Source: Gallionella sp.
GTDB lineage: Bacteria > Pseudomonadota > Gammaproteobacteria > Burkholderiales > Gallionellaceae
Assembly: GCA_028687575.1 (NCBI GenBank)
Contig: JAQTZW010000001.1
Span: 186,001 to 250,000, forward strand
Reading direction: 5' to 3'
Length of the DNA stretch: 64,000 bases
This document shows positions 1 through 64,000 of the stretch, in pieces. A model generated the notes under the pieces. The model was not told where the DNA came from, ran no database searches, and saw only the letters and a list, made by a program, of their open reading frames with translations. Made by a program: the position numbers and the translations under genes. Numbering within the stretch: position 1 is the stretch's first letter; every line of letters starts with the position of its first letter.

Positions 1-16
1 TCGAACAGCCTCCTCC

Positions 17-45
17 TTGACAGGTTAAATGAACGCCATTAGGAT
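17..45 (+). promoter_or_regulatory. sigma70-type promoter of the efflux operon
   Basis: A consensus -35 box TTGACA lies at 17-22 and a -10 box TAGGAT at 40-45, with the optimal 17-base spacer. Transcription would begin near 52, giving a leader of about 40 bases before the adaptor gene. The leader contains a short TTAC/TTACT repeat (about 53-66) that could be part of an operator for the TetR regulator encoded in the same operon. That last point is a guess. Confidence 0.6.
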
Positions 46-90
46 AGCGAGTAATTACTTACTTACTTGATTTATTCTTCAAGCGGGATT

Positions 91-1260
91 ATGTCGAAAC
101 TTAGCTTAAAAATTGCCCTGTTAGGCCTCCTTTTTATTTCAATCTTTGCATGGGCAGTGCTAACCCAAGGGCCGCTTGCGCCCGTCAAGGTCACCAGCGA
201 GAAGATTCAGTCAGGAAATCTTGCCGTTGATGTATTTGGTGTTGGGCTGGTTGAAGCCAGGCATAGTTACACTATTTCTTCCGTAATGACCGGCAGAATC
301 AAAAGCCTCCTGGTTGATCAGGGCGATTATGTGAAAGCCGGTCAGGTTGTGGCTGAACTTGATCCGATTGATCTTGATGAAAAACTGGCCAGCAGTCGTT
401 TTTTGACGGAACGTGCTGCCAATTCGATTAAGGTGGCTGAAGCGCAGTTGGCACAAGCGCAAAGTCAGGGCAAAACACTTTCTGCCACCTATAAAAGATA
501 TAGTGAATTGCATGCAAAAGGATTTGTGAGTCAGGAATTGCTGGATGCAAAGCTGAACGAAAAAAAAGCTGCGCTGGCTGGGTTGGATGCGGCGACTGCC
601 TCACTGGCAGCGGCAAAGCATGACTATGCCAAGACACAATCTGATGCCGTGGGCATGAGAAAGTTGCGGGATCAAACCAGACTGACGAGTCCGGTAAATG
701 GCATCGTCACTGCAAAATCACTTGAGCAAGGCGCGATCGTTGTTCCCGGGCAAACAGTCTTTCAGTTGATCAGCCAAAATGATTTATGGATCAGGACTCG
801 CATTGACCAGAAGCAGTCGGGCTTGCTTCGCGTCGGGCAAACCGCTGATATCGTGCTGCGTTCACATCCCCAAACACACGTACCTGGCACGGTGGCGCGT
901 ATTGATTCGATTAGTGACGCCGTCACTGAGGAGCGCATTGTGAATGTCGTTTTTTCTGCGCCAGCGTTGAATGCCAGCCTCGGCGAATATGCTGAAGTTA
1001 CCATTAAATTACCTGTCCAGAAAAATGCACGATCCATCCCAACTGCGGCGGTCAAACGGATTAATCAACAAGAGGGTGTCTGGGTGTTGCAAAGCGGCCG
1101 GGCCAAATTCAAGCCTGTCAAAACCGGCATGTCTACACTGAGTGGCCGTACCCAAATACTGGGCGGACTAAGCGATGCTGACCAAGTGATTGTTTATAGT
1201 CAGCGGGAAATAACAGGCGACCTGAAACTAAAAGTCGTCTCGGAAATTGTGAGGAATTGA
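91..1260 (+). CDS. HlyD/MacA-type periplasmic adaptor of an ABC efflux pump
   Basis: This is a membrane-fusion protein of 389 residues that should link an inner-membrane ABC exporter to a TolC-type channel. One N-terminal membrane anchor (about residues 5-26) is followed by a lipoyl-like half domain containing VDQGDYVKAGQVVAELDP, a long Ala/Gln/Lys-rich helical hairpin (about 90-190), the second lipoyl half (LTSPVNGIVTAKSLEQGAIV) and a beta-barrel domain. An upstream TTG at 67 is in frame, but the ATG at 91 puts the anchor at the extreme N-terminus, as usual in the family. The gene abuts the permease and ATPase genes, and a tolC-like gene closes the operon, so all pump parts are present. The substrate cannot be told from sequence. 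Confidence 0.88.
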   Translation: MSKLSLKIALLGLLFISIFAWAVLTQGPLAPVKVTSEKIQSGNLAVDVFGVGLVEARHSYTISSVMTGRIKSLLVDQGDYVKAGQVVAELDPIDLDEKLASSRFLTERAANSIKVAEAQLAQAQSQGKTLSATYKRYSELHAKGFVSQELLDAKLNEKKAALAGLDAATASLAAAKHDYAKTQSDAVGMRKLRDQTRLTSPVNGIVTAKSLEQGAIVVPGQTVFQLISQNDLWIRTRIDQKQSGLLRVGQTADIVLRSHPQTHVPGTVARIDSISDAVTEERIVNVVFSAPALNASLGEYAEVTIKLPVQKNARSIPTAAVKRINQQEGVWVLQSGRAKFKPVKTGMSTLSGRTQILGGLSDADQVIVYSQREITGDLKLKVVSEIVRN

Positions 1261-1262
1261 TT

Positions 1263-2456
1263 GTGATCAATCTCGCAAGCCGCGATATTCTGCATGGATG
1301 GGGGAAATTCGTCTTTACCGGCGTGGGACTGGGGTTGTTGATCGGCGTCACACTCACCATGGCAGGCGTATATCGTGGCATGGTGGATGATGCCCGCGCC
1401 ATGATAGACAATGCTGGTGCCGATCTTTGGGTCGTGCAGCAGGACACGCTGGGGCCTTATGCGGAACCATCCAGCATTCACGATGATGTTGCACGCGACC
1501 TGCTTGGACAGGATGGGGTCATGGAAGCGGGCAATGTGACTTACCTGACCATGCAAATCCAGCGAGGGGGCAAGGATGTCCGCATCATGCTGGCCGGTGT
1601 CGAACAAGGAAAGCCTGGCGAACCGGCTTATCTGGTGGCCGGACGCCCGATCACCCGCACACACTACGAAGCGCTCGCCGACATCAAAACCGGACTAGCA
1701 CTGGGCGAACGCATCAAAATTCATCGTCAGCAATACACGGTAGTCGGTCTGACACGACGCATGGTGTCATCCAGTGGCGACCCCATGATATTCGTTCCAC
1801 TCAAAGATGCTCAGGAGGTGCAATTCCTGAAAGACAATGATGCATTACTGAATGACAGGACGCGAACGGCCGCGAACCCTGCCTTCAATCGTCCGAACGT
1901 GCCGGGATTGCTGGATGCGGTTCTTGCAAGCCAGATCAGCAGTCATATGGTCAATGCGGTACTGGTGCATATCAAAACCGGATACAACGATCAGATCGTC
2001 GCCGAACAGATCCGGCGCTGGAAACATTTGCAGGTCTATACCAAGGGGCAGATGGAGGAAATTTTGGTCGCCAAGCTGATTGCCACCTCATCTAAACAGA
2101 TTTTTATGTTTCTGGTGATTCTATCCGTCGTCAGCGCAGCGATTGTGGCCTTTATTATTTACACCATGACGATGAATAAAATCCGCGAGATAGCGGTGCT
2201 CAAACTGGTGGGTGCGGGAAATAGAACCATAAGCGGCATGATCTTGCAGCAGGCGCTCGGCTTGGGATTTATCGGTTTTGTGGTTGGCAAAACCTCTGCA
2301 ACAATTTGGGCGCCCCTGTTCCCGAAATATGTTTTGCTGATACCCGCAGATGCGATACTGGGCTTTATTCTGGTCATGCTGATGTGTTCACTGGCCAGTA
2401 TTTTCGCGATCCGTGCGGCATTGCGGATCGATCCCGCTACGGCGATTGGAGGATAA
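1263..2456 (+). CDS. ABC transporter permease, FtsX/MacB/DevC type
   Basis: This is an inner-membrane subunit of about 397 residues with the FtsX/MacB topology: one N-terminal transmembrane helix (VFTGVGLGLLIGVTLTMAGV), a large periplasmic domain of some 230 residues, and three C-terminal helices. A conserved IREIAVLKLVGAGNRTI segment precedes the third helix and would contact the ATPase. The GTG at 1263 is chosen because GAGG (1251-1254) sits at proper distance; a TTG at 1257 is too close. It overlaps or abuts the adaptor gene stop. Unlike MacB, the ATPase is a separate protein, which is the DevBCA arrangement. Confidence 0.87.
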   Translation: MINLASRDILHGWGKFVFTGVGLGLLIGVTLTMAGVYRGMVDDARAMIDNAGADLWVVQQDTLGPYAEPSSIHDDVARDLLGQDGVMEAGNVTYLTMQIQRGGKDVRIMLAGVEQGKPGEPAYLVAGRPITRTHYEALADIKTGLALGERIKIHRQQYTVVGLTRRMVSSSGDPMIFVPLKDAQEVQFLKDNDALLNDRTRTAANPAFNRPNVPGLLDAVLASQISSHMVNAVLVHIKTGYNDQIVAEQIRRWKHLQVYTKGQMEEILVAKLIATSSKQIFMFLVILSVVSAAIVAFIIYTMTMNKIREIAVLKLVGAGNRTISGMILQQALGLGFIGFVVGKTSATIWAPLFPKYVLLIPADAILGFILVMLMCSLASIFAIRAALRIDPATAIGG

Positions 2457-2460
2457 GCCG

Positions 2461-3168
2461 ATGACCGTGCCAGCGATTCATATTGAAAATTTGACCAAAC
2501 GCTATGGGGATGGCGATACCGCAGTTGATGCGCTCAAGGGCGTAGACATGACCATCTGGCCGGGTGAGGTCGTCGGCTTGGTCGGCCCTAGCGGGTCGGG
2601 CAAAAGCACGTTGCTCAAATGTTTGGGCGCGGTCATTGAGCCGACATCAGGAAAAATGCAACTGGGCGGGCAGACGATTTTTGAAGGAAAATGGAAAATT
2701 GACGATTTGCGCACATTGCGACGCGATCGTATCGGGTTTGTATTTCAGGCGCCTTATCTGATTCCGTTTCTCGATGTGACCGATAACATTGCGCTCCTGC
2801 CGATGCTGGCGGGTGTGCCAAATACACAGGCGCGAATTCGCGCGAAGGAACTGCTGCAGGCACTGGATGTCGGGCACAGGGCACAGGCTCAAGTCTCAGA
2901 ACTTTCCGGCGGTGAGCAGCAGCGCGTATCAATTGCGCGGGCACTGGCTAATCATCCGCCCATTATCCTCGCCGATGAGCCAACAGCGCCATTGGATAGT
3001 GAACGTGCATTGACGGTGGTGAGGATACTGAACCAGATGGCGCAGCAATATCAGACTGCCATTGTCGTTGTCACGCATGATGAAAAAATTATCCCGACTT
3101 TCAAGCGTATTTATCATATTCGCGATGGACGCACCTATGAGGAAGCGGGAGAAGGCCGGGATGCGTAA
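2461..3168 (+). CDS. ABC transporter ATP-binding protein, LolD/MacB type
   Basis: This 235-residue ATPase should power the FtsX-like permease encoded just upstream. It has Walker A GPSGSGKST (42-50), a Q-loop (FVFQAPYLIPF), the signature LSGGEQQRVSIARAL, Walker B IILADEPTAPLD and the switch His in VVVTHDE. The D-loop reads APLDS rather than the common GNLDS or AALDS. The ATG at 2461 is preceded by GGAGG (2448-2452) at good spacing; a longer in-frame opening from 2413 overlaps the permease and lacks support. It belongs to the MacB/LolD/DevA subfamily, which usually drives conformational work across the periplasm rather than lipid flipping. Confidence 0.92.
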   Translation: MTVPAIHIENLTKRYGDGDTAVDALKGVDMTIWPGEVVGLVGPSGSGKSTLLKCLGAVIEPTSGKMQLGGQTIFEGKWKIDDLRTLRRDRIGFVFQAPYLIPFLDVTDNIALLPMLAGVPNTQARIRAKELLQALDVGHRAQAQVSELSGGEQQRVSIARALANHPPIILADEPTAPLDSERALTVVRILNQMAQQYQTAIVVVTHDEKIIPTFKRIYHIRDGRTYEEAGEGRDA

Positions 3169-3192
3169 CAGTCGTTTTATCAGAGGAATTTT

Positions 3193-3816
3193 ATGAATCA
3201 GGAAATCATCAAACGCCGTATGCCAAGCGAAGAGCGGCAAAGTGAGATTGTGCGCGTCGCTATTCATCTGGCGGCAGAAAAAGGCATCGACAGTGTGACC
3301 ACTCAGGACATGGCTGATGCGATGAAGGTGTCGCAAGGGGCCATATTTAAGCATTTTCCGACCAAGGATGATATCTGGCTAGCCGTCATCTACTGGATTC
3401 GCAACAGACTGATGACGGTCGTGGAAAAAGCCGCGTCAGAGGCGACAGGCCCGATCGACGCCATTGAGCGGATGTTTTTTGCACATATCACTTTCATCGG
3501 CAAGCATCCTTCTATTCCTCGCTTGCTGTTCTCGGAGATGCTGCATAAAAGAAACAGCAAACTTCGTGAACTAATTCAGGGGATTATCTCTGGGTATGAA
3601 GAAAAAATTGCGGGTCTGCTTGAAGCCGCAAAGGCGCAATCACTGGTGGCTCATGACCTTGACAGTAAAAATGCCGCTGTACTCTACATCGGGATGATTC
3701 AGGGATTGTTCATGCAAGTTTCAATTTTTGGTGGCAAACGCACTTTGCTGGATGAAGCCAAAAAAACTTTTCCGATTTTTCTGCACGGCATCAAGAAACG
3801 TAACGATGATATTTAA
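3193..3816 (+). CDS. TetR/AcrR family transcriptional regulator
   Basis: This is a 207-residue one-component repressor. The N-terminal helix-turn-helix reads TTQDMADAMKVSQGAIFKHF (about residues 36-55), matching the TetR signature, and the C-terminal ligand domain is divergent as usual. AGAGGAA upstream of the ATG gives a clear ribosome site. It lies inside the efflux operon, between the ATPase and the cytochrome genes, so it most likely represses this operon and responds to a pump substrate. The ligand is unknown. Confidence 0.88.
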   Translation: MNQEIIKRRMPSEERQSEIVRVAIHLAAEKGIDSVTTQDMADAMKVSQGAIFKHFPTKDDIWLAVIYWIRNRLMTVVEKAASEATGPIDAIERMFFAHITFIGKHPSIPRLLFSEMLHKRNSKLRELIQGIISGYEEKIAGLLEAAKAQSLVAHDLDSKNAAVLYIGMIQGLFMQVSIFGGKRTLLDEAKKTFPIFLHGIKKRNDDI

Positions 3817-3846
3817 CTTTTACCACAACGCATGAAAGACAGAACA

Positions 3847-4281
3847 ATGAAAAAACAGCTCAAATTATTGGCCGCCGTCACCCTGATTTTTACCACGTTC
3901 GCAGCACATGCCGCAGAACCGCTTGCCTTGCAACAGGTCATGAAAGACCTGGGCAAAAACATGCAAATCGTGACCGATGGTATATCCCGTGAAGACTGGA
4001 CATTGGTTGAACATAGTGCACATCTGATCGGTGAACATCCGGAGGCGCCGTTGAGTGAAAAAGTGCGCATCATGGCTTTTATGGGAAGCAATATGGGCAA
4101 ATTCAAATCATTTGACGGCCAAACCCATGAGGCGGCACATGAGATGGCCGAGGCAGCTCAGGAGAAAGACGGGCAGAAGGTGATCGCAACATTCCAGAAA
4201 TTACAGATCGGCTGCCTTGCCTGCCATCAGGCATTCCGCCCCGCCTTCGTGGCGCATTTCTATGGCAAGTCTGCCAACTAA
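3847..4281 (+). CDS. cytochrome c'-like protein, exported
   Basis: This 144-residue protein starts with a signal peptide (MKKQLKLLAAVTLIFTTFAA, cleavage probably after AHA). The rest is helical with a single haem-binding motif CLACH near the C-terminus (about residues 122-126), the layout of the cytochrome c'/c-556 four-helix family. Family members bind NO or CO, or transfer electrons in the periplasm. An ATG at 3832 is also possible, but 3847 gives the cleaner signal peptide. It is placed between the tetR gene and a second cytochrome inside an efflux operon, which is unusual. Confidence 0.8.
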   Translation: MKKQLKLLAAVTLIFTTFAAHAAEPLALQQVMKDLGKNMQIVTDGISREDWTLVEHSAHLIGEHPEAPLSEKVRIMAFMGSNMGKFKSFDGQTHEAAHEMAEAAQEKDGQKVIATFQKLQIGCLACHQAFRPAFVAHFYGKSAN

Positions 4282-4304
4282 ATTTTAATCGGAGCGTATG
4301 AAGC

Positions 4305-4772
4305 ATGAAAAATTGCAAATTGAGCTGGAGTCTGGTGATTGTCCTGAGTGTCGTTGTCGCCCTGTTCGCCTACAAATTTACCGTAGGCGAAGTGCAACCC
4401 TCCGAGGATGGTCGTCAGGCCATCCTGTTGAGCAAAGATGAACGTAATGCATTGCTGCTTGAAATGCGTAACTGGTTGCAAAATTCACAAGCCATATTGG
4501 CAGCGGCATCCGAGAAGGATTTCGATACCGTCATTAAATCAGCCAAAGCCTCCGGCATGGCGGCGGAAGCGGATACACCCGGCTCGTTGTTCAGGAAGAT
4601 TCCTGTTGAAATGAAGGCGCTCGGTTTTGGAACCCGCAAGAAATTTGATGACATCGCCGCTGACGCAGCGGAATTCAAGGACAGTAACCGCATCGTCAGC
4701 AAACTGAGTGTGGCTATGAACAATTGCGTCGCATGTCACGCGACGTATCGTTTTGTAGAAACGGCACCATAG
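4305..4772 (+). CDS. membrane-anchored cytochrome c'-like protein
   Basis: This 155-residue protein has an N-terminal hydrophobic segment (LSWSLVIVLSVVVALFAYKF, about 5-24) that may be an uncleaved anchor, since no clear cleavage site follows. A helical domain then ends in a single haem motif CVACH about ten residues from the C-terminus. It resembles the preceding cytochrome in architecture but shares little obvious sequence, so the two may work as a pair. The stop is followed after 44 bases by the tolC-like start. Its role in an export operon is unknown; redox sensing or NO/peroxide handling are possibilities only. Confidence 0.75.
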   Translation: MKNCKLSWSLVIVLSVVVALFAYKFTVGEVQPSEDGRQAILLSKDERNALLLEMRNWLQNSQAILAAASEKDFDTVIKSAKASGMAAEADTPGSLFRKIPVEMKALGFGTRKKFDDIAADAAEFKDSNRIVSKLSVAMNNCVACHATYRFVETAP

Positions 4773-4816
4773 GCGGCAATCCTGTGAATCGTATCCTCAA
4801 TACCGAAAGTTTTTAC

Positions 4817-6139
4817 ATGAAAATGACGCCGCACGTTTTGTTATTTGCATTGGTTCTGTCGGGTACGACTCATGCGGCAGATTTGCTGGATGTGTTTCGC
4901 AGCGCACTAACCAATGATCCTGTCTTTGCTGCCGCGCGCGCGGAGGAACAGGCAGGACAGGAGAAGCTGCCGCAAGGCCGCGCCTTGATAATGCCGAGTG
5001 TGAATCTTAACGCGAACAGCACGTTCAACGATCAGACGACGCAGTATCGCGGGGCGACGTTCTTTCCCAGTGGCAATCATCGCTATAACAGCAACGGTTA
5101 CGGCGTGACACTGGTTCAGCCCCTGTTTCGTCAGCAGAACTGGCTGATGTATTCAGAAGCCAAATTACAGGTGGCGCAAACCGAAGCACAGTTCAGAATC
5201 GCCGAGCAGGATTTGGTGTTGCGCACCGCACAGGCCTACTTTGACGTGCTGATTGCTCAGGATAGTGTGCAGCTTGCCGGGTCGCAGAAGCGTGCCATTT
5301 CGGAACAACTGGCTCAGGCTAAACGAAATTTCGAAGTCGGCAGTGCGACCATCACTGATACGCTTGAAGCACAGGCGCGCCATGATCTGATCCGTGCGCA
5401 GGAAATTACCGCGCAGAACAATCTCGAAATCAAGCGCAGTGCCTTGCAGCAGTTGATCAATGAACAGCCGAAAGCGCTAAAACCACTAGGCAAACAGTTC
5501 AAGCTGGATACTCCACAGCCTGCGGATATGGAAAAGTGGGTGAATGAGGCACAACTGAACAATCCGCAACTGGCCATCGCGCAGGCAGGAGCTGATCTGG
5601 CCGAAAAAGAAGTGAAGCGTAATTTCGGCGGACACTTGCCCACGGTGGATCTGGTCGCTAACTACTCAAAGAATTATGCTAACGGCAGCAGCTTCGGCGT
5701 CGGCAGCGACAGCACAAACAAGAGTGTCGGTGTGCAACTTAACCTGCCGCTCTTTCAAGGTGGTGCTACCCATTCCAGGTGGCGCGAGGCGCAAGCCAAT
5801 AGTGAACGGGCAAAACAGGAATTGGAAAATGCCCGGCGCAGCGTTGCGCAGCAAACACGCGAAGCCTACCTGGGTGTGGTGAGTGGTATCGCTCAGGTCA
5901 TGGCCTTACAACAGGCATTGGTCTCCAGCGAAAGTGTGTTGGAGGCCAGCAAACTGGGGCAGGAAGTCGGCGTGCGTACTAATCTGGACGTGTTGAATGC
6001 GCAGCAGCAGCTTTATTCGACGCGTCGCGATTTGTATCAGGCCGAATACAGCTACCTGTTGAGTCAGCTACGTCTGAAGGCGGCTGTGGGCGCGCTGGAT
6101 GAGGCGGAGCTGGTCAAGATAAATCTGGCGTTGCATTAA
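4817..6139 (+). CDS. TolC-family outer-membrane efflux protein
   Basis: This 440-residue outer-membrane channel closes the efflux operon. A signal peptide (MKMTPHVLLFALVLSGTTHA) is followed by ADLLDVFRSALTNDPVF, the typical TolC start, and by two repeated helical and beta halves containing VTLVQPLFRQQNW and VQLNLPLFQGGATHSRWREA. Length and layout match the TolC type I secretion subfamily. The ATG at 4817 was chosen because it gives the signal peptide; upstream in-frame codons overlap the cytochrome gene. It should form the exit duct for the HlyD-ABC pump encoded upstream. Confidence 0.9.
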   Translation: MKMTPHVLLFALVLSGTTHAADLLDVFRSALTNDPVFAAARAEEQAGQEKLPQGRALIMPSVNLNANSTFNDQTTQYRGATFFPSGNHRYNSNGYGVTLVQPLFRQQNWLMYSEAKLQVAQTEAQFRIAEQDLVLRTAQAYFDVLIAQDSVQLAGSQKRAISEQLAQAKRNFEVGSATITDTLEAQARHDLIRAQEITAQNNLEIKRSALQQLINEQPKALKPLGKQFKLDTPQPADMEKWVNEAQLNNPQLAIAQAGADLAEKEVKRNFGGHLPTVDLVANYSKNYANGSSFGVGSDSTNKSVGVQLNLPLFQGGATHSRWREAQANSERAKQELENARRSVAQQTREAYLGVVSGIAQVMALQQALVSSESVLEASKLGQEVGVRTNLDVLNAQQQLYSTRRDLYQAEYSYLLSQLRLKAAVGALDEAELVKINLALH

Positions 6140-6222
6140 TACAATCGGTTATGCATAAAATGAGGGCTACCTTCGTCCTGCCCCCATAAGTCCTTACATA
6201 ACGCTGCGGATAAAAACTTTAT

Positions 6223-6852
6223 ATGGAAAACAAAAATATGAATTATCCCGATTTTTTTGATGCAGTACCCAGGATTGGTTTGTATGACCCGTTGGCTGAA
6301 TTCCTTGGCGCAACGGAGCAGGGTGTGCTTCAGTACAGTTATTTTGATGCGGTACGACTGGCTGGGCACTCCTGTCCGACGGTCGCCTCAGCCTATTGGG
6401 CAACTTATAAGGCCTTGTCCGCGCTCTATCCCAATGCGACGCCTGTGCGTGGCGATATACGCGTGGAATTCAGAAGGAGCAACGAGGTCGGAGTTACGGG
6501 TGTAATCGCAAATATCGTCAGTATGCTGACGGGTGCAATGTCCGACAGTGGATTTAAGGGGGTTGGGGGGCGTTTCGACAGGCGCGAGCGGTTATTTTTT
6601 GCCGTGACGATGCAAGGAGAAATCCGCTACACCCGGCTTGATACTAATCAGGCAGTTGAAATCGCATTCAATCTGCAACGCGTTCCGGCATCGCCGCGGC
6701 TGCCCGAGTTGATGGAAAAATGTCTGTCCAATACCGCAAACCAGATGGACGTGGCTGAATTCCGGGAGCATTGGCAGGAGCGGGTGCGCTGCATTCTGCT
6801 GGATCATGGTGACGATCCGGAAGTCTTTGTAGTCACTCGCGTTCGAGAGTGA
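6223..6852 (+). CDS. FmdE-like protein of unknown function
   Basis: This soluble protein of about 209 residues carries DAVRLAGHSCPTVASAYWA near residue 45. It resembles the H-x-C-P core of the FmdE family (subunit E of formylmethanofuran dehydrogenase and its many bacterial relatives), where the Cys/His pair can bind metal. The rest, including the VRGDIRVEFRR and GGRFDRRERLFF stretches, is not recognised. The start may be 6223 or the ATG at 6238. The hemerythrin gene begins one base after its stop, so the two are probably co-transcribed. A metal or redox role is inference. Confidence 0.6.
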   Translation: MENKNMNYPDFFDAVPRIGLYDPLAEFLGATEQGVLQYSYFDAVRLAGHSCPTVASAYWATYKALSALYPNATPVRGDIRVEFRRSNEVGVTGVIANIVSMLTGAMSDSGFKGVGGRFDRRERLFFAVTMQGEIRYTRLDTNQAVEIAFNLQRVPASPRLPELMEKCLSNTANQMDVAEFREHWQERVRCILLDHGDDPEVFVVTRVRE

Positions 6853-6853
6853 C

Positions 6854-7249
6854 ATGAAAAGAAGTGCCATTTTGCAACCGCTATCGCGTGAACATCACAC
6901 ATCGCTTAGTTTGGCCAAATCGTGCGAACGGGCGGCGCTGTCAGATGACTCGGCAAAGGTTGCACAAGCTTGTCAGCGCGCGATGCTGGCCTTTTCGGCA
7001 GAGTTGGAGCCTCACTTCCAGATTGAGGAGCAATCCTTGCTGCCGTTGCTGAAAGGTCCGAAAACACAAAATCTGGTGCAGCGCACGTTGGCTGACCACG
7101 AGCGGTTACGCGCATTACTTCCCGGTTTGCAGCAAACTGATGCTGCTGCATTGGGCAGTTTTGGCAAATGTCTGAACGCGCATGTGCGCTTTGAGGAAAG
7201 AGAGCTATTTGCAGTGCTTGAAAGTTTATTAGAAGCACGAGAAATATAA
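6854..7249 (+). CDS. hemerythrin-like (HHE) domain protein
   Basis: This 131-residue four-helix protein has the iron ligand pattern of the HHE family: REHH near residue 14, HFQIEEQSLLP near 55, DHERLRALL near 83 and HVRFEERELF near 111. Such proteins bind a di-iron centre and handle O2, NO or iron, or act in nitrosative-stress repair. A GAGAG ribosome site overlaps the end of the FmdE-like gene, indicating translational coupling. It is stand-alone with no fused signalling domain. Confidence 0.85.
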   Translation: MKRSAILQPLSREHHTSLSLAKSCERAALSDDSAKVAQACQRAMLAFSAELEPHFQIEEQSLLPLLKGPKTQNLVQRTLADHERLRALLPGLQQTDAAALGSFGKCLNAHVRFEERELFAVLESLLEAREI

Positions 7250-7642
7250 CTGATTGGAGACGCAATACACAAATCACGGGACACATATCCTGATGTTTTT
7301 GGCAGGCATCGACTGACGGATTTGGGTCGTTTGAAGAGCGTCGATCCCCTGAATTGCGTACTCGGAAGCTGCCCATCGCCAATAACTGCTCCGTCTCGTT
7401 TTCTGTTATACAACATTGTAAAATTGTTGCCAGAAGGCAGTCGGTCAGCAACATAGGTAACTGCTACGCTGAGGGCCAGCCAAAATTTCTATTTTGCAGC
7501 ATGATGATCCGTCCCAACCAGTTGGCGTGCGGCAAGTCGCCGATTCCAACCAGAGCGACAATTGTTGGTCACACGGTTAGAGCATAAAAAATTTCCGATC
7601 CACCATAGATTGCTCAGATAGCCTAAATTTCAGACGAAAAAT

Positions 7643-7665
7643 TCACCAAGCCCCCCCCTTGGTGA
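7643..7665 (+). other. hairpin with an all-C loop in the hup upstream region
   Basis: The gap 7250-7767 holds no convincing gene. Within it TCACCAAG (7643-7650) pairs perfectly with CTTGGTGA (7658-7665) around a loop of seven C residues. No T-run follows, so it is not a classic terminator. It lies about 100 bases before the HU start codon and may be in its leader, or it may end the upstream transcript. The rest of the gap is unremarkable. Confidence 0.5.
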
Positions 7666-7767
7666 TGGAATGTGTGAAAACTTTATTTTAGACACTTGCC
7701 AGTGAGCCCAATATCTACAACAATCCAGCCTTGCTTGAAATTACATAACTACAACAGGGAATACAGG

Positions 7768-8052
7768 ATGAATCGCAAAGAACTGATCGAAGCACTGGCA
7801 GCAAATACAGGCAGCACTAAAATTGATGCGGAACGTAATTTGTCTGCACTGATCGAGATTGTCACCGACACCTTGAGTCGTGGAGACAACATTGTCTTGG
7901 TTGGTTTCGGTACATTTGAAGTGCGAGAACGTGCTGCTCGCACTGGACGTAATCCAGCAACGGGTGCCGAACTGAAAATCGCTGCATCCAAACAGGCTGC
8001 CTTCAAGCCGGGTGCAACATTGAAGGCTGCAGTTAATAGCGGGAAAAAATAA
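7768..8052 (+). CDS. hup: HU-family DNA-binding protein
   Basis: This 94-residue histone-like protein bends and compacts DNA as a dimer. MNRKELIEALAANTG opens the helical dimerisation part, and GFGTFEVRERAARTGRNPAT is the beta-arm signature with the conserved Arg-Asn-Pro tip. The ATG at 7768 gives the normal family length; an upstream in-frame start would add 24 unsupported residues. It is monocistronic here, flanked by hairpins on both sides. It could equally be called HupB-like; assignment to the alpha or beta form is not possible. Confidence 0.93.
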   Translation: MNRKELIEALAANTGSTKIDAERNLSALIEIVTDTLSRGDNIVLVGFGTFEVRERAARTGRNPATGAELKIAASKQAAFKPGATLKAAVNSGKK

Positions 8053-8066
8053 TCACACCTACACAC

Positions 8067-8088
8067 GACAGTCATTTTTATGACTGTC
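8067..8088 (+). terminator. stem-loop after hup
   Basis: GACAGTCAT (8067-8075) pairs perfectly with ATGACTGTC (8080-8088) across a TTTT loop, starting 15 bases after the HU stop. It lacks a following U-tract, so it may act as a weak or factor-dependent terminator or an mRNA-stabilising end. It ends 8 bases before the next start codon and could also hide that gene's ribosome site. Confidence 0.4.
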
Positions 8089-8095
8089 ACTATCT

Positions 8096-8344
8096 ATGCC
8101 AACCAATCAAATTTTACTTCACTTGAAAAAACATGGTGAAAAACTCGACACGGAAATCGCTGACGCCATCGGAATTCCGCTGGCAACAGCACAGATCCAT
8201 TTGGCGGAACTTACCGCTAAGGGGAAGGTGATGTCGTGCCATGTAACTCGGTTTATTGAGGGTAAGAAAATCGAGGGGGTGGTTTGTCGCCTGGCTGGAT
8301 ATGAGGGAGCCGCTGACGGATGGTGCCATCGTCGCCATCCTTGA
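8096..8344 (+). CDS. small winged-helix-like protein, possibly the front part of the next gene
   Basis: This 82-residue frame reads like an ArsR/MarR-type winged helix: LLHLKKHGEKLDTEIADAIG, then TAQIHLAELTAKGKVMSCHV and a two-strand wing. The last 15 residues (YEGAADGWCHRRHP) look like out-of-frame reading, because the same bases in the +1 frame encode REPLTDGAIVAIL of the next protein. Either the two genes overlap by 44 bases with coupled translation, or one extra base in the GGGGG run near 8274-8278 has split a single longer protein. No clear ribosome site is visible, as a hairpin sits just before the ATG. Confidence 0.5.
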   Translation: MPTNQILLHLKKHGEKLDTEIADAIGIPLATAQIHLAELTAKGKVMSCHVTRFIEGKKIEGVVCRLAGYEGAADGWCHRRHP

Positions 8345-8837
8345 GTGTGAATATGGCCTTCGTTTGTTGCGGCGCACGGTGGCCAACATCCGGCACGACT
8401 TGGCGATTCCCGATTTTCGGAGTCGCAGCCAGCGCATGAATTATCTGGCGGCGACCGAGGGGTTTACCGCACTGTTACCGTTGACTTATCAAGTGCTGCG
8501 AACTGCGGTTCCGGCCCAGTCGGGTGTGTACGAAATCCGGGCGGCGTTGGGTTCGCCCGCTAGTGAAGTAAAAGCAGGATGGTTTGAGAAAGGCGCGCCG
8601 TCGGGGCCGCACAGCGTAGTGTATATCGGCTCGACTGGAGATTTGCGCAAGCGACTGGGGGATCACCTGCGCGGCAGTAGCGATAATGTGTTACTTTATA
8701 ACCATCTTGCAGATGGTGCCGCGCGGGTGCGGTTTCGTCTGGTCAGCGAAGGGTGGCGCTGGGCGGAGCGGGATCTGTACCGGGTATTTTGCGAAACCTT
8801 CGGTACGCCGCCGCTGTGTAATCGCATGAGCCCGTGA
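8301..8837 (+). CDS. GIY-YIG nuclease-domain protein with RpoN-box-like N-terminus
   Basis: The C-terminal half (from about residue 75) is a GIY-YIG domain: SGVYEIR, then VVYIGSTGDLRKRLGDHL with the catalytic-type Tyr and Arg, and a later Glu in WRWAERDLYRVF. The first 45 residues (REPLTDGAIVAILE, then LRLLRRTVANIRHDLAIP) resemble the C-terminal DNA-binding end of sigma-54, including an LRRTVANIR segment similar to the RpoN box ARRTVAKYR. The ATG at 8301 is used; a TTG at 8256 in the same frame would add 15 residues. The preceding winged-helix frame overlaps it. The function is unknown; a DNA-targeted nuclease is the simplest reading. Confidence 0.6.
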   Translation: MREPLTDGAIVAILECEYGLRLLRRTVANIRHDLAIPDFRSRSQRMNYLAATEGFTALLPLTYQVLRTAVPAQSGVYEIRAALGSPASEVKAGWFEKGAPSGPHSVVYIGSTGDLRKRLGDHLRGSSDNVLLYNHLADGAARVRFRLVSEGWRWAERDLYRVFCETFGTPPLCNRMSP

Positions 8838-8937
8838 GAAAGAGAACCGCCAGAGAAGAAGATGTCATATCAGAGTCTGGCGCAAAACGTGAACAAGAAT
8901 AAATAAAAGTTGGGACATATCGTGGAAAAAATATTGC

Positions 8938-8963
8938 GCAAGCAAGCAAGCAAGCAAGCAAGC
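8938..8963 (+). repeat. tetranucleotide tract (GCAA)6
   Basis: Six perfect GCAA units plus GC occupy 8938-8963, ending 46 bases before the start codon of the globin-sensor gene. Tetranucleotide tracts of this type change length by slipped-strand mispairing. Reading from an upstream GTG at 8922 gives only a 24-residue peptide, and an in-frame TGA at 8965 keeps the tract out of the globin reading frame. Any effect would therefore be on promoter or leader spacing. Confidence 0.8.
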
Positions 8964-9009
8964 CTGACGTCCCTCTCACCGTCTGCGGCTCTATAGCGGG
9001 AGTCGGACT

Positions 9010-9633
9010 ATGAATCTCTCGGACGAGGCCGTCGCCGCGCTGGCCCGGGCGGTCAGGATAGACGCGCAAGAAATCGCTCGGCGCAAGGAGTTCCTGAAGT
9101 TCGACGAAACCGATGTCAGCTTGCTCACGGGGCTGCACGCGCGTCTGCAAAATGTGTCGCGGCGCTTCGTGGACGACTTTTACGCCCACATGCTCAAGTT
9201 CGAGGAAACCCGTCGTTTCATTCCGGATGCTCCCTCCCTTGAGCGTCTGAAGCGAACCCAGATGTCATATTTTGACAGCCTGACTGCGGGTGACTACGGC
9301 TCCGAATACATTCTCCACCGCTTGCGGGTAGGCGTTGTTCATCAGCACATCGGGCTCGAACCCAAGTGGTACCTCGGCGCTTACAGCAAGTACCTGACAG
9401 GATTGCTCCCTGAACTCTGGCAGCAGTTCGGGAAAGAACCAGAGGCTTTTGTCGCCACCTGCCTGGCTCTGATCAAGATCGTCATGCTGGATATGGGGCT
9501 TGCCCTCGACACCTATATGCAGACTGACCGGGATACTATTCTTGGCCTCAAGCGCTACGCCGAGGATATCATCGCGAGCCTTATCGAAGAAATGAGCTTT
9601 TTAGTATCCGCAATTTCGGAACCAAAAGTTTGA
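9010..9633 (+). CDS. stand-alone protoglobin / globin-coupled sensor domain
   Basis: This 207-residue protein is a haem-binding globin of the globin-coupled sensor type. The signature VHQHIGLEPKWYLGAY places the proximal His at about residue 111, with YFDSLTAGDYGSEYI before it. In most relatives this domain is followed by a PAS/GGDEF or chemotaxis transducer, and the helix DTYMQTDRDTILGLKRYAEDI that normally leads into it is present. Here the protein stops about 25 residues later (LVSAISEPKV). It is therefore either a genuine single-domain O2 or NO sensor or a truncated cyclase. The start has a GGGAG ribosome site. Confidence 0.82.
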   Translation: MNLSDEAVAALARAVRIDAQEIARRKEFLKFDETDVSLLTGLHARLQNVSRRFVDDFYAHMLKFEETRRFIPDAPSLERLKRTQMSYFDSLTAGDYGSEYILHRLRVGVVHQHIGLEPKWYLGAYSKYLTGLLPELWQQFGKEPEAFVATCLALIKIVMLDMGLALDTYMQTDRDTILGLKRYAEDIIASLIEEMSFLVSAISEPKV

Positions 9634-9693
9634 GGGAGATCGAGACATGGTTTCCTGTAAAGCCAGCCAAGAGTCAGTAGCACTCATCTATAA

Positions 9694-9707
9694 TAAACGA
9701 TCGTTTA
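9694..9707. promoter_or_regulatory. hipBA locus 1 operator, site 1
   Basis: TAAACGATCGTTTA is a perfect 14-bp palindrome centred at 9700.5, upstream of the HipB-like gene. A second copy of its core lies exactly 50 bp downstream. HipB-type antitoxins bind palindromic operators in their own promoter, so this is the likely autoregulatory site. The assignment is inferred from symmetry and position. Confidence 0.65.
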
Positions 9708-9745
9708 GTTTTTATTGCATTGAGGGCTAGTGCAAAGTAAAATTC

Positions 9746-9755
9746 AACGATCGTT
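9746..9755. promoter_or_regulatory. hipBA locus 1 operator, site 2
   Basis: AACGATCGTT repeats the core of the upstream palindrome, centred at 9750.5, and ends 7 bases before the HipB start codon. Binding here would block the promoter or ribosome loading. The flanks are imperfect (C on the left, T on the right), suggesting a weaker site than the one at 9694. Confidence 0.6.
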
Positions 9756-9762
9756 TATCTTT

Positions 9763-10011
9763 ATGGTGGTGGCTATGGTACACAGGGATGTTGGTATTAC
9801 TTCTGTCAGCGAGCTAGGGGATATCCTTCGGGCTGTTCGCAAGGAGTCTGGCCTGACTCAGCGTGATGCTGCTGCACTGTGTAATGTCAGTCTGCCATTT
9901 CTCAATGGTCTGGAGCAAGGAAAATCGACAGCCCAGATTGGGAAAGTTTTGTCCGTCTGTAGTCGTTTTGGCATTGATGTCAGGCTGAGGCTGCCGGGTG
10001 AAACGACATGA
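9763..10011 (+). CDS. HipB-like antitoxin (Xre/Cro helix-turn-helix)
   Basis: This 82-residue DNA-binding antitoxin should neutralise the HipA kinase encoded next and repress the operon. A Cro/C1-type helix-turn-helix spans LGDILRAVRKESGLTQRDAAALCNVSLPFLNGLEQGK, and the short C-terminal strand (IDVRLRLPGE) is typical of HipB. The ATG at 9763 is preferred; a GTG at 9730 would place the operator inside the coding region. Its stop overlaps the hipA start by four bases (ATGA), so the two are translationally coupled. Confidence 0.85.
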   Translation: MVVAMVHRDVGITSVSELGDILRAVRKESGLTQRDAAALCNVSLPFLNGLEQGKSTAQIGKVLSVCSRFGIDVRLRLPGETT

Positions 10012-11366
10012 GTGCTTTGATCGTCTCGGCCAATGGAATACAGGTCGGCACTCTTGAGATCGAGCAAGGGCAGTGGAAATTTGGCTACTCGACTGAGTGG
10101 AAAGATTATGCACTTTCACCCACTTTTCCGATCATCCCCCGAGCGTTCGAAGACACCGCGAATACCAGGATGGTCGAGTGGTTCTTCGAGAACCTGTTGC
10201 CTGAAGGTCGGCTGCGAGACTTGATCGCATCTCGGGACAGAATCGATCCTCGTGATACGTGGGCGCTTCTGATTCGACATGGACAGGACACTGCGGGCGC
10301 GCTTTCGCTGACGCCAGAAGGATACACGGAAGCAGCAGAGGAAATTCTGATTCCACTTTCACAAGAGACGCTTCAGGAAAAAATTGAGGCTTCCAGGGCG
10401 CGCAATCTCCCTCTGATGGCATCATGGGATGAAATCCGCATGTCCTTGGCAGGTGCTCAGGAAAAGCTGGGGCTGCGTATTGAAGCCGATGGCGCGCTGT
10501 TCCTGCCTGAAGGCTCGGCACCCTCGACCCATATCGTCAAACCGGAGAATGCCAGTGCGGACTTCCCGTATTGCCCAGCCAACGAATTTTTTTGCATGCG
10601 CCTGGCTCATGAGCTGAAAGTTTCAGTTCCCACCGTCGGGTTGCTGCATCTTCCCGAACCACTTTATGTTATTGAGCGGTTTGACCGTGAGCCACTGGAA
10701 AAATGTGCCGAGAAAGGGATAGGCCGGGCATTCAGACGGATTCACCAGATAGACCTGTGCCAAACATTGGGTGTGCCACCGTCGAAAAAATATGAGAGCG
10801 AAGGTGGCTTGGGGCTGCATCACCTGTTCGACGTTCTCAGAGGCACCTTCATCGAGCGTCCAATCGTAGCGGCCAATGCCGTTGTTCATTGGATTGCCTT
10901 TAATTATTTAATCGGTAATCTGGATGCACACGCAAAAAATATTGCCTTCCTGATGCGTGGTCAAAAAGCGGCAGTAGCGCCGTTTTACGACATGCTTTGC
11001 GTGGAGGCGTATCTGCCAAGGCAGACGATGGCGATGTCTATCGCAGGAGAGAATAAGCCGGGATGGGTGGAAGGGGCGCATTGGGATGCAATGGCCTATG
11101 AGGCGGGTGTCGCGCCTCGACTTGTTCGTAGTGTCTTGTTGCGAATGAGTGCGGATTTGCCGGAAGCGATCGCCAAGGTAATCGGCGATGAACGACTGAC
11201 CAATGAGGAACGAGTATTTTTGCGAGAAAAAGTGCTTCCGGTTATTGATGAGCGAAGAGGGTTCGTAGCTGATGCGCTCAAGTCTCGACCGTCTTCGATC
11301 AATGAATTATTGAACAATCGGGAATTTGATCCGTCAGTACTGGCGCGGTTGTCCAAGCTTTCGTGA
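10008..11366 (+). CDS. hipA: HipA-family serine/threonine kinase toxin
   Basis: This 452-residue kinase should inhibit growth by phosphorylating a translation target; in E. coli that target is GltX. The N-terminal HipA domain (about 5-105) contains WFFENLLPEGRLRDLIA. The kinase part has MSLAGAQEKL (about 145-154, P-loop-like), the ATP-binding Lys in HIVKPE (about 178), the catalytic loop GNLDAHAKN (about 303-311) and a metal-binding FYDM (about 326-329). All key residues look intact. It forms a two-gene operon with the HipB-like gene. A second, divergent hipBA lies about 5.6 kb downstream. Confidence 0.9.
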   Translation: MSALIVSANGIQVGTLEIEQGQWKFGYSTEWKDYALSPTFPIIPRAFEDTANTRMVEWFFENLLPEGRLRDLIASRDRIDPRDTWALLIRHGQDTAGALSLTPEGYTEAAEEILIPLSQETLQEKIEASRARNLPLMASWDEIRMSLAGAQEKLGLRIEADGALFLPEGSAPSTHIVKPENASADFPYCPANEFFCMRLAHELKVSVPTVGLLHLPEPLYVIERFDREPLEKCAEKGIGRAFRRIHQIDLCQTLGVPPSKKYESEGGLGLHHLFDVLRGTFIERPIVAANAVVHWIAFNYLIGNLDAHAKNIAFLMRGQKAAVAPFYDMLCVEAYLPRQTMAMSIAGENKPGWVEGAHWDAMAYEAGVAPRLVRSVLLRMSADLPEAIAKVIGDERLTNEERVFLREKVLPVIDERRGFVADALKSRPSSINELLNNREFDPSVLARLSKLS

Positions 11367-11417
11367 TGTGTAGTGAAGATTCGGTTTGCGCGACCGATGA
11401 CAAATATTAAGGAAAAA

Positions 11418-11954
11418 ATGATCGAGGCACCCATCAGCACCCCACCGCAAGCGTACATGGATATTATCGGTACGCTGATAGACAAAGCGCGCGGCTTTCT
11501 GGAAGCTGGCGAAAAACTTCAAGCGCTCGCCTTTGTTGGCAATCTGACCAGCAAGCAAGTCATCCCGGTGATGATTCAGTCGGGAAGCATCAAGGACAAA
11601 GATCACTCTGCGCTGGCGATACAGTCAGCGGCGTTGGCCTTGGATGCTGATTTTGTATTTACCATCACGGAAGCATGGTCACTGCGGTCAGATAAAATAC
11701 GGCAGATGAACGCGATTCTCAATAAATATGGAAGCATCGGTGCCTCGCCTTACGCGATAGACGTGTGCATGCTTACGTTGGAAACAAGGCGCGGTGTGTG
11801 GGTCGCGCAACCGCAAATCAAGCCTAAGGGAATTTCCAAGAAGAAGCGGACAATTGGCGTGGTCGAATTCCGCTATTACACGGATGTTAAAGGCCGACTT
11901 TCGCATCTGCTGCCCAGGAAGGACGATGACGAGATGCCGACAATTTTACATTGA
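11418..11954 (+). CDS. hypothetical protein downstream of hipA
   Basis: I do not recognise this 178-residue protein. It is soluble, with a helical N-terminal part (YMDIIGTLIDKARGFLEAGE), a central segment FTITEAWSLRSDKIRQMNAILNKYG and a basic patch KPKGISKKKR before the final strands. The ATG at 11418 follows AAGGAA at good spacing; GTG at 11373 and ATG at 11397 are upstream alternatives in the same frame. It begins about 50 bases after hipA and may be co-transcribed with it, or it may be cargo of the island. Confidence 0.5.
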   Translation: MIEAPISTPPQAYMDIIGTLIDKARGFLEAGEKLQALAFVGNLTSKQVIPVMIQSGSIKDKDHSALAIQSAALALDADFVFTITEAWSLRSDKIRQMNAILNKYGSIGASPYAIDVCMLTLETRRGVWVAQPQIKPKGISKKKRTIGVVEFRYYTDVKGRLSHLLPRKDDDEMPTILH

Positions 11955-12060
11955 TGGAAATTGATGCATAAAGCTGGATTGTGGGTATTTAAGCGGCAGC
12001 TAGCCGTGGAAGTATTCATTGATCAGAACGACTACTTTTTAATCACATGATCGTATTGCC

Positions 12061-12600
12061 ATGAATTTTTCAGATGTCCTTAAAGCGCTGAATCAGGCCT
12101 CTGCCTTCGAGCTTTACCGTATGCGTGCTGCCATCGACAGGGTGCTGGATGAGCCGCGTTGGGTGCAGGCGATTCATGCACGGTTGCAGATTGGGCTGGC
12201 CATTGAATATTTCGATGCTCAAGCCAATACCTTGCGTCGAGGAAGAGTTCTTGAACTTCGCCGAAAACAGGCCGTTATTCTGGATCAGGATGATGGCCGA
12301 CGCTGGCTGATTGCTTATGCCGCGATCAATCTGGATGGCACGGATGTGCAAATTCGTGAACAACCGCGACAAGGTCTGGGTCGCAACGAGGTGGCCATCG
12401 GCGATGCGGTGGGTTTTGTTGATCGAAACCAGCAGCAACGCAGTGGCCGTATCATTCGTCTCAACGACAAGACGGTCACCTTGCTCTGCGGGCAGCAGCA
12501 ATGGCGAGTGGCTTACGCCTATCTGCATCGCGTGATGGATACAGACACGATTGAGCAGAATGTGCTTGAGCTTGATGTCACACCATTGGAGATAAAGTGA
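12061..12600 (+). CDS. unknown protein with two tandem SH3/KOW-like repeats
   Basis: This is the first gene of an unrecognised three-gene operon. The 179-residue product has a short helical start and then two similar units of about 48 residues. Unit one runs from IGLAIEYFD to RRWLIAYAAINLD and unit two from IGDAVGFVD to QQWRVAYAYLHRVMD. They share IG-A-F-D, an R-GR turn and a closing W-AYA motif. The pattern suggests two small beta-barrels of the SH3, Tudor or KOW type, which often bind nucleic acid or protein tails. The stop lies seven bases before the next start. No function is known to me. Confidence 0.6.
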   Translation: MNFSDVLKALNQASAFELYRMRAAIDRVLDEPRWVQAIHARLQIGLAIEYFDAQANTLRRGRVLELRRKQAVILDQDDGRRWLIAYAAINLDGTDVQIREQPRQGLGRNEVAIGDAVGFVDRNQQQRSGRIIRLNDKTVTLLCGQQQWRVAYAYLHRVMDTDTIEQNVLELDVTPLEIK

Positions 12601-12606
12601 GCCGGG

Positions 12607-13767
12607 ATGAGTGAATATCAATATTACGAATTTGTCGCCATTGATCAGCCGTTAACGCCGAGGCAAATGGCCGAATTGCGTGCCTGTTCCTCGCGGGCAT
12701 CCATTACACCGACCAGCTTTGTCAATGAGTACCACTGGGGTGGCCTCAAGGGTGATCCGGATGACTGGATGCGGCGCTATTTCGATGCGCATATCTATGT
12801 TACCGATATGTGTGTCTGCTGTTTTATGGTGCGTGTGCCGCGTGAAATTTTTGATGGCGCAACACTTAATACCTTTGCGACCGAGTCTTCGATCTACATC
12901 AATCACAGTGAATCACACTGGATTATCTCGTGGAACCTCAACGAAAGTGAAAATTATGACCGCTTCTGTGAGGACGATGGCCGGGGCTGGATGGGGCGGC
13001 TGGTCGCATTGCGTGACGAATTGTTGCGTGGCGATTTGCGTTCATTATATTTGGGCTGGTTGGCCGGCGTAACGGCAGGCGAAGTAGAAGAGGGCGAGAG
13101 CGAATCACCTCCGCCTCCGGGGTTGTCACGACTGACGGCAGCCCAGCAGGCTTTGGTCGAACTTTTGGAGATTGATCCTGACCTAGTTGCCGCAGCCGCC
13201 AATGGTGATATTGAAATAGATGCGGAATCGGATGATACCGACAGACAAATGGATGTGTGGATTGCAGACCTGTCTGCCGATGACAGTCGCCAGACACTCA
13301 AACTGCTGCTTTCCGGCCAATCTAACCGGGCCGAGCGTCAATTGAAATTCCGTTTTTTGACGTGGCAGAGGGAAAATTCCGCAACGCGCGTGACAGCCCC
13401 TGTCCTGCGCACCGTCGCGAATCTGCGGGAACTCGCCGGATCCGCTAAAAAGGTACGTCGGCAATGGGAAGCCGAGCAACACATCAAGCTCAAGGCAGAA
13501 CAGCAAGCCCAACGCGATGCGTATCTGCGCACACTGGCAGCGAACTTCGACCACTACTGGCAGTTGCTGGATAAGAAAGCGGAACGAGGTATTGCCTCAG
13601 CCTATGACGAGGTCAGCCGGGCTGTCGTTGATCTGGCCGAGGCTTACAAACTCTGTTCTTCAGGAGTTGAGTGGAATCATGCCATACAGTGCTTCATGGC
13701 GCGCCACCTCAATCGCGGCGCCTTGGTGCGACGACTAGTAGAGGCAGGCTTATGGAAAAAATCATGA
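12607..13767 (+). CDS. unknown protein, middle gene of the three-gene operon
   Basis: This 386-residue protein has two parts. The first 160 residues form a compact domain with YYEFVAIDQPLTPRQMAELR, FVNEYHWGGLKGDPDDWM and FDAHIYVTDMCVCCFMVRVP. A Pro-rich linker (ESPPPPGLSRL) follows, then a helical C-terminal part with a charged coiled-coil-like segment (VRRQWEAEQHIKLKAEQQAQ). I do not recognise the family. A Cys pair at MCVCCF could bind metal but lacks partners. Its last 16 bases overlap the third gene, so the operon is tightly coupled and the three products probably act together. Confidence 0.6.
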   Translation: MSEYQYYEFVAIDQPLTPRQMAELRACSSRASITPTSFVNEYHWGGLKGDPDDWMRRYFDAHIYVTDMCVCCFMVRVPREIFDGATLNTFATESSIYINHSESHWIISWNLNESENYDRFCEDDGRGWMGRLVALRDELLRGDLRSLYLGWLAGVTAGEVEEGESESPPPPGLSRLTAAQQALVELLEIDPDLVAAAANGDIEIDAESDDTDRQMDVWIADLSADDSRQTLKLLLSGQSNRAERQLKFRFLTWQRENSATRVTAPVLRTVANLRELAGSAKKVRRQWEAEQHIKLKAEQQAQRDAYLRTLAANFDHYWQLLDKKAERGIASAYDEVSRAVVDLAEAYKLCSSGVEWNHAIQCFMARHLNRGALVRRLVEAGLWKKS

Positions 13768-14978
13768 AAATTACTGCCGAAAAGCATCTCTGGGAATTTG
13801 CGCCGCGATTTCGTCGTGCTGCTTTCGGTTGGCGTTCACAACCTGCCATTACTCGCATCAAGGAAGCGGTTGCCGAGATTAAAAAAGTCGCCCGAAAAGA
13901 ACCCGCGCTGGCAGCCGAAGGCGCGGTGCTGTTCTTGGAAAAAGTCTCACCAGCCTTGCAAAATGTCGACAGTTCCTCGGGTGCCATCGGTAGCGCCGTC
14001 AATCGGGCCATCGCTGATCTGACACCCATTATCGCCCGCGCGAATGTCGAAAAAAATCTGCGTGAAAAATGGCTGGAGCGTCTGTATGAAGCCCATGCCT
14101 CAGACCAGGTTCCTTACATCGAAAAACTGGGCGACTACTGGGGTGAGCTATGCGCCACACCTGAGCTGGCAGCCATATGGGCAGATCGCTTAATGGGTGT
14201 TGTAGAACAGGTCTGGTCTGGCGGTCGGGAAAGTTCCGGATTTTTCCATGGCACGTATATGTGTTTCTCCGCGCTGCTTCGGGCCGGGCGCTACGATCAG
14301 TTGCTGGCTTTGCTCGAGAAGGCACCGTTTGTTTGGTGGTATGACCGGCAATGGGGCGTCAAGGCACTGATTGCTCAGGGCAAGAAAACCGAAGCCTTGC
14401 GCTATGCGGAAATGTCGCACGGTTTGAACAATAATCCGGAAAGCATCGCTCAAGCCTGCGAGGAAATATTACTCTCATCAGGCATGGCGGATGAAGCCTA
14501 TCAACGCTACGCGATAGCAGCCAATCAAGGAACGACCTACCTGTCCACGTTCCGCGCTATTTTCAAAAAATATCCGCACAAATCACCCGCCGATATTCTC
14601 AACGATCTGGTGACCAGTACGCCCGGCCAGGAAGGTAAGTGGTTCGCCGCTGCCAAGGATACGGGGTTGTATGATTTGGCGATCAAGCTGGCCGGGCAGT
14701 CGCCGGTTGATCACCGCACCCTGAACCGCGCGGCGTTGGATTTTATTGAAACCCAGCCGCTATTTGCAATTGAAGCTGGATTGCTGTCGTTACGCTGGAT
14801 ACTCGCGGGCAGGGGATACGAGGTTACGCAAGGTGAGGTGATGGCTGCATTTGATACGAGCATGCGTGCGGCGAGGGTGGCGGGAAGTGCCGATCAAACT
14901 TTGTTGCGCGTTCGGAAGTTGCTGGATGCTTACCCGCAAGACAGTTTTGTACGCGGGGCGCTGGCGAGGTTGGTGTGA
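13752..14978 (+). CDS. unknown helical-repeat protein, third gene of the operon
   Basis: This 408-residue protein is almost wholly alpha-helical, with TPR-like pairs such as FSALLRAGRYDQLLALLEKA, then VKALIAQGKKTEALRYAEM and LLSSGMADEAYQRYAIAANQ. Such solenoids usually serve as protein-binding scaffolds. The ATG at 13752 follows GAGG at 13741 and overlaps the previous gene. A damaged copy of its last 45 codons lies at 17033-17158, beyond the second hipBA locus. The function is unknown; a role with the two upstream proteins is inferred only from the operon. Confidence 0.6.
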   Translation: MEKIMKITAEKHLWEFAPRFRRAAFGWRSQPAITRIKEAVAEIKKVARKEPALAAEGAVLFLEKVSPALQNVDSSSGAIGSAVNRAIADLTPIIARANVEKNLREKWLERLYEAHASDQVPYIEKLGDYWGELCATPELAAIWADRLMGVVEQVWSGGRESSGFFHGTYMCFSALLRAGRYDQLLALLEKAPFVWWYDRQWGVKALIAQGKKTEALRYAEMSHGLNNNPESIAQACEEILLSSGMADEAYQRYAIAANQGTTYLSTFRAIFKKYPHKSPADILNDLVTSTPGQEGKWFAAAKDTGLYDLAIKLAGQSPVDHRTLNRAALDFIETQPLFAIEAGLLSLRWILAGRGYEVTQGEVMAAFDTSMRAARVAGSADQTLLRVRKLLDAYPQDSFVRGALARLV

Positions 14979-15087
14979 GCGGAGTGTTGAGTAACCCGTT
15001 CAGATGGGATAATCGAGCGGTATATGACATGATCAACACGTATTCGCACCAGATTTTGAACTAAACTTTGGATAAAGTGTAACTATA

Positions 15088-15113
15088 TGGCGCGATTTCT
15101 ATATATCGCGCCA
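15088..15113. repeat. inverted repeat after the three-gene operon
   Basis: TGGCGCGAT (15088-15096) pairs with ATCGCGCCA (15105-15113) across an 8-base AT-rich spacer. A related half, GCGCGCCAA, occurs at about 15142-15150. It could be a terminator for the operon ending at 14978, although no T-run follows, or a binding site. The rest of the 14979-15253 gap shows no gene. Confidence 0.45.
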
Positions 15114-15253
15114 AGCCGTTGTGTGGCGTAATTTGGCTGTTGCGCGCCAAATAAAATGATGCAATAACGTTATGCGTGCCACAAAAAAGAATAAATTACA
15201 TGCTGCAGCACCTGCGGCCCAAGCTTTATTGATGATTTTCCTGGGGGGATAAA

Positions 15254-15275
15254 AATCCTTTCATCCGTAAGGATT
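15254..15275. promoter_or_regulatory. hipBA locus 2 operator, site 1
   Basis: AATCC (15254-15258) and GGATT (15271-15275) form an inverted repeat with a 12-base spacer, centred at 15264.5. The arms extend to AAAATCCTT and AAGGATTTT. The layout resembles the E. coli HipB operator (TATCC, 8-base spacer, GGATA) with a longer spacer. Two more copies follow at exact 50-bp intervals. Confidence 0.65.
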
Positions 15276-15303
15276 TTACATTTTATTCCTGCGCGAACGA
15301 ATA

Positions 15304-15325
15304 AATCTGCGCGACCTTGCGGATT
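15304..15325. promoter_or_regulatory. hipBA locus 2 operator, site 2
   Basis: AATCT (15304-15308) and GGATT (15321-15325) repeat the pattern with the same 12-base spacer and one mismatch, centred at 15314.5. It is 50 bp from each neighbouring site and lies where the promoter should be. Confidence 0.55.
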
Positions 15326-15353
15326 TTCACGCAAAACCTCCAAGATATGCAAT

Positions 15354-15375
15354 AATCCTCATGAACAAGGGGATT
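15354..15375. promoter_or_regulatory. hipBA locus 2 operator, site 3
   Basis: AATCC (15354-15358) and GGATT (15371-15375) again flank 12 bases, centred at 15364.5. The site overlaps the possible ATG at 15361 and ends three bases before the preferred HipB start at 15379. This favours 15379 as the true start and would allow the antitoxin to block expression directly. Confidence 0.6.
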
Positions 15376-15378
15376 GCA

Positions 15379-15642
15379 ATGAAGATACAACTCAATAGTG
15401 CATCTGATGTCGGCAAGATTGTCTGGGCTACCCGAAAGGCTCAAGGGCTTCGTCAGGACGACACGGCAGGCAGTATCGGTCTTAGTGAAAATTTTCTCGG
15501 CAAGGTCGAGAAAGGGAACGAGTCTGTGCAATGGGGTAAGCTTTTCCAAGCCATGAAAGGTTTGGGCATTCGCGTCTATCTTGATGTGCCGGACGGCATC
15601 GCTCTGCAAATCAATGAGCAGAAGCAAAAGAATAAGCCATGA
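15379..15642 (+). CDS. HipB-like antitoxin, second locus
   Basis: This 87-residue Xre-type helix-turn-helix protein contains VGKIVWATRKAQGLRQDDTAGSIGLSENFLGKVEKG followed by a HipB-like C-terminal strand (IRVYLDVPDGIALQIN). The ATG at 15379 has AAGGGG at good spacing; the ATG at 15361 lies inside an operator-like repeat. It overlaps hipA by four bases. It shares only the general fold with the HipB at 9763, and the operators differ too, so cross-talk between the loci is unlikely. Confidence 0.85.
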   Translation: MKIQLNSASDVGKIVWATRKAQGLRQDDTAGSIGLSENFLGKVEKGNESVQWGKLFQAMKGLGIRVYLDVPDGIALQINEQKQKNKP

Positions 15643-16949
15643 GCGAGCGCACATTGCTGGTTTCCCTCAATAACGGTCCGATCGGCACGTTGCGGGACGA
15701 GAACGGGATCTGGTCTTTCAAGTACGACAGCGCCTGGCTCAACAACCAACAACACTTCGGCCTGAGTCCATCCCTGCCGTTGCAACAAGCGCCGCTGCTG
15801 GATCTGTCATCGAAGCGTCCCGTGCAGTGGTATTTCGACAACCTCCTGCCCGAAGAGCATCAAAGAAGATTGCTGGCCGGCGATGCCCGCATCGATGCTG
15901 CGGATGCATTCGGGTTGCTGGGCTACTACGGTGCCGAGTCTGCCGGTTCGCTCACCCTGCTTCCGCCTGATGCTCAGAATCAAATAGAGGAAGCACTACT
16001 CCCCTTGCCAGATGCCGAGCTTAACGAACGGATACTTGCCTTACCCCGAGTGCCACTCACGCATGGTGCAAAAAAGCGCATGTCGCTGGCGGGTGCGCAA
16101 CACAAGTTAGCAGTCGTATTGCAGGATGGGGCGCTGTTCGAGCCTGTAGGTGCGACACCCTCGACGCATATCCTCAAGCCTGATCACCCGGATGCTGACT
16201 ATCCGCATTCTGCTATCAATGAGTGGTTCGTGATGCGGTTGGCCAAGCGGGCCGGGTTGAACGTTCCTGATGTTCATCGCCGCTATGTTCCTGCGCCCGT
16301 GTATATCATCGACCGCTTCGACCGCGTTCGAGATGCGCGTGGCTGGCAACGCCGGCATGTCATCGATGCCTGCCAGTTGCTGGGGCTTGATCGCAGCTTC
16401 AAATACAGCCAGGGTAGTATGGCCAGCCTGGCGGCCTTGGCAGACCAATGTCGAGGCAATATTGCTGCGCGCACCCGGCTTTTCAGCTGGCTGGTGTTCA
16501 ACGTGCTGGTCGGCAATACCGACGCGCACCTGAAGAACCTGAGCTTTCTGGTAAGTGAAGAGGGTGTCGAACTGGCTCCACACTACGACATCCTGAGCAC
16601 GGCCTGCTATGAGACACTGGCCTACGACAAGAAAAGCTGGCCAAACCTGACAGAGATGGCGTGGCCCATATTGGGCAAACAGTTCATCGCAGACGTCGAC
16701 CGGGCGCTGCTCATCGAAGCTGCTGATGCCCTCAACATCAGGAAGGCAACTGCAGAGCGTCTGTTGGATAACCTGTGCAATCACATCATGGGCAAGGCGG
16801 AAGAAATCTATAAGGAATTCGAGGCAGAGAACGCATCCCTCAAGCAGCGCGCTGACCTTGCACCCATTCTCGCGGGAGAATCTCGTTGTTTACGGACGAT
16901 TATCCACGTCGTGATCAAGGAGGTCGCGGCGAAACTGAAGCAAAGGTGA
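15639..16949 (+). CDS. hipA: HipA-family kinase toxin, second locus
   Basis: This 436-residue HipA homologue has the N-terminal WYFDNLLPEEHQRRLLA segment, MSLAGAQHKLAV, the ATP-binding Lys in HILKPD (about 180), the catalytic loop GNTDAHLKN (about 292-300) and the metal site HYDILS (about 315-320). All are intact. It differs widely from the HipA at 10008, so the two were probably acquired separately rather than duplicated here. The locus is flanked by the end of the three-gene operon on the left and a decayed copy of that end on the right. Confidence 0.9.
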   Translation: MSERTLLVSLNNGPIGTLRDENGIWSFKYDSAWLNNQQHFGLSPSLPLQQAPLLDLSSKRPVQWYFDNLLPEEHQRRLLAGDARIDAADAFGLLGYYGAESAGSLTLLPPDAQNQIEEALLPLPDAELNERILALPRVPLTHGAKKRMSLAGAQHKLAVVLQDGALFEPVGATPSTHILKPDHPDADYPHSAINEWFVMRLAKRAGLNVPDVHRRYVPAPVYIIDRFDRVRDARGWQRRHVIDACQLLGLDRSFKYSQGSMASLAALADQCRGNIAARTRLFSWLVFNVLVGNTDAHLKNLSFLVSEEGVELAPHYDILSTACYETLAYDKKSWPNLTEMAWPILGKQFIADVDRALLIEAADALNIRKATAERLLDNLCNHIMGKAEEIYKEFEAENASLKQRADLAPILAGESRCLRTIIHVVIKEVAAKLKQR

Positions 16950-17032
16950 AGATTTATAGAACTTGATTGGCGAGGTTAGAAATCATGTGGTCGTAATTGC
17001 CTGCACCAAGAAAATTACTTAATTGAGAGGGT

Positions 17033-17158
17033 GCTCTATTTGGCAATCGGAGTTGGATTGCGGTCTTTGCGTTGGATACTCGCGGGCAGGAGCTACGAGG
17101 TTGCGGCTAGTGCGGTGTGAATTTGATGCGATCATGGCGCGGAATGGTGGCGGGAAGT
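17033..17158 (+). pseudogene. decayed copy of the 3' end of the third operon gene
   Basis: This stretch matches the end of the gene at 13752-14978 (source region about 14757-14888). An 18-base block at 17073-17090 is identical to 14796-14813, and a 13-base block at 17146-17158 to 14876-14888. Translated, it reads AIGVGLRSLRWILAGRSYEV against AIEAGLLSLRWILAGRGYEV. A one-base insertion near 17042 and an early stop break it. It is the only recognisable content of the 16950-17242 gap and shows that the second hipBA lies between two copies of the same sequence. Confidence 0.8.
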
Positions 17159-17242
17159 AGGAGGTCAAACGAGCTTGATGTGCAGTTCCGTTGCGACTAG
17201 AATTAAACGCCGCCTATAAATCCAGATTGCAGGAGCGCCGCC

Positions 17243-17509
17243 ATGAGTATTGCCGATACCTATGTTCGTGCTCGCATCGATAAGGTTACTAAAGAACGGG
17301 CCACTGACGCACTGGCAGCAATGGGTCTGTCAATATCGGATGCTATTCGCTTGCTGATGCTGCGTGTCGCCGATGAGCGTCGTTTGCCATTTGATGTAAA
17401 AGTGCCGAACGCGACTACCCGTAAGGCTATTGTCGAGCTTGAATCAGGCAAGGGAAAACGTTTCGACAGCGTTGATGTACTGATGGCTGATTTGAATGCG
17501 GACGTTTGA
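17243..17509 (+). CDS. RelB/DinJ-family antitoxin
   Basis: This 88-residue antitoxin has a ribbon-helix-helix start (YVRARIDKVTKERATDALAAMGLSISDAIRLLM), as in DinJ, and a C-terminal toxin-binding tail (LESGKGKRFDSVDVLMADLN). AGGAG precedes the start. The partner toxin frame overlaps its last 14 bases but is disrupted, so this is probably an orphan antitoxin or is still able to neutralise related toxins. Confidence 0.88.
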   Translation: MSIADTYVRARIDKVTKERATDALAAMGLSISDAIRLLMLRVADERRLPFDVKVPNATTRKAIVELESGKGKRFDSVDVLMADLNADV

Positions 17510-17779
17510 TCGTTCAACTGCCTTCAAACGTGATTACAAACGTGTGATGGCAACTCCACAACATAATAAAGACGTGGGGTCGTTGTTGCCGGAGATATTG
17601 AATTTCTGCTTGTCGATCAACCTTTGCCAGATAATAATCGTGATCACGCGTTGAGCGGTGATTGGACCGGATATAGAGAGTGTCATGTCAAGCCAGATAT
17701 TCTGTTAATCTACCTCAAACCAGATTTAGACACTTTGCGGTTGGCGCATTTTGGCTCACATAGCGAGCTATTCGGTTGA
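17496..17779 (+). pseudogene. YafQ/RelE-family toxin gene broken by a frameshift
   Basis: From the ATG at 17496 the frame reads STAFKRDYKRVMATPQHNKD and so on to about 17606. The family sequence then continues in another frame: DHALSGDWTGYRECHVKPD, LLIYLKPDLDTLRLAHFG and SHSELFG before a TGA at 17777-17779. The catalytic-type His residues of YafQ are all present in the second frame. Loss of one T from the TTT run at 17603-17605 would explain the break. The spliced product would be about 94 residues, the normal family length. A sequencing error cannot be excluded. Confidence 0.8.
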
Positions 17780-18006
17780 TTCAACTATTTTGTTTCTGTA
17801 TCTTATGACAATGTAGAACAATATTTTCTAATTATGGTATCAGTGATGGTATTGTTAATTTTTATTCATAAAATATATAATATAATCAAGGCGATGGATG
17901 TGTTGTTTACAATTGAGTGGGAATAGGAATTTCGGCACATGGATCTTTTTGATTCAATAATTTATAAAAGCTAGTACATCAGGGTTTTCTTTCTTGGGTT
18001 TCGGTG

Positions 18007-18012
18007 TATAAT
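18007..18012 (+). promoter_or_regulatory. -10 box of the PEP-CTERM-like gene
   Basis: A perfect TATAAT lies 53 bases before the start codon at 18065. The -35 region (about 17984-17989, GTTTTC) is weak, so the promoter may need an activator. The 17780-18006 gap is AT-rich, has no gene, and carries several TATAAT-like strings around 17870-17885. Confidence 0.45.
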
Positions 18013-18064
18013 CGGCCATCATTTTTGAAGTTTAATTATTAATTTGGCGTGGAGGGTGGCAATC

Positions 18065-18820
18065 ATGAAGAGCAATCTTATTTTTAAAATGTTGCTGGGG
18101 TGTGTGGCAGGCTTGGTGCTAGCAGTCGGCTCCGCGCAGGCAGCGGTTATTACCCTGCAAAGTGGTGGTGGTACACCACTAGCGGCTACAACTCCTGATC
18201 CGGCAGTTAAAGTTCTGCAAGGTGCTGCGGTTGGTGATTTTGCTACACTGACAGCTGGGAATTTTGCCGCTGCCCAAGCAGGCCCCGCAGCTTTTGTGGT
18301 GACTCCTCATCCTCAATGGATCACCCCTGCCGCAGCCCTTATGCCTACAGCTCAGTGGGTTTCTGTTACCTCTAACGGCGGTACCAATCTTGCTGGCAAT
18401 CCAGCGGGTTCATTTTCTGGCTTGTATGCAATCAGCTTCAACGTGGCCAACCCGGCATTGTTATCAAGCGCGGTTCTGAATATGACTGTATATGCTGATA
18501 ATCTGTTGGGTAGTGTGACTAATGCGGGTATGTATCTGAATGGTGTTGCTCTTGCAGGTAGTAACGGGACGGGTACCACTAATAGCGCCGCCGGTACCCA
18601 GGTTACATTAGCGAATGTGAATATCGCCGCTTTGCTGGTTGCGGGTGTGAATACGCTTTACTTCGATGTTGTGAATACATTGACCGGGCCATCTGGCTTG
18701 ATGTTCTTCGGTACAGTCACAACAACGCAAGTTGCTGTTCCTGTTTCGGGTGTGGCAGGTCTGCTTGCACTCGGCTTGCTGATGCTGGTTTTTGTAACAC
18801 GCCGTTCTGCAAGAGTGTAA
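18065..18820 (+). CDS. secreted protein with PEP-CTERM-like C-terminal sorting tail
   Basis: This 251-residue protein has a signal peptide (MLLGCVAGLVLAVGSAQA, about residues 10-27). The mature part is low in charge and rich in Ala, Gly, Thr and Asn, with predicted beta structure. It ends VPVSGVAGLLALGLLMLVFV-TRRSARV: a short motif, a hydrophobic helix and a basic tail, as in exosortase substrates, but with VPVS where the standard form has VPEPS. GGAGGG gives a strong ribosome site. It stands just before the sulfation genes but ends in its own terminator, so it is a separate transcript. The function is unknown; a surface or matrix protein is likely. Confidence 0.65.
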   Translation: MKSNLIFKMLLGCVAGLVLAVGSAQAAVITLQSGGGTPLAATTPDPAVKVLQGAAVGDFATLTAGNFAAAQAGPAAFVVTPHPQWITPAAALMPTAQWVSVTSNGGTNLAGNPAGSFSGLYAISFNVANPALLSSAVLNMTVYADNLLGSVTNAGMYLNGVALAGSNGTGTTNSAAGTQVTLANVNIAALLVAGVNTLYFDVVNTLTGPSGLMFFGTVTTTQVAVPVSGVAGLLALGLLMLVFVTRRSARV

Positions 18821-18891
18821 TAGGAGTGTAATAACTATCACGGTGAACCCTGGTAATCGGGATATTCTGAATATCAGTGCCTGAGTTAGTA

Positions 18892-18919
18892 GAAGGCCGC
18901 AACCTAGGTTGCGGCCTTC
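18892..18919. terminator. terminator-like perfect palindrome
   Basis: A perfect 28-bp palindrome is centred on CCTAGG (18903-18908) with GC-rich arms GAAGGCCGCAA and TTGCGGCCTTC. A short T-rich stretch (TATTTTCGTT) follows. It most likely ends the transcript of the PEP-CTERM-like gene before cysQ and can act in both directions. Confidence 0.7.
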
Positions 18920-18965
18920 CTATTTTCGTTAAATGATTTGACATATATGTATTATCAATAGCTTG

Positions 18966-19757
18966 ATGAATAATCTATTAAATGAAGTGGTTATGATTTC
19001 GCGGATGGCAGGCAGCGCTATCATGGAAAAATATCTAGATCCCGACAATCAAGTGAGCAGCAAAAGTGATAATTCACCTTTAACGGCGGCTGATTTGGCA
19101 GCGGATGCTGCTATAAATTCGGGAATTACAAGTCTCGGATATGACTGGCCTATGCTATCAGAAGAGTCATCTAAAATTTCTTTCAATATCCGCAAGCAAT
19201 GGGGACGTTACTGGCTAATTGATCCGCTTGACGGCACTAAAGAGTTTATCCGGCGCAATGGTGAATTTACCGTGAATATTGCGCTTATTGAAAAGGGCAT
19301 CCCGATACTTGGAGTGGTTTACGCACCTGCTATGGATGTGTGTTACTTTGCCGCTGTAGGGGTTGGTGCATTCGTACGTCGAAATGGTGAAGTAAAGAAA
19401 ATCAAAACTAATACTCAAGTGGAAGGGGAGTTATTGAAAGTGGTTTCAAGCCGGTCACATAGTGATGCACGTACCGAGGCACTGTTGGAAAAGTTGGGTG
19501 AATGCTTTTGTGTGAGTATGGGGAGCTCCCTTAAGTTGTGCTTGGTTGCTGAGGGTTTGGCTGACTTTTATCCCCGATTGGGACCGACGATGGAGTGGGA
19601 TACAGCTGCAGCGCATGCAATTGTAAGTTGTGCTGGGGGGCGTGTATGTGATTCCGATGGCGTAGAATTGAACTACAATAAATCGAATTTGCATAACCCG
19701 GAATTTTTCGTTTTGCCTAGAGGTGACGAAAAGTTGTTAGATTTAGTGCGTAGTTGA
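18966..19757 (+). CDS. cysQ: 3'(2'),5'-bisphosphate nucleotidase CysQ
   Basis: This 263-residue enzyme removes the 3'-phosphate from PAP, the by-product of PAPS-using sulfotransferases, giving AMP. It belongs to the lithium-sensitive inositol monophosphatase fold. SEES (about 65-68), the metal-binding DPLDGTKEF (about 86-94) and WDTAAAHAIVSCAGG near the C-terminus are all present. The ATG at 18966 is preferred over the TTG at 18963. It heads a group with cysC and a sulfotransferase, so its job here is probably to clear PAP produced by that sulfotransferase rather than to serve cysteine synthesis. Confidence 0.9.
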   Translation: MNNLLNEVVMISRMAGSAIMEKYLDPDNQVSSKSDNSPLTAADLAADAAINSGITSLGYDWPMLSEESSKISFNIRKQWGRYWLIDPLDGTKEFIRRNGEFTVNIALIEKGIPILGVVYAPAMDVCYFAAVGVGAFVRRNGEVKKIKTNTQVEGELLKVVSSRSHSDARTEALLEKLGECFCVSMGSSLKLCLVAEGLADFYPRLGPTMEWDTAAAHAIVSCAGGRVCDSDGVELNYNKSNLHNPEFFVLPRGDEKLLDLVRS

Positions 19758-19776
19758 ATGAGTGATTGGAATCTAA

Positions 19777-20403
19777 TTGAATAAAACTTCTTCCTCGTCG
19801 ATATCAAGTAATGTCTTATGGCAGCATTCCATCGTCACACGTAATCTTCGCGAAGCGCAAGGCGGGCATCGTGGTGTAATTGTATGGTTCACGGGGCTGT
19901 CTGGATCGGGAAAGTCAACACTAGCGCATAGTGTAGAAGAGCGCTTGTTTAACCTTGGCTGCAAAACTTTTGTGCTTGATGGGGATAATGTACGTCATGG
20001 ACTTTGCGGCGACCTCGGATTTTCTGAGCAGGATAGAGTCGAGAATATTCGACGTGTCGGAGAGGTTGCGAAGCTTTTTATGCAAGCAGGTGTGATTGTC
20101 CTTACTGCCTTTATTTCTCCCTTTCGTGAAGATCGCGCACGGGTCAGAAACCTAGTCGGAAACGGTGATTTTATCGAAGTATTTTGCGATGCCACACTTG
20201 CGGTATGCGAAAGTCGTGATGTAAAAGGCCTATATAAAATGGCCAGAGCAGGGAAAATTGCAGAATTTACCGGTATTTCTTCTCCCTACGAGAAGCCAGA
20301 AGCACCGGACTTAATCGTTGAAACGGGGGGGGCTGATTTGGATGCTTGTGTGAACGAGGTGATAAATCTACTCATTCATCACGACGTGATTAAATCGGCA
20401 TGA
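19777..20403 (+). CDS. cysC: adenylyl-sulfate kinase CysC
   Basis: This 208-residue kinase phosphorylates APS to PAPS, the sulfate donor. Walker A is GLSGSGKST (about 40-48), and [25 protein letters not shown] and the lid FISPFREDR are textbook CysC. The start appears to be a TTG at 19777, since a TAA lies immediately upstream in frame and no ATG occurs before the kinase core. It lies 19 bases after cysQ. No ATP sulfurylase gene is seen in the window, so APS must come from elsewhere. Confidence 0.92.
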
Positions 20404-20496
20404 ACGTTACGAACGAACCAACTAATCCAGTGAGCAAGCAAAGTCTAATTTCGCGTAATTTACTTCGAGTTAGCCAAATCGCTTTTGCATAATGAA

Positions 20497-21972
20497 ATGA
20501 TTATTTATTTCTTTTCAGTCCCGGTGGGCATTCTCCTCTCTGAAATTTCTATTACCTTCTTTGGTGGTCAATGGTTCAGAGCCATGCTGGCTGAGGTGGG
20601 GGGGAAACTGCATGAGTTCCAGCGTGCAACTGGGGATGATGTACGTCAGGAGTTACTCTTGCGAACAGGGAAAATGACATTGCAGTTTAGTTTTACGGTA
20701 CTTGGGGTGATATTGGTTCTAGGCGGTATTGCTTTTCTCCCGCCCTGGATGCTCGATTGTGATGAGGTGCAGCAGATGAGCTATGTTGTGGCTGTGTCCG
20801 TGGTTGCCACTGTATGGTGGTTAATCAGACGTCCTAGGAGTGGCACAGCTGATCTGTCCCCTATGCCCCAAAAATATGACCATAGTTATGGTGTAATGGA
20901 TAAGTGGCTGCACTGGCTTGCGCTTCATCCCGCAACGGTACGCCATCTTGCGTTTGATTTGGAACGTCAGTTTGCTCTGCCAATTTCTGGCACTGATGCC
21001 AACTTGGGGGTGGGAAAAGATGCCGCAGCTGGTTCGGTATATGTCTGTGGGTTGGCACGTTCTGGCACAACTATGTTGTTGCGTATTCTCGACGAAATCA
21101 AGGATTTTAGGTCGCTGACTTATCGTGACATGCCGTTTGTTCTTGCCCCAAATATATGGCGGAAAGTAACACGCCATACCAAACAGCAGGCGCTGGTCAA
21201 GGAGCGTGCGCACGGCGACGGCATTCTGGTAAGTGTGGATAGTCCAGAGGGTTTGGAGGAAGTTTTCTGGCGTACGTTCGGAACGCAGATGTGTAATCCT
21301 GATTGTTTTGGTTTTGATGAACCTACTAAGGATGTGTTAGCAACCTTTGCTGATTATCGAGCGATCGTCGCAAATCCGCGAACGGAAAATACTTCCGAGA
21401 ATAGTGTGCTGAAGCGATATTTATCAAAGAATAATAACAACCTGCTCCGTTTACGTAGTCTTTGTGCCGATCCAACTGCGACGGTATTGTTGGTATATCG
21501 TAATCCATTTGCTACGGCGCGTTCCTTACATCGCCAACATCAGCGTTTTTGTATTTCTCAATCCAGTGATCCATTTACGCGGGCTTATATGGGTTGGTTG
21601 TCCCATTACGAATTTGGTCTTGATCACCTGCCGTTTTGCTTTGCTTTGTCTGAGATGTCAGGCAAGTACTCGCCTACTGATTTGAATTACTGGTTGGACT
21701 ATTGGAATGCTGTCTACCGTTATGTGCTTTCACTGGGTGATTTGGGATATTGCCTGGTAAGTCACGATGCGCTTCGAGTCAATCCCTCCGCGGCCTTGAC
21801 CAAACTTTTTGAAGTGCTCGATGTCAGCGCGGATGTTGAAGTGCTTGCACAACAGATTGCTGCCCCTGATGCGGAGACTAGGGATGGGTTTTCACCTGAA
21901 CTCATTAATCAAGCCGCAGCAACATATCTAGAGTTGCTTGAAAGTTCCAAGAATATTTTTCTTGTCAATTAA
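20497..21972 (+). CDS. membrane-anchored PAPS-dependent sulfotransferase
   Basis: This 491-residue protein has hydrophobic segments at about 3-20, 62-83 and 93-110, followed by a cytoplasmic sulfotransferase domain. VYVCGLARSGTTMLLRIL (about 181-198) is the PAPS 5'-phosphate loop, and VYRNPFATARSLHRQ (about 333-347) supplies the Arg and Ser of the 3'-phosphate site. KNNNNLLRL is also typical of the family. The acceptor could be a sugar or lipid at the membrane. A TTG at 20485 is an alternative start. It sits between cysC, which makes its donor, and two ASST-like proteins. Confidence 0.85.
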   Translation: MIIYFFSVPVGILLSEISITFFGGQWFRAMLAEVGGKLHEFQRATGDDVRQELLLRTGKMTLQFSFTVLGVILVLGGIAFLPPWMLDCDEVQQMSYVVAVSVVATVWWLIRRPRSGTADLSPMPQKYDHSYGVMDKWLHWLALHPATVRHLAFDLERQFALPISGTDANLGVGKDAAAGSVYVCGLARSGTTMLLRILDEIKDFRSLTYRDMPFVLAPNIWRKVTRHTKQQALVKERAHGDGILVSVDSPEGLEEVFWRTFGTQMCNPDCFGFDEPTKDVLATFADYRAIVANPRTENTSENSVLKRYLSKNNNNLLRLRSLCADPTATVLLVYRNPFATARSLHRQHQRFCISQSSDPFTRAYMGWLSHYEFGLDHLPFCFALSEMSGKYSPTDLNYWLDYWNAVYRYVLSLGDLGYCLVSHDALRVNPSAALTKLFEVLDVSADVEVLAQQIAAPDAETRDGFSPELINQAAATYLELLESSKNIFLVN

Positions 21973-22007
21973 CAGGCTGAGAACGGATAGACTGTCATTG
22001 TTCCAAT

Positions 22008-23537
22008 TTGAATTTGGAAAACTATATAACGCAGCATCCTGCATACGTTAGAATCAAACATTATTTCAGGCTTATCGAGAAATTTTTGTTACTACTGCGT
22101 CGCCACAGGAAACTTAAAATATCATCTGACCAGCCCTGTCAAACGCCAGTATATGGATGGTCGTTTTGGTTCTGGTTGTCGGCTGTATTCTTGGTTGTAT
22201 TGCTTGCTTCAGTATTGTTCATCGCATCGGCTGTTCGGCATATCTCAGAAGATGGTACACGCTTTTCTGTTACGCAATCCCGCGTAATTATGTCGATTGC
22301 CGAATTTCCCTTTCTGGTTAAAACCGCATTGATTGAGCTAAAGTCATATTTTACGAATGAGCCACTTCCATTATTGTTGAGTCGAGAGGTAGTAGAGCAA
22401 CCCTACTGGGTGCGCAAGTTTCCCTCAACAACAGACACTGGATACTTATTGTTTTCGGGTGTTGATGCGTCGTCAAAGCGTGCTGTTGTCGAATTGATCA
22501 GGATTTCTGACGGGGTGGTGCTGGCGAAATGGGTGCCGGACTGGCCAGCAATTTTCAAGAAGACTAGCGCCAAGAAATATGCGCCACTGGGTAGTCAGTA
22601 TGCAGCCAAGCCAGTGCACCCCCTATTGCTTGCTGATGGCGATATCGTATTCGGTCACAATGGCGGCTCGTTGGTTAGGATGAGCCCTTGCAGTTCTGAG
22701 CCGGTTTGGGTGCTTGATGAAGTCATTCATCACTCCATTGAGCTTGATTTGAATGGGGCTGGCATTTGGGCACCTTCTGTTTCGCTGGATGGATTTTCCG
22801 ATAATCCTTGGCTACAGGGACGTGTGCGGGATGATGCCATCGCACATGTTTCGCTTGATGGTCGCTTGCTTGAAAGATTTTCATTTGCTCGCATTCTGCG
22901 ACAAAACGGTCTGCAGGCTTTGCTGTTGGGAATGTCTGGTGAGCGGTTGAGCAGAGATCCCATTCATTTGAATGAAATCAAAGTGGCTCGAAGCGATTCA
23001 CGCTATTGGCAGCGCGGAGATCTGCTAATTTCATCACGCCATTTGAGCACGCTATTTCTGTATCGGCCATCTACTAACAAAATCCTTTGGTACAAAACCG
23101 GGCCTTGGATGAGTCAGCATTCGGCGGATTTTGTAGATGAACATCGTATTTCCGTGTTCGATAATCATGTGACCGGTGGGGGATTTATGGATAAGTCCCA
23201 GGTGCTGATGAATCCACACGACATCAATCGGGTGTATGTATATGACTTCGATGATGGCAAGTTGACGCAGCCATTTGAGGCACTGCTTGCTGATGCACGC
23301 CCTTTGACAATCACAGCTGGGCGGGCGCGCATACTTCCCGATGGGGGATTGTTTCTTGAAGATACCAATAACGGCAGGGATATGCGGTTTTCAAAGGAAA
23401 GTTTGCTATGGTCGCGTATCAACGATTTTGATGAGAAGCGAATCGGCGTGGTGTCATGGGGGCGTTACTTGACAGCCGAGGAAGCCGCTGTCCCTTTGCG
23501 CGCAATTACTGCACGGCATTGCCAGTGGATCAAGTGA
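22008..23537 (+). CDS. membrane-anchored arylsulfotransferase (ASST)-like protein, copy 1
   Basis: This 509-residue protein has one transmembrane helix (about 52-75) and a large, probably periplasmic, domain with propeller-like repeats. HHSIELD (241-247), DPIHLNEIK (317-325), ISSRHLSTLFLY (341-352) and GPWMSQHSADFVDEHRISVF (365-384) match the arrangement of ASST enzymes. In E. coli AssT, a His, an H-x-N pair, an Arg and a second His form the active site. Here H241/242, H320 with N322, R344 and H371 are candidates. ASST moves sulfate between phenolic groups without PAPS. The start is a TTG with no better option. A paralogue follows directly. Confidence 0.7.
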   Translation: MNLENYITQHPAYVRIKHYFRLIEKFLLLLRRHRKLKISSDQPCQTPVYGWSFWFWLSAVFLVVLLASVLFIASAVRHISEDGTRFSVTQSRVIMSIAEFPFLVKTALIELKSYFTNEPLPLLLSREVVEQPYWVRKFPSTTDTGYLLFSGVDASSKRAVVELIRISDGVVLAKWVPDWPAIFKKTSAKKYAPLGSQYAAKPVHPLLLADGDIVFGHNGGSLVRMSPCSSEPVWVLDEVIHHSIELDLNGAGIWAPSVSLDGFSDNPWLQGRVRDDAIAHVSLDGRLLERFSFARILRQNGLQALLLGMSGERLSRDPIHLNEIKVARSDSRYWQRGDLLISSRHLSTLFLYRPSTNKILWYKTGPWMSQHSADFVDEHRISVFDNHVTGGGFMDKSQVLMNPHDINRVYVYDFDDGKLTQPFEALLADARPLTITAGRARILPDGGLFLEDTNNGRDMRFSKESLLWSRINDFDEKRIGVVSWGRYLTAEEAAVPLRAITARHCQWIK

Positions 23538-23580
23538 GCTGGATGAAGAGGCAGGGTTCGGGATACATGGAAGCATGTGA

Positions 23581-25029
23581 ATGATGATGAATCAAGATGC
23601 TTCATCAAAAATTAGGTCTCGGGTAAAAAATCCACTTGGTGTGAGATTCTGGATATGGTTGCTATCAGCTTGCATGCTGGTGCTAATCGTTTCGGTGCTA
23701 TTCAGTGCTTGGGCTGTTTGGCATGCGCAGATGGGCGGAACTCGTTTCTCCGGCTCACAGTTGCGTATGGTTAACTATGTTGCCAATTTCCCATCGCTGG
23801 CGCGTACGGCTTTTCAGGAAGTTGGCGCGATGCTTACCGGCGATCCGTTGCCCTTACTGATTGACCGAAAGACGACAGAGCATCCGTATTGGGTGAGGAA
23901 ATTTCCTGCAGCCGAGGACGATGGTTACCTGTTGTTTTCTGGCGTTGATCAGTCAGAAAAGCAGTCAGTCGTGAAATTGATACGGATTTCGGATGGCAGT
24001 GTAATCGCACGCTGGGTGCCAGACTGGCCTGCATTGCTGGCATTGGCTGCGCCAAAAAATGCCACTCATTTGATTGAAACCGTGCGTAGTCCTTATGCTG
24101 CCAAAGCCATACATCCCTTGTTGTTAAATGATGGCGATATTATTTTTCAGGATACTGGCTGGATTACACGGGTTGGGTTGTGCGGTGCAAAGCCGGTTTG
24201 GCTGTTAAATGAAATCATGCACCATTCACTTGAGATGGATGAAACGGGTCTGGGCATCTGGGGGCCTTCTATTTCTCAAGAGGGTTTTGCTGATAATCCA
24301 TTCATGCAAAAGCGTGTGCGCGATGATGCCTTGGCGCATGTTTCTCTGGATGGAAAAGTGCTGGAGCAGCTTTCGTTTTCTCGCATATTGCGAGAAAACG
24401 GTCTTCAGTCGTTATTGATGGGAACCTCCGGGGGGCGACTCAAGCAAGATCCGACACATCTTAATGAGATCAAGGTGGCAAAGTCGGACTCGCATTATTG
24501 GCATCGGGGAGACTTGCTCATTTCCTCGCGGCACCTCAGCACCCTTTTCCTTTATCGTCCTTCCACTGGCAAGATTCTCTGGTACAAGACAGGACCGTGG
24601 ATGAATCAGCATGCTGTGGATTTTGTTGATGAACATAGAATTTCGGTATTCAACAACAATGTCGTCGCGGATGTGCCAGCCGAACATGCTTTTCTTGTGC
24701 CAGGCGAGACGAATCAGGTCATGGTTTATGATTTTGCGACCGGACAGGTCACTCAGCCTTTTGCGGCCTTGCTTGCAGTCGCCCGTCCATTGGCTTTTAG
24801 TGAGGGGCTTGCGCGCTTGCTTCCCGATGGAGGACTGTTTTTAGAAGAAACAATTTATGGTCGGCAGTTGAGATTTTCCAAGGATCGCCTGATATGGTCG
24901 CGGGTCAATGACTATGATGACAAGCATATCGGCATATTATCCTGGAGTCGTTATTTGACGGCGGAGGAGGCTAGGATTCCTTTGCAAGCCATTGCAAGTC
25001 GAAAATGTCAGCCGACCGTCAGTCATTAA
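23581..25029 (+). CDS. membrane-anchored arylsulfotransferase (ASST)-like protein, copy 2
   Basis: This 482-residue protein is a clear tandem paralogue of the preceding gene. Long stretches are nearly identical, for example YLLFSGVD, LIRISDG, DLLISSRHLSTLFLYRPST and RYLTAEEA. It has a single N-terminal transmembrane helix (about 24-47) and the same candidate active-site residues in MHHSLEMD, DPTHLNEIK, SSRHLS and GPWMNQHAVDFV. The N-terminal cytoplasmic part is about 25 residues shorter than in copy 1, and the tail (KCQPTVSH) differs. Retention of all key residues in both copies suggests both are active, perhaps on different acceptors. Confidence 0.7.
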   Translation: MMMNQDASSKIRSRVKNPLGVRFWIWLLSACMLVLIVSVLFSAWAVWHAQMGGTRFSGSQLRMVNYVANFPSLARTAFQEVGAMLTGDPLPLLIDRKTTEHPYWVRKFPAAEDDGYLLFSGVDQSEKQSVVKLIRISDGSVIARWVPDWPALLALAAPKNATHLIETVRSPYAAKAIHPLLLNDGDIIFQDTGWITRVGLCGAKPVWLLNEIMHHSLEMDETGLGIWGPSISQEGFADNPFMQKRVRDDALAHVSLDGKVLEQLSFSRILRENGLQSLLMGTSGGRLKQDPTHLNEIKVAKSDSHYWHRGDLLISSRHLSTLFLYRPSTGKILWYKTGPWMNQHAVDFVDEHRISVFNNNVVADVPAEHAFLVPGETNQVMVYDFATGQVTQPFAALLAVARPLAFSEGLARLLPDGGLFLEETIYGRQLRFSKDRLIWSRVNDYDDKHIGILSWSRYLTAEEARIPLQAIASRKCQPTVSH

Positions 25030-25062
25030 GCTTAACGTGCATTAGCTTCTGCTGAATATTTT

Positions 25063-25090
25063 TTGTATGTATGGGTTTAGGCGCTATAAT
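25063..25090 (+). promoter_or_regulatory. promoter of the polysaccharide cluster
   Basis: TTGTAT (25063-25068) and a perfect TATAAT (25085-25090) are separated by 16 bases. The start would be near 25097, leaving a leader of about 230 bases before tviB that has no ORF and no obvious ops or JUMPstart element. The 25030-25326 gap holds nothing else that I can support. Confidence 0.5.
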
Positions 25091-25326
25091 CCCACGCAGT
25101 TAAAGTGCTTCATTTCATAGGGTTGCTTGGTGTTCGTGTTAAGATTTATTCACGTGGCCGTTAGGATTCCTTAGGTGCTCTGGAAATATAATCGCAGCAT
25201 TGTTGTTTTATGCTGTTAGGGTGAACTGTTGTTCTGAGGCTCTGTAAGCGATGGTGGTTGAATAAAGTCCATGCTTGGATGGGTATCGGGATTGTGATTT
25301 TTTGGGAAATTTAATTAATACTTATT

Positions 25327-26607
25327 ATGAAAATAGCGATTGTTGGTCTTGGTTATGTAGGCTTGCCCCTGGCAGTAGAGTTTGGCAAGAAATTTCCCAC
25401 TATCGGTTTTGACCTGTCTGCAGAGAAGGTTGCAGCTTACCGCAACCATTTTGATCCGACAGGTGAAGTGAGTTCCGAGGATTTACGTGCAGCAACCCAG
25501 TTGACTTGCCATACCGACCCTGAACTTTTGCGTGATGCGGATTTCGTGGTTGTGGCCGTTCCGACACCGGTTGACGAAGCGCATCAACCTGACTTCACTC
25601 CGTTGGTGAAAAGTTCGGAAACCGTCGGCAAGTACTTGAAGCGCGGCGCAATCGTGGTTTACGAGTCTACCGTCTATCCCGGCGCTACCGAAGAGGTTTG
25701 TATCCCGTTGTTGGAAAAGCATTCCGGACTCAAGTGGAAGCAGGACTTTTTTGTCGGTTACAGCCCGGAGCGTATCAATCCCGGCGACAAGGAGCGCACA
25801 GTCACCAAGATCGTCAAGGTGGTGTCCGGTGATACGCCTGAGACATTGAAGACCGTTACCGATGTTTACGCCTCCGTGATTACGGCTGGTGTATGTCCGG
25901 CCAGCAGCATCAAGGTCGCCGAAGCATCCAAGGTGATCGAGAATACCCAGCGCGACTTGAATATTGCGCTGATGAACGAGTTGTCCATCATCTTCAACAA
26001 GATCGGCATTGACACGCTGGAAGTGTTGCAGGCTGCAGGTACCAAGTGGAACTTCCTGCCATTCCGTCCTGGTCTGGTGGGTGGGCACTGCATCGGTGTG
26101 GATCCTTACTACCTGACGCACAAGGCAGACATGCTGGGCTACCATCCTCAGGTCATTCTGGCCGGTCGTCGCATCAACGATGGCATGGCGGCCTATGTGG
26201 CACAACAAGCTGTCAAGCAGATTATTCAGGCGGGTGGCGTGGTCAAGGGGTCGAAAGTCATCGTACTGGGGCTGACCTTCAAGGAAAACTGCGGCGATCT
26301 GCGCAATAGCAAAGTGTCTGATCTGGTCAAGGAATTGCAGGAATTTGGTTGCGATGTGCAAGTTCACGATCCGTTGGCAGAAGCGGGTGAGGCCATGCAC
26401 GAATACGGCATTTCCTTGCAGGAGTGGGAGGCTTTGCCAAATGATGCCGATGCTATTGTGGCGGCAGTTTCCCACGCGGAGTATGTCAATCAACCGATTT
26501 CACAATTGCTATCCAAATTAAGGGCAGGCGGCGTGTTTGTGGATATCAAGTCAGCCTATCCTCAGGCTGAAATTCTGGCTGCTGGTTACAAGCTGTGGAG
26601 GCTGTAA
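25327..26607 (+). CDS. tviB: UDP-N-acetylglucosamine 6-dehydrogenase, TviB/WbpO type
   Basis: This 426-residue NAD-dependent enzyme oxidises C6 of a UDP-N-acetylhexosamine to the uronic acid in two steps. It has the Rossmann motif GLGYVGLP (7-14), [12 protein letters not shown], the catalytic Lys and Asn in [11 protein letters not shown] (about 202-212) and the active-site Cys in [13 protein letters not shown] (Cys about 255). Length and the [10 protein letters not shown] string fit the TviB/WbpO branch rather than UDP-glucose dehydrogenase. With TviC next door the product should be UDP-GalNAcA. It opens the surface polysaccharide cluster. Confidence 0.9.
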
Positions 26608-26609
26608 CG

Positions 26610-27665
26610 ATGGCTGAGTCTTTTCGTCAGTTGCAGTCGCGGCTGTCAGTCGAGCAGCATACTTGGCTGATCACTGGGGTGGCCGGATTTATCGGCAGCA
26701 ATCTGCTGGAGACACTACTGAAGCTCGATCAGCGTGTTGTCGGGCTGGATAACTTTGCTACCGGCCACCAGCGCAATTTGGATGAGGTCAGGTCGCTGGT
26801 GAGCGTTGAGCAATGGTCACGCTTTAGCTTCATCCGTGGCGACATCCGCAGTCTTGAGGATTGCCGGCAGGCCATGTCCTGTGTGCTGGATGGTGTGTCC
26901 TATCCGGTCGAATATGTCCTGCATCAGGCAGCTTTGGGGAGTGTGCCGCGCTCGGTCGAGAATCCCATCAATACCAACGAAACCAACATCAGCGGCTTTC
27001 TCAACATGCTGGTTGCCGCACGCGATGCCAAGGCGAAGGGCTTCGTCTATGCGGCGTCCAGCTCGACTTATGGTGACCATCCAGGGCTACCCAAGGTGGA
27101 AGACAAGATCGGCAAGCCGCTTTCTCCGTATGCTGTGACCAAATATGTCAACGAACTCTATGCCGACGTATTTGCCCGGGCCTATGGCTTCAATACCATC
27201 GGTCTGCGCTACTTCAATGTTTTCGGCCCGCGTCAGGACCCGGACGGGGCTTATGCTGCGGTGATCCCCAAATGGATCTCCAGCATGATCAAAGGTGAAT
27301 CGGTCTACATCAATGGAGATGGCGAAACGAGTCGTGACTTCTGCTTTATCGAGAATGTCTGCCAGGTCAATCTGCTCGCTGCGACCAGCGATAAACCCGA
27401 GTCTGTGAATCAGGTTTATAACGTGGCCGTGGGGGATCGCACCACGCTGAATGAGTTGTACGGCCAGTTGCAACGCAATCTGCTGGCAGCCTATCCACAC
27501 CTCAAGGATGCCAAGCCTGTCTACCGCGATTTCCGCGCTGGCGACGTGCGCCATTCACTTGCCGACATCAGCAAGGCAGCTACATTGCTCGGTTATCAAC
27601 CCACGCACGATATTGGTGAAGGATTGAAAGTGGCGATGCAGTGGTATGTGCGTCACGTAGGTTAG
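26610..27665 (+). CDS. tviC: UDP-N-acetylglucosamine(uronate) 4-epimerase, TviC/WbpP type
   Basis: This 351-residue short-chain dehydrogenase-type epimerase has GVAGFIGSN (about 23-31), the catalytic Tyr and Lys in SPYAVTKY (about 174 and 178) and [25 protein letters not shown] is a hallmark of the WbpP/TviC branch, which accepts N-acetylated UDP-sugars. The ATG at 26610 has GGAGG at good spacing. It starts three bases after the tviB stop. Together the two enzymes convert UDP-GlcNAc to UDP-GalNAcA. Confidence 0.9.
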
Positions 27666-27802
27666 CCGTATTGACCTTCCCTCCAGTTTGGCCCCCCCGC
27701 CATCAGCTCGTCGCTGGGTTTGGATGTGCCGGTTGCCCTGAGGGGCGGTAGGGGGTGTCGAGTCGTGAGTGTTTAACAATTACTTAATTATCAGGTCATT
27801 TT

Positions 27803-28576
27803 ATGAAGGCAGTGATACTTGCTGGTGGATTGGGGACGCGGATCAGCGAAGAAACCTCTACGCGACCGAAGCCCATGGTGGAGATTGGTGGCAAGCCGAT
27901 CTTGTGGCACATCATGAAAGGCTATTCCGTACACGGCATCAATGAGTTTGTGGTGTGTTGCGGCTACAAGGGCTATGTCATCAAGGAATATTTTGCCAAT
28001 TATTTCCTGCACATGTCCGATGTCACTTTTGACATGCAGCACAACAAGATGGAAGTTCACCAGCGCCATGCCGATCCTTGGAAAGTGACGCTGGTGGATA
28101 CCGGTGACAACACAATGACGGGCGGGCGGCTGAAACGGGTGGCAGACTATGTGCGTGATGAAGAGGCTTTTTGCCTGACATATGGTGACGGGGTCAGCAA
28201 CGTCAATATCACGGAGTTGCTTGCCTTTCACAAGGCACAGCAGGTCAAGGCGACATTGACTGCAGTGCTGCCGCCAGGCCGTTTCGGCGCACTCGACATG
28301 CAGGGCAACAAAGTCAATAGCTTCAGGGAAAAGCCTCAGGGAGATGGCGCGCTGATCAATGGTGGATTCTTTGTGTTGTCACCACAGGTCATAGACTACA
28401 TCGGTGGAGATGCAACGACTTGGGAGCGTGAACCCATGGAAAAATTGGCGGAAGACGGCGAATTGGCCGCCTATCACCATGATGGTTTCTGGCAGCCGAT
28501 GGATACTTTGCGTGACAAAATGCATCTTGAAGAATTATGGCAATCTGGCGGCGCACCATGGAAGACTTGGGAATGA
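27803..28576 (+). CDS. rfbF: glucose-1-phosphate cytidylyltransferase RfbF
   Basis: This 257-residue nucleotidyltransferase makes CDP-glucose, the first step to CDP-3,6-dideoxyhexoses. The start [20 protein letters not shown] with [19 protein letters not shown] is the signature, and the length equals that of known RfbF. The stop overlaps the next start (ATGA), coupling it to rfbG. The preceding 137-base gap has a GC-rich imperfect inverted repeat (about 27694-27757) but no gene. Confidence 0.93.
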
Positions 28577-29637
28577 ATGTTCAGTTCTGGCGCGGTAAGC
28601 GCGTGCTGCTGACCGGGCATACCGGTTTCAAGGGGAGTTGGTTGTCGCTTTGGTTGCAGTCCATGGGGGCGGAAGTGGTGGGATATGCGCTGGCCCCGCC
28701 GACCACTCCCAGCCTGTTCGAAATTGCCAATGTCACGGCTGGCATGACACATATCGAGGGTGATATTCGTGATTTGGCGCATTTGCGCGCGGTATTTGCC
28801 GAGCATCAGCCCGAGATCGTGATTCATATGGCGGCACAAGCCCTGGTGCGCCATTCCTACGCCGAGCCGGTCGAAACCTATTCCACTAATGTGATGGGCA
28901 CGGTCAACGTGCTGGAAGCTGTGCGCAACGCCGGTTGCGTCAAGGCGGTGGTGAATGTCACCAGCGACAAGTGCTATGAGAATCGGGAATGGGTGTGGGG
29001 TTACCGCGAGAATGAGGCGATGGGCGGTTTCGATCCCTACAGCAACAGCAAGGGTTGTGCCGAACTGGTAGCTTCGGCGTACCGCAGCTCATTCTTCAAT
29101 CCCGAGAAATTTCAGCAACATGGCGTGGCGCTGGCGTCTGCCCGCGCTGGCAACGTCATTGGCGGCGGCGACTGGGCGGAAGATCGTCTGATACCGGATA
29201 TCTTGCGTGCGATAACCGCAGGCCGGCCGGTACATATCCGCAGCCCGCATGCGATTCGTCCTTGGCAGCATGTGCTGGAGCCGCTGTCCGGATACCTGTT
29301 GCTGGCCGAGAGGTTGTTCACGGAGGGCGTGGCTCACGCCGAGGGCTGGAATTTCGGCCCTAATGATGAAGATGCCAAGCCGGTGCAGTGGATTGTTGAA
29401 CGATTGACCGAGACTTGGGGGGATGGGGCGAGCTGGGTACTGGATGGTGGTGAACACCCGCACGAAGCGCATTACCTGAAATTGGACTGTTCCAAGGCGC
29501 GGATGCGTTTGGCGTGGCAGCCGAGATGGCGTTTGGAAGCAACACTCGAAAAGATTGTCGAATGGCATCGGGCATTACAGAATGGGCAAGACATGCGTGA
29601 AGTCACCCTGAAACAGATTAGTGCCTACATGGCGTGA
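28573..29637 (+). CDS. rfbG: CDP-glucose 4,6-dehydratase RfbG
   Basis: This 354-residue NAD-dependent enzyme converts CDP-glucose to CDP-4-keto-6-deoxyglucose. It has [15 protein letters not shown] near residue 15, [24 protein letters not shown] and the catalytic YSNSKGCAE, all typical of RfbG. The ATG at 28573 overlaps the rfbF stop by four bases. The product feeds RfbH. The order rfbF-rfbG-rfbH is that of enteric and Yersinia dideoxyhexose clusters. Confidence 0.93.
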
Positions 29638-29673
29638 TTTGCCGAAAATTGAATTGAAATCGTAGAGGTCAGC

Positions 29674-30987
29674 GTGGATAAAGAAGTCATCAAGCAACAA
29701 ATCTTGAATCTGGTCGAGCAATACAGTGCGTTGCAGTATGCGGCGCAGCCTTTTGCAGCTGGTTCGACGGTCGTTCCACCCTCAGGCAAAGTAATCGGTG
29801 CGCCTGAGCTAAAGAACATGGTCGAAGCCTCGCTGGACGGCTGGCTCACCACGGGGCGGTTTAACGAGGCGTTCGAGAAACGTTTTGCGGAATTCGTTGG
29901 CGTACCTTATGCCTTGACCACCACGTCCGGTTCATCGGCCAACCTGCTGGCATTCACCGCATTGACCTCGCACAAGTTGGGTGCGCGCGCACTGAAACCG
30001 GGTGATGAAGTCATTACGGTTGCCGCAGGTTTCCCCACCACCGTCAACCCGATGCTGCAAAACGGCATGGTTCCGGTATTTGTGGATGTGGACATCCCCA
30101 CCTACAACATTGACCCGGCCAAAATCGAAGCGGCGTTGAGCGAGCGCACCCGCGCCATCATGGTGGCGCACACGCTGGGCAATCCGTTTGATCTGGCTGC
30201 CGTCATGGCCGTGGCTGAGAAACATAATCTGTGGGTCATCGAGGATTGCTGCGACGCGCTGGGTTCGCGTTACAACGGGCAACACGTCGGCAGTTTCGGG
30301 CATATCGCTACCTGCAGCTTCTACCCCGCACATCACATCACTATGGGTGAGGGTGGTATGGTGTTTACCAAGGATCGTGACTTGCGCACCATCATCGAAT
30401 CATTCCGTGATTGGGGGCGTGACTGCTACTGCGCGCCAGGTTGCGACAATACCTGCGGCAAGCGCTTCGGTCAGCAGCTAGGTTCCTTGCCTACCGGCTA
30501 TGACCACAAATACACCTATTCGCATTTGGGCTATAACCTCAAAATTACTGACATGCAGGCGGCCTGTGCGCTGGCACAGATGGACCGCCTGCCGGGATTG
30601 ATCGAGGCACGCAAACACAATTTCGCCTTCCTCAAAGAGCGACTGAAATCCTGCGAAGAGTTTCTCATCCTTCCGGAAGCGACTGCCAATAGCGAACCAT
30701 CATGGTTCGGCTTCCCGATCACGCTGCGCGAATCTGCCAACATCGAGCGGGTGGAATTGTTGAAATATCTCGATCAATACAAAATCGGCACGCGCTTGCT
30801 GTTCGCAGGAAATCTCACTCGCCAACCGTATTTTGAAGGGCGCACTTACCGTGTCAGCGGCGAGTTGAGCAACACTGACACCATCATGAACAACACCTTA
30901 TGGATAGGCGTATTTCCGGGGTTGACCGAAGAAATGCTGGGCTTCGTGGTTGAGAAGTTCGAAACATTCTTCGGCGTGAATTTCTAA
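29674..30987 (+). CDS. rfbH: CDP-4-keto-6-deoxyglucose 3-dehydrase RfbH (E1)
   Basis: This 437-residue PMP- and iron-sulfur-dependent enzyme removes the C3 hydroxyl from the CDP-hexose. It resembles an aminotransferase, but the PLP-binding Lys is replaced by His in [14 protein letters not shown] (about 220), as in Yersinia E1. A [2Fe-2S] cluster is expected from [11 protein letters not shown] (about 251-261). It begins with GTG. E1 needs an NADH reductase partner (E3, RfbI/AscD), which is not encoded in this window. Confidence 0.93.
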
Positions 30988-31536
30988 ATGTTCGACCTGA
31001 AACCGAGTTGTCTTGCAGGATGCTTTGAGTTGCAGCCCAAGGCGTTTGACGATAATCGTGGAAGATTTGTAAAAGTCTTTCACGAACAGGCATTTGCTGA
31101 GCAGGGCTTGGAAACCGGTTTCGCCGAGGAATATTACTCGCTGTCCCACAAGAACGTGGTCAGGGGCTTACACTTCCAGTTGCCGCCGATGGATCACGTC
31201 AAGATGGTGTATTGCGTGTCGGGAGAGGTGCTGGATGTGGTCGTAGACCTAAGGGTGGGATCTCCGACTTACGGTCAACATGCCTTGTTTGCATTGAGTG
31301 CAGGCAAGGCCAATAGCGTCTATATCCCCAAGGGTATGGCGCACGGTTTTTGCGTGCTCAGTGAGCAGGCGATCATGGTGTACAAGGTCAGCACAATCTA
31401 TTCCCCGGCGCATGATGCCGGGATATTGTGGGATTCTGCAGGGATTCCGTGGCCGTTGAGTCAGGCTATCGTATCTGCGCGCGATCAGGGATTTCCAACT
31501 TTTGATCAATTCGTAAGCCCGTTTATATATGAGTGA
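30988..31536 (+). CDS. RmlC-like sugar epimerase, probably CDP-dideoxyhexulose 5-epimerase (AscE-like)
   Basis: This 182-residue cupin-fold epimerase has the RmlC motifs DDNRGRF, VVRGLHFQLPP (catalytic His about 62), VVVDLRVGSPTYG, IPKGMAHGF and a catalytic-type Tyr around 132-138. No dTDP-glucose pathway gene is nearby. It lies directly between rfbH and a reductase, as in the CDP-L-ascarylose pathway, where an RmlC homologue (AscE) epimerises C5. That makes ascarylose the best guess for the product sugar. Its stop overlaps the next gene by eight bases. Confidence 0.75.
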   Translation: MFDLKPSCLAGCFELQPKAFDDNRGRFVKVFHEQAFAEQGLETGFAEEYYSLSHKNVVRGLHFQLPPMDHVKMVYCVSGEVLDVVVDLRVGSPTYGQHALFALSAGKANSVYIPKGMAHGFCVLSEQAIMVYKVSTIYSPAHDAGILWDSAGIPWPLSQAIVSARDQGFPTFDQFVSPFIYE

Positions 31537-32446
31537 AATCAATAAGCTGCAAGCAAAAAAACCTGTGGCGCTGGTAACCGGCGCCACAGGTTTTGTGGGA
31601 GGCCATCTTGCCACTCGGTTGTTGAAAGACGGATGGGATGTACACATCCTGATTCGTAACGGCTCGGTGCTTCCGGAGCAGCCCGAGTTTGGACGTATGG
31701 CCTGTCATGTGCATGACGGCAGCACAGAAAGCATGATTGCTTGCCTGGCAAATGCCAAGCCGGATATTGTGTTCCATCTGGCATCATTATTTCTTTCACA
31801 GCATGCCAGCAAGGATATAGACGCGCTGATACGCAGTAACGTGCAGTTCGCTACGCAGCTGCTGGAAGCTATGAATGCCAACCTATGCACCCGCCTAGTC
31901 AATACCGGCACATCCTGGCAACACTACAACAATGAAGACTACAACCCGGTGTGTTTGTATGCCGCGACCAAACAGGCTTTTGAAGCTATTCTGGAATATT
32001 ACGTCCAAGCCTGTAGTTTCAAAGCCATCACGCTGAAGCTGTTTGACACCTATGGGCCGGGTGATTTGCGTCCCAAACTGTTCCATCTGTTGAACAAGGC
32101 TGCGGCATCCGGCGAGGCGCTTGATATGTCGGCGGGAGAGCAATTTATTGATCTGGTGCATATTGATGACGTGATGGAAGCCTTCCTGATAGCGGCGCAG
32201 CGGCTGCTCGATGGCAAAGTCCCGGTATCGGAAAGCTATGCAGTTTCCTCGGGGCAGCCGTTGCCGCTGAAGGACTTGGTGGCACTTTATGCCGAAGTTT
32301 CCGGTCAGACTATCCGCGTGAACTGGGGCGCGCGCCCTTACCGCTACAGAGAAGTGATGGCCCCCTGGAATCGAGGGGCATCCTTACCTGGCTGGAAGCC
32401 GCAAATTTCGCTGTCCGAGGGGATGAAGTCCCTCAAGAATCATTAA
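31529..32446 (+). CDS. NAD(P)-dependent reductase, CDP-dideoxyhexose synthase-like (AscF/RfbJ type)
   Basis: This 305-residue short-chain dehydrogenase has GATGFVGGHLATRL near the N-terminus and a Tyr-Lys pair in CLYAATKQAFE. NTGTSWQHYNNEDYNPV and KLFDTYGPGDLR resemble CDP-abequose and CDP-paratose synthases. In this context it should reduce the 4-keto group to finish the CDP-3,6-dideoxyhexose. With the upstream 5-epimerase the product would be CDP-L-ascarylose; without it, CDP-abequose or CDP-paratose. The stereochemistry cannot be read from sequence. Confidence 0.72.
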   Translation: MSEINKLQAKKPVALVTGATGFVGGHLATRLLKDGWDVHILIRNGSVLPEQPEFGRMACHVHDGSTESMIACLANAKPDIVFHLASLFLSQHASKDIDALIRSNVQFATQLLEAMNANLCTRLVNTGTSWQHYNNEDYNPVCLYAATKQAFEAILEYYVQACSFKAITLKLFDTYGPGDLRPKLFHLLNKAAASGEALDMSAGEQFIDLVHIDDVMEAFLIAAQRLLDGKVPVSESYAVSSGQPLPLKDLVALYAEVSGQTIRVNWGARPYRYREVMAPWNRGASLPGWKPQISLSEGMKSLKNH

Positions 32447-32473
32447 TTGAACGACTTTTTGATTGAATGATTT

Positions 32474-33523
32474 ATGACTAATGAGCACAACGAAAAAATC
32501 CTGAGCCTTTGCATTCCCACCTACAACCGAGGCGAGAGACTGGGCAAGCTGTTGCGCCATATTTATGGCCTAAGTGACTCCATCAAGTCCAGAATCCAGA
32601 TTTGCGTTTCCGATAATTGTTCATCAGACATTACGCCAGAGGTTATCAATGAGTGGCGCGATAAGCTGAGTCTGATCGTCGTACGTCAAGAGACAAACAT
32701 AGGTTTGTCACGGAATTTCCAAGCTGTCGTGGGGTTGGCGACGACCCCCTGGATTTTCGGGATGGGGGACGATGACTTGCTGGTAGAGCAAGGCTTTGAG
32801 AATGTACTTTCGGTGCTTGATACACTTCCTTCTAATACTTGGGTGTTGGGTAATGTGCGCGAGCCCAATGGCTCCACATTGCTGGACATCATGTCCCCGG
32901 GTTTTTGTTCTATAGCTGAGTTCAAGCGAAAAATTCTCTTTGATTCGCTTTTCTATTCCGTTGGCTTCATCAGTATCCATATCATGCCGCGCGAGGCCGT
33001 TCAGAGATTCTCGGCATTCAAGTCGGAACCCATACCCGGATGGCCTAATTTGGCCTTGCTCTTCCATGTGCTTAAGGATGTACAGCTTTATGTGGAAAAG
33101 GAGTGTGTCGTCGTTCGCATGGGTGATGGGAGCCTTTCCCAAACTTGGCGGGCAAAGGATTGGCTACGGGTCGTGATGGAAAAGATCAAACTGTCCTGCC
33201 GCTCGGAACACGGCCAGAATCTGTTTTCGACAGCGCTGGCGATGCGCGAGTATATGAGTTGGGACTTCTCTCGGCAAACTCTGTTTTCCGCGATGGTGAC
33301 CGGAGAAAAACGCCAGTTGCGACAGGAAATCAACAGCTATCTGGATGCAACGAATATTCATTCAATGGCTAGACTAATTATCAAAGTCTTTATTTTTATT
33401 TTGCTATTGTTCCCGATAGGGTTGATAGCCTTTGCCAGGAAGTTGAGAAATCCGGCAGCCGAGGATGCCAGCAAGCTGGAAAAAGTCGTGGACGAAAAGG
33501 ATGGAATGAACAGGGGTATCTGA
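32474..33523 (+). CDS. glycosyltransferase family 2, dideoxyhexosyltransferase-like
   Basis: This 349-residue GT-A enzyme has LSLCIPTYNRGERLGKLLRH at the start, VSDNCSSD and the metal-binding GMGDDDLL. A C-terminal hydrophobic stretch (about 298-320) would tether it to the membrane. RfbV-like abequosyltransferases share this layout. Its position right after the CDP-dideoxyhexose genes suggests that it transfers that sugar. Confidence 0.78.
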   Translation: MTNEHNEKILSLCIPTYNRGERLGKLLRHIYGLSDSIKSRIQICVSDNCSSDITPEVINEWRDKLSLIVVRQETNIGLSRNFQAVVGLATTPWIFGMGDDDLLVEQGFENVLSVLDTLPSNTWVLGNVREPNGSTLLDIMSPGFCSIAEFKRKILFDSLFYSVGFISIHIMPREAVQRFSAFKSEPIPGWPNLALLFHVLKDVQLYVEKECVVVRMGDGSLSQTWRAKDWLRVVMEKIKLSCRSEHGQNLFSTALAMREYMSWDFSRQTLFSAMVTGEKRQLRQEINSYLDATNIHSMARLIIKVFIFILLLFPIGLIAFARKLRNPAAEDASKLEKVVDEKDGMNRGI

Positions 33524-33544
33524 GCGTGGCGATTGGAAGAAAAT

Positions 33545-33563
33545 GGGAATGATGCCCATTCCC
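33545..33563 (+). terminator. weak stem-loop after the dideoxyhexose genes
   Basis: GGGAATG (33545-33551) pairs with CATTCCC (33557-33563) over a 5-base loop, starting 21 bases after the stop at 33523. It has no good T-run (TGTTAAG), so it may only attenuate. It falls in a 118-base gap before the FAD-protein gene. Confidence 0.35.
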
Positions 33564-33641
33564 TGTTAAGCATGTATGTCCTGTAGACAAATTTATTTGA
33601 TGTGATGCGGAATCTGCCGCAAATTATTTCGCCGTGTATTG

Positions 33642-34946
33642 ATGAGATCCGCCATAGAAAATAGCGTAGTCATTTTGGGAGCTGGCATTGCCGGTATCTC
33701 TGCGGCTTATCATCTTCGAAAAGCTGGCATCAGTGCGGCTGTATATGAGGCGAATGCAACTGCTGGTGGATTGCTGGATAATTTTTGCATCGAAGGATTC
33801 CGTTTTGACAATGCGGTACACCTCTCATTTGCGACAGAGCCTGAGGTGAGGGCGGTTTTCGACCGTACACCGTATCTGACACATCCGGCAGTTTCGTGGT
33901 GTTGGGATGACGGGCTTTGGCTTAAGCATCCAGTACAGAACAATATGTTCCCTATCGAAGTTGCCCAGCGGGTGGAGTTGATTTCCGGCTTTGTTGCGCG
34001 TCCCAATATTGAGGTAAAGAACTACCGTGACTGGCTAAACTACCAGTATGGTGAGGCAATCGCATCCCGTTGGTCATTGCCCTATACGGAGAAGTATTGG
34101 ACAGTTCCTGCGGAGCAACTTGGAATTGGCTGGATAGGTGATCGTGTCAGACGGGCTGATCTTCAGGAAGTGTTATATGGCGCGTTCACCTCCGAAACGC
34201 CCAGTTATTATTATGTTTCAGAAATGCGATACCCCTGCGCGGGTGGGTACCGTGCTTTTATTGAACCGATGATCGCGGAGGTTGATATTCATTGTCAGCA
34301 TCGAGTAACTGGCATCAGCCTGTCACGCAGGCATGTGTATTTCGATAATGACCGTTCAACGGGTTTCGATGTCCTGATCAATACCCTTCCGCTACCCGAA
34401 CTGATTGCGCTGATAGATGAGGTGCCGGAGCAGGTGCGCACTGCTGCGGGAACGCTTTTTGCCACTTCGGTTGACCTGATTTCGGTGGGTTTTCGCAAGG
34501 CTGATGTGCAGCCCAACTTGTGGTTTTATATTTACGACAACGATATTCTGGCGGCGCGAGCCTATTCCCCGAGCATCAAATCGCCTGAAAATGTTCCGGC
34601 GGGGTGTAGTTCGCTACAATTTGAAATCTACTCGTCCCAGCGCAAGCCGCAGACGCATACGCCTGAAGAAATGAAACGCAACACCATGATGGGCCTTCAG
34701 AAAATGGGGATGGTGAAGGATGAAGATGACGTGCTCTTCATGCATCACAAGAAGCTGGAATGGGGGAATGTCGTCTTTGATCTGGGCATGGAAGAGCGTC
34801 GTGCGATAGTGCGCGACTGGCTGGAAACAGTTGGAATTTTGACCGCAGGGCGCTTCGGGGAGTGGGATTATCTCTGGAGTAATCAGGCTTTCATGAGCGG
34901 CTTGAGAGCGGCTGAAGCAGTCAAGCTGCGCGGGGTGGGGCAATGA
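33642..34946 (+). CDS. FAD-dependent oxidoreductase, amine oxidase / UDP-galactopyranose mutase-like
   Basis: This 434-residue flavoprotein begins with a dinucleotide-binding motif VVILGAGIAGISAAYHLRKAG, then AVYEANATAGGLL. FDNAVHLSF, PYTEKYWTVPAEQLGIGWIG and GRFGEWDYLWSNQAFMSGL near the C-terminus resemble proteins found in many O-antigen clusters and distantly UDP-galactopyranose mutase. The substrate is unknown. It overlaps the flippase gene by four bases, so it is part of the same transcript. Confidence 0.75.
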   Translation: MRSAIENSVVILGAGIAGISAAYHLRKAGISAAVYEANATAGGLLDNFCIEGFRFDNAVHLSFATEPEVRAVFDRTPYLTHPAVSWCWDDGLWLKHPVQNNMFPIEVAQRVELISGFVARPNIEVKNYRDWLNYQYGEAIASRWSLPYTEKYWTVPAEQLGIGWIGDRVRRADLQEVLYGAFTSETPSYYYVSEMRYPCAGGYRAFIEPMIAEVDIHCQHRVTGISLSRRHVYFDNDRSTGFDVLINTLPLPELIALIDEVPEQVRTAAGTLFATSVDLISVGFRKADVQPNLWFYIYDNDILAARAYSPSIKSPENVPAGCSSLQFEIYSSQRKPQTHTPEEMKRNTMMGLQKMGMVKDEDDVLFMHHKKLEWGNVVFDLGMEERRAIVRDWLETVGILTAGRFGEWDYLWSNQAFMSGLRAAEAVKLRGVGQ

Positions 34947-36379
34947 GCACCCTGAAGAATACCATTGCCAATATAGCCGGCGCGATCATTCCGCTGATCT
35001 TTTCAATCCTGACCGTACCGCTTTATCTCAAGCTCATCGGTGAGGAGCGTTATGGCATATTGGCAGTCATCTGGGTGCTACTGGGATATTTCGGCGTATT
35101 CGATTTGGGGTTGGGGAAGGCTACGACCCAACGGATGGCCAGCATTGAGAGTGAGTCCGAGCGTAGTGAGTTGCTGTGGACGGTATTGGCGTTGACCATC
35201 GTTCTGGGCGTGTTGGGTGGTCTGGTGTTATTGTTTTCGTCCGACTGGATGTTGACGCATCTGTTTTCACTGGAGGGTGACAGCAGGCGTGAAGCGCTAG
35301 ATAGTACATCGTGGTTGCCTGTTGGGCTAATCCTGCTACTGCTCAATTCCGCGATGAAGGGGTCATTGCAGGCACGTGAACGTTTTGTGGAAATCAACTC
35401 GGCTTCAGTACTGGGTGATTCAATGGCGCAACTGTTACCGCTTATCGCGGCATGGTTTGGCTATGTGACCATTGATTTGTTATTGCCTGCGGTATTGGCT
35501 GCGCGGTTATTGACTGCCGTATTGCTGTTTGTGCAGTGCTACAGACATGTTCCACTGTCCAAGAGTCTCAGGATCAAAATGACGCATGTGAAACCTTTGC
35601 TGACATACGGAGGGTGGGCCAGTATGGTTACGATGAGTGGGCCGTTGATGACGGTAATCGAGCGTACGGTGATCGCCTCAATTGCCGGTGCCAAAGGCGT
35701 CACATTTTTTACGGTGCCATTCAATCTGGTCTCCAAACTTTCCATATTGCCCAATAGTTATGGCGGTGTCTTGTTCCCTAAATTGGCTTCTTTGCCAGAG
35801 CAGGACTCAAAGGTCTTGGCAGAACAAGCTGTACGAAATATCGTTGCCTTGATGACGCCGTTGGTAATCTTTGGCATGGGAGTGTTGCACCCCTTCCTGA
35901 TATTGTGGCTGGGGTCTGATTTGGCAGCGAGATGCGCCGGAATCGGGGAGTTGATCCTGTTAGGGGTATGGGTCAGTGCGGTCATTGTGCCGCATTCGTA
36001 CAAACTTTATGCGGAAGGATTGCTGAAAAAAAAGATACTGATAGTAACAATGACAGAAATTCCATTGTATGCACTCATGTTGTGGCTGGGGGTGCGGTAT
36101 TTCGGGATTTTAGGTGCTGCGGCAGCTTGGTCGCTGCGCGTGTTGATAGATGCGATATTGTTTCTGATTCTTGCCAAGGCCTTGCGTGAAGTGGTGTGGT
36201 TCTCACTCAGTTCCATATTTCTGGTTGCCATGGCAACTATTGTAGTATTGTCATTCGATGTGCTGGTGGTGTGGCGCTGGTTCGCTATCACCGCACTCAT
36301 TGCATTATCTGTCGCTATAAATTGGCAACTGTGCGTTGGCGCATACAAGTCGCTGACTGCCCGATTTTCCGCTGGATGA
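34943..36379 (+). CDS. wzx: Wzx-type oligosaccharide flippase
   Basis: This 478-residue integral membrane protein has about 12-14 hydrophobic segments from IIPLIFSILTVPLYLKLIG onward, the profile of the polysaccharide transporter family. It should move undecaprenyl-linked repeat units across the inner membrane. Together with the EpsG-like protein at 46516 it indicates a Wzx/Wzy pathway. The gene symbol follows function; sequence alone gives only the family. Confidence 0.85.
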   Translation: MSTLKNTIANIAGAIIPLIFSILTVPLYLKLIGEERYGILAVIWVLLGYFGVFDLGLGKATTQRMASIESESERSELLWTVLALTIVLGVLGGLVLLFSSDWMLTHLFSLEGDSRREALDSTSWLPVGLILLLLNSAMKGSLQARERFVEINSASVLGDSMAQLLPLIAAWFGYVTIDLLLPAVLAARLLTAVLLFVQCYRHVPLSKSLRIKMTHVKPLLTYGGWASMVTMSGPLMTVIERTVIASIAGAKGVTFFTVPFNLVSKLSILPNSYGGVLFPKLASLPEQDSKVLAEQAVRNIVALMTPLVIFGMGVLHPFLILWLGSDLAARCAGIGELILLGVWVSAVIVPHSYKLYAEGLLKKKILIVTMTEIPLYALMLWLGVRYFGILGAAAAWSLRVLIDAILFLILAKALREVVWFSLSSIFLVAMATIVVLSFDVLVVWRWFAITALIALSVAINWQLCVGAYKSLTARFSAG

Positions 36380-36461
36380 TGGATTAGGTGGACGGGCATC
36401 TCTGATCCGGCAGTAAAATGAGCGTTTATTAACGGAATATTATTAATTTAGAAAGAATCTT

Positions 36462-37322
36462 ATGAATCCGAACCCAAATGAGAATTGCACGGAGTTGTAT
36501 TCCGATCTGTTAAAGAAAGTTTTGTCTGCTTCCATCTATGAAGAAAGTGCATGGTCTGTTGTCAATATGCACAAGCAGGATTGGCGTGAAGAGAAGAATT
36601 TTCTCCAGTTACTGAAGAATCACATCAAGTTCAGAACCATAGACTGGCTGGGCAGGCGCTCCTATCTTCTGGTCAAGCGTATTCCCTTTGATGCAAAAAC
36701 TCGTGAAATGGGTAAAGACTGGCCCAACATGATCGGCTATACCATGGTCGGCAAGCATAGGTTGAACAATGTTCAGGCATGTATTGAAGATGTGTTGAAG
36801 AACAATGTGCCGGGTGACTTTATCGAGACCGGTGCCTGGCGCGGTGGCGTGACGATATTCATGCGTGCGTTACTCAAGTTGCATGGCGTTACGGATCGTA
36901 CTGTGTGGGTGGCAGATTCATTCGAAGGGCTGCCAGCCCCGACATCGGAAAACGATGGATGGGATCTGAGTGCGACCGAGATACTCAAGGTGTCGCTTGA
37001 GAAGGTGCAGGACAATTTCCGCAAGTTTGACCTATTGGACGATCAGGTCAAATTTCTGAAAGGCTGGTTCTGCGACACCTTGCCGACGGCCCCGGTCGAG
37101 AAACTGGCGATTCTGCGTCTGGATGGCGATATGTACAGTTCAACTATGGATGCGCTGGTGAATCTGTACCCCAAGGTCAGCAAGGGTGGCTATGTCATCG
37201 TTGACGACTACTTTTCTTGGCCGGCCTGCAAACAAGCGGTGACGGATTATCTGCAAGCGAACAACATCAAGGCTGATATCAAGCCGATTGATGCGGATTC
37301 GGCTTTCTGGAAGTGTGAATGA
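36462..37322 (+). CDS. TylF/MycF-family O-methyltransferase
   Basis: This 286-residue SAM- and metal-dependent methyltransferase has the SAM loop GDFIETGAWRGG, the acidic ADSFEGLP, and LRLDGDMYSSTMDAL and GGYVIVDDYFSW that supply the metal-binding Asp residues. Family members methylate sugar hydroxyls in macrolides and in O-antigens. It is likely to O-methylate a sugar of the repeat unit. The following methyltransferase gene starts 31 bases later. Confidence 0.87.
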   Translation: MNPNPNENCTELYSDLLKKVLSASIYEESAWSVVNMHKQDWREEKNFLQLLKNHIKFRTIDWLGRRSYLLVKRIPFDAKTREMGKDWPNMIGYTMVGKHRLNNVQACIEDVLKNNVPGDFIETGAWRGGVTIFMRALLKLHGVTDRTVWVADSFEGLPAPTSENDGWDLSATEILKVSLEKVQDNFRKFDLLDDQVKFLKGWFCDTLPTAPVEKLAILRLDGDMYSSTMDALVNLYPKVSKGGYVIVDDYFSWPACKQAVTDYLQANNIKADIKPIDADSAFWKCE

Positions 37323-37353
37323 TTATTGGCAAGTCGGCAGGGCGGCCTTAACT

Positions 37354-38415
37354 ATGAATGAAAAAAAATACGATCTGACCGCTTGGCCAGAGGGAAAGCT
37401 GGAATACCTTGGACATTGTCCGATGTGTGGCAGCGTCGATCGCACATTGCTCCATGACGGGTTGATAGATAATCTTTTCTTTTGCTCTCCGGGGAAATGG
37501 TCTTTGCATAAGTGCCGGAAATGCTTGGCAGCATACGTGGATCCCCGCCCAACAGCAGATTCGATGTATCTTGCTTATCGTCACTATTACACGCATGACG
37601 CATCCAGTAGTAATGCTCCGGTAAGCATGAGTTTGGCGCAGACAATTTCGCGTTCCATAGGAAATGGATACCGCAACTGGCGTTACGGCACCAAACTAAG
37701 TCCTTCGACCATCTTCGGTGTGCCGGTCACTTATCTGTTGCCCAAGTTGAAAAGGACGATAGACGTCCAGTTTCGTTGTTTGCCTGCCACAGCCACCCGC
37801 AAGCGCGTGCTGGATGTCGGATTTGGTGGCGGCGTGTTCTTGGATTATGCCGCCTCGATGGGGTGGGACGTGGCAGGTGTTGATATAGATGAGGTTGTCA
37901 TCAGGAACGGTAAGGCGCGCGGTATTGATGCCCGGCAAGGCTCCATCGAAGCCTTTGCCGACCAGCCCGAGTCATTTGATTACATCACCATCAGTCATGT
38001 GATTGAGCATGTCTACGATCCGGTCGAGACCCTGAAGATTGCATATCGTTTGCTGAAGCCGGGTGGGCAATTGTGGGTGGATACGCCGAACATAGACAGC
38101 TATGGTTATGCGCATTACGGAGCGAACTGGCTGGGAGTGGATGCCCCCCGGCATTTGCTCATCTTCGGTTGGGATACCATGAGCTACGCCTTGAAACAGG
38201 CAGGCTTCAACGAGTGGCGTCATGTTGATCGCGCCCATTCGGCGCTGACAGTATTCCCGCTCAGCGAGCAGGTATTGCGCCATTCCAGGACCGGAACGGA
38301 TCCGTTCAGCGAGGCTCCTCCCAAGCCTGCGCCGGAGGCCAGAATGGCGGCGTTGAAGTCGAAGGTCTTCAAGAGGCACGCCGAGTTCATTACAGTGATT
38401 GCGGTAAAAAAATAA
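37354..38415 (+). CDS. class I SAM methyltransferase with N-terminal zinc-ribbon-like motif
   Basis: This 353-residue protein begins with HCPMCGS and then HKCRKCLAAYVDPRPT, a four-Cys zinc-binding arrangement common in sugar C- and O-methyltransferases. The SAM domain follows, with VLDVGFGGGVFLDYAASMGW, AGVDIDE and SHVIEHVYDP. The ATG at 37354 is chosen; upstream in-frame codons overlap the TylF-like gene. Its stop overlaps the next ATG by one base. The acceptor is unknown. Confidence 0.8.
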   Translation: MNEKKYDLTAWPEGKLEYLGHCPMCGSVDRTLLHDGLIDNLFFCSPGKWSLHKCRKCLAAYVDPRPTADSMYLAYRHYYTHDASSSNAPVSMSLAQTISRSIGNGYRNWRYGTKLSPSTIFGVPVTYLLPKLKRTIDVQFRCLPATATRKRVLDVGFGGGVFLDYAASMGWDVAGVDIDEVVIRNGKARGIDARQGSIEAFADQPESFDYITISHVIEHVYDPVETLKIAYRLLKPGGQLWVDTPNIDSYGYAHYGANWLGVDAPRHLLIFGWDTMSYALKQAGFNEWRHVDRAHSALTVFPLSEQVLRHSRTGTDPFSEAPPKPAPEARMAALKSKVFKRHAEFITVIAVKK

Positions 38416-39461
38416 TGTCGCCACGTATTTCCATCGCCATGGGGACCTATAACGGCGCCAGATTCATCCGCGAGCAACTGGACAGTTTTGCCCGGCAGAC
38501 CTGGCAGCCGTTCGAACTGGTGGTGTGCGATGACGGCTCGACCGATGACACGCTGGCAATCGTTGCCGAATTCGCCAAGACGGTCGATTTCCCGGTGCAT
38601 ATCCATTGCAACGAGCAGAATCTGGGTTTTTCCAACAACTTCATGAAATGCGCGAGCCTGTGCAAGGGAGACTGGATAGCCTTTTCGGATCAGGACGATG
38701 TCTGGTTCCCTGAAAAGTTTGAAAAGGTCGTCAAGCGAATCGGGCAATCAAAATCGGCTAACTTGGTTCTGGTATGCCATTCAGCAGACCTTGTTGATGA
38801 GAATCTGCAGTCAATGGGGCAGAGAACGCCCAATTTCACCAGGGACGAAACAAAAGGCATCGCGGCACATTCCGGTTTCCTGTGCATTGCCGGATTTACC
38901 ATCACTTTCCGGGCGGACCTGCTGGCTGAAGTGGACTCAAGTCTCAGGCCAGGCGATTATTACGCGCCGGGCCAGAGATGGCAGTCACACGACAAGTGGA
39001 TCGCCATGCTTGCCAATGCGCTGGGAGAGGTGGCTTATATCTCCGAGTCACTAGCCCAGTATCGCAGGCACACCTCAGCCGTAACCGATACACACAAAAA
39101 TCCGTCTGCAATGGGGCGGGTCTACAAGGCGGCAAAGGTCGGGACGGAGTTTTACCAGTTTCAGGCATATTCGGCTAAAGATTGTGCTGCCTCCTTCCGA
39201 AATATCGCCTCGGCGATGAGCGATATGCAGAAGCGCCAGAAGCTGCTGGTAGCGGCGGGGCTGTACGATAGACTCGCCGGGATTTGTGAAATGCGCTCCG
39301 TGCTATATGCTCAGGAAGCCATGTTCTCCAGGCTGGGAACGGTCTTTAGATTGGCGGCAAGAGGTGGATATTGGGGTAGCCGATTCTGTTCTTTGGGGGC
39401 GCTCTCTTTTTTTAAGGACGTTGCCTTCGGCATTGGGCTATTGGAAAAACAGCCGGGCTAG
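38415..39461 (+). CDS. glycosyltransferase family 2, rhamnosyltransferase-like
   Basis: This 348-residue GT-A enzyme has ISIAMGTYNGARFIREQLDS, VCDDGSTDDT and FSDQDDVW, the pattern of WbbL/RfbN-type transferases. SHDKWIAML near the middle is the usual catalytic-base region, and QYRRH follows. It probably adds rhamnose or another deoxysugar. It is cytoplasmic or peripheral, as there is no clear transmembrane helix. Confidence 0.8.
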   Translation: MSPRISIAMGTYNGARFIREQLDSFARQTWQPFELVVCDDGSTDDTLAIVAEFAKTVDFPVHIHCNEQNLGFSNNFMKCASLCKGDWIAFSDQDDVWFPEKFEKVVKRIGQSKSANLVLVCHSADLVDENLQSMGQRTPNFTRDETKGIAAHSGFLCIAGFTITFRADLLAEVDSSLRPGDYYAPGQRWQSHDKWIAMLANALGEVAYISESLAQYRRHTSAVTDTHKNPSAMGRVYKAAKVGTEFYQFQAYSAKDCAASFRNIASAMSDMQKRQKLLVAAGLYDRLAGICEMRSVLYAQEAMFSRLGTVFRLAARGGYWGSRFCSLGALSFFKDVAFGIGLLEKQPG

Positions 39462-39576
39462 TTATTTGAATTATTTGTAATTTGCCGGGGCTGGTAGAAT
39501 GGCGCTGGTGAATGGGGCAGTATGCTGTTTCAGCGGGAATGGTGAGTTTCCGGTGAAACCGGGACGAGGGAAGCTG

Positions 39577-40071
39577 ATGTTTAGTAGGATCAAACATGTA
39601 CTGCTACAGATATATGGTTTCCTGAAATTCGGGAAGCGCGTGACCATTTGGGGGATGTTTACCGTGGTGAATCCCCGGAACGTGCATCTCGGGCGTGGCT
39701 GTTCCATCAATCACGGCGTGTTCCTGCTGGGGCGCGACGAGATCACGCTGGGTAATCATGTCACCTTGTCGGCTAATTGCATGCTGATGGATACAGGGTT
39801 GGACCTCAGTCATTATCTGGCCAGCAAAACACCCAACAAGGTGCATATCAAATCCTTCATTCGGATTGAGGACAACGTATGGGTGGGCGCTGGCGCGATC
39901 ATCCTGCCGGGCGTGACCATACACCAAAACAGTATCATCGGCGCTGGCTCGGTGGTGACTAGGGATGTCCCAGAAAACGTCGTGGTTGCCGGTAATCCGG
40001 CCAGAGTGATCAGGGTGCTGTCGCCAAGCGAACAGGGTGGTGAATTGCATGATGCAGGGCGTGAATCTTGA
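39577..40071 (+). CDS. left-handed beta-helix (hexapeptide) acyltransferase
   Basis: This 164-residue protein shows hexapeptide repeats, as in VWVGAGAIILPGVTIHQNSI and IGAGSVVTRDVPENVVVAGN ending in PARVIR, the signature of sugar O-acetyltransferases (WbbJ/LacA type). A catalytic-type His may be in the CSINHGVF or TGLDLSHYL segments. GAGGGAAG precedes the ATG at 39577; an upstream GTG-like extension has no support. It likely acetylates a sugar of the repeat. Confidence 0.82.
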   Translation: MFSRIKHVLLQIYGFLKFGKRVTIWGMFTVVNPRNVHLGRGCSINHGVFLLGRDEITLGNHVTLSANCMLMDTGLDLSHYLASKTPNKVHIKSFIRIEDNVWVGAGAIILPGVTIHQNSIIGAGSVVTRDVPENVVVAGNPARVIRVLSPSEQGGELHDAGRES

Positions 40072-40214
40072 AGTGTTCACGAGAGTTCAATTCCTGCCTT
40101 GCCGGGCGTATATGAAATAAAATCGGGTGCTGTCGGGTTCGAATATCGCAAGTCCGGAATGGGTGACAACGTGATACGGCTTGGCAACCTTCAGGCGTGG
40201 ATGCAGAGGTAAGT

Positions 40215-41051
40215 ATGGCGAGCAGCAAACAAAATCTTGATGCAAATACCGTTAACAGCTTTGGTGACGAGTGGGAGCGATTTGACCAATCGGCCCTGTC
40301 CGAAGCGGAAGCGAACAAAATATTCGACGAGTATTTTGCTGTTTTCCCTTGGGAGCGATTGCCAACCGGCGCGACCGGTTTCGATATGGGGTGCGGATCT
40401 GGCCGGTGGGCCAGGTTGATGGCACCGCGCGTCGGGCATTTGTACTGCATTGATCCATCCTCGGCGCTTGAGGTGGCAAAGTCGGCACTGGCATCTGCGA
40501 ACAATGCCTCCTTTGTTCAGGCATCGGTTGATGATCACCCGCTGCCCGCAAACAGTCAGGATTTTGGCTATTCACTTGGCGTATTGCATCATGTGCCCGA
40601 TACGGCGGCGGCAATCAAGGCTTGCGTGGAGATGATCAAGCCGGGAGCGCCGTTTTTGGTCTATTTGTATTATGCGTTCGACAACCGTTCAGCGTTGTTC
40701 AAGTTTATCTGGCGCTGTTCCGATGTCCTTCGTCGCGGCATCTGCATGCTGCCTGGCGGGTTGAAGCATTTAGTCACCGACATGCTTGCGGCGTTGGTAT
40801 ATTTCCCGCTGGCGCGTTTCGCCTTGCTGGTAGAAAAATGCGGCCTTGATGCTGGTTCGATTCCGCTTGCCTACTATAGAAATCACACCTTCTATACCAT
40901 GCGGACAGACTCAAGGGATCGCTTTGGCACCCCGCTGGAGCAACGTTTCACCCGCCAGCAGATCAGGGAGATGATGGAGGCGGCAGGGTTGGGCGAAGTT
41001 CGTTTCTCGGATCACACTCCCTACTGGTGTGCTGTTGGAATCAAGAAATGA
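40215..41051 (+). CDS. class I SAM-dependent methyltransferase
   Basis: This 278-residue methyltransferase has GFDMGCGSGRWARLMAP as the SAM loop, YCIDPS after it, and GVLHHVPDTAAAIK as motif post I. It has the UbiE/methyltransferase-11 form. GAGG at 40206 supports the ATG at 40215. It is the third methyltransferase of the cluster. The 40072-40214 gap holds no gene. Confidence 0.82.
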   Translation: MASSKQNLDANTVNSFGDEWERFDQSALSEAEANKIFDEYFAVFPWERLPTGATGFDMGCGSGRWARLMAPRVGHLYCIDPSSALEVAKSALASANNASFVQASVDDHPLPANSQDFGYSLGVLHHVPDTAAAIKACVEMIKPGAPFLVYLYYAFDNRSALFKFIWRCSDVLRRGICMLPGGLKHLVTDMLAALVYFPLARFALLVEKCGLDAGSIPLAYYRNHTFYTMRTDSRDRFGTPLEQRFTRQQIREMMEAAGLGEVRFSDHTPYWCAVGIKK

Positions 41052-41121
41052 TGGCTTGGGTCGCAATTTTGTGCGATGTTGATTTATTGATGGGCTTCGT
41101 TGCTTCAGTTTGGTTCTCCGT

Positions 41122-42363
41122 ATGAATGATTCTGTTTTGTTTATCGCCTATGACGGTCTGCTCGACCAGTTGGGCGGCAGTCAGATTTTGCCGTATTTGC
41201 GCGGTATCGCCGCCCACCCCCGTTATGTGCATATCGTCAGTTTTGAAAAGCCCGCCCGTTTTGCTGTGGGCGCGGAGAAGATGCGCGCTGATTTGGCTAG
41301 GGATGGCATAGGTTGGACACCGGTGCCGTTCACCTCGCGTTTTGGCAAGCTGGGCAAGTTGTGGGATTTGGGGCGCATGTATGCGACCTGCCTGCGATTA
41401 CAGTTGAAGCACCGGTTTGGCATTGTGCATTGCCGCAGCTATATGTCCATGCAGGTGGGCGCGTTTTTGCACAGGCTGACTGGCGTCAAGGCGATTTTCG
41501 ACATGCGCGGGTTGTGGGTGGACGAGCGAGTGGATGGCGGCCTGTGGAAGCAGGATCGCTGGTTGAATCGCGTCATTTATCGCACTTACAAGCGTATCGA
41601 GCGGAATCTGCTGGCATCGGCCAGTCATGTGGTTGTCCTCACTAGATGCGTAGTGCCTGAGCTGAAACGACTTTCGCCTGCGATGTCGGCTCCGGTAACC
41701 ATCATTCCCTGCTGTGCCGATTTTGATCATTTCGTTATGCCGTCAGGCGAGACGCGGCAGGCGGTTCGTGCAGAACTAGGCATCCCGCCGGATGCGATGG
41801 TGCTTTCCTATCTGGGTTCATTGGGGACCTGGTACATGCTGGAAGATATGTTGCGCCTGTTTGCGGCGGCGGCCGGCCAGCGCGATGACGTGTATCTGTT
41901 GTTCATCACGCGGGACTGGCAGGATGAGCAAGAGGATTTGCTAAAGACCATGGGTATCGGTCATCTGCGAGCCCGCATCCATGTCCGCTCCGCGAGCCGC
42001 GAGGAGGTGCCTAGCCTGATGGCGGCATCTGACATCATGCTGAGTTTCATCAAGCCCGCCTATTCCAAAATGGGCAGTTGTCCGACCAAGTTGGCTGAAG
42101 CATTTGCGCTTGGCATACCGGTCATCAGCAACGTGAATGTAGGCGATGTCGAACAGATTACCGATGAACTTGCTGCCGGCGCCACCTTCGATCTGGATGA
42201 TGCCGGGGCATTCGAGCGGCTGGCTGGTAAGTTGGAAGAGATCAAGGGCATGGGTGGAGCCGCTTTACGGGAGCGGGCTCGCAAGACATTCGGGCTTGAG
42301 GTTGCGGAAAACTCCTGCCGTCAGGTCTATGAAACGATAGAGCAATCAAAATGTTGCAGGTAG
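41122..42363 (+). CDS. glycosyltransferase family 4 (GT-B)
   Basis: This 413-residue GT-B enzyme starts LFIAYDGLLDQLGGSQILPY, typical of GT4, and has LSYLGSLGTWYMLEDML at the start of the C-terminal Rossmann domain and SCPTKLAEAFALGIPVISN at the nucleotide-sugar site. FDMRGLWVDERVDGG in the N-terminal half is found in several O-antigen GT4 proteins. The sugar specificity is unknown. Confidence 0.85.
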   Translation: MNDSVLFIAYDGLLDQLGGSQILPYLRGIAAHPRYVHIVSFEKPARFAVGAEKMRADLARDGIGWTPVPFTSRFGKLGKLWDLGRMYATCLRLQLKHRFGIVHCRSYMSMQVGAFLHRLTGVKAIFDMRGLWVDERVDGGLWKQDRWLNRVIYRTYKRIERNLLASASHVVVLTRCVVPELKRLSPAMSAPVTIIPCCADFDHFVMPSGETRQAVRAELGIPPDAMVLSYLGSLGTWYMLEDMLRLFAAAAGQRDDVYLLFITRDWQDEQEDLLKTMGIGHLRARIHVRSASREEVPSLMAASDIMLSFIKPAYSKMGSCPTKLAEAFALGIPVISNVNVGDVEQITDELAAGATFDLDDAGAFERLAGKLEEIKGMGGAALRERARKTFGLEVAENSCRQVYETIEQSKCCR

Positions 42364-42378
42364 GGGGTGTGGTTGAGC

Positions 42379-43308
42379 ATGTCGGGTAGCGAACACAAAG
42401 TCGCAATAGCCATTTCGAGTTTCAGGACCAATAGCTCGGCGATGGCGCTGGTGCGGAAGATCACGGCCGAGAAATGGCCGTGCGAATACATTCTGGTGGT
42501 GGATTCCCTCGGAACCGGCGAGTTCGAGGCGTTCATCGCGAGCAATGGGTTGACTGGGCGGGTGTTGTATTTCAACAGTTCGGTCAATCTGGGGTCGGCG
42601 GGAAACTTGAGCAAGCGCCTGCTTTGGGGTTGTGAATTGGGCATGGATCATGTCCTTGCTCTCAATCATGATGCCGAAATTACGCTGCAGATTTACAAGA
42701 CCATGCTTGACCGGGTGGATGCCCATCCCCGCACGGGCGCTTTGTATCCTCTCCGCCATCTGGCGGGGAAAGGTGTTTACGATTTTACCGGGCAAAAAGT
42801 GTTTACCCTGACTGCTGCAGGGACGGTAGAAAAGCCGTCGGACGAGTTTGTCGAGATGGCCTGGAGCAGTTCCAATGGGGCGCTTTATGCCATGGAACCG
42901 TTGCGCGGTGAGCAGGCCATTTGCCCGGATGCTTCCTTGTGGATGGGTTGGGAAGACTACCTTTATGGATTGCAATTGAAGGATCGTGGCTATAGCCAGT
43001 GGGTTGTGACAGATGCCGAGACCGTGGATAGCTACGAATACAAGGCTGTCGGATTCTCCCCGGCGGGTAAGACGATTGCCGACAAGCCGATGTGGTACGG
43101 CTATTACGATGCACGGAACATGATTTTGATCGCGATGCACAGGCTCAAGTCACCCGTTTTGACGGTATTTGTGTTGTTCAGGGTGTTGCTGGCGATGACG
43201 CTGGTGCCATTCAAATTCAAAAACGACAAGTGGCGCGCGACTTCATACTGTCTGGCGGGTATATGGGATGGTTTGAGGAATGTCAGCGGAAAATGGAAGT
43301 TGCCTTGA
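42379..43308 (+). CDS. glycosyltransferase family 2-like protein
   Basis: This 309-residue protein has a GT-A-like start (VAIAISSFRTNSS), a YFNSSVNLGSAGNLSKRL segment and LALNHDAEITLQ, which matches the xNDD/DAE metal site of rhamnosyltransferase-type GT2 enzymes. GWEDYLYGLQLKDRGYSQWV fits the ED-Y acceptor region. A hydrophobic C-terminal segment (VLFRVLLAMTLVPF) may touch the membrane. The ATG at 42379 is used, and a GTG at 42367 is an option. Confidence 0.75.
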   Translation: MSGSEHKVAIAISSFRTNSSAMALVRKITAEKWPCEYILVVDSLGTGEFEAFIASNGLTGRVLYFNSSVNLGSAGNLSKRLLWGCELGMDHVLALNHDAEITLQIYKTMLDRVDAHPRTGALYPLRHLAGKGVYDFTGQKVFTLTAAGTVEKPSDEFVEMAWSSSNGALYAMEPLRGEQAICPDASLWMGWEDYLYGLQLKDRGYSQWVVTDAETVDSYEYKAVGFSPAGKTIADKPMWYGYYDARNMILIAMHRLKSPVLTVFVLFRVLLAMTLVPFKFKNDKWRATSYCLAGIWDGLRNVSGKWKLP

Positions 43309-43315
43309 GGAGTAA

Positions 43316-44461
43316 ATGAACGTGAAAAGAGTATTGGTAACGGGAGGTGCCGGTTTCATTGGCACTCACCTGAGCAGAAGATTGCTGCGTGAAGGGTATC
43401 AGGTAACGGTGCTGGACAACTTCCTGCCGCAGGTGCACGGCGATTGTCGCGAGCTGGCAGTAGATTTGCGTGGCAAGGTCGAGTTGCGGATCGGCGATGT
43501 GCGTGACAAGGCGGTGTTCCACGAAGCATTGCTGGACAAGGATATCGTAGTGCATCTAGCGGCTGAAACGGGAACCGGGCAATCCATGTATGAGCCGGTG
43601 CGTTACGAGCAGGTGAATATCGGCGGGACGGCGCTGTTGCTCGACTTCATCACCAATAATCCAAAATCGGCCATTTCCAAAATGGTGGTTGCCTCGTCGC
43701 GTTCCATCTACGGCGAGGGTAAATACCGTTGTGATGCCCACGGCGATGTTTATCCGGATGCAAGGGGAGTGGAGGAATTGAAGCGAGGGGAGTTCGAGCC
43801 GAAATGCCCGGTTTGCGGGAGTGCATGCTCGGTAATGGCAACGGATGAGACTTCGGCGATACATCCGTCTTCGCTGTACGGCATCACCAAGCAGGTCCAA
43901 GAGCAAATGGTGTTGATGTATGGGCAAAGTCTGGGTATGCCAGCCTATGCGCTGAGATACCAGAATGTTTATGGTCCGGGGCAGTCGCTGAATAATCCCT
44001 ATACCGGGATACTGGCGATATTTTCAAATCTGGCGCGCCACGGCAAAAAGATCAACGTGTTTGAAGATGGCCTCGAGAGCCGAGATTTCGTCTATGTCGA
44101 GGATGTGGTCGAGGCAACCATGCGCTGTATTGCGCCCTCCAGTCAGGGAGTGGATTTCTTCAATGTCGGAAGCGGTGTGCCGACCTCGGTGCTGGAACTG
44201 ACTCAGGAGATCAACGAGTTCTTCGGTGGCAAGTCTGCTGTCGAGATCAGCGGCGACTTCAGGGTGGGCGACATTCGACATAATTTCGCCGACCTGACCA
44301 AGATCCGTCGCGAACTCGGCTTTGAACCCCAATGGCGCTTCGCCGACGGGGTGAAGGAATTTTTGAAATCCGCCACATCCGGCAACGAGATCAGCCAGTC
44401 CTACACTGCCTCTCTGGATGAGATGAAGAAAGCGGGATTGTATTTTGAGTCCGGGAAATGA
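43316..44461 (+). CDS. NAD-dependent sugar-nucleotide 4-epimerase with a Cys4 insertion
   Basis: This 381-residue short-chain dehydrogenase-type epimerase has VTGGAGFIGTHLSRRLL at the start and SLYGITK with the catalytic Tyr (about 188) and Lys (about 192). Between SRSIYGEG and the catalytic Tyr is an insertion (about 136-175) with Cys139, Cys164, Cys167 and Cys171 (FEPKCPVCGSAC), a likely zinc ribbon. To my knowledge dTDP-L-rhamnose 4-epimerases of the WbiB type carry such an insertion, so the product may be dTDP-6-deoxy-L-talose. No dTDP-rhamnose genes lie in the window. Confidence 0.75.
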   Translation: MNVKRVLVTGGAGFIGTHLSRRLLREGYQVTVLDNFLPQVHGDCRELAVDLRGKVELRIGDVRDKAVFHEALLDKDIVVHLAAETGTGQSMYEPVRYEQVNIGGTALLLDFITNNPKSAISKMVVASSRSIYGEGKYRCDAHGDVYPDARGVEELKRGEFEPKCPVCGSACSVMATDETSAIHPSSLYGITKQVQEQMVLMYGQSLGMPAYALRYQNVYGPGQSLNNPYTGILAIFSNLARHGKKINVFEDGLESRDFVYVEDVVEATMRCIAPSSQGVDFFNVGSGVPTSVLELTQEINEFFGGKSAVEISGDFRVGDIRHNFADLTKIRRELGFEPQWRFADGVKEFLKSATSGNEISQSYTASLDEMKKAGLYFESGK

Positions 44462-44557
44462 GTCGGTGCGGTTCTTCTGTCAATGCCAACTGTCAGATTT
44501 CTGCAAGGCCGTTCGGTTAAGCTGGCAATTCTTCAATTGCTAGGCTGAGCATATCGT

Positions 44558-46510
44558 ATGTGTGGAATTACCGGTTTTTGGCAGTTCAATGATTTTTCGG
44601 CTGACCGTGCGCGGGCTGTTGCAACCACGATGGCCGAGCGTATCGCCTATCGCGGTCCGGATGATTACGGCGTCTGGCTGGACGAGCCGGTCGGGCTGGC
44701 GTTGGCGCACCGCAGATTGTCTATCGTAGATCTTTCTCCGGCAGGACATCAGCCCATGCTGTCGGGTGGCGGGCGCTATGTGATGGCATTCAATGGCGAG
44801 ATCTACAACCATCAGAAATTGCGTCAGGAGTTGGAAGCGGTCGCGGCGTGTAACTGGCGCGGGCATTCGGACACCGAGACTTTGTTGGCCGGCTTTGAGA
44901 CCTGGGGCATAGAGGCGACCCTCAAGAAGGCCGTGGGCATGTTTGCGATCGCGCTGTGGGATCGTAACGAAAAAGTTTTGACGCTGGCGCGTGATCGCAT
45001 CGGGGAAAAACCGCTCTATTACGGTTTTCAGAAAGATACCTTTGTTTTTGGTTCAGAACTGAAGGCGTTCAAGGCGCATCCCGATTTTGTCGGTGAGATA
45101 GACCGGGATGTGATTTGTCTGTATCTGCGGCATTGCTATATCCCGGCCCCTTATTCGATTTACAAGGGTATTCGGAAATTGTTACCGGGTACCTTCCTGC
45201 AGTTGCCATTGGGCGGTGGCGGCATAGATGCCTTGCGCACCTTGTTGCCCAGAAGTTACTGGGATTTGCAGCAGATCACGGAAGACGGCATGGCCAACCC
45301 GTTCGCGGGGAGTGAAGAAGAAGCGGTTTCGGCTCTGGAGGCACAACTTAAGACATCCATCGGTTTGCAGATGATGGCCGACGTGCCGTTAGGCGCATTT
45401 CTGTCTGGAGGGATAGATTCCTCCGCAGTGGTCGCCTTGATGCAGGCTCAGTCAGATCGCCCGGTAAAAACCTTCACCATCGGTTTTGACGAGCAGGGAT
45501 TCAACGAGGCTGAATATGCCAAGGCAGTTGCTCAGCATCTGGGGACGGAACATACCGAGCTCTATGTGCCGTCTTCGCAAGCGCGGGATGTGATTCCGCA
45601 TCTGGGGCAGATATATGACGAGCCGTTCGCCGATTCGTCACAGATACCGACCTTTCTGGTTGCACAGATGGCCAAGTCTGAAGTAACCGTATCGTTGTCT
45701 GGTGATGCGGGAGACGAATTGTTTTGCGGATATAACCGCTACTTGTTGGCCGATAAGTGGGAAAAGCTGGCAGGTGTGCCTTTCCCCGTTAGAAAAATGA
45801 CCGGGAAAGCTGTCAATCTTGTTCCTGCCACAGCGTGGAATTCGATATTCAGTCAGGCGGGGAAGCTGCGATCATTGCCTATGAATATGGGGGATAAGCT
45901 GAGCAAATTTGCTTCGCGTCTGGAAAATGTGGATGCAGTAGATGATCTGTACTACAGCTTGGTGTCGGAAACTGATCAACCTGAACAGATTGTGCTGGGA
46001 GCACATGAACCGGCATGCTGGTTGACTGATGTGGGGCTCAGGTTGGGCTATGCAGACCATAAGTCGCATATGATGCTGATGGATGCGATGACCTATTTGC
46101 CCGACGATATTCTGGTCAAGGTGGATCGCGCGGCGATGGCGAACAGTCTGGAAACTCGTGTGCCGTTTTTGGATCACCGCGTGATTGAGTTGGCGAGTAC
46201 AATCCCGATGTCCATGAAGTGCAAGGATGGCAAGACCAAGTGGATATTGCGCGAAGTACTCTACCGCTACGTTCCCCGAGAATTGATCGAACGACCCAAG
46301 GCTGGATTTGGTATCCCATTGGGGGTGTGGTTGCGTGGACCGCTAAGAGAATGGGCGGAAACCTTGCTGGATGAGCAGAGGCTGCAGCGGGAAGGCTATT
46401 TCGATGTAAAATTCGTGCGCGAATTATGGCAGGCGCATGTTAAAGGTCGTAATAATCAAACATTACTCTGGAATATTCTGATGTTCCAGGCTTGGCTAGA
46501 AGGGGATTGA
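44558..46510 (+). CDS. asnB: glutamine-hydrolysing asparagine synthetase AsnB
   Basis: This 650-residue enzyme makes asparagine, or amidates a carboxylate such as a sugar uronate when found in polysaccharide clusters. The catalytic Cys is residue 2 (MCGITGFW), AFNGEIYNHQKLR is the glutaminase loop, and the synthetase domain has the P-loop LSGGIDSSAVVALM and FADSSQIPTFLVAQ. Since the cluster contains UDP-GalNAcA enzymes, amidation of that uronic acid is an attractive role. That role is inference. Confidence 0.88.
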   Translation: MCGITGFWQFNDFSADRARAVATTMAERIAYRGPDDYGVWLDEPVGLALAHRRLSIVDLSPAGHQPMLSGGGRYVMAFNGEIYNHQKLRQELEAVAACNWRGHSDTETLLAGFETWGIEATLKKAVGMFAIALWDRNEKVLTLARDRIGEKPLYYGFQKDTFVFGSELKAFKAHPDFVGEIDRDVICLYLRHCYIPAPYSIYKGIRKLLPGTFLQLPLGGGGIDALRTLLPRSYWDLQQITEDGMANPFAGSEEEAVSALEAQLKTSIGLQMMADVPLGAFLSGGIDSSAVVALMQAQSDRPVKTFTIGFDEQGFNEAEYAKAVAQHLGTEHTELYVPSSQARDVIPHLGQIYDEPFADSSQIPTFLVAQMAKSEVTVSLSGDAGDELFCGYNRYLLADKWEKLAGVPFPVRKMTGKAVNLVPATAWNSIFSQAGKLRSLPMNMGDKLSKFASRLENVDAVDDLYYSLVSETDQPEQIVLGAHEPACWLTDVGLRLGYADHKSHMMLMDAMTYLPDDILVKVDRAAMANSLETRVPFLDHRVIELASTIPMSMKCKDGKTKWILREVLYRYVPRELIERPKAGFGIPLGVWLRGPLREWAETLLDEQRLQREGYFDVKFVRELWQAHVKGRNNQTLLWNILMFQAWLEGD

Positions 46511-46515
46511 TACGG

Positions 46516-47571
46516 ATGTTTGATACGGCAGCTTATTATATGGTCTTGTTGATGGCAGCAATCCCGGCATTGACTGATCGCAATAAAAGGCCGTCGTTGG
46601 GTTGGGTGGCTTACGGTTTTGTGCTACTGCTTTTCATTGGCTTGCGTTATGAGGTCGGAGCAGATTGGGAGGGTTACAACTTCATCATGGATTCTCTGCA
46701 TGGCCAGAGTTTCGATGAGTTATTAGAGCACGGTGAGCTGGCATACAATTCTATCTTGTGGTCGTCTGCCCAGATGGGATTAGACATTTATGGTGCCAAT
46801 CTCGCTACCACTGGCGTTTTCTTGTATGGGTTGTTCAGGTACTGCAAGATTCAGCCCAATCCGTGGGTGGCCTTGTTCTCAGCCTTACCCTTTCTGGTTA
46901 TCGTGGTGGCGATGAGCGCAAATCGCCAAGCGGCAGCAATCGGTGTGACGCTGCTGGTGTTGGCGCTCTGGGATAACACCAGTGCGTTCAAAAAAATGTT
47001 GCTGATATTTATTGCCGCAGCGTTTCATGTCAGTGCGATGATCTTTGGTGTGTTTGTTGTCCTTAATAGCAAGCTGGCGGTGTGGAAGAAGGTCGTACTG
47101 TCCAGTGCGTTCTTCTGGGCTGCCACTATGTTAATTTCGGGTAACAAGATTACGGATCGTTACGAAAGTTCCTACATTGAGGGTAAGTCGGAAAACGTGG
47201 CTTCGGGAGCGATGCAGCAGATTTTGCTGATTGCGATTCCTGCGGTCATCTTTCTGGTAATGAGTGCGCGGAATCGCAATTTCAGGCTAAAAGTCCCGCA
47301 TTGGGATATTTTGTTTGTTATGTCTATCCTGTCCTTGGCACTAATTCCTATGTCATTTGGCTATAGCGTGGCAGCTTCCAGGATTTCGTTCTATATGTTC
47401 CCAGTCTCGATTGCTGTACTGGCTGCACTACCGGAAGTCCTGGTTGCAAAAAATGCTGCGAAATTGCTGGTCTTGACTTATGGATTCCTGACATTGGGGT
47501 TGTGGTTGAATTTTGCCAATACCGCATACAAGTGGTTGCCGTACAACAATTTCCTGTTCCAGATATTCTAA
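46516..47571 (+). CDS. EpsG-family membrane protein, likely Wzy-type polymerase
   Basis: This 351-residue integral membrane protein has about nine to ten hydrophobic segments. IGLRYEVGADWEGYNFIM is the EpsG/Wzy-like motif (R-Y-x-x-G-x-D-W-x-x-Y). It should join repeat units on the periplasmic side, in line with the flippase at 34943. The ATG at 46516 is six bases past the asnB stop; an upstream in-frame start lies inside asnB. Confidence 0.78.
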   Translation: MFDTAAYYMVLLMAAIPALTDRNKRPSLGWVAYGFVLLLFIGLRYEVGADWEGYNFIMDSLHGQSFDELLEHGELAYNSILWSSAQMGLDIYGANLATTGVFLYGLFRYCKIQPNPWVALFSALPFLVIVVAMSANRQAAAIGVTLLVLALWDNTSAFKKMLLIFIAAAFHVSAMIFGVFVVLNSKLAVWKKVVLSSAFFWAATMLISGNKITDRYESSYIEGKSENVASGAMQQILLIAIPAVIFLVMSARNRNFRLKVPHWDILFVMSILSLALIPMSFGYSVAASRISFYMFPVSIAVLAALPEVLVAKNAAKLLVLTYGFLTLGLWLNFANTAYKWLPYNNFLFQIF

Positions 47572-47589
47572 CAGTCAGGCGACTCTCTG

Positions 47590-48657
47590 ATGGAAAAGGC
47601 CTTACTCAAGCATGGTAGCTATTACCAGTATCTTGATTCCTTGCGGGGCATCGCCATCGTTCTGGTTATCCTCCATCACGTCAGTTTGCATTTTCCCGGA
47701 TTGCAGACTGATGCGTTAGCTGAAATTTTGGTCCGAATCGGCTGGTCTGGGGTGGATATCTTTTTTGCAATCAGCGGTTTTTTGATTACCAAGATTTTGC
47801 TGGAAGCCAATACGAGGCGGGATATAAAGCGCTTCTTCATCAAGCGTTTTTTCAGGATTGTGCCTTTGTACTTCACCGCGATACTCATTTACTACATATT
47901 TGGCACGATACTGCATGATGCGAATATTTCCAGATTGTGGATGAGTACCTTGTTTCTGACGGGCTGGGCGCTGCCCTTTCTGGGGCGAGAAGCGATGGCC
48001 TATGTGATCACCTGGTCACTTTCGGTTGAAGAATCTGCTTACCTTTGCTTTGGTTTCATCGCCACATTGGGGCGACAATGGTTCACTCGGATATTGTTTG
48101 GATTGATCGTGTTGGCGCTGCTGCTGAGATGGCTGATTGTGACGGGCGGTTGGTTTGAATTACAGAATGTCTATTATTTCCCGCCGACACGTATAGACTC
48201 GATCGCTTTCGGCGGGTTGGTGGCACTTAACATCATCAAGGGCGCGCGGGGTTGGCGTCCTGTCGTGATGATAGGTCTGCTGGTTGTGCTTTTATATTAC
48301 TGGCTGTACCAGATGGGGCAATATGACAGCAATGTGGCCATATTCGGCTATACGGCACTTGCATTCACTGCGGCCCTGGTGGTTGCTTATGCCATCAAGA
48401 TTCCGAACGGTAGCAATCCGCTTGTGCGCATCCTCACGCACATCGGGCAAAGATCCTATTTCGTTTACCTGATGCACGTCTTTGTCATTGGCGCTGCAGG
48501 CTTGTCGGTTTTTTCGGGCGTTGTTGCTGCAATCGGTTATTGGGGCTTGGTGGCTTGCATCGTGTTGGCGACGATGATTATGGCCGAGTTTTCATGGCGT
48601 TATTTTGAATATCCTCTGATTTGTTTCGGCAGGAAAATCGCGTCATCTGTCCGGTGA
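47590..48657 (+). CDS. AT3-family (OafA/YrhL-like) membrane acyltransferase
   Basis: This 355-residue membrane protein has about ten transmembrane helices with YLDSLRGIAIVLVILHH at the start and GVDIFFAISGFLI, the standard AT3 motifs. An Arg-rich loop (IKRFFIKRFFRIVPLYF) follows. Members transfer acetyl or other acyl groups to O-antigen or capsule sugars. It is convergent with the next gene on the other strand, only six bases away. Confidence 0.88.
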   Translation: MEKALLKHGSYYQYLDSLRGIAIVLVILHHVSLHFPGLQTDALAEILVRIGWSGVDIFFAISGFLITKILLEANTRRDIKRFFIKRFFRIVPLYFTAILIYYIFGTILHDANISRLWMSTLFLTGWALPFLGREAMAYVITWSLSVEESAYLCFGFIATLGRQWFTRILFGLIVLALLLRWLIVTGGWFELQNVYYFPPTRIDSIAFGGLVALNIIKGARGWRPVVMIGLLVVLLYYWLYQMGQYDSNVAIFGYTALAFTAALVVAYAIKIPNGSNPLVRILTHIGQRSYFVYLMHVFVIGAAGLSVFSGVVAAIGYWGLVACIVLATMIMAEFSWRYFEYPLICFGRKIASSVR

Positions 48658-48663
48658 TTGTGG

Positions 48664-49467
48664 TCATCTTGACTTGTGGATGGCTTGCATGCCCCTGATT
48701 AACCATGCAGCGCGTCGCAGGGAATTAAATGCCAGCGGGAAGTGGGCGATGATTCTGAGCAGGGCAATCTTCAATCGCGGCACGTCCAGCTCTACTTTCC
48801 TCCTTGAACTTATCTGCGACCATTCGCGCGGGTAGATTTCCAGCGCCGCCAGGCTATTGCTCATGCCTTCAGCACCGATGCTGGCTTGTATTTCTGGAAT
48901 CTTCTGATAGCTCACTTTCCTGTTGCGGGTGATGCCGATATAAAAATCAAAATCGGCAGCTAGTCGGTAGCGCGTGTCGAAACGAACATTTCTGATCGTT
49001 TCCCATTTGTTCATCAGGCCGGGATGGGCGATGTCGAAAAGGAAATGATTCTGGCCGAAAAGTTTCGGATGTATCGGCGTGGTCTGGTGTCGGATATGTC
49101 CACGCAACCTGTGTTCGGCATTGCCGAAGTAGAAGTCTGGACTGTCGCCTGTCAGCGAAAGTCTTGCGACAGCCAGACAATACTGATCGCACAATGTGTC
49201 GTCCAACCCCAGAAACGTTACATAACTGCCTTCGGGTAACGCCTTGCCAGCCAGCGTATCCATCGCCTGATTCCAGGCCTCATAAATCCCTGAATCACTG
49301 GTTTGAACGAGTTCGCATCCGGCGCACTGGATGATTCGGTGCAAGGGGTTGTCGCCATCATCGGTAGCTTTGAAAAGGATATGACCGCCGATTTCGCAGA
49401 ACCATTGGTGTCTGCTGAGGAAGGGCGCTAACCTCTCTGCATCGGCAGTAACGAAGGGAACTATCAT
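48664..49467 (-). CDS. glycosyltransferase family 2-like protein
   Basis: This 267-residue protein on the minus strand reads MIVPFVTADAERLAPFLSRH at its start, with SDSGIYEAWNQAMDTLAGKA and GSYVTFLGLDDTL. This is the DxGIYDAxNKG...FLNxDD pattern of GT2 enzymes of the WfgS/WcaA type, with LDD as the metal site. The start at 49467 is tentative: an open frame runs upstream to 49602 through repeat-rich sequence that does not look coding, and no ribosome site is clear. It may transfer a sugar in the same polymer. Confidence 0.68.
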   Translation of the reverse strand: MIVPFVTADAERLAPFLSRHQWFCEIGGHILFKATDDGDNPLHRIIQCAGCELVQTSDSGIYEAWNQAMDTLAGKALPEGSYVTFLGLDDTLCDQYCLAVARLSLTGDSPDFYFGNAEHRLRGHIRHQTTPIHPKLFGQNHFLFDIAHPGLMNKWETIRNVRFDTRYRLAADFDFYIGITRNRKVSYQKIPEIQASIGAEGMSNSLAALEIYPREWSQISSRRKVELDVPRLKIALLRIIAHFPLAFNSLRRAAWLIRGMQAIHKSR

Positions 49468-49652
49468 CCAAAATCTGTTGAGAGTCGCAGTGTTCAAACA
49501 GGATTGTGCGTTGGTATGAATCTCGCGAAGCGCAGTGCTGTTTCGCCCTCCTTCTGGAGGGATCGGGGAGTGGAAGGGGGTATGGCGCAGTCGACTCATC
49601 ATTCTAGGTGGCCTGCGACATACCCGTTGGGGAGAATGTGCCTCTAAACCCC

Positions 49653-49800
49653 CTCCAACTCCCCCTTATCAGGGGGAGGGCCGAGCGCGGGATGTGGAAG
49701 GGGTGGCGTATAGAGTCCCTCCAGCTTCCCCTCGTCAGGGAGGAAGCCGAACTCGCTCCTCCCCTGTCAAAGGGAGAGCGTAGCGAGGGGCTATGGGATG
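49653..49800. repeat. cluster of three CCCCTC/GAGGGG hairpins
   Basis: Three similar hairpins follow each other: CTCCCCC (49659-49665) with GGGGGAG (49672-49678), a CTTCCC/GGAAG-type stem at 49725-49746, and a CTCCC/GGGAG stem at about 49756-49778. Short loops all contain TATCA, CGTCA or TGTCA. This looks like a dispersed intergenic repeat of the REP class. A related CTCTGGGAGAGGGGAGGGG string occurs at about 50632-50650. Confidence 0.6.
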
Positions 49801-49877
49801 GGTTTGGGTCTAATGGATTATTTGTATTCAAAATCGTCACCTTGGTTGGCGGGCATTTTTCTGATGTGCAGGCACAC

Positions 49878-50582
49878 TTAAAGGAAACGATACTTCTCGT
49901 TCAACGGATACAAACATTTTCCGATCAGTCGTCGCAAGCGTCTTTGAAGTGTGATGCCAAACACCTCGCCTGAGGTGCCTCTGACACCAGTCATTAACGG
50001 CATTGCATGGAAAAGTCTGAATTTATCAGACGCACGGATGTGATTGCGAACGATGTGTTCGATGAAAATATGCGCGTCATCATCGCATTCACGGTAGATA
50101 CCCTGGAAGCGGCGCTGGTAATACTCGGTGGTGATGTAGAAGAGCTCTGTCAGGGCTACCCTGCACGGTGCGCGCGTCTGTTCAATGATGAGTTCGTGCT
50201 GGTTTTCTGTCAGACATTCGGCAAATATCTTATCGAAATTTCTCGCCAGATGTCTTCCGGTGACCTTGATCCAACGCGACGGTGGGCATTGCTCGGCATT
50301 GAGCCAGTTGTCCAGCATTTCAAATTCCTGATAGCCCTTGCCTTTGTCGTGCGCAACGGAAGGAGGAAATTTTCTGATATGGACATTTGCGTGCTGGTGG
50401 AAAGCCGGGTCTGATGCGAGGTCATAGGTGGAGTTCTCCAAAAAGTACACCTCGGCATATTGGCTATAAAGTTCAATAGCGGCCAGATATTCTGCCCTGC
50501 GTTGCGAAGCGTCCACATGAGCGGTGCGTATGGCATTCGGGATGATAGTGGCAGTCATCACAATGGCAAGGCGTTTATCCAT
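49878..50582 (-). CDS. unknown protein, probably of glycan synthesis
   Basis: This 234-residue soluble protein starts MDKRLAIVMTATIIPNAIRT and contains VYFLENSTYDL, KGKGYQEFEMLDNWL and RWIKVTGRHLARN. I associate the K-V-T-G-R string with uncharacterised proteins of LPS and capsule clusters, but no family is certain. It shares orientation with the upstream GT2-like gene and closes the cluster. No start ribosome site is obvious. Confidence 0.55.
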   Translation of the reverse strand: MDKRLAIVMTATIIPNAIRTAHVDASQRRAEYLAAIELYSQYAEVYFLENSTYDLASDPAFHQHANVHIRKFPPSVAHDKGKGYQEFEMLDNWLNAEQCPPSRWIKVTGRHLARNFDKIFAECLTENQHELIIEQTRAPCRVALTELFYITTEYYQRRFQGIYRECDDDAHIFIEHIVRNHIRASDKFRLFHAMPLMTGVRGTSGEVFGITLQRRLRRLIGKCLYPLNEKYRFL

Positions 50583-50732
50583 GAGTATGGTTAACCGTGA
50601 AACCCGCGCAGCGATGCGTTTGCCCCTTCGCCCTCTGGGAGAGGGGAGGGGTGGGGGAGGCGGGCATGGCGAGTTTCATAACTAAGGGCGGCATTGTGCC
50701 ATGCCCGTTTGGCCAGTAATAGTATCAACCTC

Positions 50733-50820
50733 GTCATTCCGGGCTGACCCCGGAATCCAGTTCAAACCTGATAACGGCGACCTTTGCGTGCCACTGGATT
50801 CCCGCTTTCGCGGCAATGAC
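50733..50820. repeat. palindromic intergenic repeat (GTCATTCC...GGCAATGAC)
   Basis: An 88-bp element has outer inverted ends GTCATT and AATGAC and inner inverted segments GGAATCCAG (about 50752-50760) and CTGGATTCC (about 50794-50802). Each half can fold alone, as with CCGGG...CCCGG at 50739-50753. The form is that of common REP-like elements in proteobacteria. No coding sequence is seen. Confidence 0.6.
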
Positions 50821-50846
50821 AAAATTCGAATAATTTTAGGTGTCCT

Positions 50847-50882
50847 ATAGGCCACCCCGCTGTGGATTGGTAGGTGGCCTAT
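50847..50882. repeat. inverted repeat ATAGGCCACC
   Basis: ATAGGCCACC (50847-50856) pairs exactly with GGTGGCCTAT (50873-50882) across a 16-base loop. It may be a terminator-like or mobile-element remnant, and it sits between two other repeat families. Confidence 0.5.
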
Positions 50883-50908
50883 TGATTCGGCCAGTTTTAT
50901 CCGTGAAT

Positions 50909-50974
50909 CCGTTCGCATTGAGCTTGTCGAAATGTGTGCGGATTCATGTGCTTCGACAGGCTCAGCACGAACGG
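50909..50974. repeat. inverted intergenic repeat (CCGTTCG...CGAACGG)
   Basis: The arms run from CCGTTCGCATTGAGCTTGTC, continuing GAA, to TTCGACAGGCTCAGCACGAA, continuing CGG, around a 19-base centre. This is the widespread GAGCTTGTCGAA / TTCGACAGGCTC repeat of many proteobacterial genomes. The remaining gap 50975-51323 contains no gene that I can support. Confidence 0.65.
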
Positions 50975-51323
50975 TGGTTTGGCTTAATCCGCGCCGAATC
51001 AATAGTTTGTGCTGGATGGACTTTGTGGGCATTGCAAATCGAGCGTTCAGTTGGTTGTGCGGCTGATGAAAATACGGCAGCGAGACTTATCCGGTATCTG
51101 TTTGCTTTTCCTGATAGAATCCCGCCCTCAGTGGCCGTTGCCCAGTCAGCGGCTTTGGACTTAACATCGAGCACGCTGGTCTGGCGATATCCGTTTGAAT
51201 AACAATTCCTCATTTACCGTTTTGCAGAGCTTGGCTCGCCAAGTCTCTTCGCGCATGCGTTTTTTGTGCACGGCATTGTGGGGTATTGCGGGGGAGTGTG
51301 TAAAGTCGTGCGGCAAGCGAGCA

Positions 51324-51356
51324 AATAAAAAAGCCACCGGAAATATCCAAGTGGCT
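51324..51356 (-). terminator. terminator of tRNA-Leu
   Basis: Read on the minus strand, AGCCAC and GTGGCT (51356-51351 and 51337-51332) form a stem followed by TTTTTTATTTG. It lies about 30 bases past the tRNA 3' end and should end its transcript. Confidence 0.75.
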
Positions 51357-51383
51357 AATTTATCAAGCGTTTACCGCTTTGTT

Positions 51384-51468
51384 TGGTGCCCAGAAGAGGA
51401 CTCGAACCTCCACACCTTGCGGCACACGGACCTGAACCGTGCGCGTCTACCAATTCCGCCATCTGGGC
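51384..51468 (-). tRNA. tRNA-Leu (anticodon CAG)
   Basis: On the minus strand the sequence starts GCCCAGATGGCGGAATTGGT and ends in GGTTCGAGTCC, TCTTCTGGGC and an encoded ACCA. The acceptor arms GCCCAGA and TCTGGGC pair, the T-arm has GTTCGAGTC, and the anticodon loop TTCAGGT gives CAG. A long variable arm (TGCCGCAAGGTGT) marks a class II tRNA, as required for leucine. The CCA is genome-encoded. It is divergent from rnr with about 50 bases between. Confidence 0.95.
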
Positions 51469-51518
51469 AATGCATTTGCTGAAGGCGCGCAATTTAATAG
51501 CTAAAGGAACAATTGTCA

Positions 51519-53756
51519 ATGAAAAAGAATAAAAAATTACGTTTGCAGGATCCTTTCCTGGAAAGAGAGCGCGAACAGTACGAGCATCCGCTCCCAAGCA
51601 GGGAGTTTATATTGCAGATTCTCACCGAGCAGAACGCGCCCATGGCAGATGATGAGTTGTTGAATCTGCTGCATATCGAAGACTACGAGGCGGATCTGTT
51701 CTCGCGTCGTCTGCGTGCGATGGAACGCGATGGGCAAATTATGCGCAACCGTAAACGGGCTATCTGCGTGGTGGATAAGCTTGATCTGGTCAAGGGTAAG
51801 GTGCAGGGCCATGCTGACGGATTTGGATTTCTGGTTCCTGAGGACGGCAGTGCCGATATGTTCCTTAGTGAAAAAGAGATGCACAAAGTGTTCCACGGCG
51901 ATGTGGTGATGGCGCGTCAGTGCGGCGTGGACCGGCGCGGTCGCCCGGAGGCGAAGATCGTTGAGATTCTGGAGCGTGGCACGAACCGGCTGGTGGGTCG
52001 TTTGTATGAAGAGCACGGCATACATTTCGTAGTGGCAGAGAATAGGCGTATCTCGCAGGACATACTGGTGGCACCGGGTGCATCAGGCGGGGCAAAGGTT
52101 GGGCAGGTGGTTATGCTGGAAGTGATGCAGCAACCGAGTAAACATGCGCAGCCGATTGGTCGTGTGGTCGGTATTCTGGGTAATTATGGCGATCCCGGTA
52201 TGGAGATCGAGATTGCCCTGCGCAAACATGATTTGCCTTACGAGTTCCCCAAGGATGTCGAGAAGCAAGCCCGAAAATTTTCTCCAACGGTGCATGCTGA
52301 GGATAGCGCCGGGCGCGAGGACATTCGCAATCTGCCGCTGGTTACGATTGATGGTGAAACTGCGCGCGACTTTGACGATGCGGTCTACTGTGCGCCGGAA
52401 AAGGGTGGCTTCCGCCTGGTTGTGGCAATTGCCGATGTCAGTCATTACGTCAAGCCCGGCGACGCGCTGGACAAGGAAGCGATCTCGCGCGGCAATTCGG
52501 TGTATTTCCCGCGTCGCGTGATTCCAATGTTGCCAGAAGAATTGTCGAATGGCCTGTGCTCCTTGAATCCTCAGGTGGACAGGTTGTGCATGGTGTGTGA
52601 CATGTACATCAGCAGTAAGGGGGAGATTGGTAAATACCGTTTCTATCCTTCGGTGATGTATTCGCATGCGCGCCTGACCTACACGCAGGTGGCAGAGATG
52701 TTGGCGGAGCCGGATGGCGAGTTGGCGCGCAGTAACGCGGCGATCCTGCCGCACCTGCAACATCTGTATGAATTGTTCAGGAAGTTGCTGGGTGCACGCG
52801 AGAAGCGCGGCGCGATCGATTTCGAAACCGTCGAGACGCAGATGATCTTTACCGATCAGGGCAAGATCGAGCGCATCGTGCCGGTGGTCAGGAACGACGC
52901 GCATAAGTTGATTGAAGAGTGCATGTTGGCGGCCAACGTTTGTGCGGCAGAATTTTTGCAAAAACATCAGCATACGGTGCTGTACCGTATTCATCAGGGG
53001 CCTACGCCGGAGAAACTGGAAGCCTTGCGTGATTTCATGAAGGAGTTCGGGCTTGATTTGACTGGCGGCGACGAGCCGCAAGCGGGCGATTATTCCAAAC
53101 TGCTCAAACGCATCAAGGGGCGTCCTGATGCCGGGTTATTGCAAACCGTGATGTTGCGCTCGTTGCGACAGGCTAAGTATGAGCCGGAAAACATCGGTCA
53201 CTTTGGCCTGGGTTACGACGCCTATGCTCACTTCACCTCGCCGATACGCCGTTATCCCGACCTGCTGGTGCATCGCGCAATCAAGGCGGTGTTGCTGGGT
53301 AAACAATACCAGCCCGCGCTGAAATGGGCGGAATTGGGTGTGCATTGTTCGATGACCGAGCGTCGCGCCGATGATGCGACGCGCGATGTGGAAGCCTGGC
53401 TGAAGTGCTTCTATATGCGCGATCATCTTGGCAGTGTTTACGCAGGCACGGTTTCTTCGGTCACCAGTTTTGGCATGTTCGTATCGCTGGACGACCTCTA
53501 TGTTGAGGGGTTGGTGCATATCTCTGAGTTGGGTAAGGATTATTACCATTTTGATGCGGCCAAGCATCAACTCAGCGGGGAACGTACCGGTCAGAACTAT
53601 CGTTTGGGAGATCGCGTGCAGGTGCGGGTGGTGAAAGTGGATATGGAAAGCACGAAAATTGATTTCGTGCTGGATGAGGACGAGGAAGATTCGGAAGCGG
53701 ATATTGTGGCCAAACCCAAGAAAAAAGCTGTCAAAGGAAAAAAGAAAAATGGCTGA
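51519..53756 (+). CDS. rnr: ribonuclease R
   Basis: This 745-residue 3'-5' exoribonuclease degrades structured RNA and takes part in rRNA quality control. Two cold-shock-type domains (about 85-240, with GHADGFGFL and GDVVMAR) precede the RNB catalytic core, where [15 protein letters not shown] (about 277-290) holds the metal-binding Asp residues. A C-terminal S1 domain (about 635-715, [17 protein letters not shown]) and a Lys-rich tail ([14 protein letters not shown]) follow. The ATG at 51519 has AAAGGAA at better distance than the TTG at 51513. It overlaps rlmB by eight bases. Confidence 0.95.
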
Positions 53757-54492
53757 GCTGAGACTAATCTATGGCTTTCATGCCGTTACTTCGCGTATAC
53801 GCCAGAATCCTGATGGCGTACTGGAAGTGTATATGCAGTCGCAACGCCAGGATCCGCGCATGCGTGATCTGATTAAATTGGCGGAGATGAGTGGCGTCAG
53901 GGTGATTCCGGTGGATGTCGCCCGTCTCGATGGCATGGCGGGCGGTGCGCGTCATCAGGGGGTTGCGGCGCGGGTGGATGCGGCAAGGCGTGTCCAGCAT
54001 TTATCTGATGTGTTGGATACGTTGACAGAGCCTCCCTTGTTGCTGGTGCTGGACGGGGTGCAGGATCCGCATAATCTCGGTGCTTGTCTGCGCAGCGCGG
54101 ATGCATTCGGCGTACATGCAGTGATCGCTCCCAAGGATCGTGCGGTCGGTATCACCGCGACCGTCGAGAAGGTCGCTTGCGGTGCGGCGGAAACGGTCCC
54201 CTACATTACCGTGACCAATCTGGCGCGCACCTTGCGGGAATTGAAGGAGCGTGACATCTGGGTGGTGGGGGCGGCAGGCGAGGCCGAGCAGGATCTGCAC
54301 GGATTCAGGCATGCCGGCGGATTGGCTTTAGTGTTGGGCGCTGAGGGCGAAGGTTTGCGCCGCTTGACACGGGAGACTTGCGATGAACTGGTGCGTATCC
54401 CGATGCTGGGCAGCGTCGAGAGTCTGAACGTGTCGGTGAGTGCCGGTATTTGCCTGTTTGAGGCGAGACGTCAGCGTGTGGCGGCCAGTTAG
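53749..54492 (+). CDS. rlmB: 23S rRNA (guanosine-2'-O-)-methyltransferase RlmB
   Basis: This 247-residue SPOUT-class enzyme methylates G2251 of 23S rRNA. An N-terminal L30e-like substrate domain ([23 protein letters not shown]) is followed by the knotted SAM domain with [34 protein letters not shown] and [20 protein letters not shown]. The ATG at 53749 overlaps rnr, giving the usual rnr-rlmB pair. Confidence 0.94.
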
Positions 54493-54605
54493 TTGTGTTG
54501 TTTTTTTGCAACGGGGTGTTGTGTGGATGCGTGGCAAGGGTAGAATGCCCCGATGAATTTTTGCAGGTCTTTTTTGGGATAATTATTTTAAGAATGGGAT
54601 TGATG

Positions 54606-55652
54606 ATGAAAAAGAATACTTTGGTTGTTGCATTGGCTGCTGCGTTGTTGACAATGTCTGCCGCTCAGGCAAGCGAGTTTGCGGGTGGTTACTTGGGTCT
54701 TAAGGCTGGTCAAAACCGTTCGGACGTTTCGGCAGTGCCCAGTTTTGCAGGCAAAAATGCCACCACATTTGGCTTGGAAGGCGGTTACAACTGGGATATC
54801 AATAGCTTCCTGCTGGGTGTGAGTGCATTTGCAGACTTTAACCAGAAGGCTACGCACGCCACTTCGGTGCCAGCTACATTTGCCAATTACGGCACTGATG
54901 TGTATGGCCTGGATGCCAAGTTGGGTCTGCCTTCAGGTAACTGGTTGCCATACGCCAAGTTGGGTTACGGCTCTGCTCGTGGCACAGGTCTGAGCTTGGC
55001 TGGTTCGGGTAGCGGCGCACATTTGGGTCTGGGCGTGGAGTATAAATTCGCTTCCCACTGGAGCGTTGCTGGTGAGTTCACCAATATCTCTGCTAAAAAC
55101 AATGGCATCAAGGTTAACAACAACAACCTGACCATCGGCCTCAATTACTACTTCAATGAGCCTAGCGTTGCTCCTGCTGCCGTTGCTGCTGTTGCAGCCG
55201 CTGCTGTTGTTGCTCCAGCACCAACTCCTGCTCCTGAAGCAGCCCCCGCTGTTTCCGATACATGGAAAACTCTGTTGGAAGAAAAGCCAGTCACACTGAA
55301 AGGCACCAATTTCGATTTCGATTCAGCCAAGTTGCGCCCGGCTGCAGATGCCAAGTTGACTGAAGTGGCTGAATTCGCAGCGACTTACAAGGATGCCAAG
55401 CTGGATGTTTCTGGCCACACTGATAGTGTCGGTTCCGATACATACAATCAAAAATTGTCTGAGCGTCGTGCTAACTCCGTAAAGGCATATCTGGTTAAGA
55501 AAGGTGTTGCAGCTGATCGTATCGTAACCGAAGGTTACGGTGAGACTAAACCTGTTGCTGACAACAAAACCAAGGAAGGCCGTGCCGAAAATCGTCGTGT
55601 AGAGATCCGTTCGGTCATCAAGGAAGAAACAAAAGTACGCGTGAATCCGTAA
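54606..55652 (+). CDS. OmpA-family outer-membrane protein
   Basis: This 348-residue porin-like protein has a signal peptide (MKKNTLVVALAAALLTMSAA), an eight-stranded beta-barrel of the OmpA-like transmembrane type (FAGGYLGLKAGQNRSD to LTIGLNYYFNEP, about 20-185), an Ala/Pro-rich linker and a peptidoglycan-binding OmpA domain (TNFDFDSAKLRPAADAKL, VSGHTDSVGSDTYNQKLSER, VEIRS). GGGA at 54596 spaces best to the ATG at 54606; 54603 and 54594 are possible. It ties the outer membrane to the cell wall. Codons are strongly biased, suggesting high expression. Confidence 0.92.
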   Translation: MKKNTLVVALAAALLTMSAAQASEFAGGYLGLKAGQNRSDVSAVPSFAGKNATTFGLEGGYNWDINSFLLGVSAFADFNQKATHATSVPATFANYGTDVYGLDAKLGLPSGNWLPYAKLGYGSARGTGLSLAGSGSGAHLGLGVEYKFASHWSVAGEFTNISAKNNGIKVNNNNLTIGLNYYFNEPSVAPAAVAAVAAAAVVAPAPTPAPEAAPAVSDTWKTLLEEKPVTLKGTNFDFDSAKLRPAADAKLTEVAEFAATYKDAKLDVSGHTDSVGSDTYNQKLSERRANSVKAYLVKKGVAADRIVTEGYGETKPVADNKTKEGRAENRRVEIRSVIKEETKVRVNP

Positions 55653-55670
55653 TCTTCCCGCGCTTTGAGA

Positions 55671-55700
55671 AAACGGGCTGGTAACAGCCCGTTTTTTTTC
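55671..55700 (+). terminator. rho-independent terminator of the ompA-like gene
   Basis: AAAACGGGCTG (55671-55681) pairs perfectly with CAGCCCGTTTT (55686-55696) over a GTAA loop, and the stem runs into a run of eight T. It begins 19 bases after the stop codon. This is the clearest intrinsic terminator in the window. Confidence 0.92.
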
Positions 55701-55809
55701 GCCCAAGTGTCAGGCGAACGTCGCAGTGCGTGGTTGCAGCACGTGTTCATTTCGCCTTTAGCCTGAAATGTCTTAAGATGCCCGACCGAAATAAATTTGG
55801 TTTTCAAAT

Positions 55810-57414
55810 ATGAAACTGGCCATTGCACAAATCAACTGCGTTCTGGGTGACCTCCGGGCGAATTCTGAGCAGATATTGCGTTTTGCTGAACAGGCAAAAC
55901 AGGCTGGTGCGCAGCTGATGTTGACACCGGAATTGAGCTTGTGCGGCTATCCGCCTGAGGATCTCTTGCTACGCGATGGATTTTATCTGGCCTGTGCGCA
56001 AGCCTTGAGTGAGTTGGCGGCACAAATGCGCGGCGTGGATGTGGTGGTTGGGCATCCGCATAAGGTTGATGGTAAGTGTTATAACGCGGCCTCATTGTTG
56101 CGGGACGGTCAGATCGTTGCGACTTACCTGAAGCACAATCTGCCGAATTATGCGGTATTCGACGAGGAGCGGTATTTCGTACGTGGTACCGAGTCGTGCG
56201 TATTTGAGTCTGGTGGTATCCACTTTGGATTGAATATCTGTGCGGATGTATGGGAGCCCGAGGCGGCGGCTTTGGCGCGCGATGCGGGTGCGCAAGTGCT
56301 GTTGGTGTTGAATGCCTCGCCTTTTGCGGTTGGCAAGTATGCGTCACGTTATGCCGTGCTGCGTCGGCGTGTTGCCGAGACGGGGTTGCCGGCTATCTAT
56401 GCCAATATGGTAGGTGGGCAGGATGAGTTGGTGTTTGATGGCGGTTCTTTTGCGATGGATGCTGCCGGGGAGTTGACGACGCAAGTGGCATTTTGCACAG
56501 AGGCGCTGAGTGTCTTGGAGATTGCGGGGGATCTTCGTCCTGTCGGTGAGATGGTGCGATTGCCGAGCGTGGAAGAGGGCGTGTATCGGGTTTTGTGTTT
56601 GGGCTTGAAAGATTATATCGGCAAGAACGGTTTTCCCGGCGTGCTGCTGGGCTTGTCTGGCGGTATAGATTCCGCGTTGACACTGGCGGTGGCGGTTGAT
56701 GCGCTGGGCGCGGACAAGGTGCATGCGGTGATGATGCCCTCACCCTATACGGCGCAGATCAGTCTGGATGATTCGCGTGAAATGATAGCGATCTTAGGTG
56801 CCCGATACGATGAGTTTTCAATCGAGTCGATATTTCAGGATTATCTTGCGATGCTCGCCCCCAGTTTTACCGGTCGGGCGGTGGACCTTACCGAAGAGAA
56901 TCTGCAGGCACGTATCCGGGGTACTTTGCTGATGGCGTTATCCAATAAGTTTGGCTCGTTGGTTTTGACGACCGGTAACAAGTCTGAGATGAGCGTTGGT
57001 TACGCTACCTTGTATGGAGATATGGCGGGGGGCTTCTCGGTACTGAAGGATGTCGGCAAGATGTTGGTGTATCGTCTGGCGCGATACCGTAACTCAATCG
57101 GTTATGTCATACCCGATCGCATTATCACTCGTCCGCCGAGTGCTGAATTGCGTCCGGACCAGACCGATCAGGACAGCCTGCCGCCGTATGAGGTACTGGA
57201 TGGGATTGTTGAATGCTATGTCGAACAGAATCTATCTGTCCTTGAAATCATGGCGCGTGGATATTCTGAGGCTGATGTTCGTCGTGTCGTGCGACTGATA
57301 CGGTTGAGTGAATACAAACGCAGGCAGTCGGCAGTCGGTGTGCGTATCACCGAGCGCAGTTATGGCAAGGATTGGCGTTATCCGATAACAGTGCGGTATC
57401 AGGATACGTATTGA
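55810..57414 (+). CDS. nadE: glutamine-dependent NAD+ synthetase
   Basis: This 534-residue two-domain enzyme makes NAD+ from deamido-NAD+ using glutamine nitrogen. The N-terminal nitrilase-like domain carries the Glu-Lys-Cys triad in LTPELSLCGYPPEDLL, LKHNLPNYAVFDE and LNICADVWEP (Cys about 141). The C-terminal domain has the P-loop GLSGGIDSALTLAVAVDALG (about 280-299) and LTTGNKSEMSVGYATLYGDM. It stands alone, without the glnB neighbour common in relatives. Confidence 0.94.
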   Translation: MKLAIAQINCVLGDLRANSEQILRFAEQAKQAGAQLMLTPELSLCGYPPEDLLLRDGFYLACAQALSELAAQMRGVDVVVGHPHKVDGKCYNAASLLRDGQIVATYLKHNLPNYAVFDEERYFVRGTESCVFESGGIHFGLNICADVWEPEAAALARDAGAQVLLVLNASPFAVGKYASRYAVLRRRVAETGLPAIYANMVGGQDELVFDGGSFAMDAAGELTTQVAFCTEALSVLEIAGDLRPVGEMVRLPSVEEGVYRVLCLGLKDYIGKNGFPGVLLGLSGGIDSALTLAVAVDALGADKVHAVMMPSPYTAQISLDDSREMIAILGARYDEFSIESIFQDYLAMLAPSFTGRAVDLTEENLQARIRGTLLMALSNKFGSLVLTTGNKSEMSVGYATLYGDMAGGFSVLKDVGKMLVYRLARYRNSIGYVIPDRIITRPPSAELRPDQTDQDSLPPYEVLDGIVECYVEQNLSVLEIMARGYSEADVRRVVRLIRLSEYKRRQSAVGVRITERSYGKDWRYPITVRYQDTY

Positions 57415-57532
57415 TTTTGTGATCGAGTGCGCTCATCAGTTGCGGCATGGGGTGAAGCGGGGTGGTGAAGAGCGCACCCACTCGATTCTATAAAACTCAA
57501 TTTAAGTAATTCCTTTTAATTTCAGGATTTGC

Positions 57533-57538
57533 TATAAT
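57533..57538 (+). promoter_or_regulatory. -10 box of the rimP-nusA-infB operon
   Basis: A perfect TATAAT lies about 60 bases before the rimP start; the -35 region (about 57510-57515) is poorly conserved. Transcription would start near 57545, a few bases before a terminator-like hairpin. The 57415-57532 stretch holds nothing else of note. Confidence 0.6.
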
Positions 57539-57554
57539 CTGCGAGTTTTTGAGG

Positions 57555-57580
57555 ATGGGCTTTGCGCCCGTTTTTTATTT
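57555..57580 (+). terminator. attenuator-like hairpin in the rimP leader
   Basis: GGGC (57557-57560) pairs with GCCC (57566-57569), extended by an A-T and a G-T pair, and is followed directly by TTTTTTATTT. It sits between the promoter and rimP. It may partly terminate transcription and tune the operon, which encodes the termination factor NusA. The stem is short, so its strength is uncertain. Confidence 0.5.
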
Positions 57581-57593
57581 GTGGGGCGCGAAT

Positions 57594-58019
57594 ATGGATG
57601 TGATGATGCTGGTGGAGAAAACGGTGAGTGGCCTGGGCTACGAACTGGTTGATCTGGAGCGTGCCGGGCGCGGCTTGTTGCGGGTGTTCATTGATAAGCC
57701 TGAAGGCATTACCGTTGAGGATTGTCAGGTGGTCAGCAATCAGCTGACACGCTTGTTCATGGTCGAGAATGTGGATTATGAGCGTCTCGAAGTTTCCTCG
57801 CCGGGTCTTGAGCGTCCGCTCAGGAAAGAGGCCGATTTTTCCCGTTTCGCAGGTGAGAAGGCGCAGCTCAGGTTGCGTATCCCCATGAATGGCAGAAAGA
57901 ATTTTGTCGGTGAGATTGTCGCGGCAAACGAGGGTGTACTGAGCCTCAATGTAGAGGGTGTTCAGTTTGAAATAGAGCTGGCAAATGTAGATAAGGCGCG
58001 CTTGGTGCCGACTTTTTAG
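57594..58019 (+). CDS. rimP: ribosome maturation factor RimP
   Basis: This 141-residue protein helps 30S subunit assembly. [20 protein letters not shown] near the start and [20 protein letters not shown] are family hallmarks, and the C-terminal part is an SH3-like barrel. The ATG at 57594 gives the normal length; the frame is open upstream through the leader hairpin. It heads the rimP-nusA-infB-rbfA-truB operon. Confidence 0.93.
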
Positions 58020-58065
58020 AATTTTTGCTCATCGCTGAGAAGCAAGTGGTTATCTGGAGAATTGT

Positions 58066-59538
58066 ATGAGTCGTGATGTTTTGTTGTTGGTGGATGCGCT
58101 GTCGCGTGAAAAGAATGTGGACAAAGAGGTTGTGTTCCTCGCACTGGAGTCCGCGCTGGCTTCCGCAACCAAAAAGCAGTTTGAAGACGAGTCGGATGTG
58201 TGCGTTCGCATAGATCGCAATACGGGTGAGTTCGAGTCGTTCCGCCGCTGGGAAGTGATGGATGATGAAACTTTCGAAACCCCCGATTTGCATATCAAGC
58301 TGGAAGAGGCGAGAAAAAGCAATCCGGAAATACAGATGGGCGAATTTGTTGAAGCGCCACTGGAATCCATTGATTTCGGGCGTATCGGCGCGCAGGCCGC
58401 CAAGCAGGTGATTTTTCAGAAAATACGCGATGCAGAGCGCGAGCAGATTCTGGCTGATTTCATGGATCGCAAGGAGCATCTGGTCTCTGGTACGGTCAAG
58501 CGTCTGGAGCGTGGTAATGCAATCGTTGAGTTCGGCAAGATTGAGGCTTTGTTGCCGCGTGATCAGATGATTCCCAAAGAAAACATGCGTGTAGGCGATC
58601 GCGTCAGGGCGTATCTGTTGCGTGTTGACCGTACTGCGCGTGGTCCGCAGGTGGTTTTGTCACGCACCTCCAAAGATTTGCTGGTCAAATTGTTCGAGTT
58701 GGAAGTGCCGGAGATTGAAGAGGGGATGCTGGAAATTCATGGCGCTGCGCGTGACCCTGGTTCGCGTGCCAAGATTTCCGTTGAGTCCCACGATCAACGT
58801 ATTGATCCTATTGGTACTTGCGTCGGTATGCGTGGTTCTCGCGTACAGGGCGTGACCAATGAGTTGGCTGGCGAACGTGTTGATATTGTGCTGTGGTCGG
58901 CTGATCCGGCAACCTATGTGATCAATGCGCTGGCACCGGCAGAAGTCAGCAGCATCATCGTGGATGAAGTGGGTCACAGCATGGATGTTGTGGTCGAGGA
59001 AGAAAATCTGGCTCAGGCGATTGGTCGAGGCGGTCAGAATGTGCGCCTGGCGAGCGAGATGACTGGCTGGGAGCTTAACATCATGACGGTTGAGCAGGCC
59101 AACGAAAAGCATGAAGAAGAATTTTCCAAGACGCGCACCTTGCTGATGGCCAAACTGGACGTGGATGAAGAGGTTGCAGACATTCTGGTGCAAGAAGGTT
59201 TTACAACGCTGGAAGAAGTCGCCTATGTGCCGCTTGAGGAAATGCTGGAAATTGAAGCCTTCGACGAAGAAACCATCAATGAATTGCGCAGTCGTGCACG
59301 CAATGCCTTGTTGAATGCGGCACTGGTCAAGGAAGAGAAGGTTGAAGATGGCATTGGCGATCTTTTGAAGCTGGATGGCATGGATGATGATTTGGCGCGC
59401 GTTTTGGCAGCCAAGGGCGTGATTACGCAAGATCAACTGGCCGATCTGGATGTGGAAGAGTTGGTTGAGTTGTCAGGGTTGGACGCGGAACGCGCTAATG
59501 CGTTGATTATGGCAGCGCGTGCACCCTGGTTCGAGTGA
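58066..59538 (+). CDS. nusA: transcription termination/antitermination factor NusA
   Basis: This 490-residue factor binds RNA polymerase and nascent RNA. The N-terminal domain starts [20 protein letters not shown], the S1 domain lies near 135-200 ([20 protein letters not shown]), and KH domains follow with [18 protein letters not shown] and [17 protein letters not shown]. Two C-terminal acidic repeats (about 360-490) are of the type found in proteobacterial NusA. TGGAGA precedes the start. Confidence 0.95.
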
Positions 59539-59705
59539 TGTGAATGCAATAAATCGGCTATGTCCTCCATATGGTGGGCGCAAGTATGCAAGCATGTCGC
59601 CCGACTATTGGATGGCGGCAGCTCGGCTCGATGAGGTGGAGACGCTTTGTTTTATGAGGTCTTCAATGACTCGTTGAGCTGATTAAGGTGGTGAAAAGGA
59701 CGGTA

Positions 59706-62384
59706 ATGGGAAAATTAAACGTAGCACAATGCGCAGATGAGCTGAATCTGTCAGTAGAGAAGTTACTGGAGCAATTGCAGGCGGCAGGCGGCAAGCAAAC
59801 AGATGCCTCTGCCGAGGTCTCCGAGTCGGATAAAGCGATGTTGCTGGAGCACCTGCGTCAAGCGCATGGTGTTGACCATTCACCAAAGAAAATTACGCTG
59901 ACCAAGCGCGAGACGAGCGAAATTCAAAGTTCGGACAGATCCGGACGTGCCAGAACCATTCAGGTTGAGGTACGCAAGCGCCGTGTGTTGGCACCGCGCC
60001 CGGCGATGGTCGAACAGCCTGTTGCGTCGATTCAGCAGCCCGTCGTAAACCCTGTCAAGGTGGTGGGCGCTGAGGAGTTGGATGCGCGTGAGAGAGAAGC
60101 CAGGTTGCAGGCCGAACTGGCAGCCCGTCAGGCGGCAGAGTTGTTGGCCAAGCAGGAGCGCATGAAGCGCAAAAATGAAAAACCGGCACCGGAAGTATCT
60201 GCGCCAGCAGAGATAGTGACCACAGTTGAAGTTGCCGTTGCACGCGAGCAAATCAGCGATGAAGTTAAGAGTGAGGCGGTTGCGGTTGTAGCGGAACAGG
60301 TTGTTCAGGCTGAGCAACCTCCTGCTGCAGATGTGGCAGCAGATGTATCGGCTCAGAAAACAGCCAAGGATGTTTCGCAGGGTACCCTGCATAAGCCTGC
60401 TTTGCGTCCGGGCGATAAGGTATCCAAGCCAAGTTGGAAAGCCAAGTCTGAGGTCAAGTCTGCACCTGTTGTCCGTGAGGAAGCGGGTGGCAAGAAGCGT
60501 GCCGTTGCCAAGACTGCAGTAAAAGAGGCGGCCTGGACTGCACCTGTGCGTTCACCCAAGGGCGGCAAACATGCACACAAGCATGTCGCTCCTGAGCCGT
60601 CACATGCCTTCAATCTGCCTACCGAAAACGTAGTGCGAGAAGTCGCCATACCCGAGACCATCAATGTTGGTGAGTTGGCGCAGAAGCTGAGCGTCAAGGC
60701 GGTGGAAGTCATCAAGGCGCTGATGAAGATGGGCATGATGGTGACCATCAATCAGGTGCTGGATCAGGAAACCGCGATGATTTTGGTCGAAGAAATGGGT
60801 CACGTCGCCAAACCGGCCAAGCTGGATGATCCCGATGCCTATCTGGAAGAAGACGAGCATCACGACGCTGAGGCGTTGAGTCGTGCGCCGGTGGTGACGG
60901 TGATGGGTCACGTGGATCACGGCAAGACCTCGCTGCTGGACTATATCCGTCGCACCCGTGTGGTGTCCGGAGAGGCTGGCGGCATTACCCAGCATATCGG
61001 TGCGTATCACGTGGATACGCCGCGTGGTATGGTCACTTTCCTGGATACGCCGGGTCACGAAGCGTTCACGGCGATGCGCGCACGCGGTGCCAAGGCGACC
61101 GATATCGTGGTGTTGGTGGTGGCTGCCGATGACGGCGTGATGCCTCAGACCAAGGAGGCGATTTCTCATGCCCGCGAAGGCAAGGTGCCGCTGGTAGTGG
61201 CAATCACCAAAGCCGACAAGCCGGATGCAAATCCGGAACGTGTCAAGCAGGAGCTGGTCGCCGAAGGTGTGGTTCCCGAAGCTTGGGGTGGCGATGTCAT
61301 GTTTGTGGAAGTCTCTTCCAAGTCGGGTGCGGGCATTGATCAATTGCTGGAAGCTATCCTGTTGCAGGCGGAATTGCTGGAATTGAAAGCGCCGCGCGAC
61401 TGCAATGCCAAGGGGTTGGTGATCGAGGCGCGTCTGGACAAGGGTAAAGGGCCGGTTGCTACTGTGCTGATTCAGTCCGGCACCTTGAATCGTGGTGATT
61501 CCGTGCTGGTCGGTTCGGTGTTCGGTCGAGTACGCGCCATGCTGGATGAGAACGGCAAGCCTGTCCGCGAGGCGGGTCCATCCATTCCGGTTGAGATACA
61601 AGGTTTGTCTGAAGTGCCGGAAGCGGGTGAAATGCTGATGGTGCTGTCCGACGAGAAACGTGCGCGTGAAATCGCGTTGTTCCGTCAGGGCAAGTATCGC
61701 GGCGCAAAGCTGGCACAACAGCAGGCCGCCAAACTGGAAAACATGTTCGACAATATGTCGGAGGGCGAAGTGCGTACCTTGCCGTTGATCGTCAAGGCGG
61801 ACGTGCAGGGTTCTGCGGAAGCGATTTCTCAGGCTTTGCTGAAGCTGTCTACTGCCGAGGTCAAGGTCAATCTGATTCATTGTGCGGTAGGCTCGGTGAA
61901 CGAAAACGACATCAATCTGGCGCTGGCTTCCAAGGCGATTCTGATTGGTTTCAATACCCGTACCGATGCGCCAGCCCGCAAACTGGCCGAGACCAGCGGT
62001 GTCAAGATACACAACTACACCATCATTTACGCAATGGTGGACGAGATCAAGGCTGCGCTGTCCGGCATGCTGGCTCCCGAGAAGAAAGAAGTCGCACTCG
62101 GCGTGGTCGAGGTACGGCAGGTGTTCGTGGTCTCGAAAGTCGGCACGATTGCAGGTTGTATGGTGCAGGAAGGTATCGTCAAGCGCGGTTGCAATGTGCG
62201 TGTGATGCGTGGCAAAGAGATGATCCATGAAGGCGAGCTGGACTCTCTGAAACGCTTCAAGGATGACGTCAAGGAAGTCAGAAATGGCTTCGAGTGCGGC
62301 TTGTCCGTGAAGAATTTCAACGATCTGCAAGAGGGCGACAAGCTGGAAGCCTACGAGATCGTTGAGGTGGCGCGGACACTGTAA
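59706..62384 (+). CDS. infB: translation initiation factor IF-2
   Basis: This 892-residue GTPase brings initiator tRNA to the 30S subunit. An N-terminal helical domain ([20 protein letters not shown]) and a long charged, Ala/Val/Glu-rich linker (about 80-300) come first. The G domain begins with [20 protein letters not shown] (about 397-416), with DTPGHEAF and ITKADKPDA, followed by domains II to IV. AAGGA precedes the ATG at 59706. It overlaps rbfA by one base. An upstream GTG at 59688 is less likely. Confidence 0.95.
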
Positions 62385-62749
62385 TGGCGAACTTTGCAAG
62401 GACAGACCGCGTCGGGCAGCAGATCCAGCGCGAGATAGCCGAGTTGGTGCGTCTGCAGATCAACGATCCCCGTGTGCGCTTGGTGACCATCACCGGCGTG
62501 GAAGTGGCGGGCGATTACTCGCATGCCAAGATTTTCTTCACGCGGCTGGACGGCAAGCATGACGAAGCGCAGCAGGGGCTGGATCGTGCAGCCGGTTTCC
62601 TGCGCAGCCAGCTGGCGCGCAGTCTCAAGTTACGCATCATGCCGCAACTGCATTTTGTCTACGACGCTTCGGTTGAGCGGGGCAGCCATTTGTCGCAGCT
62701 GATAGATCAGGCAGTCGCCAGCGACCATCATTTTGATGAAGAAAAATAA
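62384..62749 (+). CDS. rbfA: ribosome-binding factor A
   Basis: This 121-residue KH-type protein acts in 16S rRNA 5'-end maturation and cold adaptation. [20 protein letters not shown] and [20 protein letters not shown] are family signatures, as is [19 protein letters not shown]. It shares one base with infB and overlaps truB by 14 bases, so the three are translationally coupled. Confidence 0.95.
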
Positions 62750-63695
62750 TCATTCGGCGGCGAGAAGCTGGCGCCAACTGGATGGGGTGTTGCTGTTCGA
62801 CAAGCCGCTGGAGTTAAGCTCCAACACGGCGCTGCAGAAAGTCCGTCGCCTGTTCCAGGCGGAAAAGGCCGGGCATACCGGCACACTGGACCCGCTGGCG
62901 ACCGGGCTGCTGCCAGTCTGTTTCGGCGAGGCTACCAAGTTTTCAACTGCCTTGCTGGATGCCGACAAGTCTTACACGGCGACTTTGCGGCTCGGGCAGA
63001 CTTCTACGACCGGGGATGCTGAAGGCGAGATTATTCTTGAGCGTCCGGTGACTTTCTCGCAAGTCGAGTTGGATGCAGTGCTGGCACGTTTCTGCGGTGA
63101 GATCAGTCAGGTGCCGCCGATGCACAGTGCATTAAAGCATCAGGGTAAACCCCTATACGAATATATACGCAACGGCATCACGCTGGAGCGTGAAGCGCGC
63201 GTAGTGGTGATATACGAGTTGCTGTTGCAGCGCTGGCAAGGCAACGAGATGGTGATCTCGGTGCGCTGTAGCAAGGGGACTTATGTCCGTACACTGGCCG
63301 AAGATATCGGCGAAGCCTTGGGCTGCGGTGCGCACCTGACGGGTTTGCGCCGTACCGCCATTGCGCATTTCTCACTGGCGGGCAGTTATGATTTTCAGCA
63401 ACTAACGGACATGAGCGACATCCAGCGACTGGCCTGTCTGTTGCCGGTAGATAGCCTGATGCCTGATATGCCAAGGCTGACGCTGGACGCCGGGCAGATA
63501 GATAGGTTGGCCAAGGGGCAGCGCCTGGGGTTGGATACCGGTTTGCCTGATGGCAAAATCGCGCTGTACGGTCCGCAAGGTTTCGCGGGCGTTGTGCTGC
63601 AACAAGGGCGGCGGGTTGCACCCGAACGCTTGCTTGCGCAAGTGGCCAAGCAGGCTGCGAGTATGAATTTGTTGGAAAATATTGTTGAGCAATAA
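62736..63695 (+). CDS. truB: tRNA pseudouridine(55) synthase TruB
   Basis: This 319-residue enzyme converts U55 of tRNAs to pseudouridine. The catalytic Asp is in [14 protein letters not shown] (about 52), [14 protein letters not shown] is motif I, and [20 protein letters not shown] follows. The C-terminal PUA-like part (about 255-319) is complete. The ATG at 62736 is chosen over the TTG at 62733, with rbfA overlapping. Confidence 0.95.
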
Positions 63696-63714
63696 CCTTG
63701 TTCAAGGTTACAAT
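63685..63714 (+). promoter_or_regulatory. possible rpsO promoter
   Basis: TTGAGC (63685-63690) and TACAAT (63709-63714) are spaced 18 bases apart, and the start would be near 63721. An 8-bp perfect inverted repeat AACCTTG-TTCAAGGTT (about 63693-63709) lies between the boxes. A separate promoter for rpsO is usual, but this one is judged from sequence only. Confidence 0.45.
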
Positions 63715-63743
63715 GCGGGACTTTTTTTAGGAGAGAAATACCA

Positions 63744-64000
63744 ATGGCAATTACCGCCGCGCAGAAAGCGCAAATCGTTACAGATTATCAACGTGCACCC
63801 TCTGATACGGGTTCCCCGGAAGTGCAAGTTGCTTTGATCACAGCACGCATCACCTACCTTACCGAACACTTCAAGGACAATGCCAAGGATCACCATTCCC
63901 GTCGTGGTCTGTTGCGTCTGGTAAGCCGCCGCCGCAAATTGCTTGACTATCTCAAGCGCGAAAACGAGGCAGGCTATCAGGCACTGATTCAGCGTCTATC
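63744..64000 (+). CDS. rpsO: 30S ribosomal protein S15, cut by window edge
   Basis: The first 85 residues are present, from [16 protein letters not shown] through [16 protein letters not shown], then [20 protein letters not shown] and on to LIQRLS. S15 is normally 89 residues, so only about four codons and the stop are missing. AGGAGAG gives a strong ribosome site. S15 binds 16S rRNA and represses its own mRNA in many bacteria; pnp would be expected next. Confidence 0.95.

Follow-up and report, generated by a model that had tools for sequence, protein, structure and literature searches.

Gene content and organization of the locus

The window analyzed here, a 64,000-nt stretch of a Gallionella sp. 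contig, carries a run of five genes on one strand (positions 18963-25029 in the ORF list). Their products are CysQ and CysC, followed by a PAPS-type sulfotransferase with a membrane anchor (ST) and a pair of arylsulfotransferase-like proteins (ASST). Counted from the listed ORF starts, the successive intergenic gaps are 19, 81, 35, and 43 nt; CysQ has two alternative starts, TTG at 18963 and ATG at 18966. The features are as follows:

18892..18919, + strand: hairpin resembling a terminator, between CysQ and the gene before it (12 pairs, 8 of them GC), from a pattern scan that yields ~7 sites of any strength in shuffled sequence
18963..19757, + strand: CysQ, 3'(2'),5'-bisphosphate nucleotidase (PAP removal); TIGR01331 equivalog above the cut-off, Inositol_P
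19777..20403, + strand: CysC, APS kinase (PAPS formation); TIGR00455 above the cut-off
20485..21972, + strand: ST, membrane-anchored PAPS-type sulfotransferase; Sulfotransfer_3 above the cut-off, invariant residues, profile match to solved structures
20497..20838, + strand: N-terminal membrane domain of ST (residues 5-118); ntm profile, hydropathy, charge
22008..23537, + strand: ASST1, membrane-anchored arylsulfotransferase-like protein; Arylsulfotran_2 (E = 4e-30), active-site residues, one N-terminal helix
23581..25029, + strand: ASST2, membrane-anchored arylsulfotransferase-like protein; Arylsulfotran_2 (E = 2e-29), predicted model, best PDB match Cpz4
25327..48657, + strand: O-antigen/exopolysaccharide cluster, outside the core; NCBIfam, Pfam for selected genes, ORFs

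The five-gene sulfation module proposed at this place by the first-pass annotation is thus confirmed, with all five genes co-directional and all family assignments above the respective cut-offs: 286 bits for CysQ against TIGR01331 (cut-off, 228.8), 263 bits for CysC against TIGR00455 (138.7), 34.8 bits for ST against the Pfam domain Sulfotransfer_3 (PF13469; 27), and 105.7 and 103.3 bits for ASST1 and ASST2 against Arylsulfotran_2 (PF14269; 27). The two ASSTs also score 24.3 and 26.0 bits against PF05935 (24.2). In a search of the same genome with PF01583, CysC was the sole full APS kinase match; the second match (20.7 bits over 50 positions) falls in an FtsY-like ORF.

The sulfotransferase and the ASST proteins

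ST is predicted to be a PAPS-dependent sulfotransferase. Its R192-x-G194-x-T196 motif and the R339/S347 pair, presumably the PAPS loops, are invariant in 16 aligned homologs. In the accessible text of PMC11625862, R-x-G belongs to the PAPS loop of Sulfotransfer_3 enzymes. The ST profile matches solved PAPS sulfotransferases with E-values down to 4.7e-12. The N-terminal membrane domain contains two clear transmembrane helices by hydropathy and a third one by eye, and the charge pattern places the catalytic domain on the cytoplasmic side. This domain (ntm) is encoded as a separate ORF in L008, L039, L041, L084, and L086, as detected with a profile of seven sequences that includes the window's own ST as well as L008, L039, and L041.

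The profile scores, conserved residues, and propeller fold indicate that ASST1 and ASST2 are members of the ASST family. Their active-site sets, H242, H320-x-N322, R344, and H371 in ASST1 and H215, H293-x-N295, R317, and H344 in ASST2, bear out the earlier observation that the His, H-x-N, Arg, and His residues are kept in both copies. In a profile alignment, the ASST2 set corresponds to H252, H356-x-N358, R374, and the nucleophile H436 of AssT (PDB 3ELQ). This mapping comes from a mixed profile of 15 ASSTs (E = 1.4e-16), in which HMMER placed the HVN of AssT in an insert, so that the HxN pair was matched by motif and by its position ahead of R374. In chain 4P04, an Asn occupies the column of AssT H436. 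Anchoring the residues through a Methylosinus ASST or L096 brought up no AssT among the matches listed. The AssT catalytic set is intact in all 40 module-type sequences that span the site (the three copies from this genome included), except that the counterpart of R317 is Lys in one of them; the lack of an ASST-like active site, which would have spoken against the original proposal, is therefore not what was found.

The predicted model of ASST2 (pLDDT 86.3) has the propeller-type fold of the family. Its best PDB matches in Foldseek are 9KF4 and 9KF6, both Cpz4 (E = 2.4e-10 and 2.4e-9), at a moderate TM score of 0.47, followed by generic propellers at E ~1e-8; AssT itself is absent from the best 50 of the 970 chains matching at E up to 0.001. 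Cpz4 is also the best solved-structure match of ASST by profile. Hydropathy shows a single N-terminal helix in ASST1, and the ASSTs carry a membrane anchor with a charge pattern that places the propeller outside. A third ASST copy lies ~90 kb further along the same contig, with a gene for a small membrane protein directly upstream.

Conservation of the ST-ASST pair

A conserved operon is built around ST and ASST. Among the loci of a 398-genome sample that lie outside profile building, ST is found beside 12 of the 14 module-type ASSTs and beside none of the 11 other ASST-like genes, where module-type denotes E <= 1e-50 and the others have E >= 4e-43, a cut drawn among the 25 phylum loci after the scores were seen. 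This count excludes the three matches in the genome studied here, G112 (which has the pair and was in the profile), second matches in the same gene (G745 and G585), and partial G436 matches (C32, C87), and it takes the tandem ASST at L086 as one. In the reverse direction, an ASST lies beside 14 of the 17 STs at E <= 1e-90 (the genome studied here and G112 included), a cut that was also drawn after the scores were seen and leaves out G744 (4e-54) and G039 (2e-13). Two of the three exceptions have a gene of the alkaline phosphatase superfamily in place of ASST. The genome with the more distant ST, G744, contains no ASST match.

Module-type ASSTs with no nearby ST are represented by the third copy in L005 and by L034, L035, L077, and L085. 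Most loci of the class sample served in profile building; ST is adjacent in 11 of its 15 loci. The misses are L034, L035, L045, and L046, with L035 and L045 being short contigs, and the genomes of L034 and L035 hold an ST-ASST pair elsewhere (L043 and L040, respectively). A further set has ST adjacent in 6 of 7 loci, the region of L009 ending at a contig edge. Pairwise distances of ASST and ST agree across 29 loci (Mantel r = 0.94, reached in 0 of 2,000 permutations), although co-inheritance of linked genes also raises r. The expectation that ST and ASST would travel together thus holds far beyond chance; such a conserved neighborhood shows a shared function and says nothing about the order of the reactions.

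CysQ and CysC, in contrast, were rejected as members of the conserved core, and their inclusion in the module by the first-pass annotation is not borne out: CysC was seen in one other scanned locus (L007) and CysQ in none, several scanned loci having short flanks. At E <= 1e-30, CysC is encoded in 42 of 61 genomes of the genus, this one included, and it is present in 16 of the 24 relatives in which the absence of ASST was established (the remaining 36 of the 61 lay outside the ASST test).

In the relatives, the operon usually adds a small membrane protein with an AYVGPGAG motif and a second membrane protein. Paroceanicella profunda and Novosphingobium capsulatum are among the species that have the operon in its four-gene form. 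One such protein, cl4, is encoded in 7 of the 398 genomes, in all 7 cases in an ST locus. Homology of cl4 and ntm was considered and is unsupported (hhalign probability, 6%). The model of cl4 (pLDDT 86.6) had no PDB match below E = 0.85, so no function could be assigned from its fold.

Genomic neighborhoods and candidate acceptors

Glycan genes adjoin the module in the window and in L006, L103, and L115. The cluster that follows the module in the window encodes TviB/TviC-like proteins, rfbF-G-H-like CDP-sugar genes, glycosyltransferase-like ORFs, an EpsG-type polymerase, and an acyltransferase, and its product is the most likely acceptor here. That part of the earlier suggestion stands for the window, but several relatives sit among unrelated genes. 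Seven plasmid loci have the pair; annotated glycan genes surround it in only two of these, L103 and L115, and others have transport or metabolic genes around it; the first five of these regions were picked by the annotation "arylsulfotransferase family," and the PLSDB gene tables are incomplete. DsbB is encoded near the module in L040 and, judging by clustering, in L043.

In L032, opgG, opgH, ASST, cl3, and ST form a single co-directional run, where the OpgH assignment comes from a glycosyltransferase match and from position. OpgG or OpgH neighbors were found in 5 of the 35 module-type loci outside this genome (L032, L037, L038, L078, and L080, from four families, L037 and L038 being from one genus) versus none of the 11 other ASST-like loci, a rough comparison given the differing flank lengths. 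Periplasmic glucans were rejected as the acceptor in this genome: OpgG was not found in it by a search that detects OpgG in E. coli.

Relation to known sulfation systems

The first-pass annotation suggested that the use of a sulfated carrier made inside the cell as donor in the periplasm would be new; the principle itself is not. In the synthesis of caprazamycin in Streptomyces, the PAPS-dependent Cpz8 makes an aryl sulfate that is then used by the ASST Cpz4, according to the accessible parts of PMC4257720 and PMC13426309; the carrier is a triketide pyrone (PMC4257720, same limit), and a type III PKS is named in the title of a reference cited there. As in that pathway, a PAPS-dependent ST and an ASST are encoded together in the window and its relatives, and, by both profile and fold, no solved structure is closer than Cpz4. 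However, the window's ST has a membrane domain, its ASSTs are membrane-anchored, the operon of the relatives adds two membrane proteins, and the neighbors are partly envelope glycan genes. The only match to type III PKS (PF00195) in this genome, at 20.2 bits, is below the cut-off, so the module is kept apart from the caprazamycin pathway.

AssT of uropathogenic E. coli, a periplasmic enzyme with the partners DsbL and DsbI, has no known natural substrates, as far as the available text of PMC13426309 goes. The window's ASSTs share its family and catalytic residues but have no adjoining dsb gene, their neighbors being the PAPS-dependent ST and a TviB-like dehydrogenase. NodH, which sulfates the final glycolipid, has the PF13469 domain and the R-x-G of the PAPS loop in common with the window's ST, which differs in its membrane domain and in usually having an ASST as partner. 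Envelope relays that use carrier lipids include OpgB with phosphatidylglycerol and undecaprenyl-phosphate sugars; the system proposed here would likewise activate a group inside and let a second enzyme deliver it outside from a membrane carrier, but the group transferred would be sulfate. The new aspect thus seems to be a membrane-bound form of two-step sulfation, tied in part to envelope glycans. Neither the operon nor sulfated periplasmic glucans were found in the listed titles and opening lines of abstracts of open-license papers, which is weak evidence of novelty.

A proposed sulfate relay and its alternatives

The reading favored here, with modest confidence, is a sulfate relay that spans the inner membrane and works in two stages, in which ST would load a membrane carrier inside and ASST would unload it outside. 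CysC makes PAPS and CysQ clears PAP, both being well-assigned families. ST, anchored in the membrane and with the catalytic domain facing the cytoplasm, would move sulfate from PAPS onto a membrane-resident carrier, probably a phenol-like compound (ubiquinol or another quinol would be a guess). The charged carrier would reach the outer face, perhaps aided by the membrane domain of ST and, in the relatives, by the small and the larger membrane proteins of the operon. ASST would accept the sulfuryl group on H344, equated with AssT H436 in the alignment, and hand it on to an envelope molecule at a hydroxyl group: probably the O-antigen/EPS product here, and periplasmic glucans where opgG/opgH adjoin the operon. 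In this reading, the product of ST would be the donor of ASST. The relay is favored because of the active-site match to AssT and Cpz4, the fold match to Cpz4, the ST-ASST linkage in both directions, the confinement of cl4 to ST loci, the Mantel correlation, the charge-based topology, the run of genes in L032, and the chemical precedent of Cpz8/Cpz4. Counting against it are the lack of a recognizable carrier gene (no type III PKS above the cut-off in this genome, unlike caprazamycin), the unexplained tandem ASSTs and distant third copy, the ST-less module-type ASSTs and ASST-less G744, the non-glycan plasmid contexts, the OpgG-less genome studied here, the moderate fold match, and the absence of AssT from the best 50 matches.

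The foremost of the alternatives, although unlikely, is that the sulfate from ST goes onto a lipid-linked glycan unit while this is still in the cell, the exported glycan itself being the carrier from which ASST shifts sulfate to another position or chain. ST is indeed membrane-bound, and Sulfotransfer_3 includes NodH, whose substrate is a glycolipid (PMC11625862, accessible text); glycan genes adjoin four of the loci, and Cpz4 reportedly prefers sugar hydroxyls as acceptors (PMC13426309). The accessible text of the latter source names mostly aryl sulfates as ASST donors, however. The ST-ASST pair persists while its neighbors change, some loci show no glycan genes, and the opgGH glucan is not lipid-linked. 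Ranking next, and likewise improbable, is independent action, with ST sulfating one product via PAPS and ASST using external aryl sulfates, for the same surface polymer or for phenol detoxification. Module-type ASSTs without a nearby ST (the third copy in L005; L034, L077, and L085) fit such a division, as does AssT of E. coli CFT073, thought to use urinary phenol sulfates (PMC13426309, available text). The several module loci with no glycan genes around them raise the rating of separate action and lower that of the relay, whereas the linkage of 12 of 14 versus 0 of 11 and the restriction of cl4 to ST loci argue for one pathway. It is very improbable that the propeller proteins are not transferases and instead serve an envelope machine by binding or as a scaffold: the propeller is a frequent fold among binding proteins, as the 970 matching chains illustrate, but binding alone would not require the AssT catalytic set to be kept as it is in the 40 sequences.

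Beyond the window, the relay can be generalized, tentatively and with considerable doubt, to a sulfate-delivery machine of the Gram-negative envelope, in which ST would charge a carrier in the membrane. The crossing of this carrier would fall to the AYVGPGAG protein together with the second membrane protein (cl4 or the ntm domain). Unloading onto O-antigen, EPS, or periplasmic glucans would be done by an outer enzyme that can be exchanged: ASST or, as in two genomes, the alkaline-phosphatase-superfamily protein.

Implications

For most bacterial ASSTs, neither the natural acceptors nor the physiological roles are known, according to the accessible text of a 2026 review (PMC13426309), and the conserved partner ST suggests that the ASST donor is made by the product of a neighboring gene. 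If true, the relay would explain how molecules outside the cytoplasm can be sulfated despite the absence of PAPS there; it would make two uncharacterized families of membrane proteins candidate movers of the sulfated carrier and would predict sulfated periplasmic glucans in the species that have opgG/opgH beside the operon.

Genomic organization and conservation of the operon

The putative sulfation genes form a block, in which the listed ORFs are separated by 19, 81, 35, and 43 nt, in that order, and which is followed by a 297-nt gap:

Window 18892-18919: terminator-like hairpin upstream of the five-gene block
Window 18963-25029, + strand: CysQ, CysC, ST (membrane-anchored PAPS-type sulfotransferase), and the arylsulfotransferase-like proteins ASST1 and ASST2, from the ORF listing
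Window 25327-48657: O-antigen/EPS cluster downstream of the block

The GC content of the block is 47.2% versus 51 to 54% in the flanks. ASST2 has no match at E ≤ 0.001 in any of 40 relatives (24 from the same genus and 16 from the same order); the block is therefore accessory and was probably acquired. Elsewhere in the window, two HipA-like kinase genes lie ~4 kb apart (10008-11366 and 15639-16949), and positions 17243-17780 resemble, by eye, an antitoxin gene of the RelB/DinJ type with a seemingly broken YafQ-like reading after it. The exported-looking protein encoded at 18044-18820, whose C-terminal VPVSG-helix-RR tail resembles, by eye, a PEP-CTERM sorting signal, remained unmatched in both Pfam and NCBIfam at E ≤ 0.001.

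In relatives, both in named and other genomes, ST adjoins ASST. The phylum sample of 398 genomes yielded 24 with an ASST match, from which 25 loci were fetched, 14 at E ≤ 1e-50 and 11 weaker. Of the 14 loci, 12 carry ST on the ASST strand at a distance of at most 1.1 kb, and the other two (L077 and L085) hold an additional ASST copy of genomes whose operon lies elsewhere (L078 and L084); none of the 11 weaker-match loci has ST beside ASST. All 12 ST-ASST loci also encode, mostly between these two genes, cl3, a small two-helix membrane protein with a basic tail, whose first helix is signal-like and whose sequence includes AYVGPGAG or a similar motif. A second membrane protein was recognized in nine of the 12, namely, cl4 (~245 aa) in six and ntm (~120 aa) in three; neither was recognized in the remaining three, though space is left for one. 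The cl4 gene was found in 7 of the 398 genomes, always at the ST locus. A Saprospiraceae MAG locus (L012) has the ST-ASST pair with no recognized cl3. ASST and ST distances correlate across 29 loci (r 0.94). On named plasmids (14 regions inspected of 36 matching records), an annotated ST adjoins ASST in 7 regions (Paroceanicella, Tateyamaria, Paracoccus, Novosphingobium, Sagittula, Rhodobacter, and Rhodobacteraceae SC52) and not in the other 7.

The Gallionella genome itself carries a third ASST copy, with no ST in the 19 kb of its locus (L005):

L005:8441-8671: cl3 (AYIGPG membrane protein), directly upstream of the third ASST copy
L005:8722-10134 (G000 C16:300721-302130): third ASST copy

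ABC transporter ORFs reading like a phosphonate-type system lie near this copy. In two other loci, DsbB is encoded ~0.4 kb from the module cl3 (L040:5636-6139, a Pfam match, and L043:5890-6387, assigned by clustering with it), which recalls the Dsb partners of AssT, the Escherichia coli ASST. L096:6610-8397 encodes an ASST-like propeller whose C-terminal part weakly matches thioredoxin chains.

A search with the ST profile matched 17 genomes at E ≤ 1e-90, and ASST adjoins ST in 14 of these, including G112 and the Gallionella genome. In G435, ST is near the contig start, so the ASST neighborhood is not readable. In two further genomes, alkaline-phosphatase-superfamily genes take the expected ASST place beside a module-type ST:

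L123:8769-10700 (genome G782): 643-aa PF01663 protein in the cl3-cl4 slot; ST on the opposite strand
L121:7504-9522 (genome G505): 672-aa Sulfatase-family (PF00884) membrane protein, adjoining ST together with a weak cl3-like protein

These cases, few in number, suggest that the outer enzyme is exchangeable. The weaker ST of G744 (E 4e-54) likewise lacks an ASST, and no such outer enzyme was recognized among its neighbors.

Domain architecture, predicted topology, and active site

ST consists of a membrane domain (residues 5 to 118), which is encoded as a separate gene in several relatives (L008, L039, L041, L084, and L086), and a region matching the ST profile (residues 126 to 492). Two helices stand out clearly by hydropathy; six K/R lie between them, and the 25 residues following the second contain no K/R. 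We also read a possible third helix at approximately residues 99 to 114, followed by RRPR. By the positive-inside rule, this pattern would place the catalytic domain in the cytoplasm, the side where PAPS is. In ASST1 and ASST2, a basic stretch precedes the single N-terminal transmembrane helix (9 K/R in ASST1 and 5 in ASST2, against 3 and 2, respectively, among the 25 residues that follow the helix), so their propellers should face the periplasm. Both topologies are read from charge and hydropathy.

The predicted structure of ASST2 (from 23 sequences; pLDDT 86.3) is a propeller. Its closest PDB folds are those of Cpz4, 9KF4 (E 2.4e-10) and 9KF6 (E 2.4e-9), at a TM score of 0.47, with generic propellers ranking closely behind, and AssT is not among the best 50 fold matches listed; Cpz4 is also the top hit in the profile search (E 3.5e-11). 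A mixed profile of 15 ASSTs matches AssT (3ELQ) at E 1.4e-16, pairing H215, R317, and H344 of ASST2 with H252, R374, and H436, active-site residues named as in PMC13426309. The H436 column is marked by chain 4P04, which has N at that position. AssT H356-V-N358 falls in a HMMER insert and was paired with H293-x-N295 by motif and position before R374. Among the 40 module-type sequences spanning the site, the three from this genome included, H215, H293, N295, and H344 are kept in all and R317 in 39.

Sulfate supply and the proposed relay

CysQ and CysC both pass equivalog cutoffs, and CysC is the sole full APS kinase match in the genome (a second, weak one sits in an FtsY-like ORF). The CysH-like protein, whose gene has CysD- and CysN-like ORFs next to it, has CC and CxxC motifs like those of iron-sulfur APS reductases. 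PAPS may therefore be dispensable for sulfur assimilation here and may serve sulfation. However, CysC was found at E ≤ 1e-30 in 42 of 61 genus genomes (this one included), and in 16 of the 24 genus relatives without ASST, which counts against overreading this point.

With the protein families, the active sites, and the ST-ASST linkage established, the genes could encode a relay in which ST would load sulfate onto a membrane carrier, cl3 and cl4 or ntm would assist its crossing, and ASST would use the loaded carrier as the donor, passing the sulfate to a glycan. The carrier is the main gap of this reading: no type III PKS scored above the cutoff in the genome. The first-pass annotation had judged that such a route would, to its knowledge, be new. 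The principle of two-step sulfation is already known from Cpz8/Cpz4, according to PMC4257720 and PMC13426309. No description of the operon considered here was found in the open-license literature searched, within which this operon therefore appears new as a variant, not as a principle.

Possible acceptors

Because OPG glucans are synthesized at the inner membrane and outside it, in a place that lacks PAPS, the loci linked to opgG or opgH are most naturally read as encoding a relay. In L032:7394-14356, opgG, opgH, ASST, cl3, and ST follow one another on one strand with short gaps, which hints at sulfated periplasmic glucans, and OpgG or OpgH adjoins the module in L037, L038, L078, and L080. L103 and L115 lie among glycan genes, too. 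L102, L104, L105, and L114 are surrounded by transport or metabolic genes, so a glycan acceptor would not be a general conclusion. In the Gallionella genome, where OpgG was not found, the acceptor is likely the product of the adjoining O-antigen/EPS cluster.
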